From Terriglobales bacterium (GTDB taxonomy: Bacteria > Acidobacteriota > Terriglobia > Terriglobales > Acidobacteriaceae), in contig JANWKU010000109.1 of the NCBI GenBank assembly GCA_025451215.1, positions 1-64,000 on the forward strand: DNA of 64,000 nucleotides, in the 5' to 3' direction. The position numbers and the translations under genes were made by a program. Every line of letters begins with the position of its first letter. Positions within the stretch are counted from its first letter, which is position 1. A model generated the notes under the pieces. The model was not told where the DNA came from. It searched no databases and was given only the letters and a program-made list of their open reading frames with translations. This document shows, piece after piece, positions 1 to 64,000 of the stretch.

Positions 1-304
1 ACTGCAGGTATTCTGTCGCACTATTAAGGAATGCTTTTTCCTCGTCAAGATCCAGATCTCTTTCCAATGGGACCGTCGCCAACCGGAAACGGACCATGCG
101 GAAGCCTGCCTTGCGCATGATTGCGTAGGGCAGAATGCAGCGAAGTTTGCCAGTAGCGTCGATGCCTCCAATCCATCCGTAGTCATCGCTGACCGTGCGC
201 AAAAACGCTCCGGAAGCATACACCGGCAAGCCGCTGTGCCATTTGATCTCAACTGGAGTCGCTTTCAAATATTTACTCTCTCTCTCTGGTCGTGGTTTCG
301 TCAC
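1..304 (-). CDS. FemAB/GNAT-like acyltransferase, N-terminal part only
   Basis: Reading the minus strand from a GTG at 304 gives 101 codons that run off the window at position 2, so the C-terminal part is missing. The readable part includes KWHSGLPVYASGAF, DDYGWIGGIDATGKLRC and a run of basic residues. This resembles the N-terminal half of FemAB-like (GNAT-fold) proteins that accompany exopolysaccharide/PEP-CTERM loci. GTG 304 is 13 nt after the previous stop. A TTG at 268 behind a GAGAGAGAG tract is an equally possible start. It is the last gene visible in the exopolysaccharide operon. A role in acylating a sugar or peptide is family inference only. Confidence 0.6.
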   Translation of the reverse strand, partial: MTKPRPERESKYLKATPVEIKWHSGLPVYASGAFLRTVSDDYGWIGGIDATGKLRCILPYAIMRKAGFRMVRFRLATVPLERDLDLDEEKAFLNSATEYLQ

Positions 305-317
305 GATGTGGCGGAGG

Positions 318-1394
318 TTATTGGCACGTTACGAGTTTTGCGAGCACCTCGCGTTCTCGCGGTTCTAATTCTGGATAGATCGGCAAGGTCACCAGCTCTC
401 TTGAAAGCTCATGACTCGTCCCACATTCACTCCCTAGTGTCGCATCTAGCCGCCAATGGACACGCAAGTTAATTCCTTCTTCCCGAGCGCGTGCCTCGAG
501 GAACTCACGGTTCTTCATCCTGAGAACAAAGCCCAATGGGCAAATCCCTATGGGAAGATTTGTAAACATCGGTACTAGAGCGGGATTTTCGTCAGTTACG
601 TTCTGCCAAAACTGGAAATCGTCGCGCCGCTTTTTTACCACTTCCGCTAAGGAAATATGCTTCATGCGGCGGCGGCTAAACCGTGACAGCGGGAGGATAC
701 TGTTGTCTTTCGTGGGCAGCGGAATTGCTTGAGTGGTATGCGAGACCACCCGCGCTCTGCTAAATGTCTCACTGCGGATATTTAAGAGCGATTTCGCCCA
801 AGCCAAAAAAGAGAGGGTATCCGAAGAAAGCATGTGACGATATTTGGGGTTGGGCCATTCGCCGTTGCAGTTTATGCGCAATCCTCCGCCGTCGCGAAGT
901 GGCAGAATTTTGCGAAGACTGTAGGTCGAAAAATCTCCAGTATCACCGGATCCCTCAGTCAACAAAGAATGCGCACAGTCTTCAATCATGCAGATATCGG
1001 ATTCGGCGCATAGCTTCTTTATTTCTTTCCGGTACGGCTGGAGAAATCCAAAGTAATTCGTGATCAGCAACATCCTGACATGATCTTTTCCGCGCAATTT
1101 GGCTCGCAACTCATCTGGATCAATGGTCAGATCGGATCCAATGTCATAAAAAATGACACGGCATCTTTTTATAAAAGATTTGAGCACATCTTTGCAGGTA
1201 TATAACGGCAGCATAACTGTATCGTTTTCGGTCAAGCCAAGGAAGGAAACAGCCAGTGTCAGAGCGTCACGTCCCATGAAGGTACCGATGAGACCCGGGA
1301 ACTGGGGCACGCCCCCCCCATGATCTGCTTTGAGAGAATCGGCTATATCGGTCGTAACTATTGTTGGACTTTCCGTAATCATAAATTCTGTCAT
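318..1394 (-). CDS. DegT/DnrJ-like PLP-fold aminotransferase family protein
   Basis: A protein of about 358 residues with the fold-type I PLP enzyme layout: a cofactor-phosphate region (GRDALTLAV), IEDCAHSLL with the Asp that would contact the pyridine nitrogen, and a candidate Schiff-base Lys in SLRKILPLRDGG. The longest reading frame begins at 1559, but its first 55 residues lie inside the upstream glycosyltransferase gene. I therefore place the start at the ATG at 1394 (MTEFM), 25 nt after that gene's stop, with GGAAGG upstream; the ATG at 1382 is an alternative. It is divergent from classical sugar aminotransferases. It probably modifies a sugar or lipid-linked intermediate of the exopolysaccharide, with substrate unknown. 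Confidence 0.7.
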   Translation of the reverse strand: MTEFMITESPTIVTTDIADSLKADHGGGVPQFPGLIGTFMGRDALTLAVSFLGLTENDTVMLPLYTCKDVLKSFIKRCRVIFYDIGSDLTIDPDELRAKLRGKDHVRMLLITNYFGFLQPYRKEIKKLCAESDICMIEDCAHSLLTEGSGDTGDFSTYSLRKILPLRDGGGLRINCNGEWPNPKYRHMLSSDTLSFLAWAKSLLNIRSETFSRARVVSHTTQAIPLPTKDNSILPLSRFSRRRMKHISLAEVVKKRRDDFQFWQNVTDENPALVPMFTNLPIGICPLGFVLRMKNREFLEARAREEGINLRVHWRLDATLGSECGTSHELSRELVTLPIYPELEPREREVLAKLVTCQ

Positions 1395-1419
1395 TACCCG
1401 AGTGCTTTCACACCTTCCA

Positions 1420-2364
1420 CTAAGGCAGCATTTTCTTAAACAGGCCAAGCAATCGGCTTCTTTCTTCACCTCTGCGAAAGCGGACCAAACCGGGTGGTGC
1501 CACCTTCTTTTGGCCACTGATAATGGCCCACAGATATCCGGCCAAGCAGAGGCTTCCATTCAACACAAGCGGCTGACTCGAAACCATCCGATAGATGGAT
1601 CGGCCGAACTGCCACAGCGGATCACATCCGAGAAGATAATCAACCCGCCCGCCATCAAAGGCGCTTTTGAGCGTACCGTGCTTGGCTGAACCCATCTTCC
1701 GATGATGAATGCTCGTCTTTTCGAGAAACGCCTGGGTTTTCCAGCCCCTCATGCGAGCAGTGGTGACGGCAAGTAAATCAACACCTCCGGCTTTGCTTGG
1801 AATATATCCACCAATTTCCTGGAAGCATTCGCGCCTGAACAACTGGCAAGCGCCGGACACGTGCTGAGTTGAGACGATGCGGTAGTCATACTGGATTGAT
1901 TCGTCCTGGAATGGGGTACCAGCAACTCCCAATCTTGGATCTTCCGCGAATTTGAGCAGGAGAAACTCAAAATATCTTTCATCGAAGGTCAAATCGGCAT
2001 CGAGGTTGCCAATAACCTCATACTCCAACCCCGATAATTTTGCCTGCCCTGCATTGAATGCATGAACTTTTCCCGCGAAGTGTCGCTCGCGGCGAGGAGG
2101 CATTTGCACTAGTTCGATCCAAGGATTCTCGGTAGTGTATTTGGCAACGATCTCGTCGGTGCCGTCGGTCGATCCATCACTGACGATCACCCAGCGAATT
2201 GGCCGGACAGTCTGCGCGACCACAGACTTGATGGTCATCTCAATAAGCTGGGCCTCGTTACGCGCAGGCGTGATGAGGACAAACCGAAGGAAAGAGGAAA
2301 CGGATTCTAAATCTGCTGTGGGTTCCAGGTTCGTGATCAAGTGACTTTTTTTGACTGTACTCAT
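1420..2364 (-). CDS. Glycosyltransferase family 2
   Basis: A 314-residue GT-A glycosyltransferase. Visible motifs are the N-terminal nucleotide-sugar strand LITPARNEAQLIEMTI, VIVSDGSTDGTDEI, and NLDADLTFDERYF, where DAD is the DXD metal-binding motif. A later GGYIPSKAGGVD segment fits the acceptor side. There is no obvious multi-pass membrane region, so it probably works at the cytoplasmic face on a lipid-linked oligosaccharide. The ATG overlaps the stop of the polysaccharide deacetylase by 4 nt (ATGA), so the two are translationally coupled. Sugar specificity cannot be read from the sequence. Confidence 0.88.
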   Translation of the reverse strand: MSTVKKSHLITNLEPTADLESVSSFLRFVLITPARNEAQLIEMTIKSVVAQTVRPIRWVIVSDGSTDGTDEIVAKYTTENPWIELVQMPPRRERHFAGKVHAFNAGQAKLSGLEYEVIGNLDADLTFDERYFEFLLLKFAEDPRLGVAGTPFQDESIQYDYRIVSTQHVSGACQLFRRECFQEIGGYIPSKAGGVDLLAVTTARMRGWKTQAFLEKTSIHHRKMGSAKHGTLKSAFDGGRVDYLLGCDPLWQFGRSIYRMVSSQPLVLNGSLCLAGYLWAIISGQKKVAPPGLVRFRRGEERSRLLGLFKKMLP

Positions 2365-3425
2365 ACTGCGGACCTTGCGGTATCACTTTCAGACAGAGGC
2401 ACCTGACCCGCGTTCATTAGCTCTCGCCCTTCCAATCTCGGATAGATATCAGGGAAAGTTGAGATAGGGATTTTCTTCGTTTTCAAAAACGAGAGGAAAG
2501 AATCCACCGTGGCAAAATCGTTTAAGTCCTTCGTGTGTCCAATGGCGACCACCGGACGAAACGTTTCCGGATCATCCTGGTCTTCTCGGATGATTCTTTC
2601 CATCATCAATGTCAGTTCCATCAAGGTCATGCGACAAAAATCAAGCTTCAAGGGATATCGAAAACGCAAGCGGTCTCGAAAACGATTCAATTTATGGGTT
2701 AAGGTTTGTTTGCTAGCCCCACCCCCAGCCCCACTTCGCATGCCCAGCCGTTTCGGTGTAGCCATTTTCCAGAACGGCACCATGTCGGTATAAATGGGAA
2801 CTTCAATCCAGCGGCCTGTTTGCTCCGCCTGGTTGACATCGCCTTCAAACGGCCAGTAGTAACTGTTTTTTAACGCGGGCCGGTAGTCCAAATGACGAGC
2901 ATGCTGCAGCCCACCCTTGAATACCGAGGAATCAATGCGGATGCCCTTCTCGTGCAGGATACTTGCCGCGGTCTGAGTAGGCTGGAACAACCAGTTGCCG
3001 GCGCGAAATGACAATGGAGTGAACTCGGAAGAATTCACAATGTGGCGGATATAGGCTAGCGAGCTGTCCACAATCTCCGTAATTCTGTTTCGGGGTAATG
3101 TACAAAGATTGTATTCGCCGTCATCAAGGATCCATGCGCCGCGTTCGTAGCGGGCATTACACCATTGGGGATGCAAATGCAGTGCGATTTCAAAACCCTG
3201 ACGATGGAACTCTGCCATCTGTTTCTTCACGAGATCTATTGCCGGATCAGTACCGTGGGCTTCGATTTTTTCAAACTCTGCCACTTCGACAAAAGCAACA
3301 AAGCGAGAATCCCATTTTCGAAACAGGCTGGCAAGCCCTTGCGCGGGTTTATAAACCAAATCATTCAATAGGCCAGTACCGTTACCATAAATCTCATAGT
3401 CGATTGTGAATAAGAATTCGATCAT
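2361..3425 (-). CDS. Polysaccharide deacetylase family protein
   Basis: A 354-residue protein with the NodB-like deacetylase pattern. It begins with the catalytic/metal Asp in FLFTIDYEIYG, has a His-rich motif (ALHLHPQW) where the metal ligands are expected, and an Arg-containing motif SFRAGNW typical of these enzymes. There is no signal peptide, so a cytoplasmic or membrane-associated role on intermediates is likely. Proteins of this type recur in XrtA/PEP-CTERM exopolysaccharide loci. It lies 28 nt after the upstream gene and overlaps the downstream glycosyltransferase by 4 nt. Confidence 0.82.
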   Translation of the reverse strand: MIEFLFTIDYEIYGNGTGLLNDLVYKPAQGLASLFRKWDSRFVAFVEVAEFEKIEAHGTDPAIDLVKKQMAEFHRQGFEIALHLHPQWCNARYERGAWILDDGEYNLCTLPRNRITEIVDSSLAYIRHIVNSSEFTPLSFRAGNWLFQPTQTAASILHEKGIRIDSSVFKGGLQHARHLDYRPALKNSYYWPFEGDVNQAEQTGRWIEVPIYTDMVPFWKMATPKRLGMRSGAGGGASKQTLTHKLNRFRDRLRFRYPLKLDFCRMTLMELTLMMERIIREDQDDPETFRPVVAIGHTKDLNDFATVDSFLSFLKTKKIPISTFPDIYPRLEGRELMNAGQVPLSESDTARSAV

Positions 3426-3453
3426 ACAAGTAGGGGCTTACTTTGCGGCTAGT

Positions 3454-4677
3454 TCAAGCCAATACGGAGGAGGTGCGCGCTAAATGTCCGGCGTTCCCAT
3501 TCGCGTCCATCAGGAGCGTGGACATCGCCAGAAGCATCCACGCCTGCGACCACCTCATGTACGAGGTACGTACTTTCGAAAGACGGTTGACCCGGTAGTA
3601 GAAGAATCCTCGATCATCCCACATGTGTTTCATCGCCCAATCGAATACGGAATGGGCCAGCTTGACATTGCCGGGATCAAGTTCCTTAAAAGCAATGAGC
3701 GTCAGGATGCTTTGCGCCACGCAATGAATGTCTAGAGGATAGGCTTGATTGTGGAAGTATTTCGGAGCAGAATCCTCGCGAAAGAAGTTGGCGCGGTAGA
3801 ACTCAAATCCGCGGCGAATACTGGAATAAAATTCTTGGGTCTCTAGGTCCCGGCCCATAGACTGCAAAGCATCCAGGTTATAACCCGTGTGGAAATTGTC
3901 AATCCAATGGGCCTTCGCTGACTCGCCGTAATACCATGAACCGTCTGCACGCTGCTTAGAGACCGCATATCGTGCTACCAGAAGCGCCGGATCAATGAAC
4001 TTTCGATCATTGGTAATGCGTGCAACCCGGCATAGAAGCGCGGCAGCCAACAAGTTCGCATTATAAGTCTGCGATTTGTGCCCGGGCATGGGGTAAGAAA
4101 ATCCTGCTGCTGCACCCTTTGACCAGTAAAGATCATTCAGAATGTATTCGGCGGCGCTGACCGCCATTTTGAGGCAACGTTTATCTCCCATCTGCTCATA
4201 TGCATCCAGTAAAGATGTGGCAACGAAAGTGGTACAGACTACGTTGGGAGCTCCCACGGGCACCAGCAAAGTTCTCGTCTGCCATGGAAAGCTATACCCC
4301 CAGCAATCGTACTGGATGTTTTTCGAGCGCAGATCCTGCAAACTGCAAATCATGTACTGCACAAGCTGGGCACGATCGGGAACATCCGCAGGCGTGAGCC
4401 GCAGAAATGAGCAGAGAAAAAGCGCTATCGCTTTCGGGTTTTGAGTTTTCGGAATCCCTGCAAGAGACCGTACATTAATCGGGCTTCGCTTGAAAGTCTG
4501 CGTTAAAACCAGCCGGGGAACCCGGGAATTCAAAAACGGCAGTTTCGCGAATATAAGGCTATTCAATGCGTCGTAAGGATCGTGACCAGCCCATTTTTCG
4601 GCACGGCAATATTCAACGAGCTTGCATATTGCAGTCTGAAGTTCGTTACCTGCGTGAATCGGAAAACTTGATTCCAT
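3454..4677 (-). CDS. Alpha/alpha-barrel polysaccharide biosynthesis protein (VpsJ-like)
   Basis: A 407-residue protein without signal peptide or membrane segments. It has repeated helical hairpins rich in Trp, Tyr and His: CWGYSFPWQTR, GFSYPMPGHKSQTYNAN, GSWYYGESAKAHWIDNFH, YFHNQAYPLDIHC. This is the pattern of six-hairpin (alpha/alpha)6-barrel proteins found in polysaccharide loci, for example VpsJ-like proteins. Homologues are often misnamed delta-aminolevulinate dehydratase. It could be a lyase, epimerase or hydrolase acting on uronate-type sugars. That is fold inference and no catalytic residue can be assigned with confidence. It sits between the DUF354 and deacetylase genes with very short gaps. 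Confidence 0.6.
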   Translation of the reverse strand: MESSFPIHAGNELQTAICKLVEYCRAEKWAGHDPYDALNSLIFAKLPFLNSRVPRLVLTQTFKRSPINVRSLAGIPKTQNPKAIALFLCSFLRLTPADVPDRAQLVQYMICSLQDLRSKNIQYDCWGYSFPWQTRTLLVPVGAPNVVCTTFVATSLLDAYEQMGDKRCLKMAVSAAEYILNDLYWSKGAAAGFSYPMPGHKSQTYNANLLAAALLCRVARITNDRKFIDPALLVARYAVSKQRADGSWYYGESAKAHWIDNFHTGYNLDALQSMGRDLETQEFYSSIRRGFEFYRANFFREDSAPKYFHNQAYPLDIHCVAQSILTLIAFKELDPGNVKLAHSVFDWAMKHMWDDRGFFYYRVNRLSKVRTSYMRWSQAWMLLAMSTLLMDANGNAGHLARTSSVLA

Positions 4678-4686
4678 CTGTCGGCG

Positions 4687-5844
4687 TTACTGCTCCATAA
4701 TCCCCGTGATGTTGCTAACTACCACGTCCAGAGTCATATATTGATTTGGCCTGCCACCGAAAGTTTTATTGCGGGGCACCAGCTTAAGCTTCTCGCGCAC
4801 ATCTTGCTCGCTTTCCAGCAGCACCAGCTTGCCAGTCTCCGCCAGGTGCTTATCCACGGCGCCCATCGTCCCGCGGAATAAACTGTAAACCGGCACTCCC
4901 AAAGCTGCGGCTTCGCGGTTCATCGTTCCGCCCCCGCTGATGACCACGTCTGAGTACCAGATCAGATCCAGTCCGTCCACCGCGTGCTTGGGCACAACAA
5001 TTCTTCCCTCGGCAAACAGATGCGGCACTGCTTCTCGCAACTCCGCTTCCTGCTTGTGGGTACGCGGTAATAGAATCACTTTGACCCTGGGATTTGCACT
5101 CACCAACTCAAACACAACCAGCAAAAGTTTTTCGCTCTCAGGATTGTGATAGTGGGCCTCGGTCGCCGGCGGACGAACGGTAACCACAATTTCGGTTTCC
5201 TTAAGTCCGAGAACATCTTTAAGTGTGGGATCGGGCTCGAAGAATGGGGTGTAAACATCTTCCTTAATTCCTGGATAATGCAATACATGCCCCTTCAGCA
5301 TCCCATTTTTTTCGAAAGCCTCGGACGGAATCACATCGGGCGTCATGACCCATTGCTTATTCGAGGATCCTAACCATGTCGTCAGACTATGATTGGCGTG
5401 CTCATAGTCCGAAATATTGATGCTTCGAATCCCGAGCAATGCGGACAGCACCAACAGGGTGCGGGATCCGTGACAAACGCTGATTGCAGGTTTTTCGCGA
5501 AGAACGAATGGCATCATCTGCAATACACGAATGCCCAACCCTACTACCTTGGCGATGGGATTTTTTCCATAGTGATGACCAATCTTCTGGTATTTCAAAC
5601 CCGCCATATCTGCGAGTTCGCAAACCTGAAAGCAGTCTCTCGCGGTCAGCACTACTTCACAACCGCGCTCTTTCAGCTCCTTAATAATGGGATCAAAAAA
5701 CGGAATATGAGGAGAATTTTCCAGGTCGATCCAAACCTTCCCACCGATTCGCCGGATTCTCCTGTCGCGCTTCACGTTTTCAGATTCCAGTGCAGGCGTG
5801 ACTTGATTAAGTTCTGGTTCTCGTGCCGTTTTAGTTGATGACAT
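4687..5844 (-). CDS. DUF354 family protein (GT-B fold)
   Basis: A 385-residue protein. After about 33 variable residues it begins with KVWIDLENSPHIPFFDP, the hallmark opening of DUF354 proteins, which have a GT-B fold related to UDP-GlcNAc 2-epimerase and MurG. The C-terminal half has SDVVISGGGTMNREAAALG, the nucleotide-sugar-binding loop of such folds. Known relatives lie in archaeal and bacterial surface-polysaccharide clusters. It is 3 nt downstream of the aminotransferase (5848-7062), consistent with a glycosyltransferase or epimerase step after the amino-sugar is made. No membrane segment is seen. Confidence 0.78.
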   Translation of the reverse strand: MSSTKTAREPELNQVTPALESENVKRDRRIRRIGGKVWIDLENSPHIPFFDPIIKELKERGCEVVLTARDCFQVCELADMAGLKYQKIGHHYGKNPIAKVVGLGIRVLQMMPFVLREKPAISVCHGSRTLLVLSALLGIRSINISDYEHANHSLTTWLGSSNKQWVMTPDVIPSEAFEKNGMLKGHVLHYPGIKEDVYTPFFEPDPTLKDVLGLKETEIVVTVRPPATEAHYHNPESEKLLLVVFELVSANPRVKVILLPRTHKQEAELREAVPHLFAEGRIVVPKHAVDGLDLIWYSDVVISGGGTMNREAAALGVPVYSLFRGTMGAVDKHLAETGKLVLLESEQDVREKLKLVPRNKTFGGRPNQYMTLDVVVSNITGIMEQ

Positions 5845-5847
5845 TGC

Positions 5848-7062
5848 TTAGCCTACAACAGTAATGTTACGGGAAATGCATTCTGCCGTCTGGTCGGCAA
5901 CACGATCCTGCATCTCTTTGGTTAGCCCCGGAAACATAGGCAATGAAAGGATTTCGCCGGCGATACGTTCGCAAACAGGGAAATCTCCATTGCTATATCC
6001 TAATCCCGTATAAGCTTTCTGCAAATGGAGTGGTATGGGATAGTGAATTCCGGAATCAATTCCTGCCGCCCCTAGATGATCCCTAAGTTGTTGCCGATCA
6101 GCAACCCGAACCACAAAAAGATGATATACAGCTTTGGACCACTCCGGTTCGTACGGAAGTACGACGCCATCCTGGCTTCCAAGCAACTGGCGGTAGCGCG
6201 TGGCATGTTGCCGCCGTTTTTCGTTCCAATCCCGCAGATGCTTCAGTTTTACACTTAAAAAACCGGCTTGAATCGCATCCAAGCGGCCGTTATAGCCTTC
6301 CATATCGTGATAGTACTTCTTCGCCTGGCCATGATCGCGCAACATGCGGCATTTTCCAGCAATTTCAGCATCATTCGTGGTCACCGCTCCAGCTTCACCG
6401 CAGGCACCCAAATTTTTACCCGGATAGAAACTGAATGCAGCGGCTCGTCCCATGGAACCAGCCTTCATCCAGCGATTATGTTTCTTGGAGAAGTATTCAG
6501 CGCCATGAGCCTGGCAGGCATCTTCAATTAGCGTGAGTCCATATTTCTCGGCAAGTCTAAGAATGCCATCCATATCGGCCATTTGTCCGTAGAGATGCAC
6601 GGGTACTATAGCCGTCACCGGCCTGCCGCTGCGATAACTGATGAGCTTTCCAGTCTTGTCTCGCTTGCATCGCAGGAGAAACTCTTCGAGTCTTTCTGGC
6701 GCCATATTGTAGGTGCGCTCGTTAATGTCCACGAATTCTGGGAGAGCTCCGGTCTGTGAAATTGCCTCCGTGGTTGCAATGAATGTGTGAGGCACAGTGA
6801 GAACGACGTCGCCAGACTGAATGCCACATGCCATAAGAGCAAAGCGTAGAGCATCGGTCCCACTGCTTACGGCGATCGAATGACTCGTGCTGCAGAATTC
6901 GGCGAATGCCCTCTCGAAATTCTCCACTGCTGGACCGCCGATAAATGCGGCGCTACGCAGCGCATGGCGAAAAATGTCCGTCAGCTCCTGCTCCAGTTCC
7001 ACGTGCGGCCCAACCAGATCAAGAAAAGGAATACTTTTCGGTTTACCATTCCCAATACTCAC
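5848..7062 (-). CDS. DegT/DnrJ/EryC1/StrS aminotransferase (WbpE/WlbC-like)
   Basis: A 404-residue PLP-dependent sugar aminotransferase. It has SSGTDALRFALMACG (PLP phosphate), LIEDACQAHGAEY (Asp for the ring nitrogen), and SFYPGKNLGACGEAG with the Schiff-base Lys. The order of Gfo/Idh/MocA dehydrogenase, acetyltransferase and this aminotransferase matches the WbpB-WbpD-WbpE set. In that pathway a 3-keto nucleotide sugar is aminated and then N-acetylated. The start overlaps the acetyltransferase stop by 4 nt. It is a confident family call; the exact substrate is inferred from its neighbours. Confidence 0.9.
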   Translation of the reverse strand: MSIGNGKPKSIPFLDLVGPHVELEQELTDIFRHALRSAAFIGGPAVENFERAFAEFCSTSHSIAVSSGTDALRFALMACGIQSGDVVLTVPHTFIATTEAISQTGALPEFVDINERTYNMAPERLEEFLLRCKRDKTGKLISYRSGRPVTAIVPVHLYGQMADMDGILRLAEKYGLTLIEDACQAHGAEYFSKKHNRWMKAGSMGRAAAFSFYPGKNLGACGEAGAVTTNDAEIAGKCRMLRDHGQAKKYYHDMEGYNGRLDAIQAGFLSVKLKHLRDWNEKRRQHATRYRQLLGSQDGVVLPYEPEWSKAVYHLFVVRVADRQQLRDHLGAAGIDSGIHYPIPLHLQKAYTGLGYSNGDFPVCERIAGEILSLPMFPGLTKEMQDRVADQTAECISRNITVVG

Positions 7063-7571
7063 TTTGAAACCTCCTTGCCCTGCTTGATATTACGAAAGAT
7101 TCGTGCAGGATTGCCTGCCACAATTGTGTTTGGTGGAACATCTTTAGTTACGACGGCACCCGCTCCTACGATGGCATTTTCACCGATCGTAGTCTTGGCA
7201 AGAATCGTTGCACCGGAACCAATCGACGCTCCCTTTTCCACCACTGTCCGTTCGACCTCCCAATGCGCCTCGGTCTGAAGTTCGCCATTGTCAGTGGTCG
7301 CTCGCGGGTAACTGTCATTGATGAACATGACACCATGCCCGATGAAAACGTTGTCCTGGATAATGACGCCCTCGCAAATAAAGGTATGACTCGATATCTT
7401 GCAGCGTTTGCCGACGCTGGCATTTTTTTGGATTTCAACAAAGGCGCCTATTTTGGATTCATCGCCCACTTCACATCCGTATAAGTTGATGAACTTTGAA
7501 AGTTTGACGTCGCGCCCAAGTTTTACATCCGGCGCAACGCACACATAAGGATTAGTAGCTGGATTAATCAT
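7059..7571 (-). CDS. Left-handed beta-helix N-acetyltransferase (WbpD/WlbB-like)
   Basis: About 170 residues made almost wholly of hexapeptide repeats, for example VAPDVKLGRDVKLS, IGSGATILAKTTIGENAIVG, then the C-terminal AGAVVTKDVPPNTIVAGNPAR cap shared by sugar O/N-acetyltransferases. It has an expected Asn/His environment around HGVMFINDSYPR. I prefer the ATG at 7571 because homologues begin near MINPATNPYV. A longer TTG start at 7649 would add 26 lysine-rich residues. It would acetylate the amino group set by the neighbouring aminotransferase using acetyl-CoA. It overlaps that gene by 4 nt. Confidence 0.85.
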   Translation of the reverse strand: MINPATNPYVCVAPDVKLGRDVKLSKFINLYGCEVGDESKIGAFVEIQKNASVGKRCKISSHTFICEGVIIQDNVFIGHGVMFINDSYPRATTDNGELQTEAHWEVERTVVEKGASIGSGATILAKTTIGENAIVGAGAVVTKDVPPNTIVAGNPARIFRNIKQGKEVSK

Positions 7572-7758
7572 TTTCTCTGTATTTGCGCAGTTTGATAATG
7601 GATGCTTGTAGCGCGGCGCAACCTCTTTTTTTGACAGTTTTTTAATCAATCTATTTTTGTGAATTCCCTACCGCAAAAGACCATCCTATTGCCCTCGTGG
7701 GATGGAATTGTTCAAATCGCGCTGCGTATGATTTCACAATCCATCTCCATCACTGACC

Positions 7759-9063
7759 TTACAGCCGCGAGGTTGCGGTTAGATCGCGACTGGGAAACTT
7801 TGAGGATGGCTGAGCTTCCGTTGACCCGGAATACCAGGTTCGCTGCATTCGACTTCTGCGGATGCAATCGCGAATCAGTTCTGGCTCCTCCCAAGGAACA
7901 TCGTGATAGCCAGAACGAAGAAATGCGCTTTCCGGGTCCCGCAGCCACTCTTGTGGAAAAAGAGCGATGGTGTCATTTTCCGTGGCCTTTAGAGCGGTTT
8001 TCAAATTCTCGCCTGAGAGCGCCGTATACAAAGCGGCAGGAAGGTTGCGCCTAGGGCCGAGCGCCAAGTGACCAACTTGAGTAGTTCTAGGATTTATTTC
8101 GATCAGGTAGGCGTTCCCAGTCACTGTTTCCAACATAAAATCAAATCCGTGAAATCCTGAAAGATCAAGCCGACGGACCATTTTTTCGGAAGCGGCCGCT
8201 ATTTCCGCATTCTCGACCAAACGCAGCACTGTCGCTGGGCCGGTTGCAGACCTCTTGTTGATCACTTCAAATTGCAGCATCGCAAGAACAGCGCCTTTCC
8301 AGCAAATGGCGGCGCTGGTTGCTTCCCGCCCCGCTACGTAGGCCTGGGCATTCACGATGTACCGCCGCCGCAGAAGGGATGGCCATAACAGGGTCTTATC
8401 TCCGTCCACCAAAGCGCGTTTCGCCGCTCGAGCCAAAAGAGGAGGGGCTTGGAGCTTGCGAAACGCATGTTCCGCTTCCGGCACCGTGGAAACGATCCGC
8501 GTCCCGTATCCCCCCGAACTGCCATCGGCTTTCAGCACCAGAGGAAAACTCAATTGAGCGATGCATTCGTGAAGGTCTTCTTCGCTCTGGATAACCATAG
8601 TCGCAGGGATGCGAATACCTTCTTTTTGAGCAAGTTCCATAAATGGAGATCTCGCGTACACCACCGGAAAACTCTCAGGTGCGCCTAACGAATGCTCAAT
8701 CAAGTCGCACAGTGAATTATCTTTTCGATTATGGCCTTTCCGGCGGTGCAAATGATGAAGATGACGCGTTGCCAGATCGTCTCCGGAAACAATGAAATCT
8801 GGCTTTGTGTTGCTGATCGCACTTGCAATGGACATCACCGGCGCCAGACCTGAATAACTATGCATACTATGCATGACGCTAGTTTTGGCCATGGGATGTC
8901 CTCCAGGGCATACCGCATCAACAATACAGCCTGCATTGGCAAGGGCAATGGCCAAGCGAGCTGCGGGATACCATCGGTCTGTTGTAACGATCAGAACCGT
9001 TGGTTTCAGAAGATTTGATCGTTCTATTACTGGTGGAATCTGATTTCCCCGTATGCTTGTCAT
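7759..9063 (-). CDS. ATP-grasp domain carboxylate-amine ligase-like protein
   Basis: A 434-residue protein with an N-terminal Rossmann-like region (VLIVTTDRWYPAARLAIAL) followed by an ATP-grasp domain. The ATP-grasp part shows FPLVLKADGSSGGYGT for nucleotide binding and FDFMLETVTGNAYLIEINPR, where the Glu and Asn would bind Mg. ATP-grasp ligases join a carboxylate to an amine or thiol through an acyl phosphate. In this operon it might attach an amino acid or other amine to a uronic acid, or act on a lipid or peptide. The substrate cannot be deduced. The C-terminal 50 residues are not recognisable. Confidence 0.8.
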   Translation of the reverse strand: MTSIRGNQIPPVIERSNLLKPTVLIVTTDRWYPAARLAIALANAGCIVDAVCPGGHPMAKTSVMHSMHSYSGLAPVMSIASAISNTKPDFIVSGDDLATRHLHHLHRRKGHNRKDNSLCDLIEHSLGAPESFPVVYARSPFMELAQKEGIRIPATMVIQSEEDLHECIAQLSFPLVLKADGSSGGYGTRIVSTVPEAEHAFRKLQAPPLLARAAKRALVDGDKTLLWPSLLRRRYIVNAQAYVAGREATSAAICWKGAVLAMLQFEVINKRSATGPATVLRLVENAEIAAASEKMVRRLDLSGFHGFDFMLETVTGNAYLIEINPRTTQVGHLALGPRRNLPAALYTALSGENLKTALKATENDTIALFPQEWLRDPESAFLRSGYHDVPWEEPELIRDCIRRSRMQRTWYSGSTEAQPSSKFPSRDLTATSRL

Positions 9064-9115
9064 CTAGGTTTTCTGAGCGGGAATGCAGGGAACGCGAGGA
9101 GGGGAAAGTGGGCAA

Positions 9116-10174
9116 TCAAACGTAAACTAATTCTCCACGCTTGCCGAGGGACACGGTGGCCGCTTCAAGCATCTTCACCACCCTAAGACCCGCATGACCA
9201 TCATTTGTAGGGGTCTGGTTGCTGGAGATGCAATTTAAGAAATAGCCCAATTCCTGACGGAGAGCTTCGATTTGTTCAATTTGGGGGGCCCACATGTCAC
9301 CAGAACGATAATTCACGAGCAATTTATATACCCCTTGCTGATTGTTGATGTTGACGCCTTTGTCGTAAATCTTGATCTTTTCATCAGCTTCCAGGTCATT
9401 CCATACAAGCATTTTCTTTTCGCCGCCGATAAGCGTAGTCCTCACCTTCACGGGGGACAACCAATTCACGTTAATGTGGGCAATAACCTTGTTCGGAAAG
9501 TACACAGTCATGTAGGCAACATCTTCATGGCTGTTCAAGTGGCTTTGGCCGGTAGCCACAATAGCTTCTGGTTTCTCGTCAATCAGATGATCCATGATGG
9601 ATAAATCATGAGGCGCTAAATCCCAAAGGACGTTTACATCATGCTGAAACAAGCCAAGATTGACGCGCGTAGAGTCATAGTAATAGAGCTTGCCCAAGGC
9701 TCCCTCTTTCACAAGTTGAGCTATTTTCTTCACCGCTCCCGTAAACAGGAACGTATGGTCAACCATAATTTTCAAATTCTTTTTCTCTGCCAGTTCGATC
9801 AGTTCCTCGGCCTGAGCCACATTGCTGGTGAAAGGTTTCTCCACAAACACATGCTTCCCATTTTCCAGGGCCGTTTTGGCCAACTCGTAATGGGTCCACA
9901 CGGGGGTGACAACGGCGACGGCGTCAATCTCAGACGAAGTCATAATGTTTTCGCTTTCCGCGGTGACCTGAATATTGGAATATAGGTTTTGGATCCTCTT
10001 CCTGGCAGCAGGACTCTTATCGCAGATCATGACAACTTTGGAGTCATCCAAACTCTCTAAATTGCGGACGACGTTTGGTCCCCAATAACCGTAGCCAATA
10101 ACGCCGAACCGAACTATGCCCGTTTTCCGCTTCGCACTGGCTTCCTCGGATTGTTCCATCTGGACTGGATTCAT
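9116..10174 (-). CDS. Gfo/Idh/MocA family NAD-dependent sugar oxidoreductase (WbpB/WlbA-like)
   Basis: A 352-residue dehydrogenase. The N-terminal Rossmann motif is FGVIGYGYWGPNVVRNL. The family hallmark EKPFTSNVAQAEELIELA carries the conserved Lys, and DLAPHDLSIMDHLI supplies the His/Asp catalytic surroundings. Together with the acetyltransferase and aminotransferase just downstream it could oxidise C3 of a UDP-amino-uronate, as WbpB/WlbA does. It follows the sugar transferase gene after 99 nt and precedes the ATP-grasp gene. Confidence 0.88.
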   Translation of the reverse strand: MNPVQMEQSEEASAKRKTGIVRFGVIGYGYWGPNVVRNLESLDDSKVVMICDKSPAARKRIQNLYSNIQVTAESENIMTSSEIDAVAVVTPVWTHYELAKTALENGKHVFVEKPFTSNVAQAEELIELAEKKNLKIMVDHTFLFTGAVKKIAQLVKEGALGKLYYYDSTRVNLGLFQHDVNVLWDLAPHDLSIMDHLIDEKPEAIVATGQSHLNSHEDVAYMTVYFPNKVIAHINVNWLSPVKVRTTLIGGEKKMLVWNDLEADEKIKIYDKGVNINNQQGVYKLLVNYRSGDMWAPQIEQIEALRQELGYFLNCISSNQTPTNDGHAGLRVVKMLEAATVSLGKRGELVYV

Positions 10175-10273
10175 GAAGATACTCGTTTCGTTGACCGTTT
10201 AATGGGTTTAGGAATTACTAGGGGGAGAGAGAGTGTAACTGACTTCTAAACCTTTAGAAATGCGATCAGGCTG

Positions 10274-11407
10274 CTAACAAGCGCCATCACCGAAAAGCGC
10301 TGCTGTGGGGGTCTTCAGCAGAATTTTGACGTCCATCCAAGGTGACCAAGTGGTGGCGTATTTCAGATCAAGGCGGACCATTTCATCAAATGTTACCCGA
10401 CTGCGGCCCTGCACCTGCCACAGACCTGTAATGCCGGGTCTGGCCTCGAGAATACGACGACGATGCCAGATGTCATAGGCTTCAACTTCATAGCCGATGG
10501 CGGGACGCGGACCGACAAGAGACATCTCGCCACATAGCACATTAATAAACTGCGGCAACTCATCTAGGCTGGTACGGCGAAGAAAACTGCCGATTTTTGT
10601 GATCCGATTGTCGTTCGTCAATTTGAATACACCTGAACCATTTCCAGAGGGTTTGCTGTCCGCACAACCCGCGATCAACTGGCGCACGTATTCTTTGTGC
10701 GCACTTGCATCATTATTGGCGCGCATGGAACGAAATTTCAAGAAAGTAAAGGGAATGCCGTGCTGTCCGATACGCTGCTGACGAAAGAACACCGGCCCTT
10801 TCGAGGTCAGTTTAATGGCCGCCGCAATCATCAGGAATAAAGGTGCAAGAGCAATCAAAGCTGCCAAACTTCCAGCAACATCCATGGAGCGCTTGACTGC
10901 AGTCAATACCTTTTTTGAATTTTCTCGTCGCGCAAGATCCGGGTATAGGAGGGGATTGCTTGGCCGCTGCTCCCCTTCCTGGTTCCACTCCTCGGGAAAC
11001 ACATGAAACGAGATTCTGATACGAGAAAACAGATCCAAGCTGAGGTGGTGACGGAGCGTCTCACTTACTCGCGTCATCATGGTGCTAAGTATCTGGGCTC
11101 GTTCGTCCAACGAAATTTCCGTAAACATCACTCCCACGATGCCATCGTCACGGTACCAACCGATAAGGTCCGTTTCACGGGTCGCAAGTGTGAGAGCGCT
11201 AAGCAGCTTGTTCAACAGCTTGGCGTCGTGGGTCGAAGGAGTAGCTCCTTCCATATCCAATAGCATCAGCAAAAAAGGATTTCCTGACCGTTCGGTCCGT
11301 TTTCGCTCCAGCGAGATCATGCGGTGAAACATTTCTTGATTTAAAACGGTGCGGTCGGTCGCCGGACTAAATTCGGCATCGACCAGGCTAAGACTAGGAT
11401 TATTCAT
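10274..11407 (-). CDS. Initiating sugar transferase with N-terminal degenerate GGDEF domain
   Basis: With the ATG at 11407 the protein has 377 residues; a GTG at 11455 would add 16. The C-terminal 200 residues form a bacterial sugar transferase (PF02397 type, WcaJ/PssY-like core). They have one hydrophobic re-entrant helix (SLAALIALAPLFLMIAAAI), FFRQQRIGQHG, FLKFRSMR, LRRTSLDELPQFINVL, SLVGPRPA and RPGITGLWQV. It would load the first sugar-phosphate on undecaprenyl phosphate. Residues 20-130 look like a GGDEF fold, but the signature is RDDGI rather than GGDEF, so this domain is not expected to make c-di-GMP. The large membrane domain of WbaP-type enzymes is absent. Confidence 0.9.
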   Translation of the reverse strand: MNNPSLSLVDAEFSPATDRTVLNQEMFHRMISLERKRTERSGNPFLLMLLDMEGATPSTHDAKLLNKLLSALTLATRETDLIGWYRDDGIVGVMFTEISLDERAQILSTMMTRVSETLRHHLSLDLFSRIRISFHVFPEEWNQEGEQRPSNPLLYPDLARRENSKKVLTAVKRSMDVAGSLAALIALAPLFLMIAAAIKLTSKGPVFFRQQRIGQHGIPFTFLKFRSMRANNDASAHKEYVRQLIAGCADSKPSGNGSGVFKLTNDNRITKIGSFLRRTSLDELPQFINVLCGEMSLVGPRPAIGYEVEAYDIWHRRRILEARPGITGLWQVQGRSRVTFDEMVRLDLKYATTWSPWMDVKILLKTPTAALFGDGAC

Positions 11408-11523
11408 TGAGCGCCGCAAGTCACAACTCCTCTTGTGCCTCTTCAAAAGGCACACAACACTAACTAGAGCTGCTTCAGGGGGGGCAACTGAAACTTAAAC
11501 TATAGGGGAGGGTAAACAAACCG

Positions 11524-12402
11524 CTAAACTTTTTCCTGCTTGGTACGTGAAGACAAAGAACCGTAACGCTGATAGTAATCTGTATGGGCGATACTATCAC
11601 AACTATTTACAACCATGCCAAGTAATTTTTTATCATCCAAGGCTTCGATTCCGCGTTTTAATTCTTTTCTGTCGGTCACACCTTGGCGGGTCACTAGAAT
11701 AATACCTTCCGCTAAACGCGACCATACGCTAGTATCCGCGAGCGGTAATACTGGGGGAGAATCGATGACAATCCAATCGAACCACGAAGCTAACCGCTCC
11801 AGTAGTCCTGCCATCTTTGGCAATTGTATCAGCTCCAAGGGATTTTCGGGAGGATTGCCAGCGGGCAACAGGCAGACACCTGTTTCCGCCAAACTATAAA
11901 TAGATGGTAAGGACTCTATATCTCTATGCAACCACTCGACTAATCCTGTAAATCGTATCCCTAGTCCCATCCGGGCGCACATCACTGGCCTGCGCAAATC
12001 GCCTTCCAATAATAATACTTTTTGGCGATTCTTACGGGCCAAGGTAAAAGCTAAATTGGCAGAAACCATGCTTTTTCCCTCTTCGGATATTGTGCTGGTG
12101 ACGAGGAGTTTTTTAAGACCTTGCGATTGCTGGAGTTGCCGCAACCGAACACCCAAAAAACGAAATTTTTCTGCCGCAAGACTTTCTGGATCTGTCAATG
12201 AAATCAGTCGTGTTCCGGCGGGGGGAACAACAGTACAGGAAGGAAACTCCCCCATTTGAGTCACATTTTCCGGGGCAAGCTTTTCACCCGTGTGTCGTTC
12301 GGCGATTTGCAAGAGATCCATGACCAGCGAGGGCTTCGTGGAGGATTCACCGCCTGACCGCTCTGATTCAGATCTCTGTAACGCGTCAAATATACGGCTC
12401 AT
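11524..12402 (-). CDS. CpsD/CapB-type tyrosine-protein kinase (XrtA-associated autokinase)
   Basis: A 292-residue BY-kinase. I start at the ATG at 12402 because MSRIFDALQRSESE is the usual opening in this family; this overlaps the upstream ATPase gene by 17 nt. It has the P-loop ATSTISEEGKSM region, Walker A' LLEGDLRRP and Walker B WIVIDSPPV. The C-terminal DYYQRYG holds a short tyrosine cluster for autophosphorylation. It lacks the membrane part, which is supplied by the Wzz-like protein two genes upstream. The pair controls polymer length and export by phosphorylation cycling. Confidence 0.9.
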   Translation of the reverse strand: MSRIFDALQRSESERSGGESSTKPSLVMDLLQIAERHTGEKLAPENVTQMGEFPSCTVVPPAGTRLISLTDPESLAAEKFRFLGVRLRQLQQSQGLKKLLVTSTISEEGKSMVSANLAFTLARKNRQKVLLLEGDLRRPVMCARMGLGIRFTGLVEWLHRDIESLPSIYSLAETGVCLLPAGNPPENPLELIQLPKMAGLLERLASWFDWIVIDSPPVLPLADTSVWSRLAEGIILVTRQGVTDRKELKRGIEALDDKKLLGMVVNSCDSIAHTDYYQRYGSLSSRTKQEKV

Positions 12403-13360
12403 GTTTACCTTTCCCAAGCACAACGCCGATGCGTGGATCCCTTTCTCCAGGCTTCACTCCCTGTAATTGTTGATGGAGTTGCAGCAATGTCCTGGCAGCT
12501 TCCCACAATTCGGTATTTTCGCTCGCCTCCACATGGGGAGAAGACACAACATTCAAGCGAAGGTCAGCGGACACTTCATCAATGATTTCTGTAGTGACAG
12601 TGGATAATTGGCGGGCGTAAGCGCTGATCAGGGCATTCTCACAGATGGTATTGATCAACCGGGGTATCCCGCGGGAGTGGCGGCATATTCTGACCATCGT
12701 CTCTGCAGGAAATATACAGTCTGGTTGCGGAGCGCCTGCAAGCTGCAAACGTCGCTGTATATATCCCATGGCCTCTTCATGTTTCAGAGGCTCCAAATGA
12801 GTGCGCAAAACAATTCTTTGTTTCAACTGCCGCAATTCAACGGAGTCTAGTTTTTCATCCAATTCCGGTTGCCCCACCAAAAGTATCTGCAGCAACTTGC
12901 CTCGCGCCGTCTCCAGGTTGGTCAACAGACGAATTTCTTCAAGCACCTCAACAGACAGGTGGTGGGCCTCATCAATGACTAGTACGGTAGTCAGGTTTTT
13001 TCGATGCCGAGCAATGAGAAAATTGCTCAATTGTAGAAGCAGTTCACTTTTGGTCTTGCCAGGGGCAGGAATTTCAAAATCAAGGGCTATATATTGCAGG
13101 AAATCGAGCGGCGATAAGCGACTATTGAATACGTATGCGTAAGTCACATTGCCGTGATTCAACAATTGCAGCAGACAGCGTACCAAAAGAGTTTTTCCCG
13201 TACCTACTTCGCCCGTCATTACCACGAAGCCTTTATGGCGGCGCACACCATAGTAGAGAGCGGCTAGAGCCTCGTTATGCCTCTTCGTCGGAAATAAAAA
13301 CGATGGGTCTGGACTAACCTCAAATGGATTGCAGTGTAGACCAAAAAATTGTTTATACAT
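12386..13360 (-). CDS. ExeA-like AAA+ ATPase (XrtA/PEP-CTERM locus-associated)
   Basis: A 324-residue protein opening MYKQFFGLHCNPFEVSPDP, the standard start of ExeA/GspA-type ATPases. Walker A is GEVGTGKT, Walker B is VLVIDEAHHL, and sensor/arginine regions are visible (VLRTHLEPL, SRGIPRLINTICENAL). No membrane segment or peptidoglycan-binding domain follows, unlike true ExeA. In exosortase-type exopolysaccharide loci this ATPase always sits beside the Wzz and tyrosine kinase genes, as here. A role in assembling the export complex is inferred. Confidence 0.87.
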   Translation of the reverse strand: MYKQFFGLHCNPFEVSPDPSFLFPTKRHNEALAALYYGVRRHKGFVVMTGEVGTGKTLLVRCLLQLLNHGNVTYAYVFNSRLSPLDFLQYIALDFEIPAPGKTKSELLLQLSNFLIARHRKNLTTVLVIDEAHHLSVEVLEEIRLLTNLETARGKLLQILLVGQPELDEKLDSVELRQLKQRIVLRTHLEPLKHEEAMGYIQRRLQLAGAPQPDCIFPAETMVRICRHSRGIPRLINTICENALISAYARQLSTVTTEIIDEVSADLRLNVVSSPHVEASENTELWEAARTLLQLHQQLQGVKPGERDPRIGVVLGKGKHEPYI

Positions 13361-13366
13361 CGTGAA

Positions 13367-14962
13367 TTAACCGTGAAGGAAAGTGATCACAAATGCGACC
13401 AGCACAGAAAAAGCTACCGCTCCGGCCGCAGCCAACTTCAGCCAAACACTTCGCTTCTCTTGGTGCTCTTCTTCCAAAGTGGAAATCGATGGAATCTCGA
13501 CCATAACTTCGGCCGGGACCAACCTCTTGAACTCTGCTTCCGTGAAGATGCGATTGTCAAGAAATTCTGCTCCCAACGCGCAGGCCGCCCCTAAGGCAAG
13601 CCCTAGAGCAATGCCCACCCCAAATAATTTTGTACGGTTTGGCGAATCAGGTTTTGTAGGCAAGTTAGGAGGATCCTGAACGCGAAAATGCTCGCCTTGC
13701 TGCTGATATTCCAAATTCGTGGCTAGTTCTGATTCATTTTTTCTTTTCAGCAAAGAATCGTAGTCAGCCTGGGATTGATTATATCCGCGGGTAAGTTCCG
13801 CCAGTTGCTGCTCTCGAACGGGGGCGTCATTCAGGTGTTCCTGATACTGTGCAATTCTTCCTTGCAGGATTTTGACTGATTGTTCCCGGTTGCCAATCTC
13901 AATTTGATTGGCCTTCAGCTGGCTTTGCAGATCCAGTACCGGTCCCGCATCGTGTGCGGAGGAATAGTTTGTATCAGACGACTGAGCAGGCGCGGATTTT
14001 AGCTGGCTCTCAATTTCCTGCTTCATATGTTGAGTTTTAGCAATTTGATCTTTGACCTTGCGTACATCCGGATATTCATCGGTGTAGCGAGAACTGAGGT
14101 CTGCCAACTGTGCGCGCAGCCGATCAAGTTCTCGATCAATGGCGGCTACCCCAGATACCGTACCGTTAGTATCACCCTTGTCCGTTACCCGTTCCAGAGA
14201 ACGATATTGTCCGAGCAAGGATTCCAAATATACTTTATGTTCCTTCGCGCTATTCAGAGTTGCTTGTTCACTTTGCAACTGCGTTTGCAACCCATTCAGT
14301 ATCTGGAGATTGCTTTGCAACTGGCCGGGAAGCTCTCCTAGGTGCTCTTGATTGAATTGGCGCACCTTCCCCTCTTGCGCCGCAAGCGCCTGGCGAGCCT
14401 GCTCCAGCTGATTGGACAAAAAGTTTGTAGTATTTTCCGATTGTTGCTGGCGTACTTCGAGGTTTTCATTAATAAATAAATCTGTAAGCTCGCTGGTCAC
14501 ACGCTGAGCGAGTTGCGGATCACGCGAAGAATAATAAACGTTGAACGAACTTAACTGTCCTCGATCGGGGGAGCGGACCAAATCGATTTCAATATCTTTC
14601 CTCATTCGGTCAACCAGCTCATCCGGGGATGCATGAGTGCGGTCTTTGCTGTACAAGTTGAATTGATCGATAATATGCAAAAGTCGCGTGCGGCTAAGGA
14701 TTTGCTGCGAAATGGTGTCTAAACGGTTTTGCAAGTCTTCAGCGATGTTAGAGGGAACCAAAGTTGACGGTACGGATGGCTGCTCAATGAGGATAAGCGT
14801 GCCGGAACGGTACATGGCAGGCATCATCCAACTCGTGATCCAAACTAAAAGCCACCCAATAAAAAACGGAATTAAAAAATACCAGCTTCGCCGGCGCAGC
14901 AGATTTAAATAGCGCCCCCAGTCAAGACTTTCCGAACTTTCTTGTTCAAGATCTTCTGGCAT
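13367..14962 (-). CDS. Wzz/GumC-type polysaccharide co-polymerase
   Basis: A 531-residue inner-membrane protein with one transmembrane helix near residues 29-50 (YFLIPFFIGWLLVWITSW) and a second at about 507-528. Between them is a large periplasmic region that is mostly Gln/Glu/Leu-rich coiled coil (roughly 180-420). A Pro-rich segment before the second helix (DPPNLPTKPDSPNR) is the typical Wzz motif. It sets chain length and bridges to the outer-membrane export protein. Its kinase partner is the separate gene at 11524-12402. It is 2 nt from the upstream and 6 nt from the downstream gene. Confidence 0.9.
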   Translation of the reverse strand: MPEDLEQESSESLDWGRYLNLLRRRSWYFLIPFFIGWLLVWITSWMMPAMYRSGTLILIEQPSVPSTLVPSNIAEDLQNRLDTISQQILSRTRLLHIIDQFNLYSKDRTHASPDELVDRMRKDIEIDLVRSPDRGQLSSFNVYYSSRDPQLAQRVTSELTDLFINENLEVRQQQSENTTNFLSNQLEQARQALAAQEGKVRQFNQEHLGELPGQLQSNLQILNGLQTQLQSEQATLNSAKEHKVYLESLLGQYRSLERVTDKGDTNGTVSGVAAIDRELDRLRAQLADLSSRYTDEYPDVRKVKDQIAKTQHMKQEIESQLKSAPAQSSDTNYSSAHDAGPVLDLQSQLKANQIEIGNREQSVKILQGRIAQYQEHLNDAPVREQQLAELTRGYNQSQADYDSLLKRKNESELATNLEYQQQGEHFRVQDPPNLPTKPDSPNRTKLFGVGIALGLALGAACALGAEFLDNRIFTEAEFKRLVPAEVMVEIPSISTLEEEHQEKRSVWLKLAAAGAVAFSVLVAFVITFLHG

Positions 14963-14964
14963 GT

Positions 14965-16284
14965 TTACCTTCCTAAAGACCGTTCAAATTGGTAGGAGAT
15001 TGTGACCCATCCGCGATTTACATTGGGGTTACTCGAAATTGACGGAACGCTAACGTAATGTTGATTTACACGGCTATAACCAATCTGAGCGGAAAAATGC
15101 GGGCCAAAAGAACGCTGCACGGAGCCACTGAACAAGAAGGTATGCCCACTCTGGCTAGTCATACCCGCCGTTTGCAATACATCATTCGTACTGTAAACTC
15201 CCTCGATCTCGCCGTTCAAATGCTGCGTGAACCGATGGCGGAAGGCAGCATTCGCCAGATAAGAACGAACGGCCCCCTGTAATCCCCCTCCCGTGCTGAT
15301 GCTGCGTGAAGCATTCAGCGCCAAGCTATTGCGAGTACCCTGCAAATTGATTCCGCCGCCCGCTGTCGGCGACCATTCGGAGAAGGATAGTAAAGATGCC
15401 TCTTGCGTGTCGGCGTGCTGCGCACCCCCAAATAATGAGAATGAAATACTCCTTCCAAAATACAGAGTATAAAAAAGGGTCGCGCTGTGAACTTGCGTTT
15501 CCAATTCCGATGGGTGTGCCACTATGTCTTCAAAGCCATAGTTTGTCCCAACATAATTGCTGGCGTTAAACCGGTGCGTATAAAAAGCTTGGGCGCCATA
15601 CTGACTGGAGTCGGACAAACCCTGAAGCGATGAATCGCCAAGAAAATACATTTCGGCGGAACTTCCACCCATGCCTATCATCGAATTTGGGGAAAATTGA
15701 TATGTGACTTGACCACTGTCGTTATTACTGAATGTGTTAACCAGCGGGGGAACAACCACAAAGGTCTGAGTTGGTAACACATTCGTGCCGCTGGTTGCAG
15801 TCCCGGGTTGCAGCAGTCCCGAAAAGGATGGTGTCTTCGCCAAATTGTCCTGGAGCGTCAAAGTAACATGTGGAGACATCTCATACTGAAGGTTCGTAGA
15901 GAAAACATGATCCACCTGGTCCTCGGGGGTAAATCTTTGGTAAAGAGTGAAGCCAGGGCTGTAATTTAAATTCCATTTCAACCGGGAACGCGTCATGTCG
16001 AATGCAATGTTGGGTGAGATCGTGTAGCTGGCATCTCCTTCAGCAGGAACACTGGTGAAGATATTGTCGTTGTATCCGCCTTGCACGCTCAGACCACCGC
16101 GAAGATAATTTGATCTTTCCAATTCTGAGGTAAAAGCAATCGAATCACCGCTGATGCTCACAGCTTGAGGAGTCACCATCGGCCGGTCCGCAGCTCGGGC
16201 AGAAACCGTGCCATCTGCGGTCTGAGATTGCCCCGGTAATGCCGCAAAAAATAAAAATGCGATGATCACTAAATTTCTATTCAT
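14965..16284 (-). CDS. Outer-membrane beta-barrel protein of the exopolysaccharide export system
   Basis: A 439-residue protein with a signal peptide (MNRNLVIIAFLFFAALPGQSQ). It then has alternating-residue strands rich in Ser, Thr, Tyr and Phe across the whole length, typical of a 16- to 20-strand barrel, with repeats such as VTLTLQDNLAKTPSFSG and TLFYTLYFGRSISFSLFGG. It corresponds to the barrel protein that accompanies Wza-like and Wzz-like proteins in XrtA/PEP-CTERM loci. It probably forms or supports the outer-membrane exit channel. The C-terminus ends in Arg rather than the usual aromatic residue. Confidence 0.8.
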   Translation of the reverse strand: MNRNLVIIAFLFFAALPGQSQTADGTVSARAADRPMVTPQAVSISGDSIAFTSELERSNYLRGGLSVQGGYNDNIFTSVPAEGDASYTISPNIAFDMTRSRLKWNLNYSPGFTLYQRFTPEDQVDHVFSTNLQYEMSPHVTLTLQDNLAKTPSFSGLLQPGTATSGTNVLPTQTFVVVPPLVNTFSNNDSGQVTYQFSPNSMIGMGGSSAEMYFLGDSSLQGLSDSSQYGAQAFYTHRFNASNYVGTNYGFEDIVAHPSELETQVHSATLFYTLYFGRSISFSLFGGAQHADTQEASLLSFSEWSPTAGGGINLQGTRNSLALNASRSISTGGGLQGAVRSYLANAAFRHRFTQHLNGEIEGVYSTNDVLQTAGMTSQSGHTFLFSGSVQRSFGPHFSAQIGYSRVNQHYVSVPSISSNPNVNRGWVTISYQFERSLGR

Positions 16285-16289
16285 TTCGG

Positions 16290-16925
16290 CTACGGAACAA
16301 TGATCGTATCGTCGGCTTGGAGTTGGATGTTTTGTTGCGCACCTTTACCGTCGATCACGTCTTTATAGTTAAACGGGACGCGTTGCGGCTGGCCTAATGC
16401 GTCCTTCCTCAAAACATAAATCGATTTTTTCTTGGCGAAGTCACGGAAGCCGCCCGCGAGTGCAATCGCATCGAGAACAGTGGTCGAACTGACGAGCGGA
16501 TAAGCGCCGGGCTTCGCGACCATACCCAGCACATTGAACTTTTGACTCTTACTTTCCTGCACCATCACGGTAACTTGAGGATCAGAAATGTAAGTCTTCA
16601 GTTTGCTGGTGATTTCCTGTTCCAACTGCAACGGCGTGCGACCGCTGGCCTGTATCTCACCGACTAACGGCAAAGAAATTTTTCCGTCTGAACGAACCGG
16701 TACGATGCGAGAAACATCCTGTTCTTTCCAAACGTTGATAGACAACATGTCACTTGCACCAATTACATAAGTCCCATCGTGTGGTTTGCTGCTTTGATCC
16801 GTTCCTGGCGCGGTTTGCGCGGCGGACGAACCACCCGTATTTTGCCCAAACGTCGAAACCGCCAACGCAATTAAACCCAGTAGAGCCAATCCGCGGTTCA
16901 TAAACTTATGAGTCTCTTTTCTCAT
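16290..16925 (-). CDS. Polysaccharide export protein, OPX (Wza-like) family
   Basis: About 211 residues from the ATG at 16925, which has AGGAG seven bases upstream; a longer start at 16961 is less likely. A signal peptide (RGLALLGLIALAVSTFGQ) is followed by a poly-export domain (YVIGASDMLSINVWKEQDVSR; DGKISLPLVGEIQASGRT). Then comes one SLBB domain (FNVLGMVAKPGAYPLVSS; DAIALAGGFRDFA). Unlike Wza it has no lipobox Cys and no long C-terminal amphipathic helix, so it is a short OPX that probably relies on the barrel protein at 14965-16284 to cross the outer membrane. Confidence 0.9.
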   Translation of the reverse strand: MRKETHKFMNRGLALLGLIALAVSTFGQNTGGSSAAQTAPGTDQSSKPHDGTYVIGASDMLSINVWKEQDVSRIVPVRSDGKISLPLVGEIQASGRTPLQLEQEITSKLKTYISDPQVTVMVQESKSQKFNVLGMVAKPGAYPLVSSTTVLDAIALAGGFRDFAKKKSIYVLRKDALGQPQRVPFNYKDVIDGKGAQQNIQLQADDTIIVP

Positions 16926-16976
16926 ACATTCGCTCCTAATTCCGATCTTGGTATGACTCACGGAAACGACCGGTCG

Positions 16977-18515
16977 TTAATGGCCGTGCCCATTTCCTCT
17001 GGGGCCATTGCTCCCTGTCATGGGTGAAAGGAATCTGACAGGCGTCATATTGTACTGCTGAATCTTGTAAAGCAACGTGCGATAACTGACCTGCAGCAGG
17101 CGGGCGGCGGCCCTGCGGTTCCAATGGGTTTGCTCCAAAGCGCTGAGAATCGCGCCACGTTCGGCCTCGCCCTTTACCGTCTGCACTAGGGATTTTAGAC
17201 CCGAGTTGCGGTCTTCGCCTTCGCTATTCTCGCCAGTGTTTCCTTGCAAGTCTTCCGGGGTATTCGTCACTGAACCAGGCGCGAACCGCAGACCATTTTG
17301 GAGTTCGCCAAGTGCGGCCTCTTCATCATGCGTCACCAGGTATCGCTTCACGAAGCTCTCCAGTTGCCACAAGTTCCCGGGCCACGCATATTGCTGGCAA
17401 GCGTGCAGAAGGGTGGACGAAAATGGAGTCGGTTCCAGACCATAACGGCGTGCAAATTGGTTCATGAAGTGCCCCAGCAGTAAAGGGACTTCATTGCGCC
17501 GCTGCCGCAAAGGCGCGATATGCATGGTGAAGGAGCTGAGCTGGTAGTACAAATCCTGGCGGACGCTACGATCCGCAAGAGATGCCTCAATGTTGCTGCT
17601 CGTTGTGGCAATAACGCGTACGTCAAATCTGGTTGCACCCCCATCATGTGCAGCTGCGGATTGTTTCTCCTCGAGGACACGCATAAGGTGGGACTGCGCT
17701 GCCGCGGGCATTTCCGTAAGCTTATCCAGCAGGATGGTTCCTTGACGGCAGAATTCAAACTTTCCCGGGCGGACGCGTTGTTCCGCCGCGGGACTGCCAA
17801 AGAGATCCAGCAAGTCTCCACCCAGAGCCGCGCAGTTTACTTTTAAAAACCGGAAACCGGAACGGACAGAGAGCTTGTGGATTAGCCGGGCAAGGGTCTC
17901 TTTGCCGCTTCCCGGTTCGCCCACGATCATAACCGGCACATCTAACTGTGCCAGAAGATCGGCCTGTGCGCGCAAGCGCCGCATGACCGAACTGGCAACG
18001 ATAAAAACACGATCGTCGCCGATTCGTTCCACTTCTTCCGTAGGCGATTCAAAGTCGTTTTCCGAGTCCGCGAAGGGAAGGTGCCGCTTGACTGCGGATT
18101 CCAGTTGCGCGTCCATCAGAGGCTGCACAAGATATTCCCGCGCACCCATGCGAATGGCCTCTGTTTTTTGCTGCAAATCGTGCGAATGCGCGAGCACCAA
18201 GACCGGCAGTTCGGGTCGAAGCCTGCGCAACCAGCGAAGGGTATGCATGCCATCTTCAACATTTTGACGGCCAAGATCGAGGAGTACCAGGTCGGGCCGA
18301 GCGCCCGACTGAACACGATCCAGCGCTTCCCACCCACTGGTGGCTGCCTCCAAACGCCAGTCATTCGCACCGGCTATCGTCGCCAAGGGATCGAGTGAGG
18401 CAAGCTCTTTACTCACAACTAGCAAGCGCAGAAGTGGCGCGGAGCCAGAATCCAAGCGTGCGGTCTTGGAATAAATGTTAGGGATGCTTGAGATAGCTCT
18501 CACCAGATAGGACAA
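16977..18515 (-). CDS. PrsR-like regulator: degenerate receiver + AAA+ (sigma54-type) + Fis HTH
   Basis: 512 residues. An atypical receiver domain (about 28-145) keeps an Asp at 80 (LVLLDLG) but lacks the N-terminal acidic pair and has Gln131 where the conserved Lys belongs. An AAA+ domain follows with Walker A GEPGSGKET (199-207). The GAFTGA loop that contacts sigma54 is not present after LLDLFG, and Walker B reads ILLDK (261-265) instead of ending in DE. A Fis-type HTH (NRRAAARLLQVSYRTLLYKI) ends the protein. It resembles the PEP-CTERM-box regulator PrsR by place and layout, but may not hydrolyse ATP or activate sigma54. It lies between the NusG-like gene and the export genes. Confidence 0.85.
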   Translation of the reverse strand: MSYLVRAISSIPNIYSKTARLDSGSAPLLRLLVVSKELASLDPLATIAGANDWRLEAATSGWEALDRVQSGARPDLVLLDLGRQNVEDGMHTLRWLRRLRPELPVLVLAHSHDLQQKTEAIRMGAREYLVQPLMDAQLESAVKRHLPFADSENDFESPTEEVERIGDDRVFIVASSVMRRLRAQADLLAQLDVPVMIVGEPGSGKETLARLIHKLSVRSGFRFLKVNCAALGGDLLDLFGSPAAEQRVRPGKFEFCRQGTILLDKLTEMPAAAQSHLMRVLEEKQSAAAHDGGATRFDVRVIATTSSNIEASLADRSVRQDLYYQLSSFTMHIAPLRQRRNEVPLLLGHFMNQFARRYGLEPTPFSSTLLHACQQYAWPGNLWQLESFVKRYLVTHDEEAALGELQNGLRFAPGSVTNTPEDLQGNTGENSEGEDRNSGLKSLVQTVKGEAERGAILSALEQTHWNRRAAARLLQVSYRTLLYKIQQYNMTPVRFLSPMTGSNGPRGNGHGH

Positions 18516-18533
18516 CCGCGAACAGCAGACGAA

Positions 18534-19085
18534 CTAAATTGCTTCCACGTCGTAACCTTCAATTCGAACAGCCATCGAACGCTGGATAACGTCCACTGAA
18601 ATCACCAGCATGCGTTCTCCGCTCCGGGCCACCAGTACACCTTCCACTCCCGCTAGCGCTCCGCTTTTGATGCGCACTCGCTGACCGATCTTCAAAAATG
18701 GATATGCCTTGAAGGGCAGTTTGTTAGCAAGCAGAGTCTGAACAGCCTCGATTTGTTCTTGCGGAATGGGTGTACCTTCGCCACGCGTTCCGATGATTTG
18801 AAATACGCCGTCGGTACGGCATACTCGCAAACGCTGTTCGTTGGTTGGCGCAACCTTCACAAAGACATAGCAGCTGAAGAGCGGCAATTCCACAATCTTT
18901 TTGCGATCGCTCCATCGATGCTCTTCGCGTACCGTAGGAAGAAAAGTAGAAATACCCTGCTCTTCTAATCGGTAGGCCACGACCTTTTCGTGGCGAGAGC
19001 GGGTTTGCACGGCATACCAGTTTCCAGTGTCCACAATCATATTCTCCGCCGAGGACACGAAATTGGAAAGTTGCCCGCCGTTCAT
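18534..19085 (-). CDS. NusG-like (RfaH/UpxY family) transcription antiterminator
   Basis: A 183-residue protein with an NGN domain (NWYAVQTRSRHEKVVAYRLE; FLPTVREEHRWSDRKK; LPLFSCYVFVKV) and a C-terminal KOW domain (FLKIGQRVRIKSGALAGVEG). Specialised NusG paralogues of this type lie at the head of long polysaccharide operons, where they suppress termination. Here it is the first gene of a run of 18 minus-strand genes covering about 19 kb, exactly the context in which such a factor is needed. It is 18 nt upstream of the PrsR-like gene. Confidence 0.9.
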   Translation of the reverse strand: MNGGQLSNFVSSAENMIVDTGNWYAVQTRSRHEKVVAYRLEEQGISTFLPTVREEHRWSDRKKIVELPLFSCYVFVKVAPTNEQRLRVCRTDGVFQIIGTRGEGTPIPQEQIEAVQTLLANKLPFKAYPFLKIGQRVRIKSGALAGVEGVLVARSGERMLVISVDVIQRSMAVRIEGYDVEAI

Positions 19086-19577
19086 AGCTTCGCCCTCTGA
19101 GTCACATGGAGCTTATGACCCGGCACACATTTGCAAACAAATTCAACCTTGGGGGATTCAAGCAGGGGGGATGCTTCACTCTTGCAAACCAAAACTAATT
19201 GGGATTGCAAAGCGATGCAAGAGGCTATAAATCTTAATGGAACATTTCCTTTTCAGCTAGAGAATATTATGCTATATATGAAGTTAACAAGACCGGAGAC
19301 AATCTACTCATGAACGATAGTTTCTTTGGTAATCAAGAAGTAACATAATAGAAGGTATGCATATGTGCGTATTTAACTTAGCTAGACATCGCAGCCTTAT
19401 CAGGCGTACCTGAATCGTTTCTGCTTTAAGCAGGAGGTTGCAATAACATGCAAACATATGCGGATTTTTGCCTACCCTGTGGTCTTTGCCTCCCGGGGCG
19501 GCCCGTCTTGGCACAAAATTCCATTGTGGAGGGATCTCCCATTCGCTCCTCCAATTGTCTTGAAGATTTAAACTCTT
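19086..19577. promoter_or_regulatory. Divergent intergenic regulatory region
   Basis: This 492-base gap separates the exopolysaccharide operon (minus) from the LuxR-type gene (plus). On the minus strand a weak sigma70-like pair, TTGTTA at 19285-19290 and TAATAT at 19264-19269, has a short 15-base spacer. Small inverted repeats occur on the plus strand: TCAGG/CCTGA at about 19400-19413 and CTGC/GCAG at about 19421-19433. An AGGAGG at 19432-19437 precedes a short open frame. I found no convincing sigma54 (-24/-12) site and no recognisable riboswitch. A long leader upstream of the NusG-like gene would suit an antitermination recruitment site, but I cannot point to one. Confidence 0.4.
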
Positions 19578-19657
19578 ATGCCATCACCTATTTGCGTATT
19601 GGTTGCCGACAACACCCGGATGTACACGCAGTTGCTTGCAGACATTTTGGGGCGTGA
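19448..19657 (+). CDS. Possible leader ORF upstream of the LuxR-type gene
   Basis: A 69-codon frame starts at ATG 19448, ten bases after a strong AGGAGG. It overlaps the first 80 bases of the LuxR-type gene in another frame. A second frame (ATG 19458 to a stop at 19569-19571) ends only 6 nt before that gene's ATG. The LuxR-type start itself has only a weak GAAG far upstream. One of these frames may couple translation. The encoded peptide matches nothing I know and may not be a functional protein. Confidence 0.2.
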   Translation: MQTYADFCLPCGLCLPGRPVLAQNSIVEGSPIRSSNCLEDLNSYAITYLRIGCRQHPDVHAVACRHFGA

Positions 19658-20576
19658 TCCACGGATCAGAGAGGTCAGCACGGCTGCAGATTCGGCGAGC
19701 ATTAAACATGCCATCCAACATCAGAAGAATATCGACGTCATCGTGCTCGGTTCCAATTTGGATGAAGTTCCCTTGCGTGGCATTGCATTGCTACGCGAGT
19801 TACGAATGACATGTCCTGAGATCAAAGGCGTGGTTCTGCTGGAATCATCCAAGCGCGAGGTGATCTTGGAAGCGTTTCGGTCTGGCGCCAGAGGCCTATT
19901 CAGCCGCCATGAACCACTAGAAACACTCAGCAAATGCGTGATGCAAGTACATGAAGGGCACGTTTGGGCAAACAACGAGCAGATGAGTTACGCGGTTGAG
20001 GCGTTAGCTTTATCCCCTAATATAAAGGCCGTGGATGCCAATGGGCTCAATCTTCTTTCTAAACGCGAGATTGAAGTTGTACACAGCCTGGCCGAGGGAC
20101 TGACCAATCGCGAAATTGCCAGCCGTTTGGATTTGAGCCAGCATACGATTAAAAATTATCTTTTCCGTATTTTTGACAAGCTGGGGGTTTCCAGCCGCAT
20201 GGAACTATTATTTCTTACGCTGAATCAGAATTCAGGCTTGTCAATGTCTCGCGGGATCGTCGGTAAGAACGGTAAAGACCCCGAAAAACCATCCATCGCC
20301 TGGTATAAAAAAGCGGCGGAAGCCGGTTCTGCCCTTGCTCAAGTGGAACTGGCCCGCATGTACTCTGATGGAGATGGTATCTCCGCGAACACTGCGATGG
20401 CTTATATGTGGTACACCGCTTCTGAACGATCCTGTACGGAGATGACCGCGAAAACTAGCCTTCTCAAAAGAAAACTGGAAAAACAACTGACATCGGAACA
20501 GATTCTGGAAGCCCGGAAAATGGCCACCGAGAAGTTCCCACAGGCTGACCCAAGCCTAGTCCACTCCGAGCAATGA
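19578..20576 (+). CDS. LuxR-type regulator with pseudo-receiver and Sel1-like tail
   Basis: 332 residues. Residues 1-125 have a receiver-like fold (CVLVADNTRMYTQLLADIL), but the position of the phospho-accepting Asp is Gly58 (VIVLGSN), so ordinary phosphorylation is unlikely. A LuxR/NarL helix-turn-helix follows (LLSKREIEVVHSLAEGLTN; SQHTIKNYLFRIFDKLGVS). The C-terminal 100 residues contain a Sel1/TPR-like unit (WYKKAAEAGSALAQVELARM; AMAYMWYTASE). It faces away from the exopolysaccharide operon and is a good candidate for its local regulator. The signal it senses is unknown, and the tail may bind a partner protein. Confidence 0.85.
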   Translation: MPSPICVLVADNTRMYTQLLADILGRDPRIREVSTAADSASIKHAIQHQKNIDVIVLGSNLDEVPLRGIALLRELRMTCPEIKGVVLLESSKREVILEAFRSGARGLFSRHEPLETLSKCVMQVHEGHVWANNEQMSYAVEALALSPNIKAVDANGLNLLSKREIEVVHSLAEGLTNREIASRLDLSQHTIKNYLFRIFDKLGVSSRMELLFLTLNQNSGLSMSRGIVGKNGKDPEKPSIAWYKKAAEAGSALAQVELARMYSDGDGISANTAMAYMWYTASERSCTEMTAKTSLLKRKLEKQLTSEQILEARKMATEKFPQADPSLVHSEQ

Positions 20577-20654
20577 AAGCCTTGGTAAATGGAGCTGCCC
20601 GAAAAATATCGTGCTCCTTACGTTGGTTGAATCTTGCTCGCATGCGTCGAAAAT

Positions 20655-21314
20655 TCAAAATGGCGCAAGGTAGCTTCCTTCTGTGGCAATCGTCACTGCG
20701 ACATTCGCCTCGCTAATGTCGATCAGATTCCAACGGCATGGCTCATCCCATTCAGTGGAGATTAGACGGGCGGGCTGTTGCGCCCCTACCGATACCCGAT
20801 ATTGATCGAGAGGCGTGGTCAGGCCCGTGCCTAAAGCTTGGGCAAAAGCTTCCTTGCGGGTCCAGCACGAAAAGAAAGCTCCATGCTGCAATTCCCGGGG
20901 CAAAGCCAATATTTCGTCGGCTTCCTGGGAAGCAAAAAACCGCCGACTCATCTGCTCGACCTCGACATCAGTGCGCATCCATTCGGCATCCACCCCTACT
21001 CGGCGATCGGGCGACACAACCACAAACGCTAGATTGTGGGTGTGCGTAAGATTGAAGAACAGATTCTTTTCCGCACGCACAAATTCTGGTTTTCCATGTG
21101 TTCCCTCAACCAAGATCAAATCGATGGGCCGCGATTGAAGGTATTTGGAAAGGATAGAACGCAACGCTCCACGAGCAACTATCCAGCGGCTAGATAGTTC
21201 GACAGTACGAAACCGAGAGGCTCTTTCAATCTCGCCCGCTTGCAGTACTTGTCTGCAATCGAGCGACTTCCAAGGCGTCGCAATCAAGTTGAATGCGCCA
21301 AATGTGAACTTCAT
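20655..21314 (-). CDS. 4'-phosphopantetheinyl transferase (Sfp/AcpT type)
   Basis: About 219 residues from the ATG at 21314; a TTG at 21323 is also in frame. The two family signatures are present: GVDAEWM, whose acidic residues bind Mg, and FFSCWTRKEAFAQALGTGL with the W-x-x-KEA catalytic motif. NLTHTHNLAFVV precedes them as usual. It transfers phosphopantetheine from CoA to carrier proteins of polyketide, peptide or fatty acid synthesis. No carrier protein, PKS or NRPS is in the window, so its client lies elsewhere. It converges with the LuxR-type gene (78 nt gap). Confidence 0.9.
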   Translation of the reverse strand: MKFTFGAFNLIATPWKSLDCRQVLQAGEIERASRFRTVELSSRWIVARGALRSILSKYLQSRPIDLILVEGTHGKPEFVRAEKNLFFNLTHTHNLAFVVVSPDRRVGVDAEWMRTDVEVEQMSRRFFASQEADEILALPRELQHGAFFSCWTRKEAFAQALGTGLTTPLDQYRVSVGAQQPARLISTEWDEPCRWNLIDISEANVAVTIATEGSYLAPF

Positions 21315-21387
21315 TAGACCCAAACTTCATACGTGACTTGCAAGCCTACGGAATGAGATACCCGGTAAAAACAGGTCGAAATGGAAG

Positions 21388-22767
21388 CTAGGGTCGGGAG
21401 ATAGAAGGTGTGAGTTCTGGCGCCCCAGTGATTCCACCAACTCCCACATATTGAAACCCGTGCGCGGTGACAGTTTCACACGCCAGCGCATTTCTTCCAT
21501 CAATGATCAGAGCCCTTTCCACAAGACCACTGAGTCGAGCCCAATCCGCCTTTCGGAATTCTTCCCATTCCGTGAGGAGTACGATCGCTTCGACGCCCGC
21601 GGATGCTTCATAAATATCGCGACAACAAATTAGGTCAGGTATCTCTTTTTTTGTTTTTCCCATCGCCTGCGGATCGTAGGCACGGACGGAGGCTCCTTGG
21701 GCAATCAACTGGCGAACAATACTGAGGGAGGGGGCAAAACGAATATCGTCCGTATCCGGCTTAAAAGCCAGGCCCCATACGGCAATTTTTTTACCTCCGA
21801 GCACCCATAGTTCTTTTTTAACCGTTTCCACAAACTTTCCCACCCGGCTTTGATTAATCCGTTCCACCTCGCGAAGCAACGCGAAATCGCAACCAAATTT
21901 TTCCGCGATTCGCACAAACGCCTGCAGATCTTTGGGGAAACAAAAACCTCCAAACCCTATCCCTGGATTGAGGAATGCTGGGCCGATGCGCCCGTCAATG
22001 CCAATGCCCTCTGCAACCTTGGTTACATCGGCGCCTGCCGCTTCGCAGAGGTCGGCGACGATATTGATAAAAGAAATCTTCATCGCCAGAAATGAGTTGG
22101 AAGCATGTTTGATCAATTCCGCACTATTGGTATCGGTGACGAGGAAAACTGGCTCCTTCCGACGAGAGCATGGAGCATGCACGGGGCAGGTGAAACTTTG
22201 CTCGAGAACGGGACGATATATTTCCCGCATTTGTGTCGCCGCGCGTTCTTCTTCCACTCCCACAACGATCCGGTCGGGATGGAAAAAATCCTCCACCGCA
22301 GAACCTTCGCGAAGAAATTCTGGGTTGGAGACAACGTCGTATTCCAGATGGTTGGCGTTGTGGCGGGACATATAACGGCGCAACTCGACGCCGGTTTTTA
22401 CAGGCACAGTGCTTTTCTCGATGATTAACTTGTATCCTTGGGCTCGCACGGCTATCTCACGAGCTACATGCTCAATCGCGGAGAGATCCGCTTCTCCATT
22501 CTCCAGCGGTGGGGTACCAACGCAAATAAAAATAGCGTGCCCGTGGTCGATCGCTTGCTCAGTGCGCCCGAAGTTTAAACGCCCTGAGGTATGGTTCCTC
22601 GCCACAAGTTCTTCCAGGTGGGGTTCGAAGAAGGGCACCTTCCCATTTTGGAGGTCGGACAGCTTTCCGGCATCTGCCTCAGCGCAGAAAACATCATGAC
22701 CCAACTCAGCAAGACAAGCGGCGGTCGTTAAGCCTACGTATCCAGCGCCTATAATCGAAAGTTTCAC
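21388..22767 (-). CDS. ugd: UDP-glucose/UDP-sugar 6-dehydrogenase
   Basis: 459 residues, normal length. It has an N-terminal NAD-binding motif LSIIGAGYVGLTTAACLAEL, FICVGTPPLENGEADLS, the Glu-containing substrate loop NPEFLREGSA, and the catalytic Cys in GFGGFCFPKDL. The C-terminal UDP-binding domain has WGLAFKPDTDDIRFAPS. It oxidises C6 of a UDP-sugar twice to give the uronate. Closest in look to UDP-glucose dehydrogenase, it could provide UDP-glucuronate, or UDP-GlcNAc-uronate if it is WbpA-like, to the operon at 1-19085. It is the only sugar-nucleotide dehydrogenase of this type in the window. Confidence 0.9.
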   Translation of the reverse strand: MKLSIIGAGYVGLTTAACLAELGHDVFCAEADAGKLSDLQNGKVPFFEPHLEELVARNHTSGRLNFGRTEQAIDHGHAIFICVGTPPLENGEADLSAIEHVAREIAVRAQGYKLIIEKSTVPVKTGVELRRYMSRHNANHLEYDVVSNPEFLREGSAVEDFFHPDRIVVGVEEERAATQMREIYRPVLEQSFTCPVHAPCSRRKEPVFLVTDTNSAELIKHASNSFLAMKISFINIVADLCEAAGADVTKVAEGIGIDGRIGPAFLNPGIGFGGFCFPKDLQAFVRIAEKFGCDFALLREVERINQSRVGKFVETVKKELWVLGGKKIAVWGLAFKPDTDDIRFAPSLSIVRQLIAQGASVRAYDPQAMGKTKKEIPDLICCRDIYEASAGVEAIVLLTEWEEFRKADWARLSGLVERALIIDGRNALACETVTAHGFQYVGVGGITGAPELTPSISRP

Positions 22768-22835
22768 AGCCTCTCTCCCAATTCAACTACATGAACCTGC
22801 AAAGCAACAGATTTTCCAGCATCATACTAAATCTT

Positions 22836-23702
22836 TCAGCTCCGGTGAACGCTCCGCAGCGTGAATTCGGTAATTTCCGCGCGGCAATTGAACCGGAATG
22901 GAATCGTAATCGTCCCTAGACCTACATTGGTGTACAGGCGGGTATCTCTGATTTGATAAGAGCCCATGGGAAACTTACGGCCTAATTCCGGAAGATATGG
23001 CGCACCCAACAATGGAATCCTGATTTGTCCGCCGTGGGAGTGCCCGGACAATTGCAGGTCCACATCCGAGCGGGCTGACTCAAGCACGTAGTCCGGTTCA
23101 TGCGCGAGGAGAATCACTGGCTCCCCATTGGGAATTTGCTGAAGGGATAAATCAAGATCGGGCTTCCCTTCCAGCACGTCGTCCACGCCGGCCAACCATA
23201 GTCGGGAACCATTCTCTTCCAGAGGGAGCGAGGAATTTCTCAATACCTTGATGCCATTCGATTGAAGGGATTCAATTACCGTACCAGCCCCAAACTTCAC
23301 ATCATGATTTCCCATGATTGCGAACGATCCCAAACGGGAGTGCATCCGACCCAGCAATGCCGCGCACAGACGAACGTACTCGGTTCGCTGGGTGTAGGAA
23401 AAAACCCAGCGCGAATCGTGCGTCTCGGTAATGAAGTCGCCGGTAAGCACGATTAGATCCGGCTGAAGTTTTCCAACAATCTCCACCGCATGGCGGATCG
23501 GGGTAACGGAGAAGTACGGATCGTAATGAAAATCGCTCAGTTGGACTATGCGCAGGCCGTTCCATGCGGGCGACAAGCGCTTCAGCGGTACATCGAGGCG
23601 AGTCACTCGCGGATAATCGGGTTCCCACGCAGCAGCGTCTCCGGCGAGGCCCGCGGTAAGCAGAGCTGCCCCAGACTTCAGGAAGGTACGTCGAGTGGCC
23701 AA
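22836..23702 (-). CDS. Tat-exported metallophosphoesterase
   Basis: 288 residues. The N-terminus RRTFLKSGAALLTAGLAG is a twin-arginine signal. The calcineurin-like motif series is complete: QLSDFHYD, VLTGDFI, MGNHD, LLAHEP and LSGHSHGGQIRIP. The domain matches YkuE/LpxG-type phosphoesterases that cleave UDP-diacylglucosamine or other phosphodiesters outside the cytoplasm. It follows the UDP-sugar dehydrogenase on the minus strand after 68 nt, but there is no clear metabolic link. The substrate is unknown. Confidence 0.88.
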   Translation of the reverse strand: MATRRTFLKSGAALLTAGLAGDAAAWEPDYPRVTRLDVPLKRLSPAWNGLRIVQLSDFHYDPYFSVTPIRHAVEIVGKLQPDLIVLTGDFITETHDSRWVFSYTQRTEYVRLCAALLGRMHSRLGSFAIMGNHDVKFGAGTVIESLQSNGIKVLRNSSLPLEENGSRLWLAGVDDVLEGKPDLDLSLQQIPNGEPVILLAHEPDYVLESARSDVDLQLSGHSHGGQIRIPLLGAPYLPELGRKFPMGSYQIRDTRLYTNVGLGTITIPFRFNCRAEITEFTLRSVHRS

Positions 23703-23760
23703 ATGCTTTCTAAATCCGCTGTCTTTCTATTGAATGCATCTATTGTATCGAAATTAATTC

Positions 23761-26700
23761 TTAGTGCGACGCGTGGCGCGCGCTTGCTCTGTGCGAAGAA
23801 GATGTCGGAGCGGCGGCAGGAATTTGCAGTCGTTGCGACGGATCGCCGAGCAAAATAAATGAACGGCGAACATCGGAATCAGTGATGGCACCCTTTGCCG
23901 CCTGGATTGCGTCGCCAATCGTTTCTCCGGGAGTAAACACGGCACTTGTGAACGTTTGGTCCATTTGGAATTGCGGCCCAGGCGAAGTCAGCGAGGACGA
24001 CGCCCAAACCGCGACGGCGCCGCCGTTATTGGCCAGTAATAGAGACTCGGCCATGCTTACCGTATAGACATCCTGGAAATATCCGTTCAGGCAATTCATA
24101 ATCACGAAAACGGGCAAGCGCGGTCCATTGGTTAATGACGATGCGAGCGCGCTGGTCAGCAGGTTTTCATCCGACCACACTTCGACCGATCCGTGCCCGT
24201 CATAGTTGACCAGCAATGCACCGTTGTTGATGCCATTCAAAACCGCTTGCTGTGCGGCACTCGCGGTCATCGAACTAGCGAATACATCCGTGGCGGAAAT
24301 AGAAGGGGGTAACAGAGACTGGATGGTCTGCGCCTGTTGCGAGAAAGGTACTACGCTGTCATCCTTGTCCGCCACCATCAAGGCCTGGCTACTCCATGTT
24401 CCGGCATTTTGACCGCTGTCATATCCCACGATCTTCCCCACGACGGTTTGCGCTTCGTCGGCGGTCTGCACGGGCAGACGTCCCGTGGAAATTTGGGCAA
24501 GGCCAGCGCCGGTGAAATCGGAGAACCAGTCATCGGAAGCGGTAGTCAATTCGGCGGTAGGGACCAGCGCCGTAGGCACGAAGTCGAAGTTGCCGAACCC
24601 GAGATAATTCCGCGGATCAATGGATGCGTCCCCGACTAATAGAAGATATTTGGGAGCGTGCTTCCAGACTTTGGTTGCGTTCTGCAGAAATGTCCGAATG
24701 CTGGCGGGATCCTTTTCACCAAAATTGAATTCGTCGTAGATGTCCTGCACATTGATGAGTGCGACGGTGTGTCCCTGGCTCTGGCGCAATTGCACCAGTG
24801 GAGCCATCTGGGTCAAAAAGTCTGGCGCGGAAATCATGACCAGGTCAGCGCCGGACTGCGCATTGTGCCAATTGGAAGGCTGGTTCGCGGTAATGCTTGC
24901 GGGCTGGCCGATCTGATCGTCCGCCAGGGCCAATATCTGGTGCGTCACCGATTGGAAGCCGGCGACATTGATATCCAGAGCAATGTTTCCTGACTGTGTG
25001 CGCACGCGGAAAGGCAATTCCAGGGGCGCTCCGGGATTTGTGATGTCGAGCACTTGCGTGGGCGTCTGCTGGAAGTTCTTCACGGTCACTAGATCTCCGC
25101 CCTGGGCCGTGAATTTAAGCGTGTCTGATTCCGCCGTATAGCTGCGCGGATACGTCAGCGTAATGTGGTCTACCAGGCTGAGGTCTTCTTCCCCATTTTG
25201 CGCGGTCAGGGTCACGGTATCGCTGCCTTGCTGCAATGAATCATAAGGAACGGTGAAATCAGCCGTGCCTTCATCCTCGTTGGAGAATTGCATATCGCCC
25301 AGGGACGTGCCGTTGAAGCTGACGGTCACATCGTGGACAATTTCATCTCTACCGCCCTGCAACACGACTTCCAGTTTGGCCCCGTCACCACTCGGCGCAA
25401 GGTCCGGAGTATTCAGTACCTGGTCAACGGGTGTGGATGAAACTAGCGCTCCGAAGAAGTGGTCAGTATCGGTGCGTAGTAATGCTGCGAAGAATGTTGT
25501 CTTCTCCTGGAGCTCGACGGTCTGGGGGAAGCTTTGCGATTGCTGCCCGGAATGCGAGACGACCGCGTACCGGATGCGCGCGCCTGTTTGGTTGCCGGAA
25601 ACCAGCCAGTAGATTCTCTGGTTCGAGAAAGCCGTATCAATTCCGGTTCCGTAGAATTGAATTGCGGCCTGCCGACCAAAGCCGCCGAATCCGCCGCGGC
25701 TTCCAGTCAGCAGGATCGGCTGTTCAACTCCTTCGGCAAACAATTGCAGCGTGTCAGGATTCACGGAGGGGTTCAGTCCCGCGGCCACAAGCTGCGCCTG
25801 CGTGACGCGATACCAGCCTTCATGATCAATGGCGATCTTAATCGCCGGTCCCGCCGCGATCTGAAATTGCGTCTGCTTCGCGGTTGGCGTGCGCCAGAGC
25901 ACAGGCACGGCCTTCTTTAAATGGCTGATGGATGAATCCGAAGGAGCAGTTGAACTGTTGAAATTCGCGATGGTTACGGATGATTGCGGCAAGGAAGGTT
26001 GGCCCAACGAAGATTGCGACGATACGCTCTGGCCCATTGCGCGTGATCTGCCGTTCATGTTCCGAGCAATCGAGGGATCCATCAGGCTGGATGGCGCGCT
26101 CTCAACCGCGATCGGGCCATGCAGCGTTCTGGTGCCGTTCAAATCCACGTCTTCAAGCCAGTAAGAATTTGCGGGAGCGTTGCGGTCAAGCCATGCATAA
26201 CTCTTGCCTGAGTGGCGCGAGTCGGCGCGGCGCATCATGAGGCTTGATCCGGCGATCAGCGACGGATTCACGCGGACGCGCCGGCCATTCTGATCCCGAT
26301 AGACATTAAAGCCGAGATTGCGAACTTCTCCGCCCGTTCTCCAGGTAAGCAGCACGCCCCCTGCCGTGGATATCGCCGAAAAAGATTGCAGTTTGACCTC
26401 GGTGGTGAAGGTGATGGTGGAAAGGAATGTGGAAGTGTTATTGGCCAGCACCGAATCAAATTGTGCCGCCGTAACGGTCGCGGTGTTGCTCACCTGGGCA
26501 GGGACACCTGCGACTACTTGGATATTAAATACGACGGTGGCATTTAGGGCTAACGATGCCGCAGTGCAAGTAACGGTCCGGGTGAGGGCCACATAACTGC
26601 ACCCCGCCGAGGCGGAACTAAATGTAACGCCTGTCGGCAGTACGTCCGTGGCAGTCACCGTCGTCGCCGTAGAAGGCCCGTTGTTGTGCGCCGTAAGAAT

Positions 26701-29700
26701 GTAGCTAAATGTCGTTCCCTGCTTTACCGGATTGGCGGAGGCAGTTTTAACGATTGAAATCTCGGCACTTGCGCCAATCACCGTGGTCACGGAAGAAGTA
26801 TTGTTCGCGGAGGTGGGATCGGTCTGAGATGCGCTGACCACGGCGGTATTCACCGCGGAACCAACAGTCTGCGCAATCACTGAAATGGTAAACACAGCCG
26901 TTGCATTCACTGCGAGGCTAGCGGCCGTACAGGTCACTGTTCCGGCACTGAATGAACATCCTCCACTGGCAGAGCTGAAGCTCACTTGCGAAGGCAGAGT
27001 GTCGGTGACAACAATGGTGGTGGCAACGGTTGGGCCGTTGTTTTTCGCGGTCAGCGTGTAAGTAATCGTGTCGCCTTGATTCGCCGTCGCGGGCCCGGTT
27101 TTGGTAATGGACATATCAGACGCGGGAAGGATGGTCGTAGATGCGCTGGCGGTATTGTTGACCAGGTTGTAGTCGGCCTCGTTTTCAGTAACGTTCGCGG
27201 TATTGGTTACCGTTCCCACAGCCGCCGCGACTACGTTGATGGTGATCGCAGGGGTGGACGCTCCAGCGGCAAGAGTTGCAAAGTTGCAAGTGACTGTGCC
27301 CGCGGCTTGCGTACAGCTCGCGGCCGGCGTGACCGACGAGAATGTAACGCCGGCTGGAAGTGTATCCACCAATTGGACCGCACTGGCTGCAGTGGCGCCG
27401 TTGTTGGTGATGCCAAGCGAATACGAGAACGTACTACCCAGGAGAGCAGTGGCCGGGGCTGTCTTGGTAACCGCCACGTCAATACAGGTCGCGCTGAAGT
27501 GCGGCCCGGGCGTGGACGCATAAGTAATATTGGTCGCGCTGGTTCCCGCCTGGCCGTCGGTTGCACCATATTGAAACTGGCCGGGAGCAGGCAAAGTTGT
27601 TCCATGCGTACCTGCGGCAATATTGACAGTGCCCGCACCGGAAAGCAGCACTACACCACCACCGCCGCCACCGCCGGGTCCATGGCGGTCCGCGATCGGA
27701 GGACCAGCAGCCGCGTCATCATCCCATGCGTCGCCGCCGCTTCCACCCGCGGCGTTGGCGGTTAACGTACCTACCGCGCCTCCGGTGGAGAGGACGATTA
27801 CCGTGCCCCCAGCGCCGCCGCCACCGCCTGCATCGTTAGAGGTCAGATCGTAAGCGTTTGCGCCGTTTGCCGACATCGTTCCAGTTCCAGTGATGCTGCC
27901 CGCGCGAACGATAATGATGCCGCCGCCCGCGGCTCCACTACTGGCCTGGGCGATTCGGGTAGAAGCCGCTCCTGCTACGTTGTTATTGCTATTGTTGCGC
28001 GAGCCTGCACCGCCGCCGCCGCCCATTGTCACCCGGCCCGAACTTGACGGGAAAGGCGAACCGCCAAGTCCGCCCACGCTTAAATTGGAATCCCATGCAT
28101 CACCGCCGAAACCGCCCGCGCCACCGTTGGCTCCGCCGCCGCCGCCGGAATTCTGGTCATTCGCAGTATTCGCATCGGTCCCACCACCACCAGCATTGCC
28201 CGGCGCGCCGCGTCCCATACCGCCATTGGGATATCCATCCACTCCGGTGGAGAACGGTGTGTTCGCGACTTCCAGCCACATTGGAGTGCCGGCAATACCT
28301 TCGCCTTTCGAACCATCAATGCCGGTAACCGGAACCCCGGTAAATGCAGGACCAGCAGGGTAGGTCGTGGGCGAAGCTTGCCGATAGTCATTTGTACTCG
28401 AACCAGCAACGCCGCCATCGAGCATGAGCCCAGCAGCGCCACGAAAACCTAGGCCGTCCACATTGATGGTCTGGGTGTTCAACGTAAGCGCGCCTGAAGT
28501 ATCAAGAACGAAAATGCCGCCAGTGGAGCCGTTCCATGCCGCAGCGGTAAGTCCAGCGCCGAGTGTTGCGGTCGCAAAATGAGGAACACGCACCACCTGG
28601 AAGGTGCGCTGGCCTTGCGTTCCAGAGGCTGCAGCAGAGTTATATCCGAACAACAGGCCGCCACCGGGTCCAGCCCCGGCAATACTCAAGGTGCCGCCGC
28701 CGACCGGAACCGCACTGGTAGCCGTAGCGAATTCATAAATTCCGGCGTTATTCAGGTTCGTCCAACCGGAGCCCGTCGAGCCATCGCCGTAGGTGCCGTC
28801 GTTATTGGAACTGATCGCTGCATCCTGCATTTGAATTATTAAAACTTCATCGCCGGAAGCGATCGGAGTGGCGCTTCCCGTTGCGGTTCCCAGCGTGATG
28901 GAAGTCGCTCCCGCGGCAACATTCGAACTGCCAGGGTAATAAGTATTGATGACGCCGGTCAGGGTGCCGCCAGCCGTCGCGGTAGGAATGGTGCAGACGT
29001 TCAACTGCGAGTAGCCGATGCCAGTGGAGGAATTGTTGCCAGTGTCGAGATCAGTCACAGTTCCCGTAACGGACACGGTATCGGGATACCCTCCACCTTG
29101 GGTTGGTGTGGCGACAATCGTGACGGTGGAACTTGCGCCGCTGCCGAGCGTACCGAGATTGCAGGTCACCACGCTTCCAACGTGCCCGCATCCCGTGCCG
29201 GTCACGGAAACGAATGTCAGTCCGGAAGGTAGTGTGTCTGTCACCGTAGCGCCTGTGGCCGTGCTGGGCCCATTATTAGTGACCACCGCCGTGTAAGTAA
29301 TATTTCCCGGGAAGGCAACGGCGGTGCCGCTCACCGCGACCGACAAGTCGGCTTGAAAAGGCCGCACGGATACCGCTCCGGCAGACCAATTGGAGTTTGC
29401 ATTGAAGGTCTCACTTAAGGGAACATTAGCGGCGCCCGCGCGCGTGGAGCCGGTGCCGTAAACGTCGGTGGTCGCTGCGCCCGACGTGCCCGTCCAAGCT
29501 TGCGTCTGCGTGGGGCCGTAGGCTGTAACTGAGTCAGTGCCGGCAATGGTGAGCGTGTCCACCACAGTATCGCCATTGGCGCTGGGAACGTTGAGCGTCG
29601 CAATCGCGGCAGCCGCGCCGTCGCCGGAGGTGAATCCGCGAATGGGCGAGGTTTGGTCTGCGCCCGTGACGTTAGTTGCGCCAACAATTGTGCCGACCAC

Positions 29701-31155
29701 TCCAGTTCCACCTGGAAGATCTAAGTTCACGACAACATTATTCGTGCCGGTGGCAGGGGCGACTAAATACCAGATCTCAACTCGCCGCGAATTGCCTGTG
29801 TCGTTGTGTGCTCCAGCCAGGGTGAGAGCTACTCCGTTATATGTAACGCTGCTCACCGTCGCACCCGTATTGCCGGTAATGTTCATGGACACACCGACAA
29901 CCAGGACATTGTTGGTCCCAGCTACGGTCGCTGGAACCGTGATAGGAACAGTTGCAGGGTTAATGGAAATCGCGCCGATCGCCCAGCTCTGCGTCGCAGG
30001 AACCGCTGTGTCCGACATAGTGACACTGGCGGCCCCAGGCTCGGTAGAACCGAAGCCGTACACGTCGGTGCCCTGCACAGCCGCAGTAGAATTTTGTCCC
30101 CATATGCCGGTCTGCCCGGCGCCAGCACTGGCGGTTTCATCGCCGGAAAGCGCGGAGGTATCAATGACCATTGCGCCGACGCTGCTTGTAACTACCACCG
30201 AGGGACTACCCGTATTTCCAACGCTTCCAGCAAAAGTTCCAACCGGGGTGGACTGACTTACATTTGTGAATGAGGCAACGCCCACCACTGCGCCGACCCT
30301 AGTTCCGTTCGTACCTGTAAAGCTGACAACGATACTATTGGCACCGGCGGGGGGATTGAGAACGCGATACATTTGCACTCTGCGACGATTTAGCGCATCC
30401 GTCTCAGTACCTAATGCAGTCACAGTTGCTGCTCCGTCGGTTACCGTGTTGACGGCGACGTTGGTTCTGGCTTGATGGTTAAGAGAAACTCCTATAATCA
30501 AAAGGCGATTGGCAGTCGCACTAACAGTCAGAGGAACCGTAATGCTGGTGGTGCCCGTATGTATTTCTGCCCCTACCGAATTTGCAGCATCAAAAGCGAC
30601 CTGTGCAAACGAAGCGCCTGCAAACGCAGCCAACGCGAAAAGAAGGAAGACCAACCGCCGGAAAATAAAAACGCTGCGGAACGTTCCCAGCTTGCACGAG
30701 GTGCGCACCTGACGAATTTTCCCAGCTACTTTACTCTTTGCCATAGAAATGTTCCGCTTTATCCGCGACACGGTTCCATATAAAGAGACAGTGCAGACAC
30801 CCCCGCTTAGAGCCTCTTCCTTAGCGACCACCCGCCCAAGAATCTGTTCTGCGCGAATGCTACCGTCATCTTCAAGTGATGCATCTCCGCGAGTGATCAA
30901 AATATTTCTAGCTGCATCCATCGCGGCCAACCGATGCACACGGAAACCCCGCTCATCCTTGAACAAAACAATGTCTCCGACTGAGAGGATCCGGGTATTC
31001 ACTCGTTCCACGCGCAGCACTTCGCCATCGCGAATCGTGGGCGACATGCTCGCGCCAACCGCGCGAAAGCAGAAGCTCTTCCCGCCGCTCATCAGCTCGC
31101 CGGCAAGTTCATTAAATAAATTCGAGTCAGGCCTATCTTGGGCGCTGGAATTCAA
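23761..31155 (-). CDS. Giant S26-like / DUF11 / gingipain-type C25 peptidase protein
   Basis: One open frame of 2464 residues. It begins at TTG 31155 behind GGAG and overlaps the kinase gene by 23 nt. Residues 1-135 are a signal-peptidase-like S26 domain with Ser36 (GASMSPT), His74 (FRVHRL) and Asp91 (ITRGDAS), the Ser-His-Asp set of the SipW/ER type. A second possible start at ATG 30744 (residue 138) opens a basic segment and signal-like helix ending ASFAQ. Then follow two long beta repeats (about 185-600), a DUF11 repeat near 605, a Gly-rich stretch (975-1170), three more DUF11 repeats (1225-1578) and a fibronectin-like part. A C25 peptidase (about 2095-2445) ends the protein, with His2321 (YDGHGS) and Cys2355 (MNCLNG). 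No sorting tail is seen. It may be one fusion or two overlapping products. Confidence 0.85.
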   Translation of the reverse strand: MNSSAQDRPDSNLFNELAGELMSGGKSFCFRAVGASMSPTIRDGEVLRVERVNTRILSVGDIVLFKDERGFRVHRLAAMDAARNILITRGDASLEDDGSIRAEQILGRVVAKEEALSGGVCTVSLYGTVSRIKRNISMAKSKVAGKIRQVRTSCKLGTFRSVFIFRRLVFLLFALAAFAGASFAQVAFDAANSVGAEIHTGTTSITVPLTVSATANRLLIIGVSLNHQARTNVAVNTVTDGAATVTALGTETDALNRRRVQMYRVLNPPAGANSIVVSFTGTNGTRVGAVVGVASFTNVSQSTPVGTFAGSVGNTGSPSVVVTSSVGAMVIDTSALSGDETASAGAGQTGIWGQNSTAAVQGTDVYGFGSTEPGAASVTMSDTAVPATQSWAIGAISINPATVPITVPATVAGTNNVLVVGVSMNITGNTGATVSSVTYNGVALTLAGAHNDTGNSRRVEIWYLVAPATGTNNVVVNLDLPGGTGVVGTIVGATNVTGADQTSPIRGFTSGDGAAAAIATLNVPSANGDTVVDTLTIAGTDSVTAYGPTQTQAWTGTSGAATTDVYGTGSTRAGAANVPLSETFNANSNWSAGAVSVRPFQADLSVAVSGTAVAFPGNITYTAVVTNNGPSTATGATVTDTLPSGLTFVSVTGTGCGHVGSVVTCNLGTLGSGASSTVTIVATPTQGGGYPDTVSVTGTVTDLDTGNNSSTGIGYSQLNVCTIPTATAGGTLTGVINTYYPGSSNVAAGATSITLGTATGSATPIASGDEVLIIQMQDAAISSNNDGTYGDGSTGSGWTNLNNAGIYEFATATSAVPVGGGTLSIAGAGPGGGLLFGYNSAAASGTQGQRTFQVVRVPHFATATLGAGLTAAAWNGSTGGIFVLDTSGALTLNTQTINVDGLGFRGAAGLMLDGGVAGSSTNDYRQASPTTYPAGPAFTGVPVTGIDGSKGEGIAGTPMWLEVANTPFSTGVDGYPNGGMGRGAPGNAGGGGTDANTANDQNSGGGGGANGGAGGFGGDAWDSNLSVGGLGGSPFPSSSGRVTMGGGGGAGSRNNSNNNVAGAASTRIAQASSGAAGGGIIIVRAGSITGTGTMSANGANAYDLTSNDAGGGGGAGGTVIVLSTGGAVGTLTANAAGGSGGDAWDDDAAAGPPIADRHGPGGGGGGGVVLLSGAGTVNIAAGTHGTTLPAPGQFQYGATDGQAGTSATNITYASTPGPHFSATCIDVAVTKTAPATALLGSTFSYSLGITNNGATAASAVQLVDTLPAGVTFSSVTPAASCTQAAGTVTCNFATLAAGASTPAITINVVAAAVGTVTNTANVTENEADYNLVNNTASASTTILPASDMSITKTGPATANQGDTITYTLTAKNNGPTVATTIVVTDTLPSQVSFSSASGGCSFSAGTVTCTAASLAVNATAVFTISVIAQTVGSAVNTAVVSASQTDPTSANNTSSVTTVIGASAEISIVKTASANPVKQGTTFSYILTAHNNGPSTATTVTATDVLPTGVTFSSASAGCSYVALTRTVTCTAASLALNATVVFNIQVVAGVPAQVSNTATVTAAQFDSVLANNTSTFLSTITFTTEVKLQSFSAISTAGGVLLTWRTGGEVRNLGFNVYRDQNGRRVRVNPSLIAGSSLMMRRADSRHSGKSYAWLDRNAPANSYWLEDVDLNGTRTLHGPIAVESAPSSLMDPSIARNMNGRSRAMGQSVSSQSSLGQPSLPQSSVTIANFNSSTAPSDSSISHLKKAVPVLWRTPTAKQTQFQIAAGPAIKIAIDHEGWYRVTQAQLVAAGLNPSVNPDTLQLFAEGVEQPILLTGSRGGFGGFGRQAAIQFYGTGIDTAFSNQRIYWLVSGNQTGARIRYAVVSHSGQQSQSFPQTVELQEKTTFFAALLRTDTDHFFGALVSSTPVDQVLNTPDLAPSGDGAKLEVVLQGGRDEIVHDVTVSFNGTSLGDMQFSNEDEGTADFTVPYDSLQQGSDTVTLTAQNGEEDLSLVDHITLTYPRSYTAESDTLKFTAQGGDLVTVKNFQQTPTQVLDITNPGAPLELPFRVRTQSGNIALDINVAGFQSVTHQILALADDQIGQPASITANQPSNWHNAQSGADLVMISAPDFLTQMAPLVQLRQSQGHTVALINVQDIYDEFNFGEKDPASIRTFLQNATKVWKHAPKYLLLVGDASIDPRNYLGFGNFDFVPTALVPTAELTTASDDWFSDFTGAGLAQISTGRLPVQTADEAQTVVGKIVGYDSGQNAGTWSSQALMVADKDDSVVPFSQQAQTIQSLLPPSISATDVFASSMTASAAQQAVLNGINNGALLVNYDGHGSVEVWSDENLLTSALASSLTNGPRLPVFVIMNCLNGYFQDVYTVSMAESLLLANNGGAVAVWASSSLTSPGPQFQMDQTFTSAVFTPGETIGDAIQAAKGAITDSDVRRSFILLGDPSQRLQIPAAAPTSSSHRASARHASH
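27640..28230 (-). repeat. Gly-rich low-complexity coding stretch
   Basis: Within the giant protein gene, clusters of GGN codons (seen as GCC/ACC/TCC runs on the plus strand) encode blocks of five to seven glycines separated by Ala, Asn and Asp. Examples are DQNSGGGGGANGGAGG and GPGGGGGGGVVLL. It corresponds to residues of about 975-1170. The repeats are irregular in length and in frame with the protein, so this is a flexible linker or parallel-beta glycine-rich region, not a satellite or CRISPR. Confidence 0.7.
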
Positions 31156-32056
31156 GGATTTTCTCCACGGCAGAGTGATTGGGGAGGAATTGGAATTTGT
31201 AACAAGCGACCGTCCGCGTCAGATCATCCAGATAAGCAAGCGTGGCAGTAAGCGCCTGCGGATCGTGAAACGGCAAGAAGCAACGTGCAAACAATTCCGC
31301 TGCTGCCGCCGCTTGCGGCATCGCGACAACGTCGTTCCGCTCCCCATGTTCCAAAATAAAAATCTGATTGATCGGAGCTTCGCGTGGCGACGCAAATCCG
31401 GCATCGCCGTGCCAGGGCGTTCCGTGCATGAAAAAACGGTCGTCACGTTTGCGGACAATAATTCGGTCATCGCTTAGGATCCGGACGCCGGGCACCGATT
31501 GCCAGAGGCGCGTGGTTGTGCTCTTTCCCGCGCCGGAGTGTCCTACAAAAAGAGAACTACTGCACGCGTCGTCGGTAATGCCGCAGCCATGCACTTCAAC
31601 GCCGCGCCCTCGCGCCAATCGGTTGGTAACGATCAATTCGTCGAGCGGGTATTCGAGCGCGCGGACATTGGCTTTGTCAGGAAAGCAATCGCGCACGAAG
31701 AGTACGCGGGCGCGAGTAAAATCCCTGTCTATTAAAAGGCGCTTATAAGGTCGCGGGCCAAGAACTCGCGTCGTGAAATCGAAAACGTAATGCTCGCCGT
31801 CCTCATAAAGCGTCCATACCGCGCCTGAATCGAAAAGTTTTTTGCTATCAGCGGGAAGGAGTGAGTCAACCCATTCCAGATCAATTTCTATTTCGCAATT
31901 TTGTGCAGGGATCGCAAACGATTGGTGATCAGGATCGAGATGAACATTCATCTCTGCGGCCGTAAAGCCCAAAGTCAGATCACCGATTTGCAAGCAACAG
32001 CGCCATTTTGCCGCCTGACTTTGATTCTCTGTTTGTGTTTGCTCGCTGATCATCAT
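31133..32056 (-). CDS. HPr-kinase-like protein (PEP carboxykinase-type P-loop kinase)
   Basis: 307 residues. The C-terminal half has a P-loop LFVGHSGAGKSTTTRLW, then RILSDDRIIVRK, where the double Asp corresponds to the HprK Walker B/catalytic region, and HGTPWHGDAGFASP, typical of HprK-like proteins without the HPr partner. The N-terminal 130 residues are not recognised. Relatives occur in RiPP clusters, and some (PadeK, ThcoK) phosphorylate a serine of a lasso-peptide precursor. Start ATG 32056 has GGAG eight bases upstream and lies 16 nt after the small peptide gene, which ends in Ser. Phosphorylation of that peptide is inference. Confidence 0.82.
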   Translation of the reverse strand: MMISEQTQTENQSQAAKWRCCLQIGDLTLGFTAAEMNVHLDPDHQSFAIPAQNCEIEIDLEWVDSLLPADSKKLFDSGAVWTLYEDGEHYVFDFTTRVLGPRPYKRLLIDRDFTRARVLFVRDCFPDKANVRALEYPLDELIVTNRLARGRGVEVHGCGITDDACSSSLFVGHSGAGKSTTTRLWQSVPGVRILSDDRIIVRKRDDRFFMHGTPWHGDAGFASPREAPINQIFILEHGERNDVVAMPQAAAAAELFARCFLPFHDPQALTATLAYLDDLTRTVACYKFQFLPNHSAVEKILEFQRPR

Positions 32057-32072
32057 TCAAACGACTCCACAA

Positions 32073-32249
32073 TCAGGAACCAATTGAACTGCATCCCGTC
32101 GATGCGGTACATACCGACAAACTCGGCCCCGAAACAAACATACTTTTGCAATTTCCCAGCACCGCCTCTTCAGGACGCAAACTGATGGTCTCGCAAACCG
32201 GCGGCTGATATGGTTTTTTGCTCTTGCCGTCCTCGCGTTCATTCTTCAT
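32073..32249 (-). CDS. Candidate RiPP precursor peptide (58 aa, Cys/Ser-rich C-terminus)
   Basis: Translated directly from the sequence, the peptide is 58 residues. A charged N-terminus (MKNEREDGKSKKPYQPP) is followed by a conserved-looking leader motif TISLRPEEAVLGNCK. A Ser/Thr/Gly-rich tail with Cys at 34, 47 and 53 (another Cys at 19) ends in Ser. Its ATG at 32249 has GAGG six bases upstream and is 8 nt after the radical SAM stop, so it is translated with it. Short KPY..P..ETISLRPEEAVL-type peptides next to radical SAM/SPASM and PqqD genes are typical precursors. The modification is unknown. The longer frame from 32342 lies inside the radical SAM gene and is not the start. Confidence 0.78.
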   Translation of the reverse strand: MKNEREDGKSKKPYQPPVCETISLRPEEAVLGNCKSMFVSGPSLSVCTASTGCSSIGS

Positions 32250-32257
32250 AAAATCCC

Positions 32258-33523
32258 TCAATGCCCGCAACTTCCGCAACCGCCGGAGCTGGCGGCGGAA
32301 TGATTCAAAATCGGCAGCAAAACTTCCGAAGGCCCCGTCCACTCGCCGACATTAATTTCACGGGAGGCAATCCGCAGCGCTGACTCTTTTGCCGTTTCGT
32401 AGTGGTCGCCGCCTTCACAAAAAGCACAATCCCCGTGCGCCGGGACCTGATAGCCCAACGCCATGGCGCGCAAATGGGCGACTTCGCATAAAAATTCCAC
32501 CGGCGATTCCGCATCTCCGTTTTCCAACTCGCCATTCGCCGGACACATACCGCACAGACTGCGCAGGCGGCAATCGGTGCATTTAGAGATGGTCTTTGCC
32601 TCGCGTTTTCTTACTTGCAGAAGGAACTGCTCCCATCCCTCCTTCACGGAACCCTGGCGCAGATCGTAGGTATCCGCCTTAGACAGCACGCAAATACTCA
32701 TGCGGCCGTAAGGATCAATAGAAAAGGCACCCACGCCGCCGCCACAAACATAAAGAGAATTCTTGCCCTTGCCCCTGGCTGGCGGCGGAGATTGAATTCC
32801 CTGCTCGGCGAACCGTCGGTACTCGGCCTTAGTGTCGGGCGAGTGAAGGTCGAGCGCGACCACTTCTTCCGGCAAAAGCCGCACCGCGAGTGGACTCTGC
32901 GAGCAATCAATGCGCGGATTCATCAGGGAATCGAATTTGAATTCGAGGCCGAGATCTTCCCTCACAAAACTTCGCATGGACAATACTTCATGCTTGTTCA
33001 CGGTGGTTGCGACCGTCTTCAGCTTCAGCGGCAATCCTCGGCTACGCAGCAGATTGATGCCACGCATGCAGCGCTCATAACTGCCGGGGATTTGCGTGAG
33101 CGCCTCGTAGGTTTCTTTCGTCCTGCCATAGAGCGTGATTTCAATCGCGAACGGCGGCCATTCAAGCAGATAGTCGGCGATCTTTTCATTAATCAGATTG
33201 CCGTTCGTAAACAGAGTAACGAGAAGACCTTTTTTCTTGGCGTAGGTATAGATTTCCAGAAAATCTTTTCGGGCAAAGATTTCGCCGCCGGTGAACAACA
33301 GCCAGAAGCAACCCATCTCGGTAATTTCATCGAGCAACCGAAAATATTCTTCCTTACTCAATTCGCGGTTGCGCGCGGATAAATCTCCCATCGCCAAATT
33401 GTTGTAGCAATGCTGGCATTCCAGGGGACAGCGGTGGGTCATTTCCATGGTTACTTCGAGGGGAGTGCGGTGATTAGGCTGGTGGAGCGATCGGCTTAGC
33501 TCTGTGTAACTGCCAGGATTCAT
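32258..33523 (-). CDS. Radical SAM/SPASM peptide-modifying enzyme
   Basis: 421 residues. The radical SAM cluster motif is C32-x3-C36-x2-C39 (HRCPLECQHCY). TGGEIFARKDFLEI follows as the SAM-binding GGE motif. A SPASM-type C-terminal domain carries the Cys series in VCGGGVGAFSIDPYGRMSIC, KCTDCRLRSLCGMCP and FLCEVAH, enough for auxiliary 4Fe-4S clusters. Beyond it come DCAFCEGG and a terminal GGCGSCGH that are unusual extra Cys pairs. Start ATG 33523 has GGAG five bases upstream. With a PqqD-like protein upstream and a small Cys-rich peptide downstream, it most likely installs thioether or C-C crosslinks in that peptide. Confidence 0.92.
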   Translation of the reverse strand: MNPGSYTELSRSLHQPNHRTPLEVTMEMTHRCPLECQHCYNNLAMGDLSARNRELSKEEYFRLLDEITEMGCFWLLFTGGEIFARKDFLEIYTYAKKKGLLVTLFTNGNLINEKIADYLLEWPPFAIEITLYGRTKETYEALTQIPGSYERCMRGINLLRSRGLPLKLKTVATTVNKHEVLSMRSFVREDLGLEFKFDSLMNPRIDCSQSPLAVRLLPEEVVALDLHSPDTKAEYRRFAEQGIQSPPPARGKGKNSLYVCGGGVGAFSIDPYGRMSICVLSKADTYDLRQGSVKEGWEQFLLQVRKREAKTISKCTDCRLRSLCGMCPANGELENGDAESPVEFLCEVAHLRAMALGYQVPAHGDCAFCEGGDHYETAKESALRIASREINVGEWTGPSEVLLPILNHSAASSGGCGSCGH

Positions 33524-33599
33524 GTAATCTCCGCGTGCATGCCTTACCGTTCAACCCTCTTGCGTTCTTACACTCTCAATGCAAACCGCTTCGCGATTT

Positions 33600-33902
33600 T
33601 TAAGCTGCCATCTCGCGAACCAGTCCCGCATCCGTAATCTTGTCGAGAAAAGTCCGCACATCCTGTTCCGCCGTCTCGGGCGTTACTTCGTATTCATCCA
33701 AAACCAAGCTGACCAATTCTTCGCAAGTTTTCGCAGGCTGGAGTTGCCGCCATAAAAAACTTCCCAGTTCATTTAGGCTATAAATCGAGGCCAGATCACC
33801 CACGCCGCCGCGCACAGGAACGATGAGAGTCTCTCCTGCGATCACTCGCGCAACCACGCTATCCGACTGCATGTAACGGCAACTCGCTACGATGGTTGTC
33901 AT
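33600..33902 (-). CDS. PqqD-like peptide-recognition protein (RRE)
   Basis: I place the start at ATG 33902, with GAGG eight bases upstream, giving 100 residues; an ATG at 33965 would add 21 atypical residues. The fold pattern is a small beta-sheet (SVVARVIAGETLIVPVRGG) plus winged-helix part (YSLNELGSFLWRQL; CEELVSLVLDEYEVTPE; DVRTFLDKITDAGLV), as in PqqD. PqqD-type domains bind the leader of a precursor peptide and deliver it to the radical SAM enzyme. That enzyme is the next gene, 76 nt downstream. It is the first gene of the five-gene operon. Confidence 0.88.
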   Translation of the reverse strand: MTTIVASCRYMQSDSVVARVIAGETLIVPVRGGVGDLASIYSLNELGSFLWRQLQPAKTCEELVSLVLDEYEVTPETAEQDVRTFLDKITDAGLVREMAA

Positions 33903-34074
33903 GCTTTCTGCCTCATCTAATCGCACTCGTGCGGTGTCCAGATTCTGGATACTGCCGCTAACCATAACAAACTTTTCATACTTACATCATTTGCTAGATT
34001 GGTACCGCCCTGTTGTACCGAGGCGAGCGCTTTGGCGCCCTTGAAGGAAATTCGAGTTCGATGCGGAGGAATAT

Positions 34075-34848
34075 TTATGGTTGCGAGAAAGAAAATCCAA
34101 AGCGTGCGAGCGAGGCTCGTGACTCCGGCGTCTTGAGGAAATCCAGAAATTTCACCGCTATGGATTTGTGAAAAGAGCTTTTTAGAAGGATGACGCCTTG
34201 CTGAATCGCTGCATAATCGGCGGCGGGTACCACGAAGTACTTTCCTTTCCCCTGCGCCGACGGCGCAAGGGCCAAAGACAGTGCAATGATGCCCACATCG
34301 GCGTTTCCGCTCTGAACAAACTGCGCGGTCTGCGATATGTTTTCGCCTAATACCAGCTTCGCTTCTACTTTTTCGTAAAGATTCTCATGCTGGAGAGCGG
34401 CAACTGCAGCCCTGCCGTAAGGAGCATGCACAGGGTTCGCAATGGAAACCTTATGGACATCGGGCTGCAACAAGACTTTCAGACCTTGGTGCAAGTCCAG
34501 CGTGGAAGCAATTGGCGCCCACAAAACAATTTTCCCATCGGCATAGTGATACAGCGTGGCTGGATCGGCAAAGCCATCGGCGGCAAGCTGGCGCGGATAA
34601 TTAAGGTCTGCGGAGAAGAACAGATCGAAGGGTGCACCGTTTCTAATTTGGTTAGTAAAGTTTCCCGATGAACCAAATGTCAGGTTCACTTTGACGCCAG
34701 TTTGCTGCTCGAATTTCTGGGCAAGTTCGGGCAAAGCGAATTGCAGGTCTGATGCCGCTGCGACCAGGATTTCATCCGCCGCAAAGGCATTTGACACGAA
34801 GAGAACGATTATCAGAATTATTGCCAAGCGGCGCAGAACCGTCGTCAT
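34075..34848 (-). CDS. modA: Molybdate ABC transporter substrate-binding protein
   Basis: About 257 residues from ATG 34848 (GGAG seven bases upstream); an ATG at 34863 is also in frame. A signal peptide (AIILIIVLFVSNAFA) is followed by the ModA fold: ILVAAASDLQFALPEL, FGSSGNFTNQIRNGAPFDLF, SADLNYPRQLAADG, and NPVHAPYGRAAV. It would capture molybdate or tungstate in the periplasm. No modB or modC lies beside it, so the permease must be elsewhere. It is upstream of the PqqD gene on the same strand with a 172 nt gap, and I do not consider it part of that operon. Confidence 0.9.
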   Translation of the reverse strand: MTTVLRRLAIILIIVLFVSNAFAADEILVAAASDLQFALPELAQKFEQQTGVKVNLTFGSSGNFTNQIRNGAPFDLFFSADLNYPRQLAADGFADPATLYHYADGKIVLWAPIASTLDLHQGLKVLLQPDVHKVSIANPVHAPYGRAAVAALQHENLYEKVEAKLVLGENISQTAQFVQSGNADVGIIALSLALAPSAQGKGKYFVVPAADYAAIQQGVILLKSSFHKSIAVKFLDFLKTPESRASLARFGFSFSQP

Positions 34849-34892
34849 CCATCCTCTCCACATTCAGATTTAAATCGCGGAACTAACGGGTA

Positions 34893-36050
34893 TCATCTGC
34901 GCGGTGCTTCCTGTAACTCGTTGTCTCTGCCACCCGCGGAGGAAATTGCAGTCATAAATGCTCGGACGCAATCCACCACATACTCCAATTGTTGCGGGGC
35001 CAATTCCGGATAAATTGGTAGTGCCATTGTATCTTTCGCGGCTCCCTCGCTTTCTGGAAGAGCACCCGGTGCATATCCAAGGTATGCGAAACATTCCTGA
35101 AGATGCAGCGGTACAGGATAATAAATTTCCGTGCCGATTCCTTTTCCGTGCAAATATGCCTGCAACTCGTTACGCCGCGAGACGCGGATCACATACTGAT
35201 TAAAGATATGCCTGTCAGTTACGACTAATGGAGTAATAACCGGCAGCTTTGCATCGGCAAAAAGCTGCTCATATTTCTTCGCGTTGCGCTGCCTGCCTGC
35301 TGTCCAGCTGTCAAGGTAACGAAGTTTGACGGTGACAATCGCCGCCTGAATCGCATCCAGCCGAAAATTGCTCCCTACGACTTTGTGAAAGTATTTCGGT
35401 TCAGATCCGTGATTGCGCAGAATGCGCAGCTTCTGCGCGCGTCCTGCATCATTTGTAACGATCATTCCTCCGTCTCCGGCGGCTCCCAGATTTTTCGACG
35501 GAAAGAATGAAAAACATCCGTAGTGCCCAATGGAACCAGCCCGCTTGCCGTTGTGTTCTGCGCCTATCGCTTGGGCTGCGTCTTCGATCACAATCATCTT
35601 GTGGCCTTCGGCCATCTGCATGATCGGCGCCATATCAGCCATTTGACCGTAGAGATGTACGGGAATGATCGCGCGGGTTTTCTTTGTGATCTTTGCGGCA
35701 ATTTGAGCCGTATCAATGTTGTACGTGGCTGGATTGATATCCACAAAAACCGGCGTTGCTCCAACCCGAGCAATTGCGCCTGCGGTGGCGAAGAATGTGT
35801 ATGGAGTGGTAATGACTTCGTCGCCTGCTCCGATGTTCTCCGCCATCAGGCATGCCAGAAGCGCGTCACTGCCGGAAGAAACTCCGATTCCGTAGGCGCA
35901 AGCGGAATAGGCCGCAATCCTTGATTCACACTGCTCTACCTTTGGGCCGAGGATGAATTGCTGGGTGTCGAGCACTTCAGCAATGGCCGTTTCAATATCG
36001 CCTTTGATCGCTGAGTACTGAGCCTTGAGATCGAGTAGTGGAACTTTCAT
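34893..36050 (-). CDS. DegT/DnrJ/EryC1/StrS sugar aminotransferase
   Basis: 385 residues. It has VSSGSDALLACLMAENIG at the PLP phosphate site, MIVIEDAAQAIGAEH with the ring Asp, and FSFFPSKNLGAAGDGG with the Schiff-base Lys. A C-terminal FNQYVIRVSRRNELQAYL region is the usual substrate-side domain. It is a second, independent copy of the family besides the one at 5848-7062, and lies far from the exopolysaccharide operon. It would transfer an amino group from glutamate to a keto-sugar nucleotide. It is divergent from recO with a 184 nt gap. Confidence 0.9.
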   Translation of the reverse strand: MKVPLLDLKAQYSAIKGDIETAIAEVLDTQQFILGPKVEQCESRIAAYSACAYGIGVSSGSDALLACLMAENIGAGDEVITTPYTFFATAGAIARVGATPVFVDINPATYNIDTAQIAAKITKKTRAIIPVHLYGQMADMAPIMQMAEGHKMIVIEDAAQAIGAEHNGKRAGSIGHYGCFSFFPSKNLGAAGDGGMIVTNDAGRAQKLRILRNHGSEPKYFHKVVGSNFRLDAIQAAIVTVKLRYLDSWTAGRQRNAKKYEQLFADAKLPVITPLVVTDRHIFNQYVIRVSRRNELQAYLHGKGIGTEIYYPVPLHLQECFAYLGYAPGALPESEGAAKDTMALPIYPELAPQQLEYVVDCVRAFMTAISSAGGRDNELQEAPRR

Positions 36051-36234
36051 AATTTCCTATCAAAGCATAATCCAGAAGTCGTGAGGGTTGCTACTGGAAC
36101 GCCCTTAATCTCTGCCCAGGAATTCTCAGATACTGGCGCACGAGAAATTTGCACCCATCTCACCGTCATTATCCGGCCTGTTTCCCATTCCGCAACACTC
36201 CATTTACAATTTTGTTTTGCTCCGCAAGGCATGA

Positions 36235-36975
36235 ATGCCGCTGAAAGAATCGGAAGCGATCATTTTGCGTACTTATCCGCTGCGCGAGGCGGATCTTCTT
36301 GTCACTTTTTTTTCCCGCGTGGAAGGAAAAGTGCATGCCGTGGCCCGCTCCGCGAAGAAATCAAAGCGGCGATTCAGCGGCGCGCTCGAACCGCTCACCT
36401 ATGTTCGCGCCTATTACGAGGACCGCGAACGGCGGGAACTGGCTCGACTCGACTCCTGCGATGTGCTCAACTCGCCGCTCGCTCGCGAGGTCACCTACTC
36501 GCGTGCGGTGGCGTTGGCCCACGTCGCCGAGTTACTGGATGAACTGCTGCCTGACCGCGAGGCGAATGACGCGGCCTTCCGGCTGTCATTGTCCGTTCTT
36601 GAGGAGTTAAAGGAACCGCCGTTCTGGATGCCCATCACCTATTTTGAGTTGTGGATGACGCGGTTGATGGGATATCTGCCGGATCTTTCCGAATGCATTG
36701 TCTGCGGGCGTGAGTTGAATGGAAGACCAGCATTTTTTCACGCTCTTACGGACGGGTTGCTCTGCCCGGATGACAAGCGGTTGGCTTCATCCGAAATTTC
36801 TGCCGAATCACGGACCCTGGCCGCGCAAATGCTCCGCGCGCCAGCGGAAAACTTTGCCAGCTCAGGCTGGACGAAATCACGCGCTGCCGATCTCCGCAAA
36901 TTCCTACTGCAAACCCTGCAACGCCATATTGAAAAAAAATTGGTAACTGCGGGAATGCTTGAGAAGATGGGCTGA
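36235..36975 (+). CDS. recO: DNA repair protein RecO
   Basis: 246 residues, usual length. An N-terminal OB fold (SEAIILRTYPLREADLLVTF) is followed by KVHAVARSAKKSKRRFSGALEP, the typical RecO basic loop, and a helical domain containing a partial zinc motif (CIVCGRELNG ... LLCPDDKR). RecO binds ssDNA and, with RecR, loads RecA at gaps in the RecF pathway. It stands alone on the plus strand between two minus-strand genes. Confidence 0.93.
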   Translation: MPLKESEAIILRTYPLREADLLVTFFSRVEGKVHAVARSAKKSKRRFSGALEPLTYVRAYYEDRERRELARLDSCDVLNSPLAREVTYSRAVALAHVAELLDELLPDREANDAAFRLSLSVLEELKEPPFWMPITYFELWMTRLMGYLPDLSECIVCGRELNGRPAFFHALTDGLLCPDDKRLASSEISAESRTLAAQMLRAPAENFASSGWTKSRAADLRKFLLQTLQRHIEKKLVTAGMLEKMG

Positions 36976-37040
36976 GCTAATGAAACTCGATAAACGAAGG
37001 CACCGATCCAGGGATTTCTCGCGAATGGTTTTAAGAAAGT

Positions 37041-37817
37041 CTATAAGCCGAACAACTCCCGCAGCCGTTTGGTCTGTGCGCGGCTTACGGGAACTTCCGT
37101 TTGCTTCTTGTCATCCATCCGAAGTTGATAAGAACTCTTGAACCAGGGCACAACTTCTTTGATCCGATTGATGTTCACCAGGTAAGACCGGTGCGCGCGC
37201 CAGAACAGATTGGGATCAAGGCTGTCCAGCAGTTCTTCCAGCGTGCGGCAATTGGATTGGCCTTCCATGCCGTTTACGCCGCTTGTTATTACCGAAATGA
37301 TGCCGTCTTCGATGGAGGCAAAGCAAATGTCTTTCTGGCTCACCAAGAACAATCGCCCCGCCGCCTTCAGCAAGATTTTAGAAGTCGGTTTTTGCGACTC
37401 CAGCATTCGCACCAGAGTTTCCAGCTTGTCGGATGATCCATCCTTGGCTTCCATTTTTGCGCGGGCTTTCTGGATGGATTGCGCAACACGCTGGCGGTCG
37501 AAAGGCTTAAGCAAATAATCCACCGCATTGACCTCGAATGCCTTTACGGCATACTGATCGAACGCGGTGGCAAAGACGATTTTCGGCAGAGGCAGTTTCT
37601 TATCCAGCAGTTTTTTGATGACGCCGAAACCGTCCAAGCCCGGCATCTGCACATCCAGAAAAACCAGGTCAGGATTATGTTCGCGAATCAGGTTGACGCC
37701 TTCCACGCCATTCTTGCCCTGGGCGACCACATCCACGTCGCCCACATTCTTCAGCAAGAAAGCGAGTTCATCCCGGGCCAACTGCTCATCATCGACAATC
37801 ACCGCTGAAAGAGACAT
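37041..37817 (-). CDS. LytTR-family response regulator
   Basis: 258 residues. A complete receiver domain: acidic pair in VIVDDEQLARDE, phospho-acceptor Asp55 (VFLDVQMPG), Thr/Ser switch (VFATAFDQYAVKAF) and Lys in YLLKPFD. An Ala/Lys-rich linker leads to a LytTR DNA-binding domain (RLFLVSQKDICFASIED; LFWRAHRSYLVNINRIKEV). Unlike the two other regulators in the window it looks fully competent for phosphorylation. No histidine kinase is next to it, so its partner is elsewhere. Confidence 0.92.
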   Translation of the reverse strand: MSLSAVIVDDEQLARDELAFLLKNVGDVDVVAQGKNGVEGVNLIREHNPDLVFLDVQMPGLDGFGVIKKLLDKKLPLPKIVFATAFDQYAVKAFEVNAVDYLLKPFDRQRVAQSIQKARAKMEAKDGSSDKLETLVRMLESQKPTSKILLKAAGRLFLVSQKDICFASIEDGIISVITSGVNGMEGQSNCRTLEELLDSLDPNLFWRAHRSYLVNINRIKEVVPWFKSSYQLRMDDKKQTEVPVSRAQTKRLRELFGL

Positions 37818-37869
37818 TTTCTCTCCACGCGCTGCATAGGAAAAGTATAACGAATTCCTCTGCCGAGCG

Positions 37870-38490
37870 TCAGTGCTGCTTCATCATGTTGCCCATGTCA
37901 AATTTCTGGTAGCCCGCTGGTATTTCAAATAAGGCAGCGGGCTGCGGGCCTTCATGAATATTCTGCAACTCTCCAGAACTGTCCTGCTCTTGCCACTTGA
38001 TTGGAAACTTCAATGACTTATCAAGCCAGACAGTGCTGTTCTTCCCTTCAGCGGAGGTGACGGCATATTTCACGGCTGAACGGCCATTCGCAGTATCGTC
38101 GCCGATTTTTTGGCAACTGCCACCAGGATGGTCGGTCATCTTTTGCCAGTCGGGGCAGGCATTTTCCACATCCACTGCCTGGAAAAACTTGAACATGTGC
38201 TGCTGCCGGGGGCCCTGGCCCATGTGGCTTTCCATATACATGTGCTGCTGCGGCATGATGATGTCCATCATTTGAGTGTCCGAGTCCAGAAGCACCGTGC
38301 CCGCCTGGTGCTTTTGTCCTTGGCTTTCGAATCGCATCTTATTCCGGGACACGTAGATTTTTGTGCTCTGTCCCGTTTCTTTTTTGTCCGTTGTCACAAT
38401 GTCCGCGCTAAATTCTTGTGCAAGGGCCGCTGTGCACAGGAGGCTTAACAGGCCCAACCCCAAAATCCGAGTAACGCTTGCTCGCTTCAT
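37870..38490 (-). CDS. Secreted hypothetical protein (DUF4412-like)
   Basis: 206 residues from ATG 38490, which has AGGAG seven bases upstream; the longer frame to 38628 overlaps the divergent rlmB start and is rejected. A signal peptide (RILGLGLLSLLCTAALAQ) is followed by an LolA-like beta-sheet pattern (FSADIVTTDKKETGQ; KIYVSRNKMRFESQG; TVLLDSDTQMMDIIMP) and Met/His/Gln-rich patches. Such proteins resemble outer-membrane lipid or metal chaperone folds, but function is unknown. It is divergent from rlmB with a 136 nt gap. Confidence 0.75.
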   Translation of the reverse strand: MKRASVTRILGLGLLSLLCTAALAQEFSADIVTTDKKETGQSTKIYVSRNKMRFESQGQKHQAGTVLLDSDTQMMDIIMPQQHMYMESHMGQGPRQQHMFKFFQAVDVENACPDWQKMTDHPGGSCQKIGDDTANGRSAVKYAVTSAEGKNSTVWLDKSLKFPIKWQEQDSSGELQNIHEGPQPAALFEIPAGYQKFDMGNMMKQH

Positions 38491-38626
38491 TCGTGAACTC
38501 CTGACTGTAATTTTGCCGGGCCCTTGGAACGCTCCGGTCATGATGGGGAAGCATAGCAGACCTGACGGCGGGTACGTAAGCATCGTGCTCACGAAGATGG
38601 GCCTAAACAGGTTAAACTGACTCTTC

Positions 38627-39364
38627 ATGAATTTTATTTACGGAATCAACACAGTCGCCGAGGCACTCAAAGCCCGCGGCCGGGCCTTCGAATGGGTCGG
38701 CGTTGCCAAGGAACGGAACGATCTTCGCTTGCAAAAGGTTATTGAGGAGTGCCGCAAGAACGGGATCGCAGTCCGTTTTCTTCCCCGCCCTGAACTCGAT
38801 CAAATGGCCGGAAGCGGCGCACACCAGGGAATCGTGGCAGTCACCTCGTCCAAGCAATACAGCGATTTGGACGATGTGATCTCCGGCAAGCGCGGAGCGC
38901 ATTCTCTCATCGTGATCCTTGACGGCGTGGAAGACCCGCACAACCTCGGCGCGATTCTCCGCACCGCCGATGCCGCAGGCGCCGACGGCGTGGTCATCCC
39001 AGAGCGTCGCGCCGCGGGAGTTACCGGGACCGTAGCGAAAGTTTCCGCCGGAGCTAGCGAGCATCTTCCTATTGCCAAAGTCACGAACATCTCCCGCACG
39101 ATTGAAGAACTCAAATCCAAAGACTTCTGGTCCGTGGGACTCGACGAGCGTGGCGGTCAAGCCTACGACAGCGTGGACTACAACATGAACTGCGCCATTG
39201 TCCTGGGCGCAGAAGGCAAAGGCCTGCACGATCTGGTCAAAAAGAAGTGCGACCTGCTCGTCTCGATTCCCATGCTCGGCAATGTGCCGTCGCTGAATGT
39301 GTCGGTGGCGGCGGGTATCGTGCTCTTTGAAGTCGTCCGCCAGCGGCTGAAGAAATCAAAATGA
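38627..39364 (+). CDS. rlmB: 23S rRNA 2'-O-methyltransferase RlmB (SpoU/TrmH family)
   Basis: 245 residues. An N-terminal substrate-binding domain (IYGINTVAEALKARG) is followed by the SPOUT knot motifs: motif 1 NLGAILRTADAAGADGVV, motif 2 VLGAEGKGLHDLV and motif 3 IPMLGNVPSLNVSVAAGIV. It methylates a 2'-OH in 23S rRNA (G2251 in E. coli numbering). Its stop overlaps the next gene's ATG by 4 nt. Confidence 0.93.
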   Translation: MNFIYGINTVAEALKARGRAFEWVGVAKERNDLRLQKVIEECRKNGIAVRFLPRPELDQMAGSGAHQGIVAVTSSKQYSDLDDVISGKRGAHSLIVILDGVEDPHNLGAILRTADAAGADGVVIPERRAAGVTGTVAKVSAGASEHLPIAKVTNISRTIEELKSKDFWSVGLDERGGQAYDSVDYNMNCAIVLGAEGKGLHDLVKKKCDLLVSIPMLGNVPSLNVSVAAGIVLFEVVRQRLKKSK

Positions 39365-41094
39365 AGTTAGCCGTTAGCTTTTCGAGATTTCTCTGCGTTA
39401 TCTGTATCCTCTGTGGTTTGGCGCACGCCCTCGACCGCAACGCATTTACCTTCACGAAGTACAACTTGAACGCCAGCGTTGATCCCGATCAGCAGCGCCT
39501 CGGCGTGCGCGGCGTAATCACACTGCGTAATGATTCTTCCGCGCCGCAAAAGAATGTTGCTCTGCAAATTTCTTCCACCCTCAGTTGGAAATCAATTCAG
39601 TTTGAAGGCAAGCCCGTCGAGTTCCTCACGCACACTTACACCTCCGATATTGACCACACCAGCGAACTCTCGGAAGCGATCGTCACGCTGCCGCGCGAAG
39701 TTCCACCAAAACAAGCAATCGAATTGAACATTGGATATGAAGGCACAATCCCGCTCGACGCCACCCGCCTCACCCGCATCGGAGTACCTGCGGAGACTGC
39801 GCGGCATACCGATTGGGACCAGATCAGTCCCTCATTCACGGCGGTTCGCGGTATTGGTTATGTCGTGTGGTATCCGGTAGCCATCGAAGCCGCCAACCTT
39901 TCCGAGGGCAACAGCATGTTTGAAACTATCGGACATTGGCAGGCCAGAGAAACCAATGCAATCTTTGATGTACAAATGTCGGCACCCGCCGGCGATACCG
40001 GCCAACCTCTCCAGATCCTTACGAATAGCAACTCCGCGGGATGCAAATTTTCAGAAGTGAACATTCCCGAACAGAAAGACACATTAGGCTGTTCGCTCCA
40101 GCTTACGGGTATCGCTCCTCCGGCTTTCATCATCGCGCCTTATGAGGTCATGGATTCATCCGCCGCGATCATTCGCTATTTCACGGACCACAAATCAGGC
40201 GCGGACATCGAAGTTCAAGCCTTCACAAAAACTTTGCCTTTCGTTTCCGATTGGTTTGGCGCGCTCCGGCAAAAACCTCAAGTGATGGAATTGCCCGATC
40301 CAAAGGCTTCCTCCTATGAAAGCGAAGGCTCATTGCTTACGTCTTTTGATGAACTAAATGACAAACTCGCGGAGAGCATTTCCGTTCATCAACTCACGCA
40401 CGCAGCGTTCTCTTCGCCTCGCCCCTGGATATACGAAGGATTGGCCCACTTCATGCAAGCGGCGTATGAGGAGCGGCGAAACGGACGGCAGGCGGCCATC
40501 GATTTCCTTGGCTCACATCTTGCCGCGATTGTCAGCGCGGAAAGCGCAATTTCTCAAGAGCATGACCGGAGCACTGAAACTTCCGAGGCGCTCGAACGTA
40601 CGCCTATCGAAGAGTTTTATCGCAGCAAGGCCGCTTATGTTTGGTGGATGTTACGCGACATGTTGGGCGAAGCACCCCTGAAAAAGTCGCTCAATGCCTA
40701 CCATGCGAAACAAGACGAGGATGACTCCTACCTGCAAAAATTGATCGAGGCGCAAACCCACGCCGACCTGCAATGGTTTTTTGATGATTGGGTTTACCAC
40801 GATCGTGGCCTGCCCGACTTTCGCATCACATCCGTATTTTCCAGCCCGATGGCTTCCGGAGGATATTTGGTCACGGTAACCGTGCAAAATCTTGGAAACG
40901 CTGGAGCGGAGGTTCCCGTCTTGCTGCAAATCGCTGGCGGAAATGCGACGCATCGGTTAAAGGTCCTGGCCAATGCAAAAGCGTCTATCCGTTTTGAAGT
41001 TCCCGCTGCGCCGCAGCGCGTGACCCTGAACGACGGCAGCGTTCCCGAGAGCGACATGAGCAATAACAGTTATGTAATAGAAGCTGGGAAGTGA
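39361..41094 (+). CDS. Secreted peptidase-MA/M1-like protein lacking the catalytic Glu
   Basis: 577 residues. A signal peptide ends near GLAHA. An M1-like N-terminal beta domain (about 25-250) follows, then a gluzincin-like domain where the zinc motif reads H343-Q-L-T-H347 and the downstream ligand region is IYEGLAHFM (Glu359). The Glu of HExxH is Gln, so catalysis is doubtful although zinc could still bind. A C-terminal beta-sandwich (about 490-577, CARDB-like: VTVQNLGNAGAEVPVLL) ends the protein. The signal-peptide codons overlap a sequence resembling dispersed repeats in this genome (39389-39418). It overlaps rlmB by 4 nt. Confidence 0.75.
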   Translation: MKLAVSFSRFLCVICILCGLAHALDRNAFTFTKYNLNASVDPDQQRLGVRGVITLRNDSSAPQKNVALQISSTLSWKSIQFEGKPVEFLTHTYTSDIDHTSELSEAIVTLPREVPPKQAIELNIGYEGTIPLDATRLTRIGVPAETARHTDWDQISPSFTAVRGIGYVVWYPVAIEAANLSEGNSMFETIGHWQARETNAIFDVQMSAPAGDTGQPLQILTNSNSAGCKFSEVNIPEQKDTLGCSLQLTGIAPPAFIIAPYEVMDSSAAIIRYFTDHKSGADIEVQAFTKTLPFVSDWFGALRQKPQVMELPDPKASSYESEGSLLTSFDELNDKLAESISVHQLTHAAFSSPRPWIYEGLAHFMQAAYEERRNGRQAAIDFLGSHLAAIVSAESAISQEHDRSTETSEALERTPIEEFYRSKAAYVWWMLRDMLGEAPLKKSLNAYHAKQDEDDSYLQKLIEAQTHADLQWFFDDWVYHDRGLPDFRITSVFSSPMASGGYLVTVTVQNLGNAGAEVPVLLQIAGGNATHRLKVLANAKASIRFEVPAAPQRVTLNDGSVPESDMSNNSYVIEAGK

Positions 41095-41187
41095 TTCCCC
41101 ACAGTCGTGCTGCATTTTTCTTCCCTCGCATTTTGCTTTTCCCTTCCTTCCATCTAGAATCTGCATTCCGAATAACGGAGGTTTACA

Positions 41188-42621
41188 TTGTCCTACATCC
41201 AGTTTCTGGGAGCGGCAGGTACGGTCACCGGCTCCAAGCACCTCATCAATACTTCCTCTGACGGCGACGGCAAAGGCGGATGCCAAATCCTGGTGGACTG
41301 TGGCATGTTCCAGGGGCCTAAACAATGGCGCGAGCGCAACTGGCAGGACACGCCCATTCCCGCGCGGGAAATTGACGCCGTCATTCTTACTCACGCTCAC
41401 CTCGATCACTGCGGATGGATTCCACGGCTGGTTAAGGAAGGCTTTCGCGGCCCAATTTATGCCACTCCGGCTACCATTGATTTATGCGGTGTGGTATTGA
41501 CTGACTCCGGTCACCTGCAGGAAGAAGACGCGGCCTTCTACAACAAGAAAAACAAGTCGAAGCACAATCCCGCGCTGCCGCTTTACACGCTGGAAGAAGC
41601 CGAGAATGCCCTGAAATATTTTCAGCCAGTGCAATTTGGGGAAACTAAACAGGTCAGTCCGGAAATTTCATTTCGTTTTGTTCATGCCGCGCACATTTTA
41701 GGCTCGGCCATGGCGGAGATCACTCTCACGGTCAACGGCCAGACCCGCCGCATGCTATTCACCGGCGACATAGGCCGCATGCGCGACAAGAATGTCGCTC
41801 CGGGAAAGGTCGTCCATTCGGGCCCACAGGAAGACGAAACGGCCGACGTGCTGGTCATGGAATCCACTTACGGCAATCGCACGCACCCGAAAGATGATCC
41901 GCGCCCTGAGCTGGCGAAAGTCATTACCCAAACGGTGCAGCGCGGGGGAAGCGTCGTGGTTCCCGCGTTTGCCGTGGAGCGTACGCAGAAATTTGTTTTC
42001 ATGCTCAAAGAACTCATGGAAGCCGGCCAAATCCCAAAGGTCCCGGTGTTTTGCGATAGTCCAATGGCGATCAAGGCTGTGCAGATTTTCCTGAAGCACA
42101 CGGAAGAATACAGCGATGAGACGAAAAACCTCATCAGCCAATACGGTTCGCCACTTACCTGGCCTGGTTTCAGCTTCGCTTCCACCGCGCAGGAATCAAA
42201 AACAATCAATGACGCCCATTACCCCTGCATCATTATTTCCTCCAGCGGCATGGTCACCGGCGGACGCATTCTGCATCACCTGGCGCAAAGACTGCCTGAT
42301 CCTAAGAACACAGTGATTTTTATTGGCTACCAAGCGCAAGGTACTCGAGGTTTCATAATTAAGAGCGGCGCACCGGAAGTAAAAATATTCGGCGACATGG
42401 TGCCCATCCGCGCGCAGATCGCAGCCATCGAACAATTCTCCGACCATGCGGATCCGCCGGAACTACTAGAGTGGCTGCGTACTTTTAAGAACAAACCCAC
42501 TGTCACGTATCTTGTCCACGGTGAACCCGCGGCCTCATCACAGCTTCGCGATTTAATGACAAAAGAGTTGGGATGGGATGTGCAAGCCGCGCAATGGTTG
42601 CAAAAGGCGAATATAAGTTAA
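41188..42621 (+). CDS. Metallo-beta-lactamase/beta-CASP RNase-like protein
   Basis: 477 residues starting at TTG 41188, with GGAGG six bases upstream. The opening IQFLGAAGTVTGSKHL, the metal motif THAHLDHCGWIP, HAAHILGSAMAEI, and FTGDIGRMRD are MBL motifs. MESTYGNRTH, VVPAFAVERTQKF, SSSGMVTGGRILHHL and EQFSDHADPPELLEWL are beta-CASP motifs A-C plus the last His. This is the YSH1/CPSF73-like RNA-processing exonuclease or endonuclease family widespread in bacteria. It follows the MA-like gene after 93 nt. Confidence 0.93.
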   Translation: MSYIQFLGAAGTVTGSKHLINTSSDGDGKGGCQILVDCGMFQGPKQWRERNWQDTPIPAREIDAVILTHAHLDHCGWIPRLVKEGFRGPIYATPATIDLCGVVLTDSGHLQEEDAAFYNKKNKSKHNPALPLYTLEEAENALKYFQPVQFGETKQVSPEISFRFVHAAHILGSAMAEITLTVNGQTRRMLFTGDIGRMRDKNVAPGKVVHSGPQEDETADVLVMESTYGNRTHPKDDPRPELAKVITQTVQRGGSVVVPAFAVERTQKFVFMLKELMEAGQIPKVPVFCDSPMAIKAVQIFLKHTEEYSDETKNLISQYGSPLTWPGFSFASTAQESKTINDAHYPCIIISSSGMVTGGRILHHLAQRLPDPKNTVIFIGYQAQGTRGFIIKSGAPEVKIFGDMVPIRAQIAAIEQFSDHADPPELLEWLRTFKNKPTVTYLVHGEPAASSQLRDLMTKELGWDVQAAQWLQKANIS

Positions 42622-42628
42622 TCAAGTT

Positions 42629-42988
42629 ATGCTCACTGAAGAAAACGCTCGCAAATTCGCGGATGAATGGATCCAGGCATGGAATTGTCATAACCTCGAC
42701 CAGATCATGGAACACTACGCTGACAATGTGGTATTGATTTCTCCAGTCGCGGCAAAGCTGCTGAATGACCCCTCAGGCGCGGTCAAGGGCAAGCAAGCCG
42801 TGCGGGCTTATTTCAAGAAAGGTCTTGAGGCATATCCGCAACTCAAGTTCGAACTTATCGAAGTCATGTGGGGACTCTCAAGCGTCGTTCTTCATTATGT
42901 GAATCAGAAGGGGACAAAGTCGGGCGAGTTTATGGAGTTGGATGGAGTGGGAAGAGTAGTCAAGGTTGTGGCCAACTACTCTGGCTAA
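42629..42988 (+). CDS. NTF2-like (SnoaL-type) domain protein
   Basis: 119 residues. The cone-shaped alpha+beta fold is suggested by FADEWIQAWNCHNLDQIMEHY at the N-terminus, then NVVLISPVAAKLL and KGKQAVRAYFKKGLEAYP, which is the usual SnoaL layout. It may be an enzyme or a ligand binder; no catalytic residues can be named. Its ATG is 7 nt after the beta-CASP stop, so it is co-transcribed. Confidence 0.8.
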   Translation: MLTEENARKFADEWIQAWNCHNLDQIMEHYADNVVLISPVAAKLLNDPSGAVKGKQAVRAYFKKGLEAYPQLKFELIEVMWGLSSVVLHYVNQKGTKSGEFMELDGVGRVVKVVANYSG

Positions 42989-42990
42989 AC

Positions 42991-43710
42991 TTACTGTATT
43001 GCAAATACGGCATAAACAGTTCCTTTCTCTTCAACTTTTTCAGGGAATAATGTTAATTGAGTCTTATCTTTTTCTTGGACAAGATAGGCGACATCGGCGT
43101 CAAGCCAGTGGCGCATCGTATCTGGCCTGATAGGTGTTTGATTGCTCGCATAAATAAGTCCCCCTAAAGCTGTTCCCAATCCTTTGGCCATTTGTTCAGC
43201 AATTGAGCGGGCTTTAACGATTGCCGCTCCGCTTGCTTTTGCTTCCAATGCTGCGGGATCTACCACCTCCCATTCCGCGTCTTCCAGTTCATTTGCGCCA
43301 TTGCGAACCGCCAAGTCGACAATACCTTGAGCTTTCGATGCTTCAACAGTTACTTTCCAGGATTGCTTGGCTTCGAATGCGCGATCTTTTTTCATTTCTG
43401 GAGTCCAACCAGGGTTTGGGTTTACCGTCGTTAATTGCAGTTTTTCTGTCTCAATGTTTTGTTTTGTAATATGCGCATTGAGAAGCGCTTTTGTTATCGC
43501 GTCAGCAACATCAACGTTATTTTGATAGGTCATGTCACGTGTACTTCCATAATTGTGAAAGCCAATATGTACTATCGCAATCTCTGCATCAACAGACACT
43601 GACTCTTCCGCGGTCACGGCAATCGTCTTGTTTTGCTGATTAACCTGAATGTTCTGCGCGACTGCAATTTGTCCGCAGATAAGAACAGCAGTCAGCATTA
43701 AAGTCTTCAT
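42991..43710 (-). CDS. SIMPL (DUF541) domain periplasmic protein
   Basis: 239 residues from ATG 43710 (MKTLML), preferred over the GC-poor extension to 43749. A signal peptide (LMLTAVLICGQIAVAQ) is followed by a SIMPL/DUF541 domain: ITVAVTAEESVSVDAEIA-like beta strands, then NNVDVADAITKALLNAHI, IETEKLQLTTVNPN and VTVEASKAQGIVDLAVRNG. Members are related to E. coli YggE, linked to oxidative stress, with no known reaction. It converges with the NTF2-like gene. Confidence 0.85.
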   Translation of the reverse strand: MKTLMLTAVLICGQIAVAQNIQVNQQNKTIAVTAEESVSVDAEIAIVHIGFHNYGSTRDMTYQNNVDVADAITKALLNAHITKQNIETEKLQLTTVNPNPGWTPEMKKDRAFEAKQSWKVTVEASKAQGIVDLAVRNGANELEDAEWEVVDPAALEAKASGAAIVKARSIAEQMAKGLGTALGGLIYASNQTPIRPDTMRHWLDADVAYLVQEKDKTQLTLFPEKVEEKGTVYAVFAIQ

Positions 43711-43788
43711 GATCGCTCCAGCTTTATAGAAACGCAGCCCACAAAACATGAGATGCGCATTTTGACCAAAGCCCAGGACTTATTTTGA

Positions 43789-44844
43789 CTATTGATTCTG
43801 ATAATTCGTAACGCGCACCAGCGCTTCGAGCCTTTTGGCAGCCGCGCCAGAATCAATGGATGAAGCCGCGAGCGCCACGCCATCTTTTAAGTGCTCAACT
43901 TTTCCCGCGACCACCAGCGCCGCCGCCGCATTCAGCAATACAACATCCCGGCGCGACGATCTCCTCCCTTCCAACACTTCCTGGATCAGCGCGGCATTCC
44001 CCAAAGCGTCCCCACCGGAAATATCTTCGAGCGGAGCCCGCTTGAATCCAAATTCTTCTGGCGTTACTTCAAAGGTATGGACTTCACCATCGCGCACTTC
44101 GGCAATCCGGGTTGGACCAGAGATGGTGATTTCATCCAAACCATCCAGTCCATGCACGACCATGGCCCGACGCAATCCCAGCATGCTGAGCGCTTCGGCG
44201 AGTTTTTCTACAAGATTGAGCGAATAAACTCCGACAACCTGTGCCGACGCCCCCGCCGGATTCGTGAGAGGACCAAGCAAATTAAATACCGTTCGCAGCT
44301 TCAATTCGCGCCGTGCCGCTTGCACGTATTTCGTCGCGCCATGCATCGCAGGAGCAAAAAGAAAGGCGATGCCCACTTCGTTCAAGCACGCCGCAATGCG
44401 CTCCGGCGCAAGGCCGATATTGACGCCCAGTGCTTCCATCACGTCCGCCGAACCGCATTTTGAGGTGATGCTGCGGTTGCCGTGTTTGGCCACACGTACG
44501 CCCGCGCCCGCCACTACAAACGCCGCCGCAGTGGAAATATTGAAGGTGCCACTGGCGTCGCCACCGGTGCCGCAGGTGTCCACCAAAGCGTCGCGTTCGG
44601 TGTCGCTGACGTCCACGGCGGAATTTTCATGATGCTTCAGCGGAGTCGCCGCCGCGCGGATCGCCTCCGCAAAGCCCACAATTTCCTCGACGGTTTCGCC
44701 TTTCATGTGCAGCGCCACCAGCAGCGCCGCGATCTGCGCGTCGGTACATTTGCCCGAGAGGACCTCGGCCATCACCTCTCGCGCTTCAGTTCGCGAAAGA
44801 GACTGGCGATGGTTGGCGATCGTATGCAGGGCGTCGAGGATCAT
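43789..44844 (-). CDS. trpD: Anthranilate phosphoribosyltransferase
   Basis: 351 residues, normal size. Signature motifs: [18 protein letters not shown], which binds PRPP pyrophosphate, [19 protein letters not shown], and [14 protein letters not shown] with a downstream [14 protein letters not shown]. It adds phosphoribose to anthranilate in tryptophan synthesis. No other trp biosynthetic gene is near, so the pathway is dispersed here. The GH92 gene lies 29 nt further along the minus strand's upstream side. Confidence 0.95.
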
Positions 44845-44873
44845 AGATGCACTACAAGACTAGCACTGCCTGC

Positions 44874-47153
44874 TCACTTCGTTGGCACATCGAACGAAGG
44901 AGGAAATTCGTCTGGCTTGCTTGCCCACGATTTATTGGGCTCACTTCCAAGCGTGAACTCCACTTGATTTGTTTTAGCAGATAATTTGTCGAGCGGCAGC
45001 CAAGTACTCTCATATGACTTGCTATTCAACTTCACAGATTGGACGTAGATTCCCTCTCCACGCGAGTTAATTTCCAGCACGCTCCCGTTGCCCAATTTCA
45101 GCGTCGCATGCGAGAACATTGGCGTACCCAGCACCAGTCCGCCCACGCCCGGAATCACCGGATACATCCCCAGCGCGTTCCACACATACACGCCGGATGT
45201 CGCACCTAGGTCATCATTGCCGGGTAGGCCATCCGGTTTGGTCGTGAAGGTCTCGCGGCGAATGCGGTCCACGACCTCTTGCGTCTTCCACGGGCTGCCG
45301 GTCCAGATGTACGCATAAGGAGCGCAGAAATCCGGCTCATTGCTCACCGTAAAATTCGAACCCCAGCCGGAGAGCCTAGTAAAAAACGTCTCTAGCTTGG
45401 GAAGCACATTCCGATTGCCGCCCATTGCTTCGAACAGACCAGCATAATTGTAAGGAATCATGAACGTGTACTGCCACGTGGATCCCTCTTCAAAACCCAT
45501 TTGATCGGAAGTGTCCCAGCTTTTCACGTGGTGCGGCAATAAATGTTCCGGGTCCCAGCCTGCAATAAAGCTGCCGTCAGGAGTACGCGGACGGATGAAT
45601 TTGCTGTCGGGGTCAAAAAGCTTCCGCCAGTTCTGGGCGGAAGCGAGCAGGCTAGCCGCATGGGCTTTATCGCCCAGGGCGGCTGCGAATTGCGAGTCGG
45701 CAAAATCGGCGCTGTCGTATTCGAGCGTGAACGATGCGCCGTCTTCATGGTTGGTATCGGTAGGAAGGTATCCCCTGCTGAGATAGTCGCTGAGTTCGGG
45801 CCGTTCGGACTGCCCATGCAAACCTGTGCCGGGTTGTGTTGCGCCTTTGATCATGAATCGCAACGCAGAGGCAGTATCAAAATCACGCGCGCCAAATGCG
45901 TAGGCGCTGGAAAGCAGGATCGCCGACGAATCGCCCCCCATCACATAGCTCACGTCATTGGCGACTGGCCACTTTGGAAGCCATCCACTCTGCTCCGCGT
46001 CGCGCACCAGCGATTGCATCATTTGGCTGGTTTCTTCAGGCCTCAGCAGTGCCTGGAAATGGATCAGGCTGCGATAAATGTCCCAATCAGAAAAGTTGGC
46101 GTACTGGGCTTGTCCGGCGGGCAAGCGGCGAACTTTCTGGTCAAAGCCAATGTAGTCGCCATTTTCGTCGCTGAAGATATTGGGCGAAAGGAACATGTGA
46201 TAAAGCCCTGTGTAGAAGATGGTGCGTTGCTCAGGCGTTTCCCCTTCCGTCTGCACGCGGTCGAACATGTCTATCCATTTTTTCTTCGCTGCGGTGTGGA
46301 CCTTGTCGAAGTCCCAGCCGGTAATTTCCTTGGACAGGTTCTTCGCCGCGTTTTCCTCGCTCACGAATGAAATTCCAATCTTCATGACAACAGGATCTGT
46401 GGTGCCAGAGAAAGAGATGTAGGCCCCATCTTTACGGCCCGAGGCGGAGCGTGATCCGGGATGGACATCGCCCGCATGCTCGCCTGTCCAGGTTCCATAA
46501 GAAGAAAATGGTTTGGCAAACTTTGCGACGAAGTAGAGAACGTAGTTCGAATCAGACTGGCAAAAGCCGCCGCTGTGAATGGTTCCGGTGATGGTGTCGT
46601 CGCCAACAATTTGGATCATGCTGGTGTCCGACTCACGTTTGGGATCATTCACGGTTGCGCCAGCCGCAGCTTTTAAAAGAAGCGTGCGTGGGCCCTCGGC
46701 GGGAAACGAGAAGCGTCCCATGCCCGCGCGTGTGGCGACAGTCAATTCCGTTTTCACGCCATTGCCCAAAGTGACGCTGTAGTATCCGGGATGCGCCTGC
46801 TCGTCGTTGTGCGAGAAGGGCACCTCAAAATTATCGGGTGAGGCCGCGCTGGCGCTTAATTCCGTGACCCAGGGCAGGATGGGCAAGTCGGCGTACACGG
46901 TGCAGCCCGCGCCACTAATGTGAGTGAGGCTGAAGCCGCGGGTGGTTGTGTCCTGATAGTGATACCAGCCGTCGGCGCGCGTGTCGGGACTCCACTGAAT
47001 CATTCCCAGCGGCAGCGTCGCGCCAGGAAAGGTATTGCCGTCGCCCGCCGTGCCAATGAAGGTGTTGACGGAATCGTAAGGAATGACTACCGAAGCGTTT
47101 TGGGCTATTGCACTGAAGGCCGAGAGCAATAAGAAAATGAGGACGCTGCGCAT
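44874..47153 (-). CDS. GH92 family alpha-mannosidase, secreted
   Basis: 759 residues. A signal peptide (VLIFLLLSAFSAIAQ) is followed by VNTFIGTAGDGNTFPGATLP, the standard GH92 opening, and LTHISGAGC. The (alpha/alpha)6 domain has TNHEDGASFTLEYDSADF, where the Glu is the likely general acid, and GNDDLGATSGVYVWNALG with the conserved Asp pair. Ca-dependent exo-alpha-mannosidases of this family trim mannose from glycans. It would act in the periplasm or outside on environmental polysaccharide. Confidence 0.92.
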   Translation of the reverse strand: MRSVLIFLLLSAFSAIAQNASVVIPYDSVNTFIGTAGDGNTFPGATLPLGMIQWSPDTRADGWYHYQDTTTRGFSLTHISGAGCTVYADLPILPWVTELSASAASPDNFEVPFSHNDEQAHPGYYSVTLGNGVKTELTVATRAGMGRFSFPAEGPRTLLLKAAAGATVNDPKRESDTSMIQIVGDDTITGTIHSGGFCQSDSNYVLYFVAKFAKPFSSYGTWTGEHAGDVHPGSRSASGRKDGAYISFSGTTDPVVMKIGISFVSEENAAKNLSKEITGWDFDKVHTAAKKKWIDMFDRVQTEGETPEQRTIFYTGLYHMFLSPNIFSDENGDYIGFDQKVRRLPAGQAQYANFSDWDIYRSLIHFQALLRPEETSQMMQSLVRDAEQSGWLPKWPVANDVSYVMGGDSSAILLSSAYAFGARDFDTASALRFMIKGATQPGTGLHGQSERPELSDYLSRGYLPTDTNHEDGASFTLEYDSADFADSQFAAALGDKAHAASLLASAQNWRKLFDPDSKFIRPRTPDGSFIAGWDPEHLLPHHVKSWDTSDQMGFEEGSTWQYTFMIPYNYAGLFEAMGGNRNVLPKLETFFTRLSGWGSNFTVSNEPDFCAPYAYIWTGSPWKTQEVVDRIRRETFTTKPDGLPGNDDLGATSGVYVWNALGMYPVIPGVGGLVLGTPMFSHATLKLGNGSVLEINSRGEGIYVQSVKLNSKSYESTWLPLDKLSAKTNQVEFTLGSEPNKSWASKPDEFPPSFDVPTK

Positions 47154-47201
47154 GGTCGTGAATTATATCGAAAGCATGCGTGGCTGGCCTTGAAGTACCT
47201 G

Positions 47202-48248
47202 CTACCGTGAAGATTTCTTTTCTTTGTACATGGCTGCGTCGGCGCGCGCGATTACTTCCTTGATGGATTCTCCTGGCTCCCGCTGCACTACTCCGATCGC
47301 TGCCTGAGCATTCACTTTTACATCTTCGCCATCATTCCCGTGAATGGTGTAATCCCCAAACACCCATTTCCGCACACGCTCTATTTGTGGTCTTGCCCCG
47401 CTAAGGTCACAGTCCAAGACTACAATGAACTCATCTCCGCCCCACCTCCCAACCATATCCGAAACACGCAGAGATGAGCGCAACTCCTCGGCAAATTGTT
47501 TTAACAAGCTATCGCCGGCAGGATGTCCATGCTTGTCGTTGACCTGCTTGAAACCATTCATGTCGATGATAGCCACGCTAAACGTTTGCTCATGCTCAAT
47601 GCGCCATTCAATTCGCGCCTCAACACTTCGACGATTAGGTAATCCCGTCACCTCATCCCGTAATGCAAGCTGTTCAACCGCCTTAAGTTTCGTTTCGTAG
47701 TTGGTGACTTCGCCCTTCAGTTGCACCACTAGGTTTTGACTGTCCAGCGACATCTGGTCCACATAGGTTTTGAGTTCTGTAGCCTTTTTTACCAGGGTTG
47801 CGCGGACCTGCGTGAGATCTTCCAGATTGGCAATCGTTTGCAAACCGGTTGTGAGCTGGCTGAAATGGTTGGCGTAACGCAGGTCACGTTCGCCAACGGA
47901 TTCGGCGGTACGAGCCAGCACAATCAAGATTTCTTTTACATCATTCACTTTCGCCTTCAGGTATTCCTCGCTACGGTCGCCCCACTGCTGCAACTCTTCT
48001 TTGACCCGTTGTTCCATCTCTTTCATTTGGGTAGGCGTAACTTCATCAGTAAGACGTGATTCGAGGCTTGTCAGGTTTTGTAACAAATCCGAACCGACTG
48101 CGGGACAGGCACGAGCGCCATTCTGCCCGATGGCGAGCAGTGTCGTACGGTAAATCGCCAGAGCAAGCGAAAGGAACTCATCTAACTCCGGAGCAACCGA
48201 CTCGCGAACCTTAATATCCATGTCCAGATACTTCTTGAGAGAAATCAC
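47202..48248 (-). CDS. Diguanylate cyclase (GGDEF)
   Basis: 348 residues starting at GTG 48248 (MISLKKYLDMD); an ATG at 48221 is an alternative. The first 180 residues are helical and coiled, without membrane segments or a known sensor. The GGDEF domain is intact: DEVTGLPNRRSVEARI, IIDMNGFKQVNDKHGHPAGD and RWGGDEFIVVL. An RVSD I-site lies exactly five residues before GGDEF, so product inhibition is expected. It makes c-di-GMP, which often controls exopolysaccharide production. A link to the locus at 1-19085 is only inference. Confidence 0.93.
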   Translation of the reverse strand: MISLKKYLDMDIKVRESVAPELDEFLSLALAIYRTTLLAIGQNGARACPAVGSDLLQNLTSLESRLTDEVTPTQMKEMEQRVKEELQQWGDRSEEYLKAKVNDVKEILIVLARTAESVGERDLRYANHFSQLTTGLQTIANLEDLTQVRATLVKKATELKTYVDQMSLDSQNLVVQLKGEVTNYETKLKAVEQLALRDEVTGLPNRRSVEARIEWRIEHEQTFSVAIIDMNGFKQVNDKHGHPAGDSLLKQFAEELRSSLRVSDMVGRWGGDEFIVVLDCDLSGARPQIERVRKWVFGDYTIHGNDGEDVKVNAQAAIGVVQREPGESIKEVIARADAAMYKEKKSSR

Positions 48249-48618
48249 ACGAGCCCCCGGTCGTGAATATCCTGCCCTAAAAGGTGAAAGAAAGTAAGAT
48301 GCCCCTTGGCATGGGCTTTAGTTTTTAGAAACTTTTGTCATTGCGAGTAACCGAATCGCTTGCTACTTGCAACTGGAGGATTGAAATTGCGCCCAGTTGT
48401 CGTTATAGACCTGATCGTACTTTCGTGCCATCGACACTTTCGGCAGAAATGTTTAACGTGGATCTAATCGAATTCTAAGATTGCCGAAGGATAGTTTGAC
48501 CGCTGGCACCACTCACCCGTTTGCCCATCGCTGCATCCTTCTATAAAATCAAGAGTTTGCTGCTCGGGTTTGCCGCAAGAAGTTCCTGCCCGTTCATCAG
48601 TGCAATTTAGGAATCATT
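48249..48618. other. Intergenic region, no gene recognised
   Basis: This 370-base gap lies between the diverging GGDEF and sucC genes and should hold promoters for both. For sucC a TATAAA at 48542-48547 with TTGCCC at 48521-48526 has a 15-base spacer, a weak candidate only. A GGAGG at 48376-48380 precedes tiny frames of 26-33 codons that I do not regard as genes. No structured RNA is recognised. Confidence 0.35.
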
Positions 48619-49791
48619 ATGAAAATTCATGAATACCAGGCAAAAGGGATTTTAAGGAAATATGGAGTCGCCGTGCCTCACGGGGAGACGGCTGCGACCC
48701 GCGAGGAAGCGGTGGCTGCCGCTAAAAAGCTGTTCGACGCGGGGGCCAGCGGGGTGGTGGTGAAGGCGCAGATCCATGCTGGTGGACGAGGCAAGGGCGG
48801 CGGCGTGAAGATTGCCAAGTCGGTGGAAGAGGCGGGCGAACTTGCGGGGAAAATTCTGGGCATGACGCTGGTGACGCACCAGACGGGGCCGGAAGGCCGT
48901 TTAGTGCGGCGGCTGCTGATTGAAGAGACTTTGCCGATTGAAAAAGAATTGTATTTAGGCATTGTGATTGACCGCGCAGAAGCGCGGCCTGTATTCATGG
49001 CCTCGGCGGCTGGCGGCATGGAGATTGAGCAGGTAGCGGCGGAAAATCCGGATGCGATTTTGAAAGAGTACATTGATCCGGGCATGGGACTGGAAGCGTT
49101 CCAGGCGCGCAAGTTGGCGTTCAAGCTGGGCCTCGGTGCGAAGCAGATTAACTCCGCCGTGCAGTTCATGACCGCACTGTATAAGGCATTTGAGGAATCC
49201 GATTCGTCGCTCATGGAAATCAATCCATTTGTGAGTTGCAGCGATGGGCGGCTGTTCGCGCTCGACGCCAAGATGACCTTCGACGACAATTCCCTGTTCC
49301 GGCATCCTGACGTCCGGGAATTGCGCGATGTGACCGAAGAAGATCCTCTGGAAGTTGAGGCCTCAAAGTACAACCTGAACTACATTAAGCTCGACGGCAA
49401 CGTGGGCTGCATGGTGAACGGCGCGGGGCTGGCGATGGCGACCATGGACATTGTCAAGTACGCGGGCGGCATGCCGGCGAATTTTCTGGACGTGGGCGGC
49501 GGGGCGAATGCCGAGCAGGTGACCCATGCGTTCGAAATTCTGCTTGCCGATAAAAGCGTGAAAGCGGTGCTGATCAATATTTTCGGCGGAATTCTGCGTG
49601 TGGATACGCTGGCCAATGGGGTGGTGGAGGCGGCGCGAAAGACGCAGATTCAACTGCCCATTGTGCTCCGATTAGAGGGGACGAACGTGGAGCAAGGGCG
49701 GGAAATCCTAAAGAATTCGGGGCTGAACTTTATTGTGGCGCAGACTATGAAGGACGCCGCGGAAAAAGTGGTGGCGGCGGCGAGGGGTTAG
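48619..49791 (+). CDS. sucC: Succinyl-CoA ligase (ADP-forming) beta subunit
   Basis: 390 residues. An ATP-grasp domain ([35 protein letters not shown]) is followed by a CoA-ligase domain with [15 protein letters not shown] and [14 protein letters not shown]-type motifs. It converts succinyl-CoA to succinate with nucleotide triphosphate formation in the TCA cycle, as a complex with the alpha subunit encoded 222 nt downstream. The gap holds palindromic repeats rather than a gene. Confidence 0.95.
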
Positions 49792-49840
49792 GTCGGTGGC
49801 AGCGTCTTTTTTAAAAACGCTGAGATGGAATTAGAAACGC

Positions 49841-49900
49841 AAGGTTTCTCGACTTCGCAGAAATGCATGTCATGCATTTCTGCTACGCTCGAAATGACAG
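49841..49900. repeat. Intergenic inverted-repeat element
   Basis: Centred on a perfect palindrome at 49857-49883 (13-base arms GCAGAAATGCATG and its complement, one-base loop), flanked by TTTCTCGACTTC and TACGCTCGAAATGACAG and followed by a T-run. The flanks resemble 51990-52045 (TTTCTCGACTTCGTG...CGAAATGA), so it appears to be a dispersed family. It may act as a transcript-stabilising hairpin between sucC and sucD. Confidence 0.6.
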
Positions 49901-49978
49901 TTTTTTTGAGTTCTGTCCGGCAGTTTTGTAGCTAAGCTCTAGTGAAAGAGTTTTGGCTAAGCTCTAATAACAGATTTT

Positions 49979-50005
49979 GGCGGACATGAGTGTCCGCCCC
50001 ACACA
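49979..50005. repeat. Short GC palindrome (GGCGGACA...TGTCCGCC type)
   Basis: GGCGGACATGAGTGTCCGCC is a perfect-arm hairpin (8-base arms around 4 bases) just ahead of sucD. It belongs to the same style as the palindromes at 51577-51645 and 53961-53988 (GCGGG...CCCGCGCC). An in-frame ATG inside it explains a longer but wrong sucD start. Confidence 0.55.
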
Positions 50006-50013
50006 CTAAATTT

Positions 50014-50898
50014 ATGAGCATTCTTGTTAACAAAAAGACCAAAGTGATTGTTCAAGGCCTTACGGGGCGCGAAGGCACGTTCCACGCGAAGGGCTGTGCG
50101 GAATATGGCACGCAGATCGTTGGCGGAGTGACTCCGGGCAAGGGCGGCACGACGCACGAAGGCTGGCCGGTGTTTAACACGGTGCAAGAGGCCGTGGACA
50201 AGACGGGAGCTGATGCGTCGGTGATTTTTGTTCCGCCTCCATTCGCGGCGGATGCAATTATGGAAGCTGCGGACGCCGAGATCGAGTTGATCGTCTGCAT
50301 CACCGAAGGCATTCCGACGCTGGACATGGTGCGCGCATGGGAATTCCTCCAGACGCGACGCTCACGGCTGATTGGACCGAACTGCCCGGGAATTATTTCT
50401 CCGGGCCAATGCAAAATCGGCATTATGCCCGCGCGCATTCACAAAGAAGGCGCGATTGGAATTGTCTCCCGCTCGGGGACGCTGACTTATGAAGCAGTTC
50501 ATCAACTGACCCAGATGGGCATTGGGCAGTCCACGGCCATCGGCATCGGTGGTGATCCGATTATTGGAACGAACTTTGTGGACGCACTGGATTTATTCAA
50601 CCGCGATGCGCAGACCGAGGCCGTGATTATGATCGGGGAGATTGGCGGCAACGCCGAAGAAACCGCAGCGGAGTTTGTGAAGAACCACATGAAGAAGCCG
50701 GTGGTGGGATTTATTGCGGGGCAGACGGCGCCGCCGGGGCGGCGCATGGGCCACGCGGGCGCGATTATTTCCGGCGGTAAAGGGACGGCTGAGGAAAAGA
50801 TCAAGACCATGGAAGCGGCGGGAATTCGTGTGGCCAAGTCTCCGGCTGCGATTGGGGAGACGCTGGCGGCGGCGATTGGGGCTTCGGTTCGGGCTTAG
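50014..50898 (+). CDS. sucD: Succinyl-CoA ligase (ADP-forming) alpha subunit
   Basis: 294 residues from ATG 50014 ([18 protein letters not shown]). The in-frame ATG at 49990 is inside a palindromic repeat and is unlikely. CoA-binding: [16 protein letters not shown]. Phospho-histidine loop: [18 protein letters not shown]. It forms the active ligase with SucC. The ribosome site is weak, consistent with reinitiation after sucC. Confidence 0.95.
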
Positions 50899-50910
50899 TG
50901 GTGCGGTAGG

Positions 50911-50969
50911 GGTCCTTCGACTGCGAAATTCAGCCGCGCGCGGCTGAATTTCTTCGCTCAGGATGACAA
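50911..50969. repeat. Dispersed GGTCCTTCGAC...GCTCAGGATGACAA repeat, copy 1
   Basis: A 59-base element: GGTCCTTCGACTGCGAA, then an inverted repeat (ATTCAGCCGC / GCGGCTGAAT), then TTCTTCGCTCAGGATGACAA. Nearly the same sequence occurs at 56312-56371, and a shortened version at 55511-55539. The ends also pair (TCCT...AGGA). It is between sucD and ndk. Confidence 0.8.
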
Positions 50970-51064
50970 CGTTTGGATGGTGGATGACGGCGTTTGCGAT
51001 AGTGGTGTTCCATAAATATCAATCAAAAATTCACAACAATCACATTTAAGGACTGACGACAAAT

Positions 51065-51484
51065 ATGAATCTGCAGCGCACGTTTACCATCATTAAGCCG
51101 GATGCGGTGAAGAGGAATGCGATTGGCGACATCATTGGGCAATTCGACAAGCACGGATTCCGTATTCTCGCGATCAAAAAGTTGGAAATTACAAAGCACC
51201 AGGCGGAGCAATTTTATGCGGTGCACTCGAGCCGTCCGTTCTTTAGCTCACTGACGGACTTCATGTCGAGCGGACCGATTGTGGCGCTTGCTCTCGAAAA
51301 GGAAAATGCCATCGCCGATTTGCGCAAGTTGATGGGCGCGACGAACCCGGCGAATGCGGAAGAAGGGACGATCCGCAAGAAGTGGGCTTCGAGCATTGAG
51401 CACAATGCTATCCATGGCTCGGACGCGGAGGATACGGCGCGGTTTGAGTTGAGCTTCTTTTTTGCGGGGTTTGAGCTGGCGTAG
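51065..51484 (+). CDS. ndk: Nucleoside diphosphate kinase
   Basis: 139 residues, standard length. [19 protein letters not shown] opens the fold, and the active-site His lies in [16 protein letters not shown]. It equalises the nucleoside triphosphate pools using ATP through a phospho-His intermediate. It follows sucCD, whose product nucleotide it can interconvert. A repeat hairpin (51510-51552) lies just after the stop. Confidence 0.96.
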
Positions 51485-51509
51485 AAGTTCGCGATAATCG
51501 GGCAATCCA

Positions 51510-51552
51510 TTGTCATTTCGAACGTTGCGAGAGTTCGCGTTCGGAGTGACAA
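51510..51552. terminator. Inverted repeat downstream of ndk, possible terminator
   Basis: TTGTCATTTCGAACG at 51510-51524 pairs with CGTTCGGAGTGACAA at 51538-51552 in 13 of 15 positions and is followed by TTTTGTTT. The position directly after ndk and the T-rich tail suit a terminator. It also looks like a dispersed repeat (TGTCAT-TCGAA ends as in 49841-49900). Confidence 0.45.
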
Positions 51553-51576
51553 TTTTGTTTATGGAATTAACTTTTG

Positions 51577-51645
51577 CACGGGCGGGACGCCCGCGCCTAC
51601 ATTGTTTCTTTGCAGGCTTCTCGCGGGCAGGAGTGCCCGCGCCAC
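51577..51645. repeat. Paired GC palindromes (GCGGGxAGGAxGCCCGCGCC family)
   Basis: Two units: GCACGGGCGGGACGCCCGCGCC at 51577 onward and GCGGGCAGGAGTGCCCGCGCC near 51623-51643, each a short hairpin. A 28-base copy of the first unit lies inside mutM at 53961-53988, differing by one extra G. They sit just beyond the 3' end of the small monooxygenase gene. Confidence 0.7.
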
Positions 51646-51650
51646 ATCCG

Positions 51651-51938
51651 TTAACTCAAGGGTTCGTAGAGATTGCCTTCGACGCGTTCGGCTACTTTGG
51701 GGAGTTCTTTTTTTGCATGCTGTAGAAAGTGGGGGGAGGCGCGGTGGGCTTCGAGCGCGGCGTCGTCTTTGTATTGTTCGTAGATGAAAAAGCGGCGGGG
51801 CTCGGTTTTGTGGCGGTGGACCTGGTACATGGCGCAACCGGGCTCTTTACGGGATTCTTCCGTCAGCTTCGAGAACAATTGCGCTGTTTCTGTTTCACGA
51901 CCAGCTTTTGCCATCCAGATTACTGCCAGCACGACCAT
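51651..51938 (-). CDS. Antibiotic biosynthesis monooxygenase (ABM/YgiN-like) domain protein
   Basis: 95 residues, a single dimeric ferredoxin-like domain. VVLAVIWMAKAGRETETAQ opens it, SRKEPGCAMYQVHRHKTEP and RRFFIYEQYKDDAALEAHR are typical, and the conserved His lies in ASPHFLQHAKK. Such proteins act as cofactor-free oxygenases on quinols or as heme-degrading relatives; the specific substrate is unknown. It is alone on the minus strand. Confidence 0.85.
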   Translation of the reverse strand: MVVLAVIWMAKAGRETETAQLFSKLTEESRKEPGCAMYQVHRHKTEPRRFFIYEQYKDDAALEAHRASPHFLQHAKKELPKVAERVEGNLYEPLS

Positions 51939-51959
51939 TTTATTTTCTCCGCAATGCGA

Positions 51960-52045
51960 TGATCAGAAAGATGATCAGAAAGCTGTATGGACACAAGTTT
52001 CTCGACTTCGTGAAACGCTGCGCGTTTCCACCCCGCCCGAAATGA
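51960..52045. repeat. Tandem direct repeat and palindrome between ABM gene and purA
   Basis: ATGATCAGAAAG occurs twice in tandem at about 51959-51982. It is followed by TTTCTCGACTTCGTGAAACGCTGCGCGTTTCCAC, an imperfect hairpin whose left flank matches the element at 49841-49900, and CGAAATGATAG. It is a second, more degraded copy of that repeat family. Confidence 0.5.
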
Positions 52046-52109
52046 TAGAACTGAAACTTTCGTCTGCGGTTGAAACGTAGTCCAAAATTCCGTGACGAGC
52101 GGGGGTTCT

Positions 52110-53456
52110 TCACGCTCCCGCTTGAATCTTAGTCTTATGCCCGGTGAGCGCTTCCATTTCGGCGGCGAAGCCATCCGTCAGCATGGTCTGCTGACGGTCT
52201 GGGCCGGTGGAAACCATACCGATGCGCGCGCCGGTTTCTTTTTCCAGAAAATCCAGATATTCGCGGGCTGCTTTCGGCAGTTTTGCGACTTCCGTAATGC
52301 CTTGGGTGGATGTCCGCCAGCCGGGCATTTTGTGATAAACACACTCAATTTTATTGTAGCCGCAGCCTTGCGCGGGAAGCTCGTCGGTGAGCTTGCCGTC
52401 AATTTTGTATCCCACGCAAACAGGGATTTCTTCAAGCTCGTCGAGCACATCCATTTTTGTAACTACCCACCAGGAAAATCCATTGATCATGCTGGAATAG
52501 CGGAGCAAGGGCAGGTCGAGCCAGCCGCATCGGCGCGGGCGTCCAGTAACGGCGCCGTACTCGTTGCCGAGGGCGCGCAGGCGTTCGCCGGTGGCATCCA
52601 TGATTTCCGATGGAAACGGGCCTTCGCCGACGCGGGTGCAGTAGGCCTTGGTGACTCCGATGACGGTGTTGATGGAGGTCGGAGCAACGCCGGTGCCAAT
52701 GGCAGCGCCGCCGGAAGTGGCGCTGGAGGAGGTCACAAAAGGATAGGTGCCGTGGTCAATATCCAGCATCGTGCCTTGAGCGCCCTCGAAAATAATGGAT
52801 TTGCCTTCGGCCAGCGATTTGTTCAGCAGCACTGCGGTGTCACGCACGAAAGGCGCGATTTTCGCGGAGGCCGCGGCATACTCGTCGTAGATTTTGGCGG
52901 CGTCGAGCGGCTCGGTGTTGAACAGAGCATGGGCGATCATATTTTTTTCGTGGCAGGCATTCTCGATGTGCTTGCGCAGCAGTTGCAAATCGAACATGTC
53001 GGCGACGCGGAGGCCGCGGCGGCCCATTTTGTCTTCGTACGCGGGGCCAATGCCGCGCGAAGTCGTGCCAATTTTTACGCGGCCCGGAGCGTTTTCCGAG
53101 GCGAGTTCGATCATGCGATGGTAAGGAAGGATGACGTGGGCACGGTTGCTGACGAATAAATTGCCATCCACCTGGACGCCCGCGTCGCGAAGCGTGCCGA
53201 CTTCCTTGAGGAACGCCATGGGATCAAGCACCACGCCATTGCCAATGACGCTGATGCAGCCGGTGCGCAGGACGCCGCAAGGAACCAACTGCAAAATGAA
53301 TTTCTTGCCGTGAATGATGACGGTGTGGCCGGCGTTGTGTCCGCCGGCATAGCGCGCGACTACGGGGAAATTTTCCGAAAGGACGTCAACGATCTTGCCC
53401 TTTCCTTCGTCTCCCCACTGCGCACCGATAATGACCGCCGCTTTACCCTTCTTCAA
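52110..53456 (-). CDS. purA: Adenylosuccinate synthetase
   Basis: 448 residues from TTG 53456, which has GGAG eight bases upstream; a GTG at 53516 would add 20 atypical residues. The P-loop-like opening AVIIGAQWGDEGKGKIVD, the catalytic Asp in it, HNAGHTVIIHGKKF with the catalytic His, and GPFPSEIMDATGERL with TGRPRRCGWLDL are all present. It joins aspartate to IMP with GTP in AMP synthesis. Confidence 0.96.
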   Translation of the reverse strand: MKKGKAAVIIGAQWGDEGKGKIVDVLSENFPVVARYAGGHNAGHTVIIHGKKFILQLVPCGVLRTGCISVIGNGVVLDPMAFLKEVGTLRDAGVQVDGNLFVSNRAHVILPYHRMIELASENAPGRVKIGTTSRGIGPAYEDKMGRRGLRVADMFDLQLLRKHIENACHEKNMIAHALFNTEPLDAAKIYDEYAAASAKIAPFVRDTAVLLNKSLAEGKSIIFEGAQGTMLDIDHGTYPFVTSSSATSGGAAIGTGVAPTSINTVIGVTKAYCTRVGEGPFPSEIMDATGERLRALGNEYGAVTGRPRRCGWLDLPLLRYSSMINGFSWWVVTKMDVLDELEEIPVCVGYKIDGKLTDELPAQGCGYNKIECVYHKMPGWRTSTQGITEVAKLPKAAREYLDFLEKETGARIGMVSTGPDRQQTMLTDGFAAEMEALTGHKTKIQAGA

Positions 53457-53711
53457 TCTTGAGTCTCCAGAATTTGGCTGGCTGATTTCAGCCGCACTAA
53501 TTTTGCTATTGCGCACGCAATCCCGAACGGTACAACTGAAATTTTAGTTACAGGGAAAATTCGGGACAGGCAGAGTACATTCAATGATACAACAGTTTCT
53601 TGCCGTCAGTCTGCGGGATGGGCATTGTAAAAATCGCATTGCAGTCATCGAAATTTACAATCCTGACTTATAAGGACTGGATCAAATATCTCGATTTGGA
53701 AGCCAATTCTT

Positions 53712-54638
53712 ATGCCTGAATTGCCTGAAGTTGAAACTATCGCGCGCGGACTGGCGAAGCGTGTTACCGGGGACGTAATTGAAGACGTGTGGCTGGGCGA
53801 AAAACCGGAGCCGCTGAAGTCCCCGGCGAAGGAGATTGCGGCGGCGCTTGAGGGAAAGAAGATTGAAGCGGTGCGGCGCGAGGGGAAACATATTGTGTTT
53901 GAGCTGGTGGATGGTCGCGCCCCGGAGGCTCACGCTATGGGGCGTGCTGGGATTGGGGCTGCACGGGCGGGGACGCCCGCGCCTACATCGAAACGGCCGT
54001 TACGGACCGGAGCGAATACGACTAAATCGAGCATTGAGCGGGCGCAGTGGGTTGTGCATTTGGGGATGACGGGTCGGTTGCAGGTTTGCGATCCGTCCGA
54101 TGAGGTTGCGAAGCATACGCATGCGATTGTGCGGCTGGCTTCAGGGCGGGAGCTGAGGTTTGTTGATCCGCGGCGTTTTGGGCGCTTGAGCGTGGTCACC
54201 TCGGGGGACTTTGATGCTGGCGGGGTTGAGCCACTCGATGTGGATCTGGAACGGTTTGTGGAGCTGTTTCGGGGGCGCAAGGTCTTCATTAAGAGCGCGC
54301 TGCTGAACCAGAAATTGCTGCGCGGAGTGGGAAACATTTACGCGGATGAATCTTTGTTTCGGGCGGGGATTCGTCCTCGACGGCGGGCGGCTTCGTTAAC
54401 GCGCGAGGAATTGATGAAATTGCATCGTGCGATCAAGGATGTGCTACGGGAGGCGATCAAGGCGGGCGGTTCTTCGATTTCGGATTACGTGGATGCGAAT
54501 GGCGAGGAAGGTTTTTTTCAGTTGCGGCATCGAGTTTATGGGCGGGAAAGCGAGCCGTGCCCGAAGTGCAAGACTCCGATCAAGCGCGTTGTGTTGGGGG
54601 GGCGGAGCAGCCACTATTGTCCGAAGTGCCAGAGATAA
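53712..54638 (+). CDS. mutM: Formamidopyrimidine-DNA glycosylase, with inserted segment
   Basis: 308 residues against about 270 for the family. Catalytic Pro and Glu are in MPELPEVETIARGL. VVHLGMTGRL, FVDPRRFGRLSVV and the helix-two-turn-helix GVGNIYADESLFRAGIRP are intact, and the zinc finger reads CPKC...HYCPKC. Residues of about 70-110 are extra. Their DNA at 53961-53988 is a copy of the intergenic palindrome seen at 51577, so a repeat appears to have entered the gene in frame. It removes oxidised purines; activity should survive because the insert is at a loop before VVHLGM. Confidence 0.92.
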   Translation: MPELPEVETIARGLAKRVTGDVIEDVWLGEKPEPLKSPAKEIAAALEGKKIEAVRREGKHIVFELVDGRAPEAHAMGRAGIGAARAGTPAPTSKRPLRTGANTTKSSIERAQWVVHLGMTGRLQVCDPSDEVAKHTHAIVRLASGRELRFVDPRRFGRLSVVTSGDFDAGGVEPLDVDLERFVELFRGRKVFIKSALLNQKLLRGVGNIYADESLFRAGIRPRRRAASLTREELMKLHRAIKDVLREAIKAGGSSISDYVDANGEEGFFQLRHRVYGRESEPCPKCKTPIKRVVLGGRSSHYCPKCQR

Positions 54639-54651
54639 GGGGGAAGGCTTT

Positions 54652-54679
54652 AACCACGGAGACGCGGAGGCACAGAGAA
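54652..54679. repeat. AACCACGGAGACGCGGAGGCACAGAGAA-type repeat
   Basis: A 28-base purine-rich segment between the convergent mutM and pseudouridine synthase genes. Similar sequence is seen at 59763 (AACCGCAGAGGACGCAGAGA), near 60015-60044 in inverse orientation, and inverted at 39389-39418 inside a gene. It is a dispersed family. Confidence 0.55.
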
Positions 54680-54698
54680 TAGCCCGATTCGAGTTTTT

Positions 54699-55451
54699 TT
54701 ACGCGGGCTGCTTCTTTGGCGATTTTAAAGATGCTTTTAGCTTTGCCACTTCCTGTAACGTCAGGTGGCGGAATTTTCCGGGATGTACGTCGAGTTGGAA
54801 TGGGCCGTACTTGACGCGTTTGATTTTCTCGACGTGGTGGCCGACTTCTTCGAACATGTGGCGAATCTGGCGGTTTTTTCCTTCGATCAGAGTCACTTCA
54901 AACCAGGGATTGTTAGCTTCGCGCACGGATTGAATTTTGGCGGGGGCAGTGCGGGTTCTTTTGCCGTCTTTGGTGCGGATGGTGATTCCCGCGCGGAGTT
55001 TGGCCAGATCTGCAATGGTGGGGACGCCAGCGACCTTTACCAGATAAGTTTTAGGAACGTGCGAGGCGGCCTTCATGAGAGATGCGGCGAGTTCGCCGTC
55101 ATTGGTGAGCAGCAACAAACCTTCGCTGGCGTAGTCGAGGCGTCCGACGGGATAAACGCGGGCACCGACGCCTCGGACTAAATCCATGACGGTGGGGCGT
55201 TTTTCGGGATCACTGACGGTGGTGACGTATCCCTTGGGCTTATTCATGAGCAGGTAAACGTGGCGTTCAGCGCCCTGGAGCAGCTTTCCGTTTACGCGGA
55301 TGTGGTCCTGTGCGGCGTCAGCCTTGGTGCCGAGTTCGGTGACGACCTGGCCGTTTACGGAGACGAGTCCGCCGGAAATGAGTTGCTCAGCCTTGCGGCG
55401 CGAGGCGATTCCGGCGGCGGCGATGATTTTTTGCAGGCGTTCAGCGGGCAT
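54699..55451 (-). CDS. RluB/RsuA-family pseudouridine synthase
   Basis: 250 residues. An S4 RNA-binding domain (RLQKIIAAAGIASRRKAEQLI) is followed by the catalytic domain, with the active-site Asp in YPVGRLDYASEGLLLLTND and KTYLVKVAGVPTIADL. C-terminal EGKNRQIRHMFEEVGHHVEK is typical. It makes a pseudouridine in 23S or 16S rRNA. Its order after scpA and scpB is the common bacterial arrangement. Confidence 0.92.
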   Translation of the reverse strand: MPAERLQKIIAAAGIASRRKAEQLISGGLVSVNGQVVTELGTKADAAQDHIRVNGKLLQGAERHVYLLMNKPKGYVTTVSDPEKRPTVMDLVRGVGARVYPVGRLDYASEGLLLLTNDGELAASLMKAASHVPKTYLVKVAGVPTIADLAKLRAGITIRTKDGKRTRTAPAKIQSVREANNPWFEVTLIEGKNRQIRHMFEEVGHHVEKIKRVKYGPFQLDVHPGKFRHLTLQEVAKLKASLKSPKKQPA

Positions 55452-55510
55452 GGGATCTAGTTTATCGCAGTGGAGATTGGGGGACGCTTTTGAGGCAGCG
55501 CCGGTTGCAT

Positions 55511-55539
55511 GGGTCCTTCGCTTCGCTCAGGATGACAAT
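55511..55539. repeat. Shortened dispersed GGTCCTTCG...CTCAGGATGACAA repeat, copy 2
   Basis: GGGTCCTTCGCTTCGCTCAGGATGACAA keeps both ends of the element at 50911-50969 but lacks the central inverted repeat. TCCT and AGGA still pair. It lies between the pseudouridine synthase start and scpB end. Confidence 0.7.
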
Positions 55540-55588
55540 TTTTTTAAATGACAAATTATTTTGAATGGCAATTGCTGGGGACGACTAC

Positions 55589-56287
55589 TTATTCTTCCGG
55601 CGTGCCATCGTTCGAATCGGTTTGGACGGGAGCGAGAACGTTTTCTGGCTCAGCTTCTGCGGCGTTATGCTGCTCGGTTGCGTTCTCGGCGGCGGCACTT
55701 TCCTGGGGCAAAAGATCGCCTTGGAAGGATTCTGCGACTAGCTTTTCAAATTCTTCCATGCTGGGGAGTTCGTTGACGTCTTTTAACCCAAAACGTAGAA
55801 GGAATTCCTTGGTGGTCTTGTAGAGAATGGGGCGGCCGATAACGGCTTTGCGGCCTGCCGTGGTGATGAGCTTGCGGTCGAGCAGCGTGCCGATTACGCC
55901 GCCCGCGTCCACGCCGCGAATTTCGTTGATCTCGGGAACGGTCACAGGTTGCTTGTAGGCGATCACAGCCAGGGTTTCGAGAGCGGGTAATGAAAGGCGA
56001 ATTGGCGGCTTTAGGCTCTTGGCAAAGTCGCGGACAAGGTCATGCTGCTCGGGCTTGGTGGACATGCGATATCCACCGGCGATCTGGCGGATTTCGATGC
56101 CATGGTCGCTGGCGCCATATTCGGCGACCAGTTCTTCCAGCGCGGCGCGAACGCGCGATTTGACTTCGGCGTCATCCGCGGCGCCTTCGGCAGTCACTGA
56201 ACTCTTCACCAGATGGATGATTGCGTCGAGCGTGATGGGCGTTTCCGCCGCGTAGATAATTGCTTCAAGGTTGGCTTTAAGGCTCAT
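55589..56287 (-). CDS. scpB: Segregation and condensation protein B
   Basis: 232 residues. Two winged-helix domains are visible: KANLEAIIYAAETPITLDAI and ALETLAVIAYKQPVTVPEIN with RGVDAGGVIGTLLDRKLIT. The last 40 residues are an acidic Glu/Ala-rich tail without known function. ScpB works with ScpA and SMC to compact chromosomes. It follows scpA by 133 nt containing a repeat. Confidence 0.93.
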   Translation of the reverse strand: MSLKANLEAIIYAAETPITLDAIIHLVKSSVTAEGAADDAEVKSRVRAALEELVAEYGASDHGIEIRQIAGGYRMSTKPEQHDLVRDFAKSLKPPIRLSLPALETLAVIAYKQPVTVPEINEIRGVDAGGVIGTLLDRKLITTAGRKAVIGRPILYKTTKEFLLRFGLKDVNELPSMEEFEKLVAESFQGDLLPQESAAAENATEQHNAAEAEPENVLAPVQTDSNDGTPEE

Positions 56288-56311
56288 AGGTTAAGTTTTA
56301 TTAAGCTATAG

Positions 56312-56371
56312 GGATCCTTCGACTGCAAAGTTCAGCCGCTTGCGGCTGAACTTCTTCGCTCAGGATGACAA
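56312..56371. repeat. Dispersed GGATCCTTCGAC...GCTCAGGATGACAA repeat, copy 3
   Basis: 60 bases, nearly the same as 50911-50969, with a central inverted repeat (GTTCAGCCGC / GCGGCTGAAC) flanked by GGATCCTTCGACTGCAAA and TTCTTCGCTCAGGATGACAAA. The stem has changed on both sides at once (A-T to G-C), so pairing is preserved between copies. Confidence 0.8.
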
Positions 56372-56420
56372 ATCAATCAGTCAATAAGATTACAAACAAA
56401 CTAATCGCTCACCAACAAAC

Positions 56421-57305
56421 TTACCGCCAATCGTCGCGCACGGCGGCCTGCTCGGCCATGACGGCTTCAAATCCAGTGTGCTTGCGGAGCAGAATATCTC
56501 CGAACATGCGGTCCTGTCTCAGTTGGATGGCTTGCAGACGCACCAGTTCCAGCAGCGCCAGGAACATGCACACCAGCGCCTGGCGCGATTCGACGTTTCG
56601 CAGCAAATGCTTCAGCCGCAACGGACGGTCTTCCAGCGAAAGCCTGCGGCGCAGGTATTCGATCATTTTGCCGACAGTCACGGTTTCTTCGTTCACTTCG
56701 ATCAACGGGCGCGATTTGGCGCGCTCGATGATCTGCTGGAAGGTTTTAACCAGATCAATTACGTCGGCGGCGATTTCTGGGTCCGTGCCTTCGGCGTTGA
56801 TGAATTCTTTCATCGCCGGGTTCGACCGGACAACTTCCTCAATCTGCTGCTTTTGCAAAAGCATTTGAGCGGCAGACTTGAACTTTTCGTGCTCCAGCAA
56901 CCGGTTGACTAGTTCCGTGCGCGGATCATCCACTGCATCGGCCGTGGCCAGCGGGTCACGAGGCAAAAGCATTTTGGACTTGATGTGGATCAAAACCGCC
57001 GTCATGTAGATGAATTCAGCGGCAATGTTTACATCCAACTGGCGAAGCTTTTCAACATACGAAAGATATTGGGCAGTGATTTTCGCGATGGGAATGTCGT
57101 AAATATTAATGTCCTGCTTGCGGATTAAATCGAGCAGGAGATCAAGCGGCCCCTCGTAGATATCGGAAACACTGACCGCGAAGGGCGAGTCGCTTTCTTT
57201 TTGTTTCTGCTTGTTGCCAGATTTGTCATCTGCGGCGGGCCCGGAAATTGGCACAACGATTCCCCTGGTTGCCGCTGGACGTTCCGGATTGGAGGATTCA
57301 TTCAT
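56421..57305 (-). CDS. scpA: Segregation and condensation protein A
   Basis: 294 residues from ATG 57305; a TTG at 57311 would add two residues. After a variable, Lys-rich N-terminal 45 residues comes YEGPLDLLLDLIRKQDINIYD, the ScpA hallmark. Then FIYMTAVLIHIKSKMLLPR and a C-terminal winged helix follow. It is the kleisin that bridges SMC heads. The ATG is 10 nt after the trpS stop. Confidence 0.93.
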   Translation of the reverse strand: MNESSNPERPAATRGIVVPISGPAADDKSGNKQKQKESDSPFAVSVSDIYEGPLDLLLDLIRKQDINIYDIPIAKITAQYLSYVEKLRQLDVNIAAEFIYMTAVLIHIKSKMLLPRDPLATADAVDDPRTELVNRLLEHEKFKSAAQMLLQKQQIEEVVRSNPAMKEFINAEGTDPEIAADVIDLVKTFQQIIERAKSRPLIEVNEETVTVGKMIEYLRRRLSLEDRPLRLKHLLRNVESRQALVCMFLALLELVRLQAIQLRQDRMFGDILLRKHTGFEAVMAEQAAVRDDWR

Positions 57306-57315
57306 GAACAACGGC

Positions 57316-58374
57316 TCAACTCTGCTTTGCCTGCTGGCTGGCCTCGGGCGGCTCGTACTCAGCCGACATGCACATGGCCTCGCGGACCTCGTTCATGGTG
57401 CCTTCCGCGACCTTGCGGGCGCGGGCCGAACCTGCCTCCAGAATATCCCAGGCAAGGCGCGGATTCTCCTCGTATTTTTTTCGGCGCTCCTGCATAGGAT
57501 TGAGGATTTCGACCAGATGGTCGGCGGCCCAGCTTTTGCATTCAATGCAGCCGATTCCAGCGGAACGACAGCCCGCGTCCACCTTCAAGATAGTTTCGCG
57601 GTCGCTGAAGATTTTGTGCAAGTCTCCAACAGGACATACGTCAGGATTTCCGGGATCACTGCGCCGCACGCGGGCGGGATCGGTGACCATGGTCTTTAAC
57701 TTCTGTCGCACAACCGGCTCAGGATCAGTGAGCAGAATGGTATTTCCGTAAGACTTTGACATCTTGCGGCCATCGGTCCCCGGCAGCTTTGCAGCGGGAG
57801 TAAGCAGAGGCTGCGGCTCGGGAAATACCGGCATGCCCTTGCGCTGGTAGAAAAGGTTAAAGCGCCGCGCGATCTCGCGCGTCAATTCGACGTGGGGGAC
57901 CTGGTCTTCGCCGACGGGAACAAAGTCGCCCTGATACATCAAAATATCGGCGGATTGCAGCACGGGATAGCCCAAAAAACCGTACGTGCCAAGATCCTTC
58001 TCGGTAATGTTTTCGCGTTGCTCTTTGTAAGTGGGAACGCGTTCCAGCCAGCCCAATGGCGTGATCATGGAAAACAGCAAATGCAATTCCGCATGCTGCG
58101 GCACATGCGACTGGATGAACATGGTGCAGCGCTCGGGGTCGAGCCCGGCGGCGAGCCAATCCAGCAATACTTCGCGGGAATTCTCTTTGATCTTCGATGT
58201 GTCGGCGTAGTCGGTTGTGAGCGCGTGCCAATCGGCAACGAAAAAGAAGCACTCGTACTGTTCCTGCATGCGGACCCAGTTGTCCAAAGCGCCAACGAAG
58301 TGTCCAAGATGGAGCTTGCCCGTGGTGCGTATTCCACTGACCACGCGTTTCCTGTTATTGAGGCGAGGAGGCAT
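57316..58374 (-). CDS. trpS: Tryptophanyl-tRNA synthetase
   Basis: 352 residues from ATG 58374 (MPPRLNNRKRVVSGIRTTG), which overlaps the M50 gene stop by one base (TAATG). The class I signature is GKLHLGHFVGAL and the second is DGRKMSKSYGNT. QSADILMYQGDFVPVGEDQ is the usual Trp pocket region. It charges tRNA-Trp. It is coupled to the M50 protease upstream and scpA downstream. Confidence 0.95.
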   Translation of the reverse strand: MPPRLNNRKRVVSGIRTTGKLHLGHFVGALDNWVRMQEQYECFFFVADWHALTTDYADTSKIKENSREVLLDWLAAGLDPERCTMFIQSHVPQHAELHLLFSMITPLGWLERVPTYKEQRENITEKDLGTYGFLGYPVLQSADILMYQGDFVPVGEDQVPHVELTREIARRFNLFYQRKGMPVFPEPQPLLTPAAKLPGTDGRKMSKSYGNTILLTDPEPVVRQKLKTMVTDPARVRRSDPGNPDVCPVGDLHKIFSDRETILKVDAGCRSAGIGCIECKSWAADHLVEILNPMQERRKKYEENPRLAWDILEAGSARARKVAEGTMNEVREAMCMSAEYEPPEASQQAKQS

Positions 58375-59063
58375 TAGATTTTTACAGTCACCAAAATGTA
58401 TTGAAATACAAACAAAAACGGAGTCAATATCCGGTCCAGAATCCCGCCACCCAAATAGACCAGGGCCAGCAGAGCAATCCAACCTACCATATCGTAAACA
58501 CGAAGCGCCTGTTCGGGAAGCAGGTGGCGGATGACATGGCTGCCGTCGAGGGGTGGGACTGGGATCAGGTTAAAGACTGCAAGGATCACGTTGATGATCA
58601 AAAACTGATACAAGAGCAAACAGACGGGCACAAGGATCGAACCCGACTGTGCATTTACACCGCCGGTGACCATCCCTGAAACAACTTCTCCGCCAAAAGA
58701 AGAGCTTAATTTCAAAATAATCAATAAGAAAGTTGCGCAAACGGCAACCAGAAAATTACTGATCGGGCCGACGATGGAAGTAAGAATGTCGTCCTTGACT
58801 GGATTGCGGAAGTTTCTGGTATCCACCGGAGTGGGCTTGGCCCATCCGAAGACCGGAAAATGTGTGAGCAGGCAAATTGCGGGAAAAACGATTGTCCCAA
58901 ATAAATCAATGTGCTTGATGGGATTCAGGGTAACGCGCCCCAGCATGCGGGCGGTGGGGTCGCCGCAGCGATTGGCCATCCACGCATGTGCGGATTCATG
59001 AACGCTGATGGCAAACAGGAATGCGATCAGCTGAAAGGCAATTACTACGTAGTTCAGGGGCAT
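58374..59063 (-). CDS. Site-2 protease family (M50) membrane metalloprotease
   Basis: 229 residues from ATG 59063 (MPLNYVVIAFQLIAFLFAIS); the frame extends to 59129, but those residues overlap the opposite-strand gene's leader. The zinc motif HESAH lies in the first membrane helix and the third ligand Asp is in PVPPLDGSHV. Four to five hydrophobic helices are seen. It belongs to the short, PDZ-free M50 group. The natural substrate is unknown. Confidence 0.9.
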   Translation of the reverse strand: MPLNYVVIAFQLIAFLFAISVHESAHAWMANRCGDPTARMLGRVTLNPIKHIDLFGTIVFPAICLLTHFPVFGWAKPTPVDTRNFRNPVKDDILTSIVGPISNFLVAVCATFLLIILKLSSSFGGEVVSGMVTGGVNAQSGSILVPVCLLLYQFLIINVILAVFNLIPVPPLDGSHVIRHLLPEQALRVYDMVGWIALLALVYLGGGILDRILTPFLFVFQYILVTVKI

Positions 59064-59162
59064 TTGGTTGATTTCGATGGTATCACGCGCTGGTAGCGGG
59101 CCTGCTGGGTGCGCTCCGCAGTTATACAATTAGAGCAGACAGGTAATTATACGAAGACCGAT

Positions 59163-59810
59163 ATGTCAGACCCTCTCTACTTAAGTTTGTGGTTCCCGCG
59201 ACTGGAGTTCGAAGAATTGTTGCGCCATACCATCGCCGTCATGCAGCAGTTCCCTTTTTCTCAGGAACATCCGGGGATTACGTATTTATCGCTGCACGCG
59301 GTTTCGTGGAATGAAGCCACGATATTTGAGCAGCGATTCCGGCCGGCGGTGCCTCCGGAGGAGGCCGTGGATTTGGCTGCTGAGCAGTTACATGAAGATT
59401 ATGCGTATGTGTTTGAAGGCGCATGGGACTTGTGGGCCCCTGCGGAAAATGGCGAGCAGTGGACATTACAACCTGCCACAGTAAGGTTCATTGCCCGCGG
59501 GCCGGAGTTCGATGAAGCTTCCTACGAGCAAGAGGGGCACGTGGAAATTGATTTTGGAAGCGACGCGCCATTTTTGCAGGAGCAGGTGAAATACACGCAG
59601 GACACGGAGTCTAAGATTCTTTTGAATGTGCAGAAACTGGTGGAGTTCAGCGCCAACATTGAGAAGAATTCCGGGGCGAGCGCCCGCTTGTTGTGGTCGG
59701 AGTCGGAAGAGAATTTGGCGCAGAAGTTGATTGCGCGGCTGCAGAAGGTGCAGTTAAGAATTAACCGCAGAGGACGCAGAGATCGCCGAGAAAATTCTTA
59801 CTCTGCGTAG
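59163..59810 (+). CDS. Conserved hypothetical protein with repeat-derived C-terminus
   Basis: 215 residues from ATG 59163 (MSDPLYLSLWFPRLEF); the frame opens at 59109 but the extra residues look non-coding. The protein has no signal peptide or membrane helix and is rich in Glu, Phe and Trp. I do not recognise a family. The last 17 residues (INRRGRRDRRENSYSA) are translated from a CGCAGAGGACGCAGAGA repeat, so the original stop was probably lost. It is divergent from the M50 gene. Confidence 0.7.
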   Translation: MSDPLYLSLWFPRLEFEELLRHTIAVMQQFPFSQEHPGITYLSLHAVSWNEATIFEQRFRPAVPPEEAVDLAAEQLHEDYAYVFEGAWDLWAPAENGEQWTLQPATVRFIARGPEFDEASYEQEGHVEIDFGSDAPFLQEQVKYTQDTESKILLNVQKLVEFSANIEKNSGASARLLWSESEENLAQKLIARLQKVQLRINRRGRRDRRENSYSA

Positions 59811-60051
59811 AAGAGCGGCTCTTTAGAGCCGCGGCAGCATTCACCACTAACAGAGCGCGCTTTAGCGCCGGGCTGAAGCCCTCTCCACAGATCGTCTCTT
59901 CGCGGCCATAAATGGCCGCTCTTCCACGTGTACCTGCCATGTCAGAAAGTCTGACTACGCGACGTCCTCTTATTAACGCGAGACGCAAAAACACAGAGGT
60001 CGCTGAGAAATGTTTTTCTCGCGACCTCTGTGCACTCTGCGGTTAAAAAAG
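59811..60051. repeat. Cluster of palindromes between convergent genes
   Basis: GCGGCTCTTTAGAGCCGC (about 59815-59832), GGCGCTAAAGCGC-type near 59863-59877, and GCGGCCATAAATGGCCGC (59902-59919) are perfect or near-perfect hairpins. A large inverted repeat at 59992-60032 (CACAGAGGTCGC...GCGACCTCTGTG) follows. The genes on either side run towards each other, so the last hairpin could terminate both. No gene is seen here. Confidence 0.65.
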
Positions 60052-62805
<2,754 letters not shown>

Positions 62806-62818
62806 ATCCGTCCTTTGT

Positions 62819-64000
62819 TTATTTTGAGGATTCTTTGGTGCCTTCGGTCACGATCTCAGAAAAATCGGCAATAGTGGAAAATTCCTTGAGCAGCGTTTGC
62901 AGCAAGGCCAGCCGATTTGCACGAATACGCTCGTCATCAACCATGACCATAACTTTGTCGAAAAACCTGTCTACCAGCTCGCGGGCCGTGGAAAGCAAAT
63001 GCAATGCATCGCTGTATTCTTTTTTTTGCCGATGAATTTCAATTCTTGGGGAGTATTGTTCAACATAAGCAGCTAACATTTTTTCTTCATCAGCAGCTTC
63101 ACGTAAATATTCAAATTTGTCCGCAATGCGAACGTTTTTTTCTCTCGCCTGTTTTAGGATGTTCCTCATTCGCTTCGATGCAGCAGCAATAGCTAGAAAT
63201 TCCGGTACATGCAGAACACTGTTAACCGCTTCAGCTCGTGCTACAGCATCCAAAACATTATCGGAGTTGGCAGCCAGCACGGCATTTACGACGTCATACC
63301 TAAATTTTATCTTGTGCGCTTCACGTAAATAGAACTCAGTGCGCTCACGGAAGAATTCTTCAACCGATTTCGTGTAATCCGCATTGGTGAACTTCTTCTC
63401 TGCCTCGGACCCTGCGTATCCTGCGCGGGCATCTTTCATCAATGTGGAGATTTGGATAGGCAGCTTGTGCTCGGCGATGGTCTTTACAATTCCGTTCGCC
63501 TGGCGGCGCAGGGCGAAGGGATCTTTTGATCCGCTGGGCACCAACCCTAAAGCAAACATTCCGGCAATGCTGTCAGCTTTATCGCCGATGGAAACAACCG
63601 CGGCCTCGGCGCTGCCAGGAACGGCGTCATCCATGGACTCGGGCTTGTAATGGTCGTACACGGCTTCCGCGATGGCCACGCGGTTCGCTTCGGGAAGATC
63701 GGGATCAAGCGCCTGCACTCGAGCATAAAGACCGCCGACTATTCCCTGAAGCTCGGTGAATTCTTTGACCAACTCAGTGGTCAGGTCTGTTTTCGCGAGA
63801 CATGTGGCCTTATGCACAATGCCCGGACGAATGGCTCCGCCGTTCTGGCGGATCGTTTCGCTCAATCCGCTGCACAGGTGCTGCACGCGGATAGTTTTGT
63901 CGTAGTAGCTGCCTAAATCCTTTTGAAAGGTGACATTTTTGAGCAATTCAACGCGCTCGCGCAAGGGTTTCTTTTGGTCGGTCTGCCAGAAAAAGCGAGC
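62819..64000 (-). CDS. glyS: Glycyl-tRNA synthetase beta subunit, C-terminal part
   Basis: The frame is open to the window edge, giving about 393 C-terminal residues of a protein usually near 690. It opens FFWQTDQKKPLRERVELL and continues TFQKDLGSYYDK. SIGDKADSIAGMFALGLVPS and SKDPFALRRQANGIVKTI are the GlyS hallmark. A C-terminal anticodon-binding-like region has VDRFFDKVMVMVDDERIRAN. It pairs with GlyQ, expected beyond 64000. It is followed after 14 nt by ppdK. Confidence 0.94.
   Translation of the reverse strand, partial: ARFFWQTDQKKPLRERVELLKNVTFQKDLGSYYDKTIRVQHLCSGLSETIRQNGGAIRPGIVHKATCLAKTDLTTELVKEFTELQGIVGGLYARVQALDPDLPEANRVAIAEAVYDHYKPESMDDAVPGSAEAAVVSIGDKADSIAGMFALGLVPSGSKDPFALRRQANGIVKTIAEHKLPIQISTLMKDARAGYAGSEAEKKFTNADYTKSVEEFFRERTEFYLREAHKIKFRYDVVNAVLAANSDNVLDAVARAEAVNSVLHVPEFLAIAAASKRMRNILKQAREKNVRIADKFEYLREAADEEKMLAAYVEQYSPRIEIHRQKKEYSDALHLLSTARELVDRFFDKVMVMVDDERIRANRLALLQTLLKEFSTIADFSEIVTEGTKESSK

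Follow-up and report, generated by a model that had tools for sequence, protein, structure and literature searches.

The window, the whole 64,000-nt stretch analysed, comes from a soil acidobacterium and contains a five-gene operon that is likely to encode a RiPP pathway resembling those of linear polyphosphorylated peptides (LPPs) and lasso peptides but with an added radical SAM step, in which a kinase, an S26 peptidase and a C25 peptidase take the roles proposed below. By analogy, the operon would work like the LPP pathway of Bacillota with radical SAM chemistry added to it. All five genes lie on the minus strand between 23761 and 33902 (Table 1). Gaps of 76 nt (PqqD-like gene to radical SAM gene), 8 nt (radical SAM to peptide) and 16 nt (peptide to kinase) separate the first four, and the kinase gene and the giant ORF overlap by 23 nt; this layout, described earlier in a sequence-only reading, proved exact to the base. 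The family identities proposed there (PqqD-like, radical SAM/SPASM, S26 head, C25 tail) were confirmed by Pfam and NCBIfam family searches, and the HprK-like label was weak by sequence and backed by fold. Two starts have alternatives: the PqqD-like gene could begin at an open upstream ATG, 33965, and the giant ORF has an in-frame ATG at codon 22.

Table 1. Genes, peptide segments and protein domains of the operon (window coordinates)
Feature	Position	Strand	Details
PqqD-like RRE gene	33600-33902	minus	100 aa; ATG at 33902
Radical SAM/SPASM gene	32258-33523	minus	421 aa
Precursor peptide gene	32073-32249	minus	58 aa, MKNEREDGKSKKPYQPPVCETISLRPEEAVLGNCKSMFVSGPSLSVCTASTGCSSIGS
Predicted leader, residues 1-29	32163-32249	minus	RRE-binding motif Y14-x-x-P17; cut predicted to follow EEA
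Predicted core, VLGNCKSMFVSGPSLSVCTASTGCSSIGS	32076-32162	minus	Cys C34, C47, C53; C-terminal Ser58
HprK-like kinase gene	31133-32056	minus	307 aa
Giant ORF	23761-31155	minus	2464 aa; TTG start
S26 (SEC11/SipW-type) domain	30781-31155	minus	S36, H74, D91/D97; would act as a leader peptidase in the cytosol
Single hydrophobic segment, residues 162-186, VFIFRRLVFLLFALAAFAGASFAQV	30598-30672	minus	by hydropathy; signal peptide or anchor
Peptidase C25 domain	23827-24840	minus	H2321, C2355; PF01364 E 9e-86

The small peptide is a real gene product. Homologues were found at 24 close loci, the window included, and at about 40 distant loci. Alignment of the 24 close sequences gave 16 invariant columns (Y14, P17, L24, P26-E-E-A-V-L-G32, C34, K35, C47, C53, G57 and S58, the last encoded at 32076-32078). 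Different synonymous codons specify these invariant residues (Ala, Gly, Val and Pro, for instance, each use all four of theirs, and Ser all TCN codons), so the peptide is a selected protein, and a spurious small ORF was ruled out. Neither the window's peptide nor 36 relatives belong to a family in Pfam or NCBIfam. Nearly all homologues carry the YxxP leader motif (WxxP in a few) and conserved Cys; apart from the Cys and the C-terminal Ser, the core differs in length and sequence among species. The C-terminal residue was Ser in 61 and Thr in 2 of the 63 distinct intact copies (65 in the raw count, 63 Ser and 2 Thr, of which two come from loci that repeat the genomes of others, L130 and L131 of L007 and L008), compared with 13% Ser/Thr at the ends of other ORFs in the same loci. 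Three peptide matches with no cassette in their flanking DNA (L098, L100 and L116) were excluded as members and kept in this C-terminal count, and all three end in Ser.

The peptide is also tied to its neighbours. To assemble the close set, genome contigs were scanned using the radical SAM protein as query, which gave 22 orthologous loci at 57-74% identity, and a search for relatives added two. The order PqqD, radical SAM, peptide, kinase, S26 holds at each close locus of sufficient length. Across 64 peptide loci, radical SAM was found at 60, the kinase at 58, the RRE at 53, S26 at 49 and C25 at 33, with many of the absences being contig ends or weak matches. The sequence-only reading had proposed RiPP logic around a genuine small peptide and had named homologous loci lacking a peptide gene as a refutation; no orthologous locus of sufficient length lacked the peptide next to these enzymes, and the proposal is well supported by its conservation and its constant place beside them. 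The same reading had suggested a search for the gene order elsewhere, and the cassette is indeed present across Acidobacteriota and in genomes labelled Myxococcota. Of 396 genomes sampled across the phylum, 50 matched the peptide profile; within the window's own family the cassette is patchy (7 of 37 genomes). The Myxococcota label, which comes from a record title and from the labelling of the tree, applies to a Myxococcales-titled contig (L051), to G715, which carries the cassette twice, to G692 and to a weaker case, G601. Loci with a named record are mostly from metagenome-assembled genomes.

The PqqD-like protein matched PF05402 (E 9e-17), its nearest NCBIfam models were the lasso PqqD/B1 families, below cut-off, and its D81 was conserved in 97%. 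In lasso and LPP systems the leader attaches to a discrete RRE through [Y/W]xxPx[hydrophobic] (PMC10368454, PMC13381572), and the window's leader motif was compared with the lasso YxxPxL (PMC10368454) and the LPP YxxP...FET (PMC13381572). From motif and homology, the PqqD-like protein is a predicted leader-binding adaptor, which would bind the YxxP of the 58-aa precursor and present the precursor to the enzymes.

The radical SAM protein matched Radical_SAM (PF04055, E 6e-18) and has a seven-Cys SPASM pattern. The radical SAM cysteines (C32-x3-C36-x2-C39) and those of SPASM (C260, C278, C315, C318, C324, C327 and C346) were all invariant across 25 homologues, and the closest solved structures include SkfB, PqqE, 5wgg and SuiB-type radical SAM proteins. 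The enzyme would act on the core, most probably modifying the conserved Cys or linking to them, as in a thioether or C-C crosslink. At its C-terminus the protein has a Cys-rich tail, GGCGSCGH (32258-32284, minus), of which the CxxC is retained in most close relatives and gone from many distant ones. At one locus an insertion of ~2 kb separates the radical SAM gene from that of the peptide (L043, 11266-13315).

Two other readings start from this enzyme. The operon could be an ordinary sactipeptide or ranthipeptide cluster with the kinase and S26 as accessory or accidental neighbours, as a SPASM maturase nearest SkfB among solved structures and the conserved core Cys would suggest. We regard this as quite unlikely, since the kinase and S26 recur at 58 and 49 of the 64 peptide loci despite contig ends and weak matches, the C-terminal Ser/Thr would go unexplained, no maturase model reaches its cut-off, and radical SAM and HprK-like kinase are fused into one open frame, cut by the contig end, at one locus (L104, 1-1581, minus). 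Less probable again is that the radical SAM protein makes a peptide-derived redox cofactor of the PQQ or mycofactocin kind, with the kinase and S26 processing it. PqqD does stand beside a PqqE/MftC-like radical SAM protein, and mycofactocin and PqqE models match, far below cut-off; however, the core varies between species save for its Cys and C-terminal Ser, unlike the precursor of a fixed cofactor, and no recurrent dehydrogenase was seen among the annotated neighbour clusters, which cover part of the neighbours. The LPP- and lasso-like pathway with a radical SAM step remains the preferred reading.

Curated models placed the operon in none of the named systems tried. Scores for sactipeptide/ranthipeptide maturases were 72 against a cut-off of 625 (StsB), 53 against 340 (PapB) and 55 against 850 (AlbA); the HPr-rel-A PqqD model TIGR04353 gave 16.8 bits against 35, and GeoRSP and mycofactocin/PQQ models scored far under their cut-offs. 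The SynChlorMet system (TIGR04248-TIGR04251) is similar in its PqqD-like ScmD, its ScmC, which is the best match of the kinase, and its radical SAM/SPASM protein, but its models name two radical SAM proteins whereas the window has one, and the scores stayed below the equivalog cut-offs (36 against 100, 31 against 125 and 84 against 400). Two loci have a SynChlorMet-like layout, with a related peptide beside two radical SAM genes (L096, 4057-7848, plus) or three (L124, 4055-10238, plus), and these likewise failed the cut-offs.

Sequence family matches of the kinase were weak (ScmC 1e-7, Hpr_kinase_C 0.19), and its identity was carried by catalytic residues and fold. H156, a P-loop GHSGAGKST at 172-180 and D196-D197 are present; among 39 aligned homologues H156, G172, S174, G177, K178 and D196 were invariant, and G175, T180 and D197 occurred in at least 90%. 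The lasso kinase BsfK requires H148, G163, G166, G168, K169, S170, D186 and D187 (PMC10368454), and the H-GxxGxGK-DD of the window's kinase fits this pattern with spacing within one residue. A fold search with the AlphaFold model (pLDDT 93.6) found structures of PEPCK and HPr kinase at probability 1.00, with query TM-scores of 0.28-0.46. The kinase profile also matched P-glycoproteins, which was put down to P-loop noise, the fold search having given PEPCK/HprK. The lasso kinases ThcoK and SyanK act on a C-terminal Ser with little other specificity (PMC8498205). Because the catalytic residues and fold are accompanied by a Ser/Thr end in all intact precursors, the HprK-like kinase probably phosphorylates the C-terminal Ser of the precursor. 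Homology does not settle the site, since LPP and Bsf kinases target the core Ser3 (PMC13381572, PMC10368454); the C-terminus is favoured because the predicted cut leaves no Ser at position 3 in the window's core.

The giant protein consists of an S26 head, a hydrophobic segment, DUF11/beta repeats (four DUF11 stretches in the family search) and a C25 tail. Its residues 23-110 matched Peptidase_S24 (3e-5) and the archaeal signal peptidase model TIGR02228 (7e-9), the nearest solved sequences were SEC11 subunits, and the model adopts a signal peptidase/LexA fold. The Ser-His-Asp residues of archaeal-type signal peptidases are kept: in an alignment of 19 sequences S36, H74, R75 and D91 were invariant, with Asp97 in 88%. 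Hydropathy showed no membrane segment in free-standing S26 proteins, and most S26 fusions have the domain ahead of a hydrophobic segment, which in the window has basic residues before it; the domain was therefore placed in the cytosol, where it could reach and cut the precursor. LppS (S29, H68, D93) cuts the LPP leader only with the RRE, after F-E-T (PMC13381572). Because a second type of cassette, described below, has FET at a place similar to that of E-E-A in the window's type, the S26 domain, on the cytosolic side, would by analogy with LppS probably remove the leader at EEA|VLG.

At the other end, the PF01364 match spans residues 2106-2443. A PorU/gingipain-like C25 domain with His and Cys was recognised, the PorU-like match (285 bits, residues 1767-2448) stopping before the C-terminal part of the profile, and here, in contrast to PorU, the domain is fused to S26 and DUF11 repeats. 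The PorU/type IX sortase model stayed below its cut-off (NF033707, 285 bits against 420). SprA_N, a marker of type IX secretion, had no match in 17 genomes, and control genomes gave none either. The sequence-only reading had singled out two peptidases in one polypeptide; this holds in the window and in 12 more close-group loci, and such recurrence in 13 loci rules out an assembly error, but the fusion is lineage-specific, as outside the close group S26 and C25 are separate genes, with C25 near the cassette in many families. In the window's genome and its relatives (61 genomes), C25 was found in 6 of 7 cassette genomes versus 1 of 54 others, that one weak (Fisher p 9e-7). Phylum-wide the link was looser, at 32 of 50 cassette-peptide genomes versus 108 of 346 others (p 1e-5, hand counts from the listed genomes). 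One of the cassette genomes in the window's family, G028 (97% complete), has no C25, and neither have the loci of another family, f27.

The fusion of S26 to C25 in the close lineage, and the co-occurrence of C25 with the cassette, would also fit a reading in which the peptide is a regulator or carrier and the enzymes modify or process the giant C25 protein. We consider this the least probable of the readings weighed, since the cassettes without C25 (G028/L045 and the f27 loci) still keep the peptide, and the peptide carries the RRE-binding motif. With the peptide as the substrate, as we prefer, the C25 giant is most likely its extracellular partner: the peptide would be exported, with a surface location, and the co-selected C25 protein would act on or with it outside the cell. 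A surface role is plausible because the S26 domain of f27 is joined to a Poly_export/SLBB (Wza-like) protein and because the window's cassette lies near an exopolysaccharide locus. The fusion was scanned in L123 (13822-15219, plus), and homology suggests the same in L088-L092 and L121. The exopolysaccharide locus (5848-18515, minus) is of the XrtA/PEP-CTERM type and holds an EPS sugar transferase, a tyrosine autokinase-like gene, an XrtA-associated ATPase, a chain-length determinant and a sigma-54 response regulator; a NusG-like gene lies by it at 18534-19085.

Known relatives of this pathway share much of it. The LPPs, reported from Bacillota in 2026, have a core of RRE, YxxP leader, HprK-like kinase and SpI peptidase (PMC13381572), and comparison with them and with lasso systems was made from the descriptions printed in these papers rather than by alignment with their sequences. 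Judged at the sequence level, a discrete RRE with a YxxP leader and an HprK-like kinase are both found here, as is an archaeal-type SpI leader peptidase with Ser/His/Asp, whether free-standing or fused. One locus, L106, has the full LPP set (S26/SpI, RRE, HprK-like kinase, NTP_transf_5 and an MsbA-like ABC exporter) together with radical SAM and C25; an NTP transferase also lies near the cassette in G010, G015 and G347 and an ABC gene in L117, and searches next to the cassette of the window itself gave neither an exporter nor an NTP transferase gene. The second cassette type (L126-L129 and L133-L135), with ~30% radical SAM identity to the window's and a separate clade on the tree, contains S26, kinase, RRE and radical SAM (no S26 detected in L134, no RRE in L133). 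Its precursors, from six loci (L126-L129, L133 and L135), read roughly KPYxKPxxxxExVFETxALxCGK...S, ending in Ser, and have FET before the presumed cut, close to the LPP leader consensus.

There are also differences from LPPs. The window's precursor departs from the LPP consensus YxxPxVLxHQxIxFETxxS with its Ser3 (it has YQPP...RPEEAVLG and, by the predicted cut, no Ser3), and FET was found in the second cassette type alone. LPPs are described as linear, with no further ring-forming enzyme, whereas radical SAM/SPASM, which may form a ring, accompanies 60 of the 64 peptides here; in addition, the precursors have Cys in the core and a C-terminal Ser/Thr instead of Ser3, C25 is a partner, and the hosts are Acidobacteriota and a Myxococcota-labelled group rather than Bacillota. 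Because a radical SAM core-modifying enzyme is present and the Ser3/FET consensus is missing in the window's type, the system was not filed as LPP. The phosphorylated lasso peptides (paeninodin/Bsf) are similar in their B1/PqqD-like RRE, [Y/W]xxP leader and HprK-like kinase (PMC8498205, PMC10368454), and paeninodin also shares the C-terminal Ser (PMC8498205); here the cassette has radical SAM and S26 instead. The B2 transglutaminase-like leader peptidase (PF13471) was absent from the window's genome, and no asparagine-synthetase-like lasso cyclase was found among the window neighbours scanned with Pfam and NCBIfam. Elsewhere, a lasso B2-like transglutaminase gene lies beside the cassette together with S26 (L114, 7491-7991, plus), and a relative of it beside another (L120, 7678-8139, minus).

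The enzyme combination had been put forward earlier as one not known from a described RiPP class. In part this no longer holds, since kinase, S26 peptidase and RRE with a YxxP leader already define the Bacillota LPPs (PMC13381572). For that trio together with radical SAM/SPASM, a C-terminal Ser/Thr and a C25 partner, no description was found in open-licence papers, nor for the combination of radical SAM, HprK and precursor peptide; the words 'radical' and 'Acidobacter' are absent from the text of the LPP paper (PMC13381572). A bolder proposal is that the operon stands for a separate RiPP class. Its peptide, crosslinked by the radical SAM enzyme and phosphorylated on the C-terminal Ser, would be released by a signal-peptidase-like leader protease that is anchored to proteins of export or of the surface, and a dedicated gingipain/PorU-like C25 peptidase would then process it extracellularly, trimming it or linking it to the surface or to exopolysaccharide; we hold this to be unlikely in its full form.

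In the preferred reading, the logic of RRE, HprK-like kinase and SpI peptidase, first reported in Bacillota, reaches Acidobacteriota and another group with radical SAM chemistry on top, and the pathway is predicted to yield peptides that carry both a radical modification and phosphate. About 60 precursor sequences are now at hand for a family that neither Pfam nor NCBIfam contains, with a predicted cleavage site and a predicted phosphorylation site, both open to testing by co-expression. A lead on the pathway's biological role comes from its recurrent link to C25 and from the polysaccharide-export fusion; for LPPs and paeninodins, too, the LPP paper calls that role unknown (PMC13381572).

Follow-up and report, generated by a model that had tools for sequence, protein, structure and literature searches.

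A predicted cytosolic peptidase and a predicted exported C25 protease encoded in one frame of a RiPP-type cassette from Acidobacteriaceae

The window, i.e., the whole 64,000-nucleotide stretch of DNA analysed here (Terriglobales bacterium, contig JANWKU010000109.1), contains a minus-strand open reading frame of 2464 aa (31155-23761) in which a signal-peptidase-like head is followed by a basic linker, a hydrophobic helix and a part that ends in a C25 peptidase domain. Does this frame yield one protein or two, and what could such a peptidase do ahead of a signal peptide? The initial annotation had seen a topology conflict here, with two overlapping products or a cytoplasmic leader peptidase as its possible solutions. 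Our analyses show that two neighbouring genes of a single RiPP-type cassette have become fused in this frame, and make it probable that a RiPP leader peptidase of the cytosol is thereby produced together with an exported partner as one preprotein.

The open frame and its cassette

The frame is open from a TTG codon (...GTGGAGAAAATCC-TTG) that is preceded by GGAG at normal spacing and lies inside the end of the HprK-like gene, with an overlap of 23 nt. Its head carries a Ser-His-Asp set in the SipW/ER arrangement, exactly at the residues initially annotated: Ser36 in GASMSP, His74 in VHRL and Asp91 in RGDA. Of the 47 heads compared, all have this Ser and His and 46 also the Asp, the single exception being a frame-broken contig; this catalytic set is hence not due to chance. 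The head scored 29.7 bits with Pfam Peptidase_S24 (PF00717, cut-off 23.3), above the cut-off, and stayed below the cut-offs of Pfam Peptidase_S26 (PF10502, 18.5 bits versus 22.9) and of TIGR02228, the archaeal-type signal peptidase I (3e-10, 40.1 versus 51.85). The label "S26-type" holds at the level of the S24/S26 clan. An AlphaFold model built on three sequences, of low confidence (pLDDT 58), features the N-terminal helix listed in Table 1 and has SipA, SpsB, LepB and LexA as closest structural neighbours (Z 6-7.5); Tudor-like barrels matched at similar Z, and we take the structural matches as no more than supportive. A PDB sequence search gave no match below E 0.09.

Table 1. Features of the locus in the window, and loci of the second fusion (family f27)
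Feature	Position	Strand	Remarks
PqqD-family discrete RiPP recognition element (RRE)	33603..33965	-	Pfam PF05402, 61.6 bits, above cut-off
Radical SAM/SPASM-like peptide maturase	32261..33523	-	Pfam PF04055, 66.1 bits
Precursor peptide, 58 aa	32073..32249	-	YQPP (YxxP) leader motif, ISLRPEEAVLGNCK block, two further Cys, C-terminal GS
HprK-like kinase	31133..32056	-	P-loop GHSGAGKST; TIGR04249 ScmC 1e-7, HprK_rel_B 9e-4, both below cut-offs
S24/S26-fold peptidase head, residues 1-114	30814..31155	-	TTG start; Ser36, His74, Asp91; N-terminal helix 11-22
Basic linker, residues 115-167	30655..30813	-	Net charge +12
Internal ATG, residue 138	30742..30744	-	Not conserved; unlikely to be a start
Signal-peptide-like hydrophobic helix, residues 168-184	30604..30654	-	17-residue mean hydropathy 2.36; ends S-F-A/Q
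Predicted exported part	23761..30603	-	N-terminal repeat domain, DUF11 repeats, Gly-rich region, C-terminal C25
C25 peptidase domain	23827..24840	-	PF01364
Poly_export/SLBB fusion loci of f27	L173, L174, L175, L176, L179, L180, L181		PqqD-rSAM-peptide-HprK cassette as well

No hydrophobic segment stands ahead of the head. The sole helix, which reads LVFLLFALAAFAGASFA/QV and thus ends in GASFA/QV, comes only after the basic linker, and by the positive-inside rule the head is predicted to stay in the cytoplasm; on both points we agree with the initial annotation. In the exported part, DUF11 scored 269.5 bits and C25 289 bits, with His2321 in NYDGHG (24193-24195) and Cys2355 in MNCLNG (24091-24093). 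All complete fused relatives retain both motifs but for G605, the frame of which breaks ahead of the Cys. Like the gingipain/PorU-like peptidases, the C25 domain scores above its cut-off and retains His and Cys. In contrast to them, it belongs to a protein with DUF11 repeats in which another peptidase domain precedes the signal peptide, and it misses the PorU cut-offs (T9SS sortase equivalog NF033707, 285.5 versus 420 bits). Of 100 relatives, eight have such a C25, and seven of these eight carry the cassette.

Upstream, the order PqqD-radical SAM-peptide (about 58 aa)-HprK-head is invariant in every fused locus with enough flank. The PqqD gene holds its equivalent place in nearly all relatives and the HprK-like gene in all of them, and the radical SAM protein is 59-74% identical to those of fused relatives. 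The cassette includes no exporter. An MsbA-like one and an NTP transferase are both absent from this conserved five-gene order, with farther flanks checked in part and for the window only. The precursor matches nothing in Pfam or NCBIfam. Across relatives it follows the pattern KKPYEPPxL..ISLRPEEAVLGxCK, after which come a Cys-containing core of variable sequence and a C-terminal GS; ISLRPEEAVLG (with one S/N change), CK and the terminal GS are conserved in 26 cassettes. Related precursors occur in 52, and heads in 103, of the 396 genomes of the phylum that were scanned, most of these heads being free-standing.

Fusion among relatives and in a second family

In the source family, 25 genomes belonging to 11 genera have head, linker, helix and exported part in one frame, so that the in-frame joining to C25 first read from the window is a recurrent feature. 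Complete fused proteins measure 1291-3317 aa; three fused loci (G015, G638, G494) are cut by a contig end, in each case only past the helix. In a tree of the radical SAM and HprK proteins, all fused loci fall into one clade (100 SH-aLRT). The clade contains three further loci: in G486 a contig end falls within the tail of the head, in G680 an ambiguous base interrupts the head itself, and G028, nested among the fused loci, lacks C25, its head being free-standing. Most simply, these sequences suggest that the C25 fusion arose once and was later undone once, in G028. G028 does without C25, so that this part is dispensable in some cases. The G028 locus (L041:6728-7195) consists of PqqD, radical SAM, peptide, HprK and the free-standing head, with no C25 nearby and a next gene that seems unrelated.

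The linker is the least constrained stretch of the frame, poorly conserved among the fused genomes yet open. In all 25 it is net positive (+5 to +15) and 22-62 residues long. In close fused pairs its third codon positions usually change most, and dN is lower than dS in the measurable pairs. Free-standing S26 heads carry basic C-terminal tails of net +2 to +17, and, judged from sequence, the basic linker corresponds to this tail. If the linkers were untranslated, the chance that all of them are open at the same base composition would be about 1e-16, a figure that treats the genomes as independent and is overstated since they are related. Hence the tree, the relatives with separate genes and the second fusion weigh more.

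Comparing homologues, as the initial annotation had proposed, gave a divided answer: S26 and C25 are fused inside the family, whereas outside it they are separate genes, so that homologues are not always separated. In G376, G345, G173 and G383 they are neighbours in a matching cassette, with junctions that range from an overlap through 2 nt and 92 nt to about 260 nt, and the separate C25 genes carry their own signal peptide. A Lentisphaerae MAG (L107:2-7259), found in a single-protein contig scan that yielded two loci, holds the whole cassette as separate genes in the order C25-PqqD-rSAM-peptide-HprK-S26. From these unfused cassettes outside the family it follows that C25 is a general cassette partner and that the fusion is derived.

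In family f27, the head, a basic linker and a signal-peptide-like helix are followed in one frame by a Poly_export/SLBB (Wza/SLBB) protein. This fusion is found in all seven head-bearing genomes, from four genera, among the eight f27 genomes examined (Table 1). The four f27 fusions on the radical SAM and HprK tree form a separate clade, by which the fusion of the head to a polysaccharide-export protein is independent of the C25 fusion.

Further arrangements were seen. In a related cassette of G127 (L170:4621-5655), a GNAT acetyltransferase domain is joined to the S26 head. In G437 (L178), C25 comes immediately after PqqD-rSAM-peptide-HprK, and the vicinity yielded no S26 head. The source family also has a more distant type of cassette with a free-standing head, in the order S26-HprK-PqqD-rSAM (L045:7407-10056, L047:5420-8080). 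Directly downstream of the C25 gene, the window itself contains a row of exopolysaccharide-type genes on the minus strand (321-23702), including a metallophosphoesterase, a UDP-sugar dehydrogenase, a NusG-like factor, Poly_export/SLBB, an AAA ATPase and others; G056 has the phosphoesterase and the NusG-like gene in common with it. Such genes beside the cassette are not a general rule, being clear only in the window, G056 and f27.

A proposed leader peptidase with an exported partner, and competing readings

LppS, described in 2026, is a SipW-like Ser-His-Asp leader peptidase of a Bacillota RiPP pathway (PMC13381572). It removes the leader of linear polyphosphorylated peptides (LPP) only with the RRE protein LppB, its catalytic residues are S29/H68/D93, and its N-terminal helix is predicted to contact the RRE-leader sheet; the LppS/LppB/LppK clusters were reported in capsular polysaccharide loci (PMC13381572). 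Given LppS, a cytoplasmic site does not amount to a topology conflict, and of the solutions initially offered the cytoplasmic leader peptidase is favoured, with the 58-aa peptide, to which the initial annotation had also pointed, as its likely substrate. The window cassette shares with the LPP pathway a SipW-like Ser-His-Asp peptidase (Ser-His spacing 38, versus 39 in LppS), a discrete RRE, an HprK-like kinase and a YxxP leader motif. It differs in having a radical SAM enzyme, in lacking the NTP transferase and MsbA-like exporter, and in the fusion of its peptidase to an exported C25 protein. Of the LPP precursor motif YxxPxVLxHQxIxFETxxS, the window precursor has only the YxxP part; the FET cleavage block is absent, and an LRPEEAVLG block stands instead. 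The head combines an LppS-like catalytic set with, in its low-confidence model, an N-terminal helix, and it is encoded next to a PqqD protein, a YxxP precursor and an HprK-like kinase. Most simply, it is read as a cytosolic, RRE-dependent leader peptidase.

Two other kinds of system invite comparison. SipW/Sec11 enzymes (TIGR02228), the archaeal/ER-type signal peptidases I, resemble the head in fold and Ser-His-Asp arrangement, but the head has no N-terminal membrane anchor, is predicted to be cytosolic and scores below the family cut-off. SynChlorMet (Scm) and GeoRSP cassettes share PqqD and radical SAM with the window, and Scm also the HprK-like kinase ScmC, although their models match the window genes only below cut-off. 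To our knowledge, neither of them has an S26 or C25 component.

In the pathway we propose, translation would give a single preprotein, the S24/S26 domain of which would fold in the cytosol and remove the leader of the 58-aa precursor. The precursor would be bound by the PqqD protein via YxxP and then altered by the radical SAM enzyme. The HprK-like kinase probably phosphorylates it, perhaps on the invariant C-terminal Ser; paeninodin-type kinases are a precedent for C-terminal Ser phosphorylation and, together with the invariant GS, suggest this site. Conservation likewise suggests that the leader is cleaved near AVLG. The basic linker would keep the head at the inner face of the membrane, and the following helix would be the signal peptide by which the C25 part leaves through Sec. 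The cell's own LepB probably cuts at ASFA/Q, and the head would then retain the helix as a membrane anchor. Outside, the C25 protease would be released or surface-bound, and we can only guess that it processes the exported peptide or a surface target of it. More generally, we tentatively suggest a signal peptide with a working enzyme as its N-terminal extension, from which the host signal peptidase yields a membrane-anchored cytosolic leader peptidase and an exported partner, and which arose at least twice with unrelated partners.

Alternatively, the signal anchor might stay uncleaved, with S26 inside and C25 outside as a stable bifunctional transmembrane protein that could, for example, couple leader removal to export or to processing outside. 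One gene product, one helix and two catalytic sets conserved together agree with such a protein, and it is left open by the Leu at position -3 in several fused relatives, which is unfavourable for LepB. However, the helix ends in a small residue followed by Q ([A/G/S]/Q) in 24 of the 25 fused relatives, as in a cleaved signal peptide, and the separate C25 relatives bear ordinary signal peptides. We consider the uncleaved anchor unlikely.

Somewhat less probable still is that one frame gives two products, the head being ended by internal termination or proteolysis and the C25 preprotein initiated at ATG 30744 or a similar codon. The initial annotation had pointed to this ATG, the codon of which (30744-30742) sits at the edge of the range 30744-31155 that it had described. 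The ATG exists, with GGAA about 10 nt upstream, and would yield a 47-residue signal peptide ending at the identical site; unfused relatives do use separate C25 starts there. Yet it is not conserved: the linker is devoid of any ATG in eight of the 25 fused genomes, in G029 no start codon comes later than the GTG in the head's GRV motif, and in f27 the linker of G293, the frame of which shifts later, has no ATG, GTG or TTG between head and helix. Pairs of a start codon with a Shine-Dalgarno sequence are no more frequent in the linkers than expected from codon shuffling (24 observed versus 21.5), and no stop interrupts the stretch between the two domains in any of the 25 genomes, although one there would do no harm. 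Pairs of ATG with Shine-Dalgarno alone number nine versus 5.4 expected, so that some genomes may have internal starts; in general, the whole frame is most probably translated as a single product.

The fold and Ser-His-Asp set of SipW/Sec11 could also indicate an export-side signal peptidase for the C25 part or other exported proteins. We reject this as very improbable, as the head has no N-terminal membrane helix, basic residues precede the sole helix, two ordinary LepB-type enzymes are encoded elsewhere in the source genome, and the head is tightly linked to PqqD, radical SAM and HprK. Finally, the assembly is a draft of 232 contigs, but an artefact that hides a stop codon, for which residues 130 to 138 had been considered, is excluded by 25 genomes, each assembled separately, that have the identical open fusion, among them G029 and G501 with contigs of > 2 Mb and 838 kb, respectively.

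Significance for peptide cassettes

All parts of the locus are of known kinds. Our literature search covered open-licence papers, the silence of which is weak evidence of absence; in these we found nothing on the precursor motif or on a link of C25 with radical SAM and PqqD, and no paper with a radical SAM plus C25 cassette or with a repeated fusion that places a predicted cytosolic peptidase before a signal peptide.

The preprotein reading would extend the SipW-like RiPP leader peptidases, themselves a discovery of 2026, past Bacillota to radical SAM cassettes in another phylum, and would tie them to a giant exported C25 protease. The locus is also a clear example of an enzyme, predicted to be cytosolic, that precedes a signal peptide within a single frame, an arrangement reached twice independently. 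Both the handling of such preproteins by the host and the coupling of peptide maturation to an exported partner may thereby become testable.

Follow-up and report, generated by a model that had tools for sequence, protein, structure and literature searches.

A conserved 58-residue peptide gene beside radical SAM and HprK-like kinase genes probably encodes a RiPP precursor in Acidobacteriota

The small ORF lying between the radical SAM (rSAM) and HprK-like kinase genes of the window (the whole stretch of 64,000 nt analyzed) is a real gene, and it probably encodes the precursor of a RiPP that is processed by a PqqD protein, an rSAM enzyme, an HprK-like kinase, and a SipW/SEC11-like peptidase domain. 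The operon is compact and ordered PqqD, rSAM, peptide, HprK-like kinase, and SipW/SEC11-type peptidase, the last being fused to a giant C25 (gingipain-like) protein (Table 1). The computations directly show the gene and its conservation, the operon, the families and folds of the enzymes, and their catalytic residues. The peptide has the general features of a RiPP precursor: a short ORF beside an RRE and a modifying enzyme, with a conserved leader and a variable core. In the proposed pathway, PqqD would bind the leader at its YxxP motif and present the peptide; YxxP is the leader motif bound by the discrete RREs of lasso systems and of linear polyphosphorylated peptides (LPPs) of Bacillota (PMC13381572, 2026). 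The rSAM/SPASM enzyme would then modify the Ser/Gly/Cys-rich core, most likely by forming thioethers between Cys and backbone carbons, the kinase would (poly)phosphorylate Ser at the C-terminus in the manner of PadeK in lasso peptides, and the peptidase domain would cut off the leader near the junction of AVLG and NCK (VLG and xCK in the family). The giant exported C25 protease, attached or adjacent, is a conserved partner that may contribute a further step. The order of these steps and the final product are proposed by analogy with known systems.

Table 1. Coordinates of the cassette and of elements within the peptide gene.
Feature	Position	Strand	Basis or remark
PqqD-family discrete RRE/peptide chaperone	33600..33965	(-)	PF05402, 61.6 bits
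Radical SAM/SPASM enzyme, Gly/Cys-rich C-terminal tail	32258..33523	(-)	CxxxCxxC and seven SPASM Cys invariant
GAGG ribosome-binding site; the stop codon of rSAM overlaps it	32256..32259	(-)	
Precursor peptide gene, 58 aa, ATG start	32073..32249	(-)	Translation MKNEREDGKSKKPYQPPVCETISLRPEEAVLGNCKSMFVSGPSLSVCTASTGCSSIGS; homologue searches
YQPP, the YxxP leader motif	32199..32210	(-)	Invariant (87/87); motif known from lasso/LPP leaders (PMC13381572)
SLRPEEAVLG block, end of predicted leader	32154..32183	(-)	Homologue alignment
Predicted core NCKSMFVSGPSLSVCTASTGCSSIGS	32076..32153	(-)	Putative cleavage site
Cys34, invariant, in xCK	32148..32150	(-)	Homologue alignment
Cys47, conserved, position shifts slightly	32109..32111	(-)	Homologue alignment
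Cys53, invariant; lies five residues before the end in 83/87	32091..32093	(-)	Homologue alignment
C-terminal Ser58, proposed phosphorylation site	32076..32078	(-)	Ser in 86/87
HprK/PEPCK-fold kinase	31133..32056	(-)	Conserved His156, Lys178, Asp196, Asp197; fold match of model
SipW/SEC11-type peptidase domain (Ser36-His74-Asp91), N-terminal part of giant ORF	30730..31155	(-)	
2464-aa ORF: peptidase domain, signal-anchor-like segment, DUF11 repeats, C-terminal Peptidase_C25	23761..31155	(-)	
Peptidase_C25 domain, conserved His2321 and Cys2355	23827..24849	(-)	

A preliminary description had proposed a 58-residue precursor-like peptide with its own ribosome-binding site. The ORF was recovered together with homologues in 4 of 40 related genomes (E 9e-17 to 4e-9), and the minus-strand sequence around the start (TGAGGGATTTTATGAAG) can be read directly as GAGG, six bases, and ATG, with 8 nt between the rSAM stop and the ATG, as described. 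A GTG-started version of 89 aa is also open; it is disfavored, as both the homologues and the ribosome-binding site back the ATG. No NCBIfam or Pfam family matched the peptide. In the homologue alignment, the conserved leader part of the gene showed a pS of 0.73 compared with a pN of 0.25, codons changed freely at invariant positions, and the C-terminal Ser was written by six different codons, both TCN and AGY. The excess of pS over pN and the six Ser codons indicate selection on the protein. In locus L148, the peptide opens a divergent operon with the kinase and C25, on the strand opposite to rSAM, which marks it as an independent gene. A chance or non-coding ORF between two genes, as its shortness and the longer overlapping GTG frame might suggest, therefore has practically no probability left: conservation, codon evidence, co-occurrence with rSAM, and the opposite-strand position ahead of the kinase in L148 already refute it computationally.

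When 41 genomes, the window's included, were searched with the rSAM alignment, the orthologue (>850 bits) turned up in the five that have the peptide and in no others, the next-best match scoring 159 bits. Within the phylum, the peptide profile matched 39 of 396 genomes at E ≤ 0.001, though the weakest hits may come from looser relatives, and a scan of GTDB contigs for rSAM yielded 68 loci. The peptide lies directly downstream of rSAM in practically all loci whose contig continues past rSAM, and nearly all intact loci have the peptide beside rSAM, followed by kinase and peptidase. At L050, the peptide is ∼1.9 kb from rSAM; L075 has an rSAM–kinase cassette lacking an adjacent precursor, and the same genome carries a copy on another contig (L191), where at 3719-8344 (-) a precursor directly precedes the C25 giant gene. 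The family is found mainly in soil Acidobacteria; the genomes compared are mostly MAGs, and the taxon labels of L067, L078, L081, L087, and L088 are doubtful. L067 and L081 (CALQLA020...) are MAG records titled Bordetella parapertussis with an Acidobacteria-like cassette, a name that does not seem to suit the bin. The genes adjoining the window cassette are those for ModA, an aminotransferase, a metallophosphatase, and a UDP-sugar dehydrogenase. No exporter was found beside the cassette, which counts against the RiPP pathway.

The anatomy of the precursor was counted over 87 distinct (unique) homologues. The span from the Tyr through the Cys-Lys measures 22 residues in all of them; within this span, which contains the LRPEEAVLG-type block, L, E, and CK are invariant and AVL is nearly so, and the Lys following Cys34 is kept in 87/87. 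The residue two before Cys34 is G in 77, A in 7, T in 2, and V in 1. Judged from the alignment, leader and core probably part after VLG, the core starting with xCK. Relative to such a cut, position −3 would be V and position −1 mostly G/A/T. Signal peptidases prefer such residues. The resulting cores (85 distinct, 24–31 aa) consist of S (18%), G (16%), and C (12%), followed by A, T, and P, with hardly any D (0.5%) or Y (0.3%) and neither W nor E (both 0%). From the Tyr onward, 77 of the 87 homologues have three Cys; the penultimate residue is G or A in 85, and the last is S in 86 and T in 1. In the small ORFs adjoining homologous rSAM genes, the ISLRPEEAVL block is conserved and the tail varies with its Cys retained. 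The proposed division into leader and core was supported, with most of the block probably belonging to the leader. The tail with three Cys held up in part: three Cys are conserved, but the tail proper holds two, as C34 sits in GNCK, and the peptide has four in total (C19, C34, C47, and C53). C19 is not conserved; the ORF and the other Cys are conserved in related loci, contrary to the refuting outcome named in the preliminary description.

Relatives that have diverged further, some of them from beyond the phylum, retain YxxP together with an EE-VL-CK-like block. Their tails differ, the Cys being fewer or spaced otherwise, yet most still end in Ser (L186-L190, L193-L197). At L196 (8198-8545, minus strand), two tandem diverged precursors, both with a C-terminal Ser, lie beside PqqD, rSAM, HprK, and S24 as well as a gene weakly matching an NTP transferase. 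The Cys alone say less about function than do YxxP ahead of the block, the adjacent kinase, and the almost invariant Ser at the C-terminus. The diverged relative L185 has TYP at its end, though a kinase-like gene adjoins; together with a Thr-ending precursor at L100/L144, it counts against the RiPP pathway.

The cluster and SPASM Cys of the rSAM enzyme are invariant over about 83–90 alignment rows. Its nearest NCBIfam families, each scoring far below cut-off, are those of heme, PQQ, and mycofactocin enzymes and not of sactipeptide maturases, and its best PDB match is PqqE. The core has no conserved aromatic or acidic acceptor, which points to Cys chemistry; on the same composition, aromatic crosslinks and Asp/Glu ranthionine chemistry were set aside. 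Among known SPASM chemistries, thioethers from Cys sulfur to backbone carbons best suit such a core and are the most likely product, though as a guess with a chance close to even. Somewhat less probable, at roughly one chance in three, is that the same precursor undergoes other rSAM chemistry, for instance at Lys35, by epimerization or C–C bond formation, while the Cys form disulfides or bind metal. The full conservation of Lys35 and the distant affinities to heme, PQQ, mycofactocin, and PqqE enzymes would fit such chemistry, whereas the virtual absence of Trp, Tyr, and Glu acceptors, and the fact that the Cys are the most strongly conserved core residues, argue against it. The PQQ and mycofactocin layout, likewise PqqD, SPASM rSAM, and a short peptide, also raises the idea that the peptide is a cofactor source like PqqA or mycofactocin MftA rather than a secreted product. 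This is very improbable: cofactor precursors carry a fixed reactive residue pair, whereas the core here varies in sequence and length. The C-terminal tail of the rSAM enzyme (GGCGSCGH; window 32258-32300, minus strand) contains CxxC near the C-terminus in 60 of 81 homologues, some of these sequences being cut.

Pfam gave no confident match for the kinase. Its AlphaFold2 model (pLDDT 93) matched PEPCK (Z 14.2, rmsd 4.6 over 243) and HprK/P (Foldseek E 4.5e-5), and in the homologue alignment, H156, K178, and D196 are invariant and D197 is kept in 78 of 79. By model and alignment, the protein has the HprK/PEPCK fold with the Walker and His-Lys-Asp-Asp features. HprK-like kinases that phosphorylate lasso precursors at their conserved C-terminal Ser are reported to have this His-Lys-Asp-Asp set (PMC9266682). 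In LPP biosynthesis, an HprK-like kinase phosphorylates a core Ser at core position 3 (PMC13381572), whereas the site proposed here is the C-terminus. Ser persists at the C-terminus even where the Cys pattern changes, and no other sequence argument speaks as strongly for Ser, and not only Cys, being a modification site. A kinase gene was present somewhere in every genome checked, so no kinase-free contrast is available; the pairing of kinase loss with the Thr-ending precursor (L144/L100) was uninformative, as the kinase is on another contig of that genome.

The peptidase domain gave a weak Pfam S24 match. Its best solved sequence relative is human SEC11C (E 8e-9), the fold is that of signal peptidase/LexA (top rows Z 9–11), and Ser, His, and Asp are invariant in the homologue alignment; the domain has both the Ser-His(-Asp) site and the fold of SipW/ER-type signal peptidases. 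Many Acidobacteriaceae-type loci, like the window, have it in frame with the giant protein; elsewhere it is a separate gene of 170–200 aa directly after the kinase. In the fusions (window, L129, L130, L131, and many more), a basic linker and a signal-anchor-like segment ending in AQV follow, and then an exported-looking DUF11/C25 protein of 2100–2460 aa. Peptidase_C25 is at the C-terminal end in eight of nine giants scanned, the ninth (L137) being truncated at the limit of the stretch read. Alternatively, the peptidase could process or regulate the giant protein to which it is fused. The leader would then be cut off by the C25 protease or by some housekeeping enzyme, with the position behind the invariant Cys-Lys as one example of a site. 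The fusions themselves, the conserved C25 His and Cys (20/20), and three loci with C25 beside the cassette and no adjacent peptidase gene (L138, L148, and L144) lend this some weight. It nevertheless appears rather unlikely next to leader removal by the peptidase domain, given the separate peptidase gene right after the kinase in other loci and the SipW homologue that is a proven leader peptidase in the LPP system (PMC13381572).

Compared with known systems, the best reading, by analogy, is that the cassette would work like LPP and paeninodin biosynthesis yet fits neither, with rSAM added, the LPP consensus missing, and no lasso cyclase among the adjacent genes examined. The YxxP leader, discrete RRE, HprK-like kinase, and SpI/SipW-like leader peptidase are shared with LPPs. 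Of the LPP leader consensus YxxPxVLxHQxIxFETxxS, the family keeps YxxP, the remainder being replaced by LRPEEAVLG; LPPs come from another phylum, and their paper (PMC13381572) does not contain the term radical SAM, nor does its accessible part mention a C25 protein, whereas the window family has both. Locus L136 contains the full LPP-like set (SpI, RRE, HprK, NTP_transf_5, and MsbA-like ABC) plus rSAM and C25, and by this complete set the two systems are probably related. NTP_transf_5 genes lie near the cassette in L136, L131, L137, and L196, as in LPP and pseudomycoidin clusters. Profiles derived from the L136 NTP transferase and MsbA-like proteins found no match in the window, the former being a narrow query; the window's genome has two Pfam NTP_transf_5 genes on other contigs. 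Paeninodin-type lasso systems (PadeK, ThcoK, SyanK, and PsmK; PMC9266682) likewise have a YxxP-type leader, a PqqD-like B1, a His-Lys-Asp-Asp HprK-like kinase, and a C-terminal Ser, but the window family differs by its rSAM and Cys-rich core, and neither an asparagine-synthetase-like cyclase nor a transglutaminase-like B2 is among the examined genes adjoining the cassette. With sactipeptides and ranthipeptides, it would share a SPASM rSAM acting on a Cys-rich core; unlike in these, the RRE is a separate PqqD protein, a kinase is present, and there is no conserved Asp/Glu acceptor.

In the literature searched, no description of this combination of machinery was found, though subscription papers and annotations elsewhere could still contain one. 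Searches for the motif strings, SynChlorMet, HprK with rSAM and RiPP, or C25 with rSAM returned no papers, and YxxP with radical SAM only a general RRE survey. The cassette would represent a widespread and apparently undescribed RiPP family, mainly of Acidobacteriota, from which few peptide products are known. rSAM chemistry and C-terminal Ser phosphorylation on one peptide would be a pairing unreported in that literature; the family would also extend the reach of SipW-type leader peptidases past Bacillota and connect giant C25 proteins with a RiPP cassette. The furthest-reaching reading, a new RiPP class with rSAM crosslinks on the conserved Cys, a (poly)phosphorylated C-terminal Ser, and a leader peptidase inside a giant exported gingipain-like protease acting with the peptide at the cell surface, is rather unlikely. 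As the operon is small and compact, each step is directly testable in E. coli.

SynChlorMet (NCBIfam TIGR04248-04251) has PqqD, a SPASM rSAM, and the HprK-related ScmC as parts; the window differs in having one rSAM instead of two, and its scores (ScmC 31/125, ScmD 36/100, and ScmE 84/400 bits) were far below the curated cut-offs. The two-rSAM variant locus L153 also stayed below all NCBIfam cut-offs. The layout of the variant loci L152 and L153 resembles SynChlorMet: at least two rSAM genes are combined with PqqD, HprK, and a related peptide.
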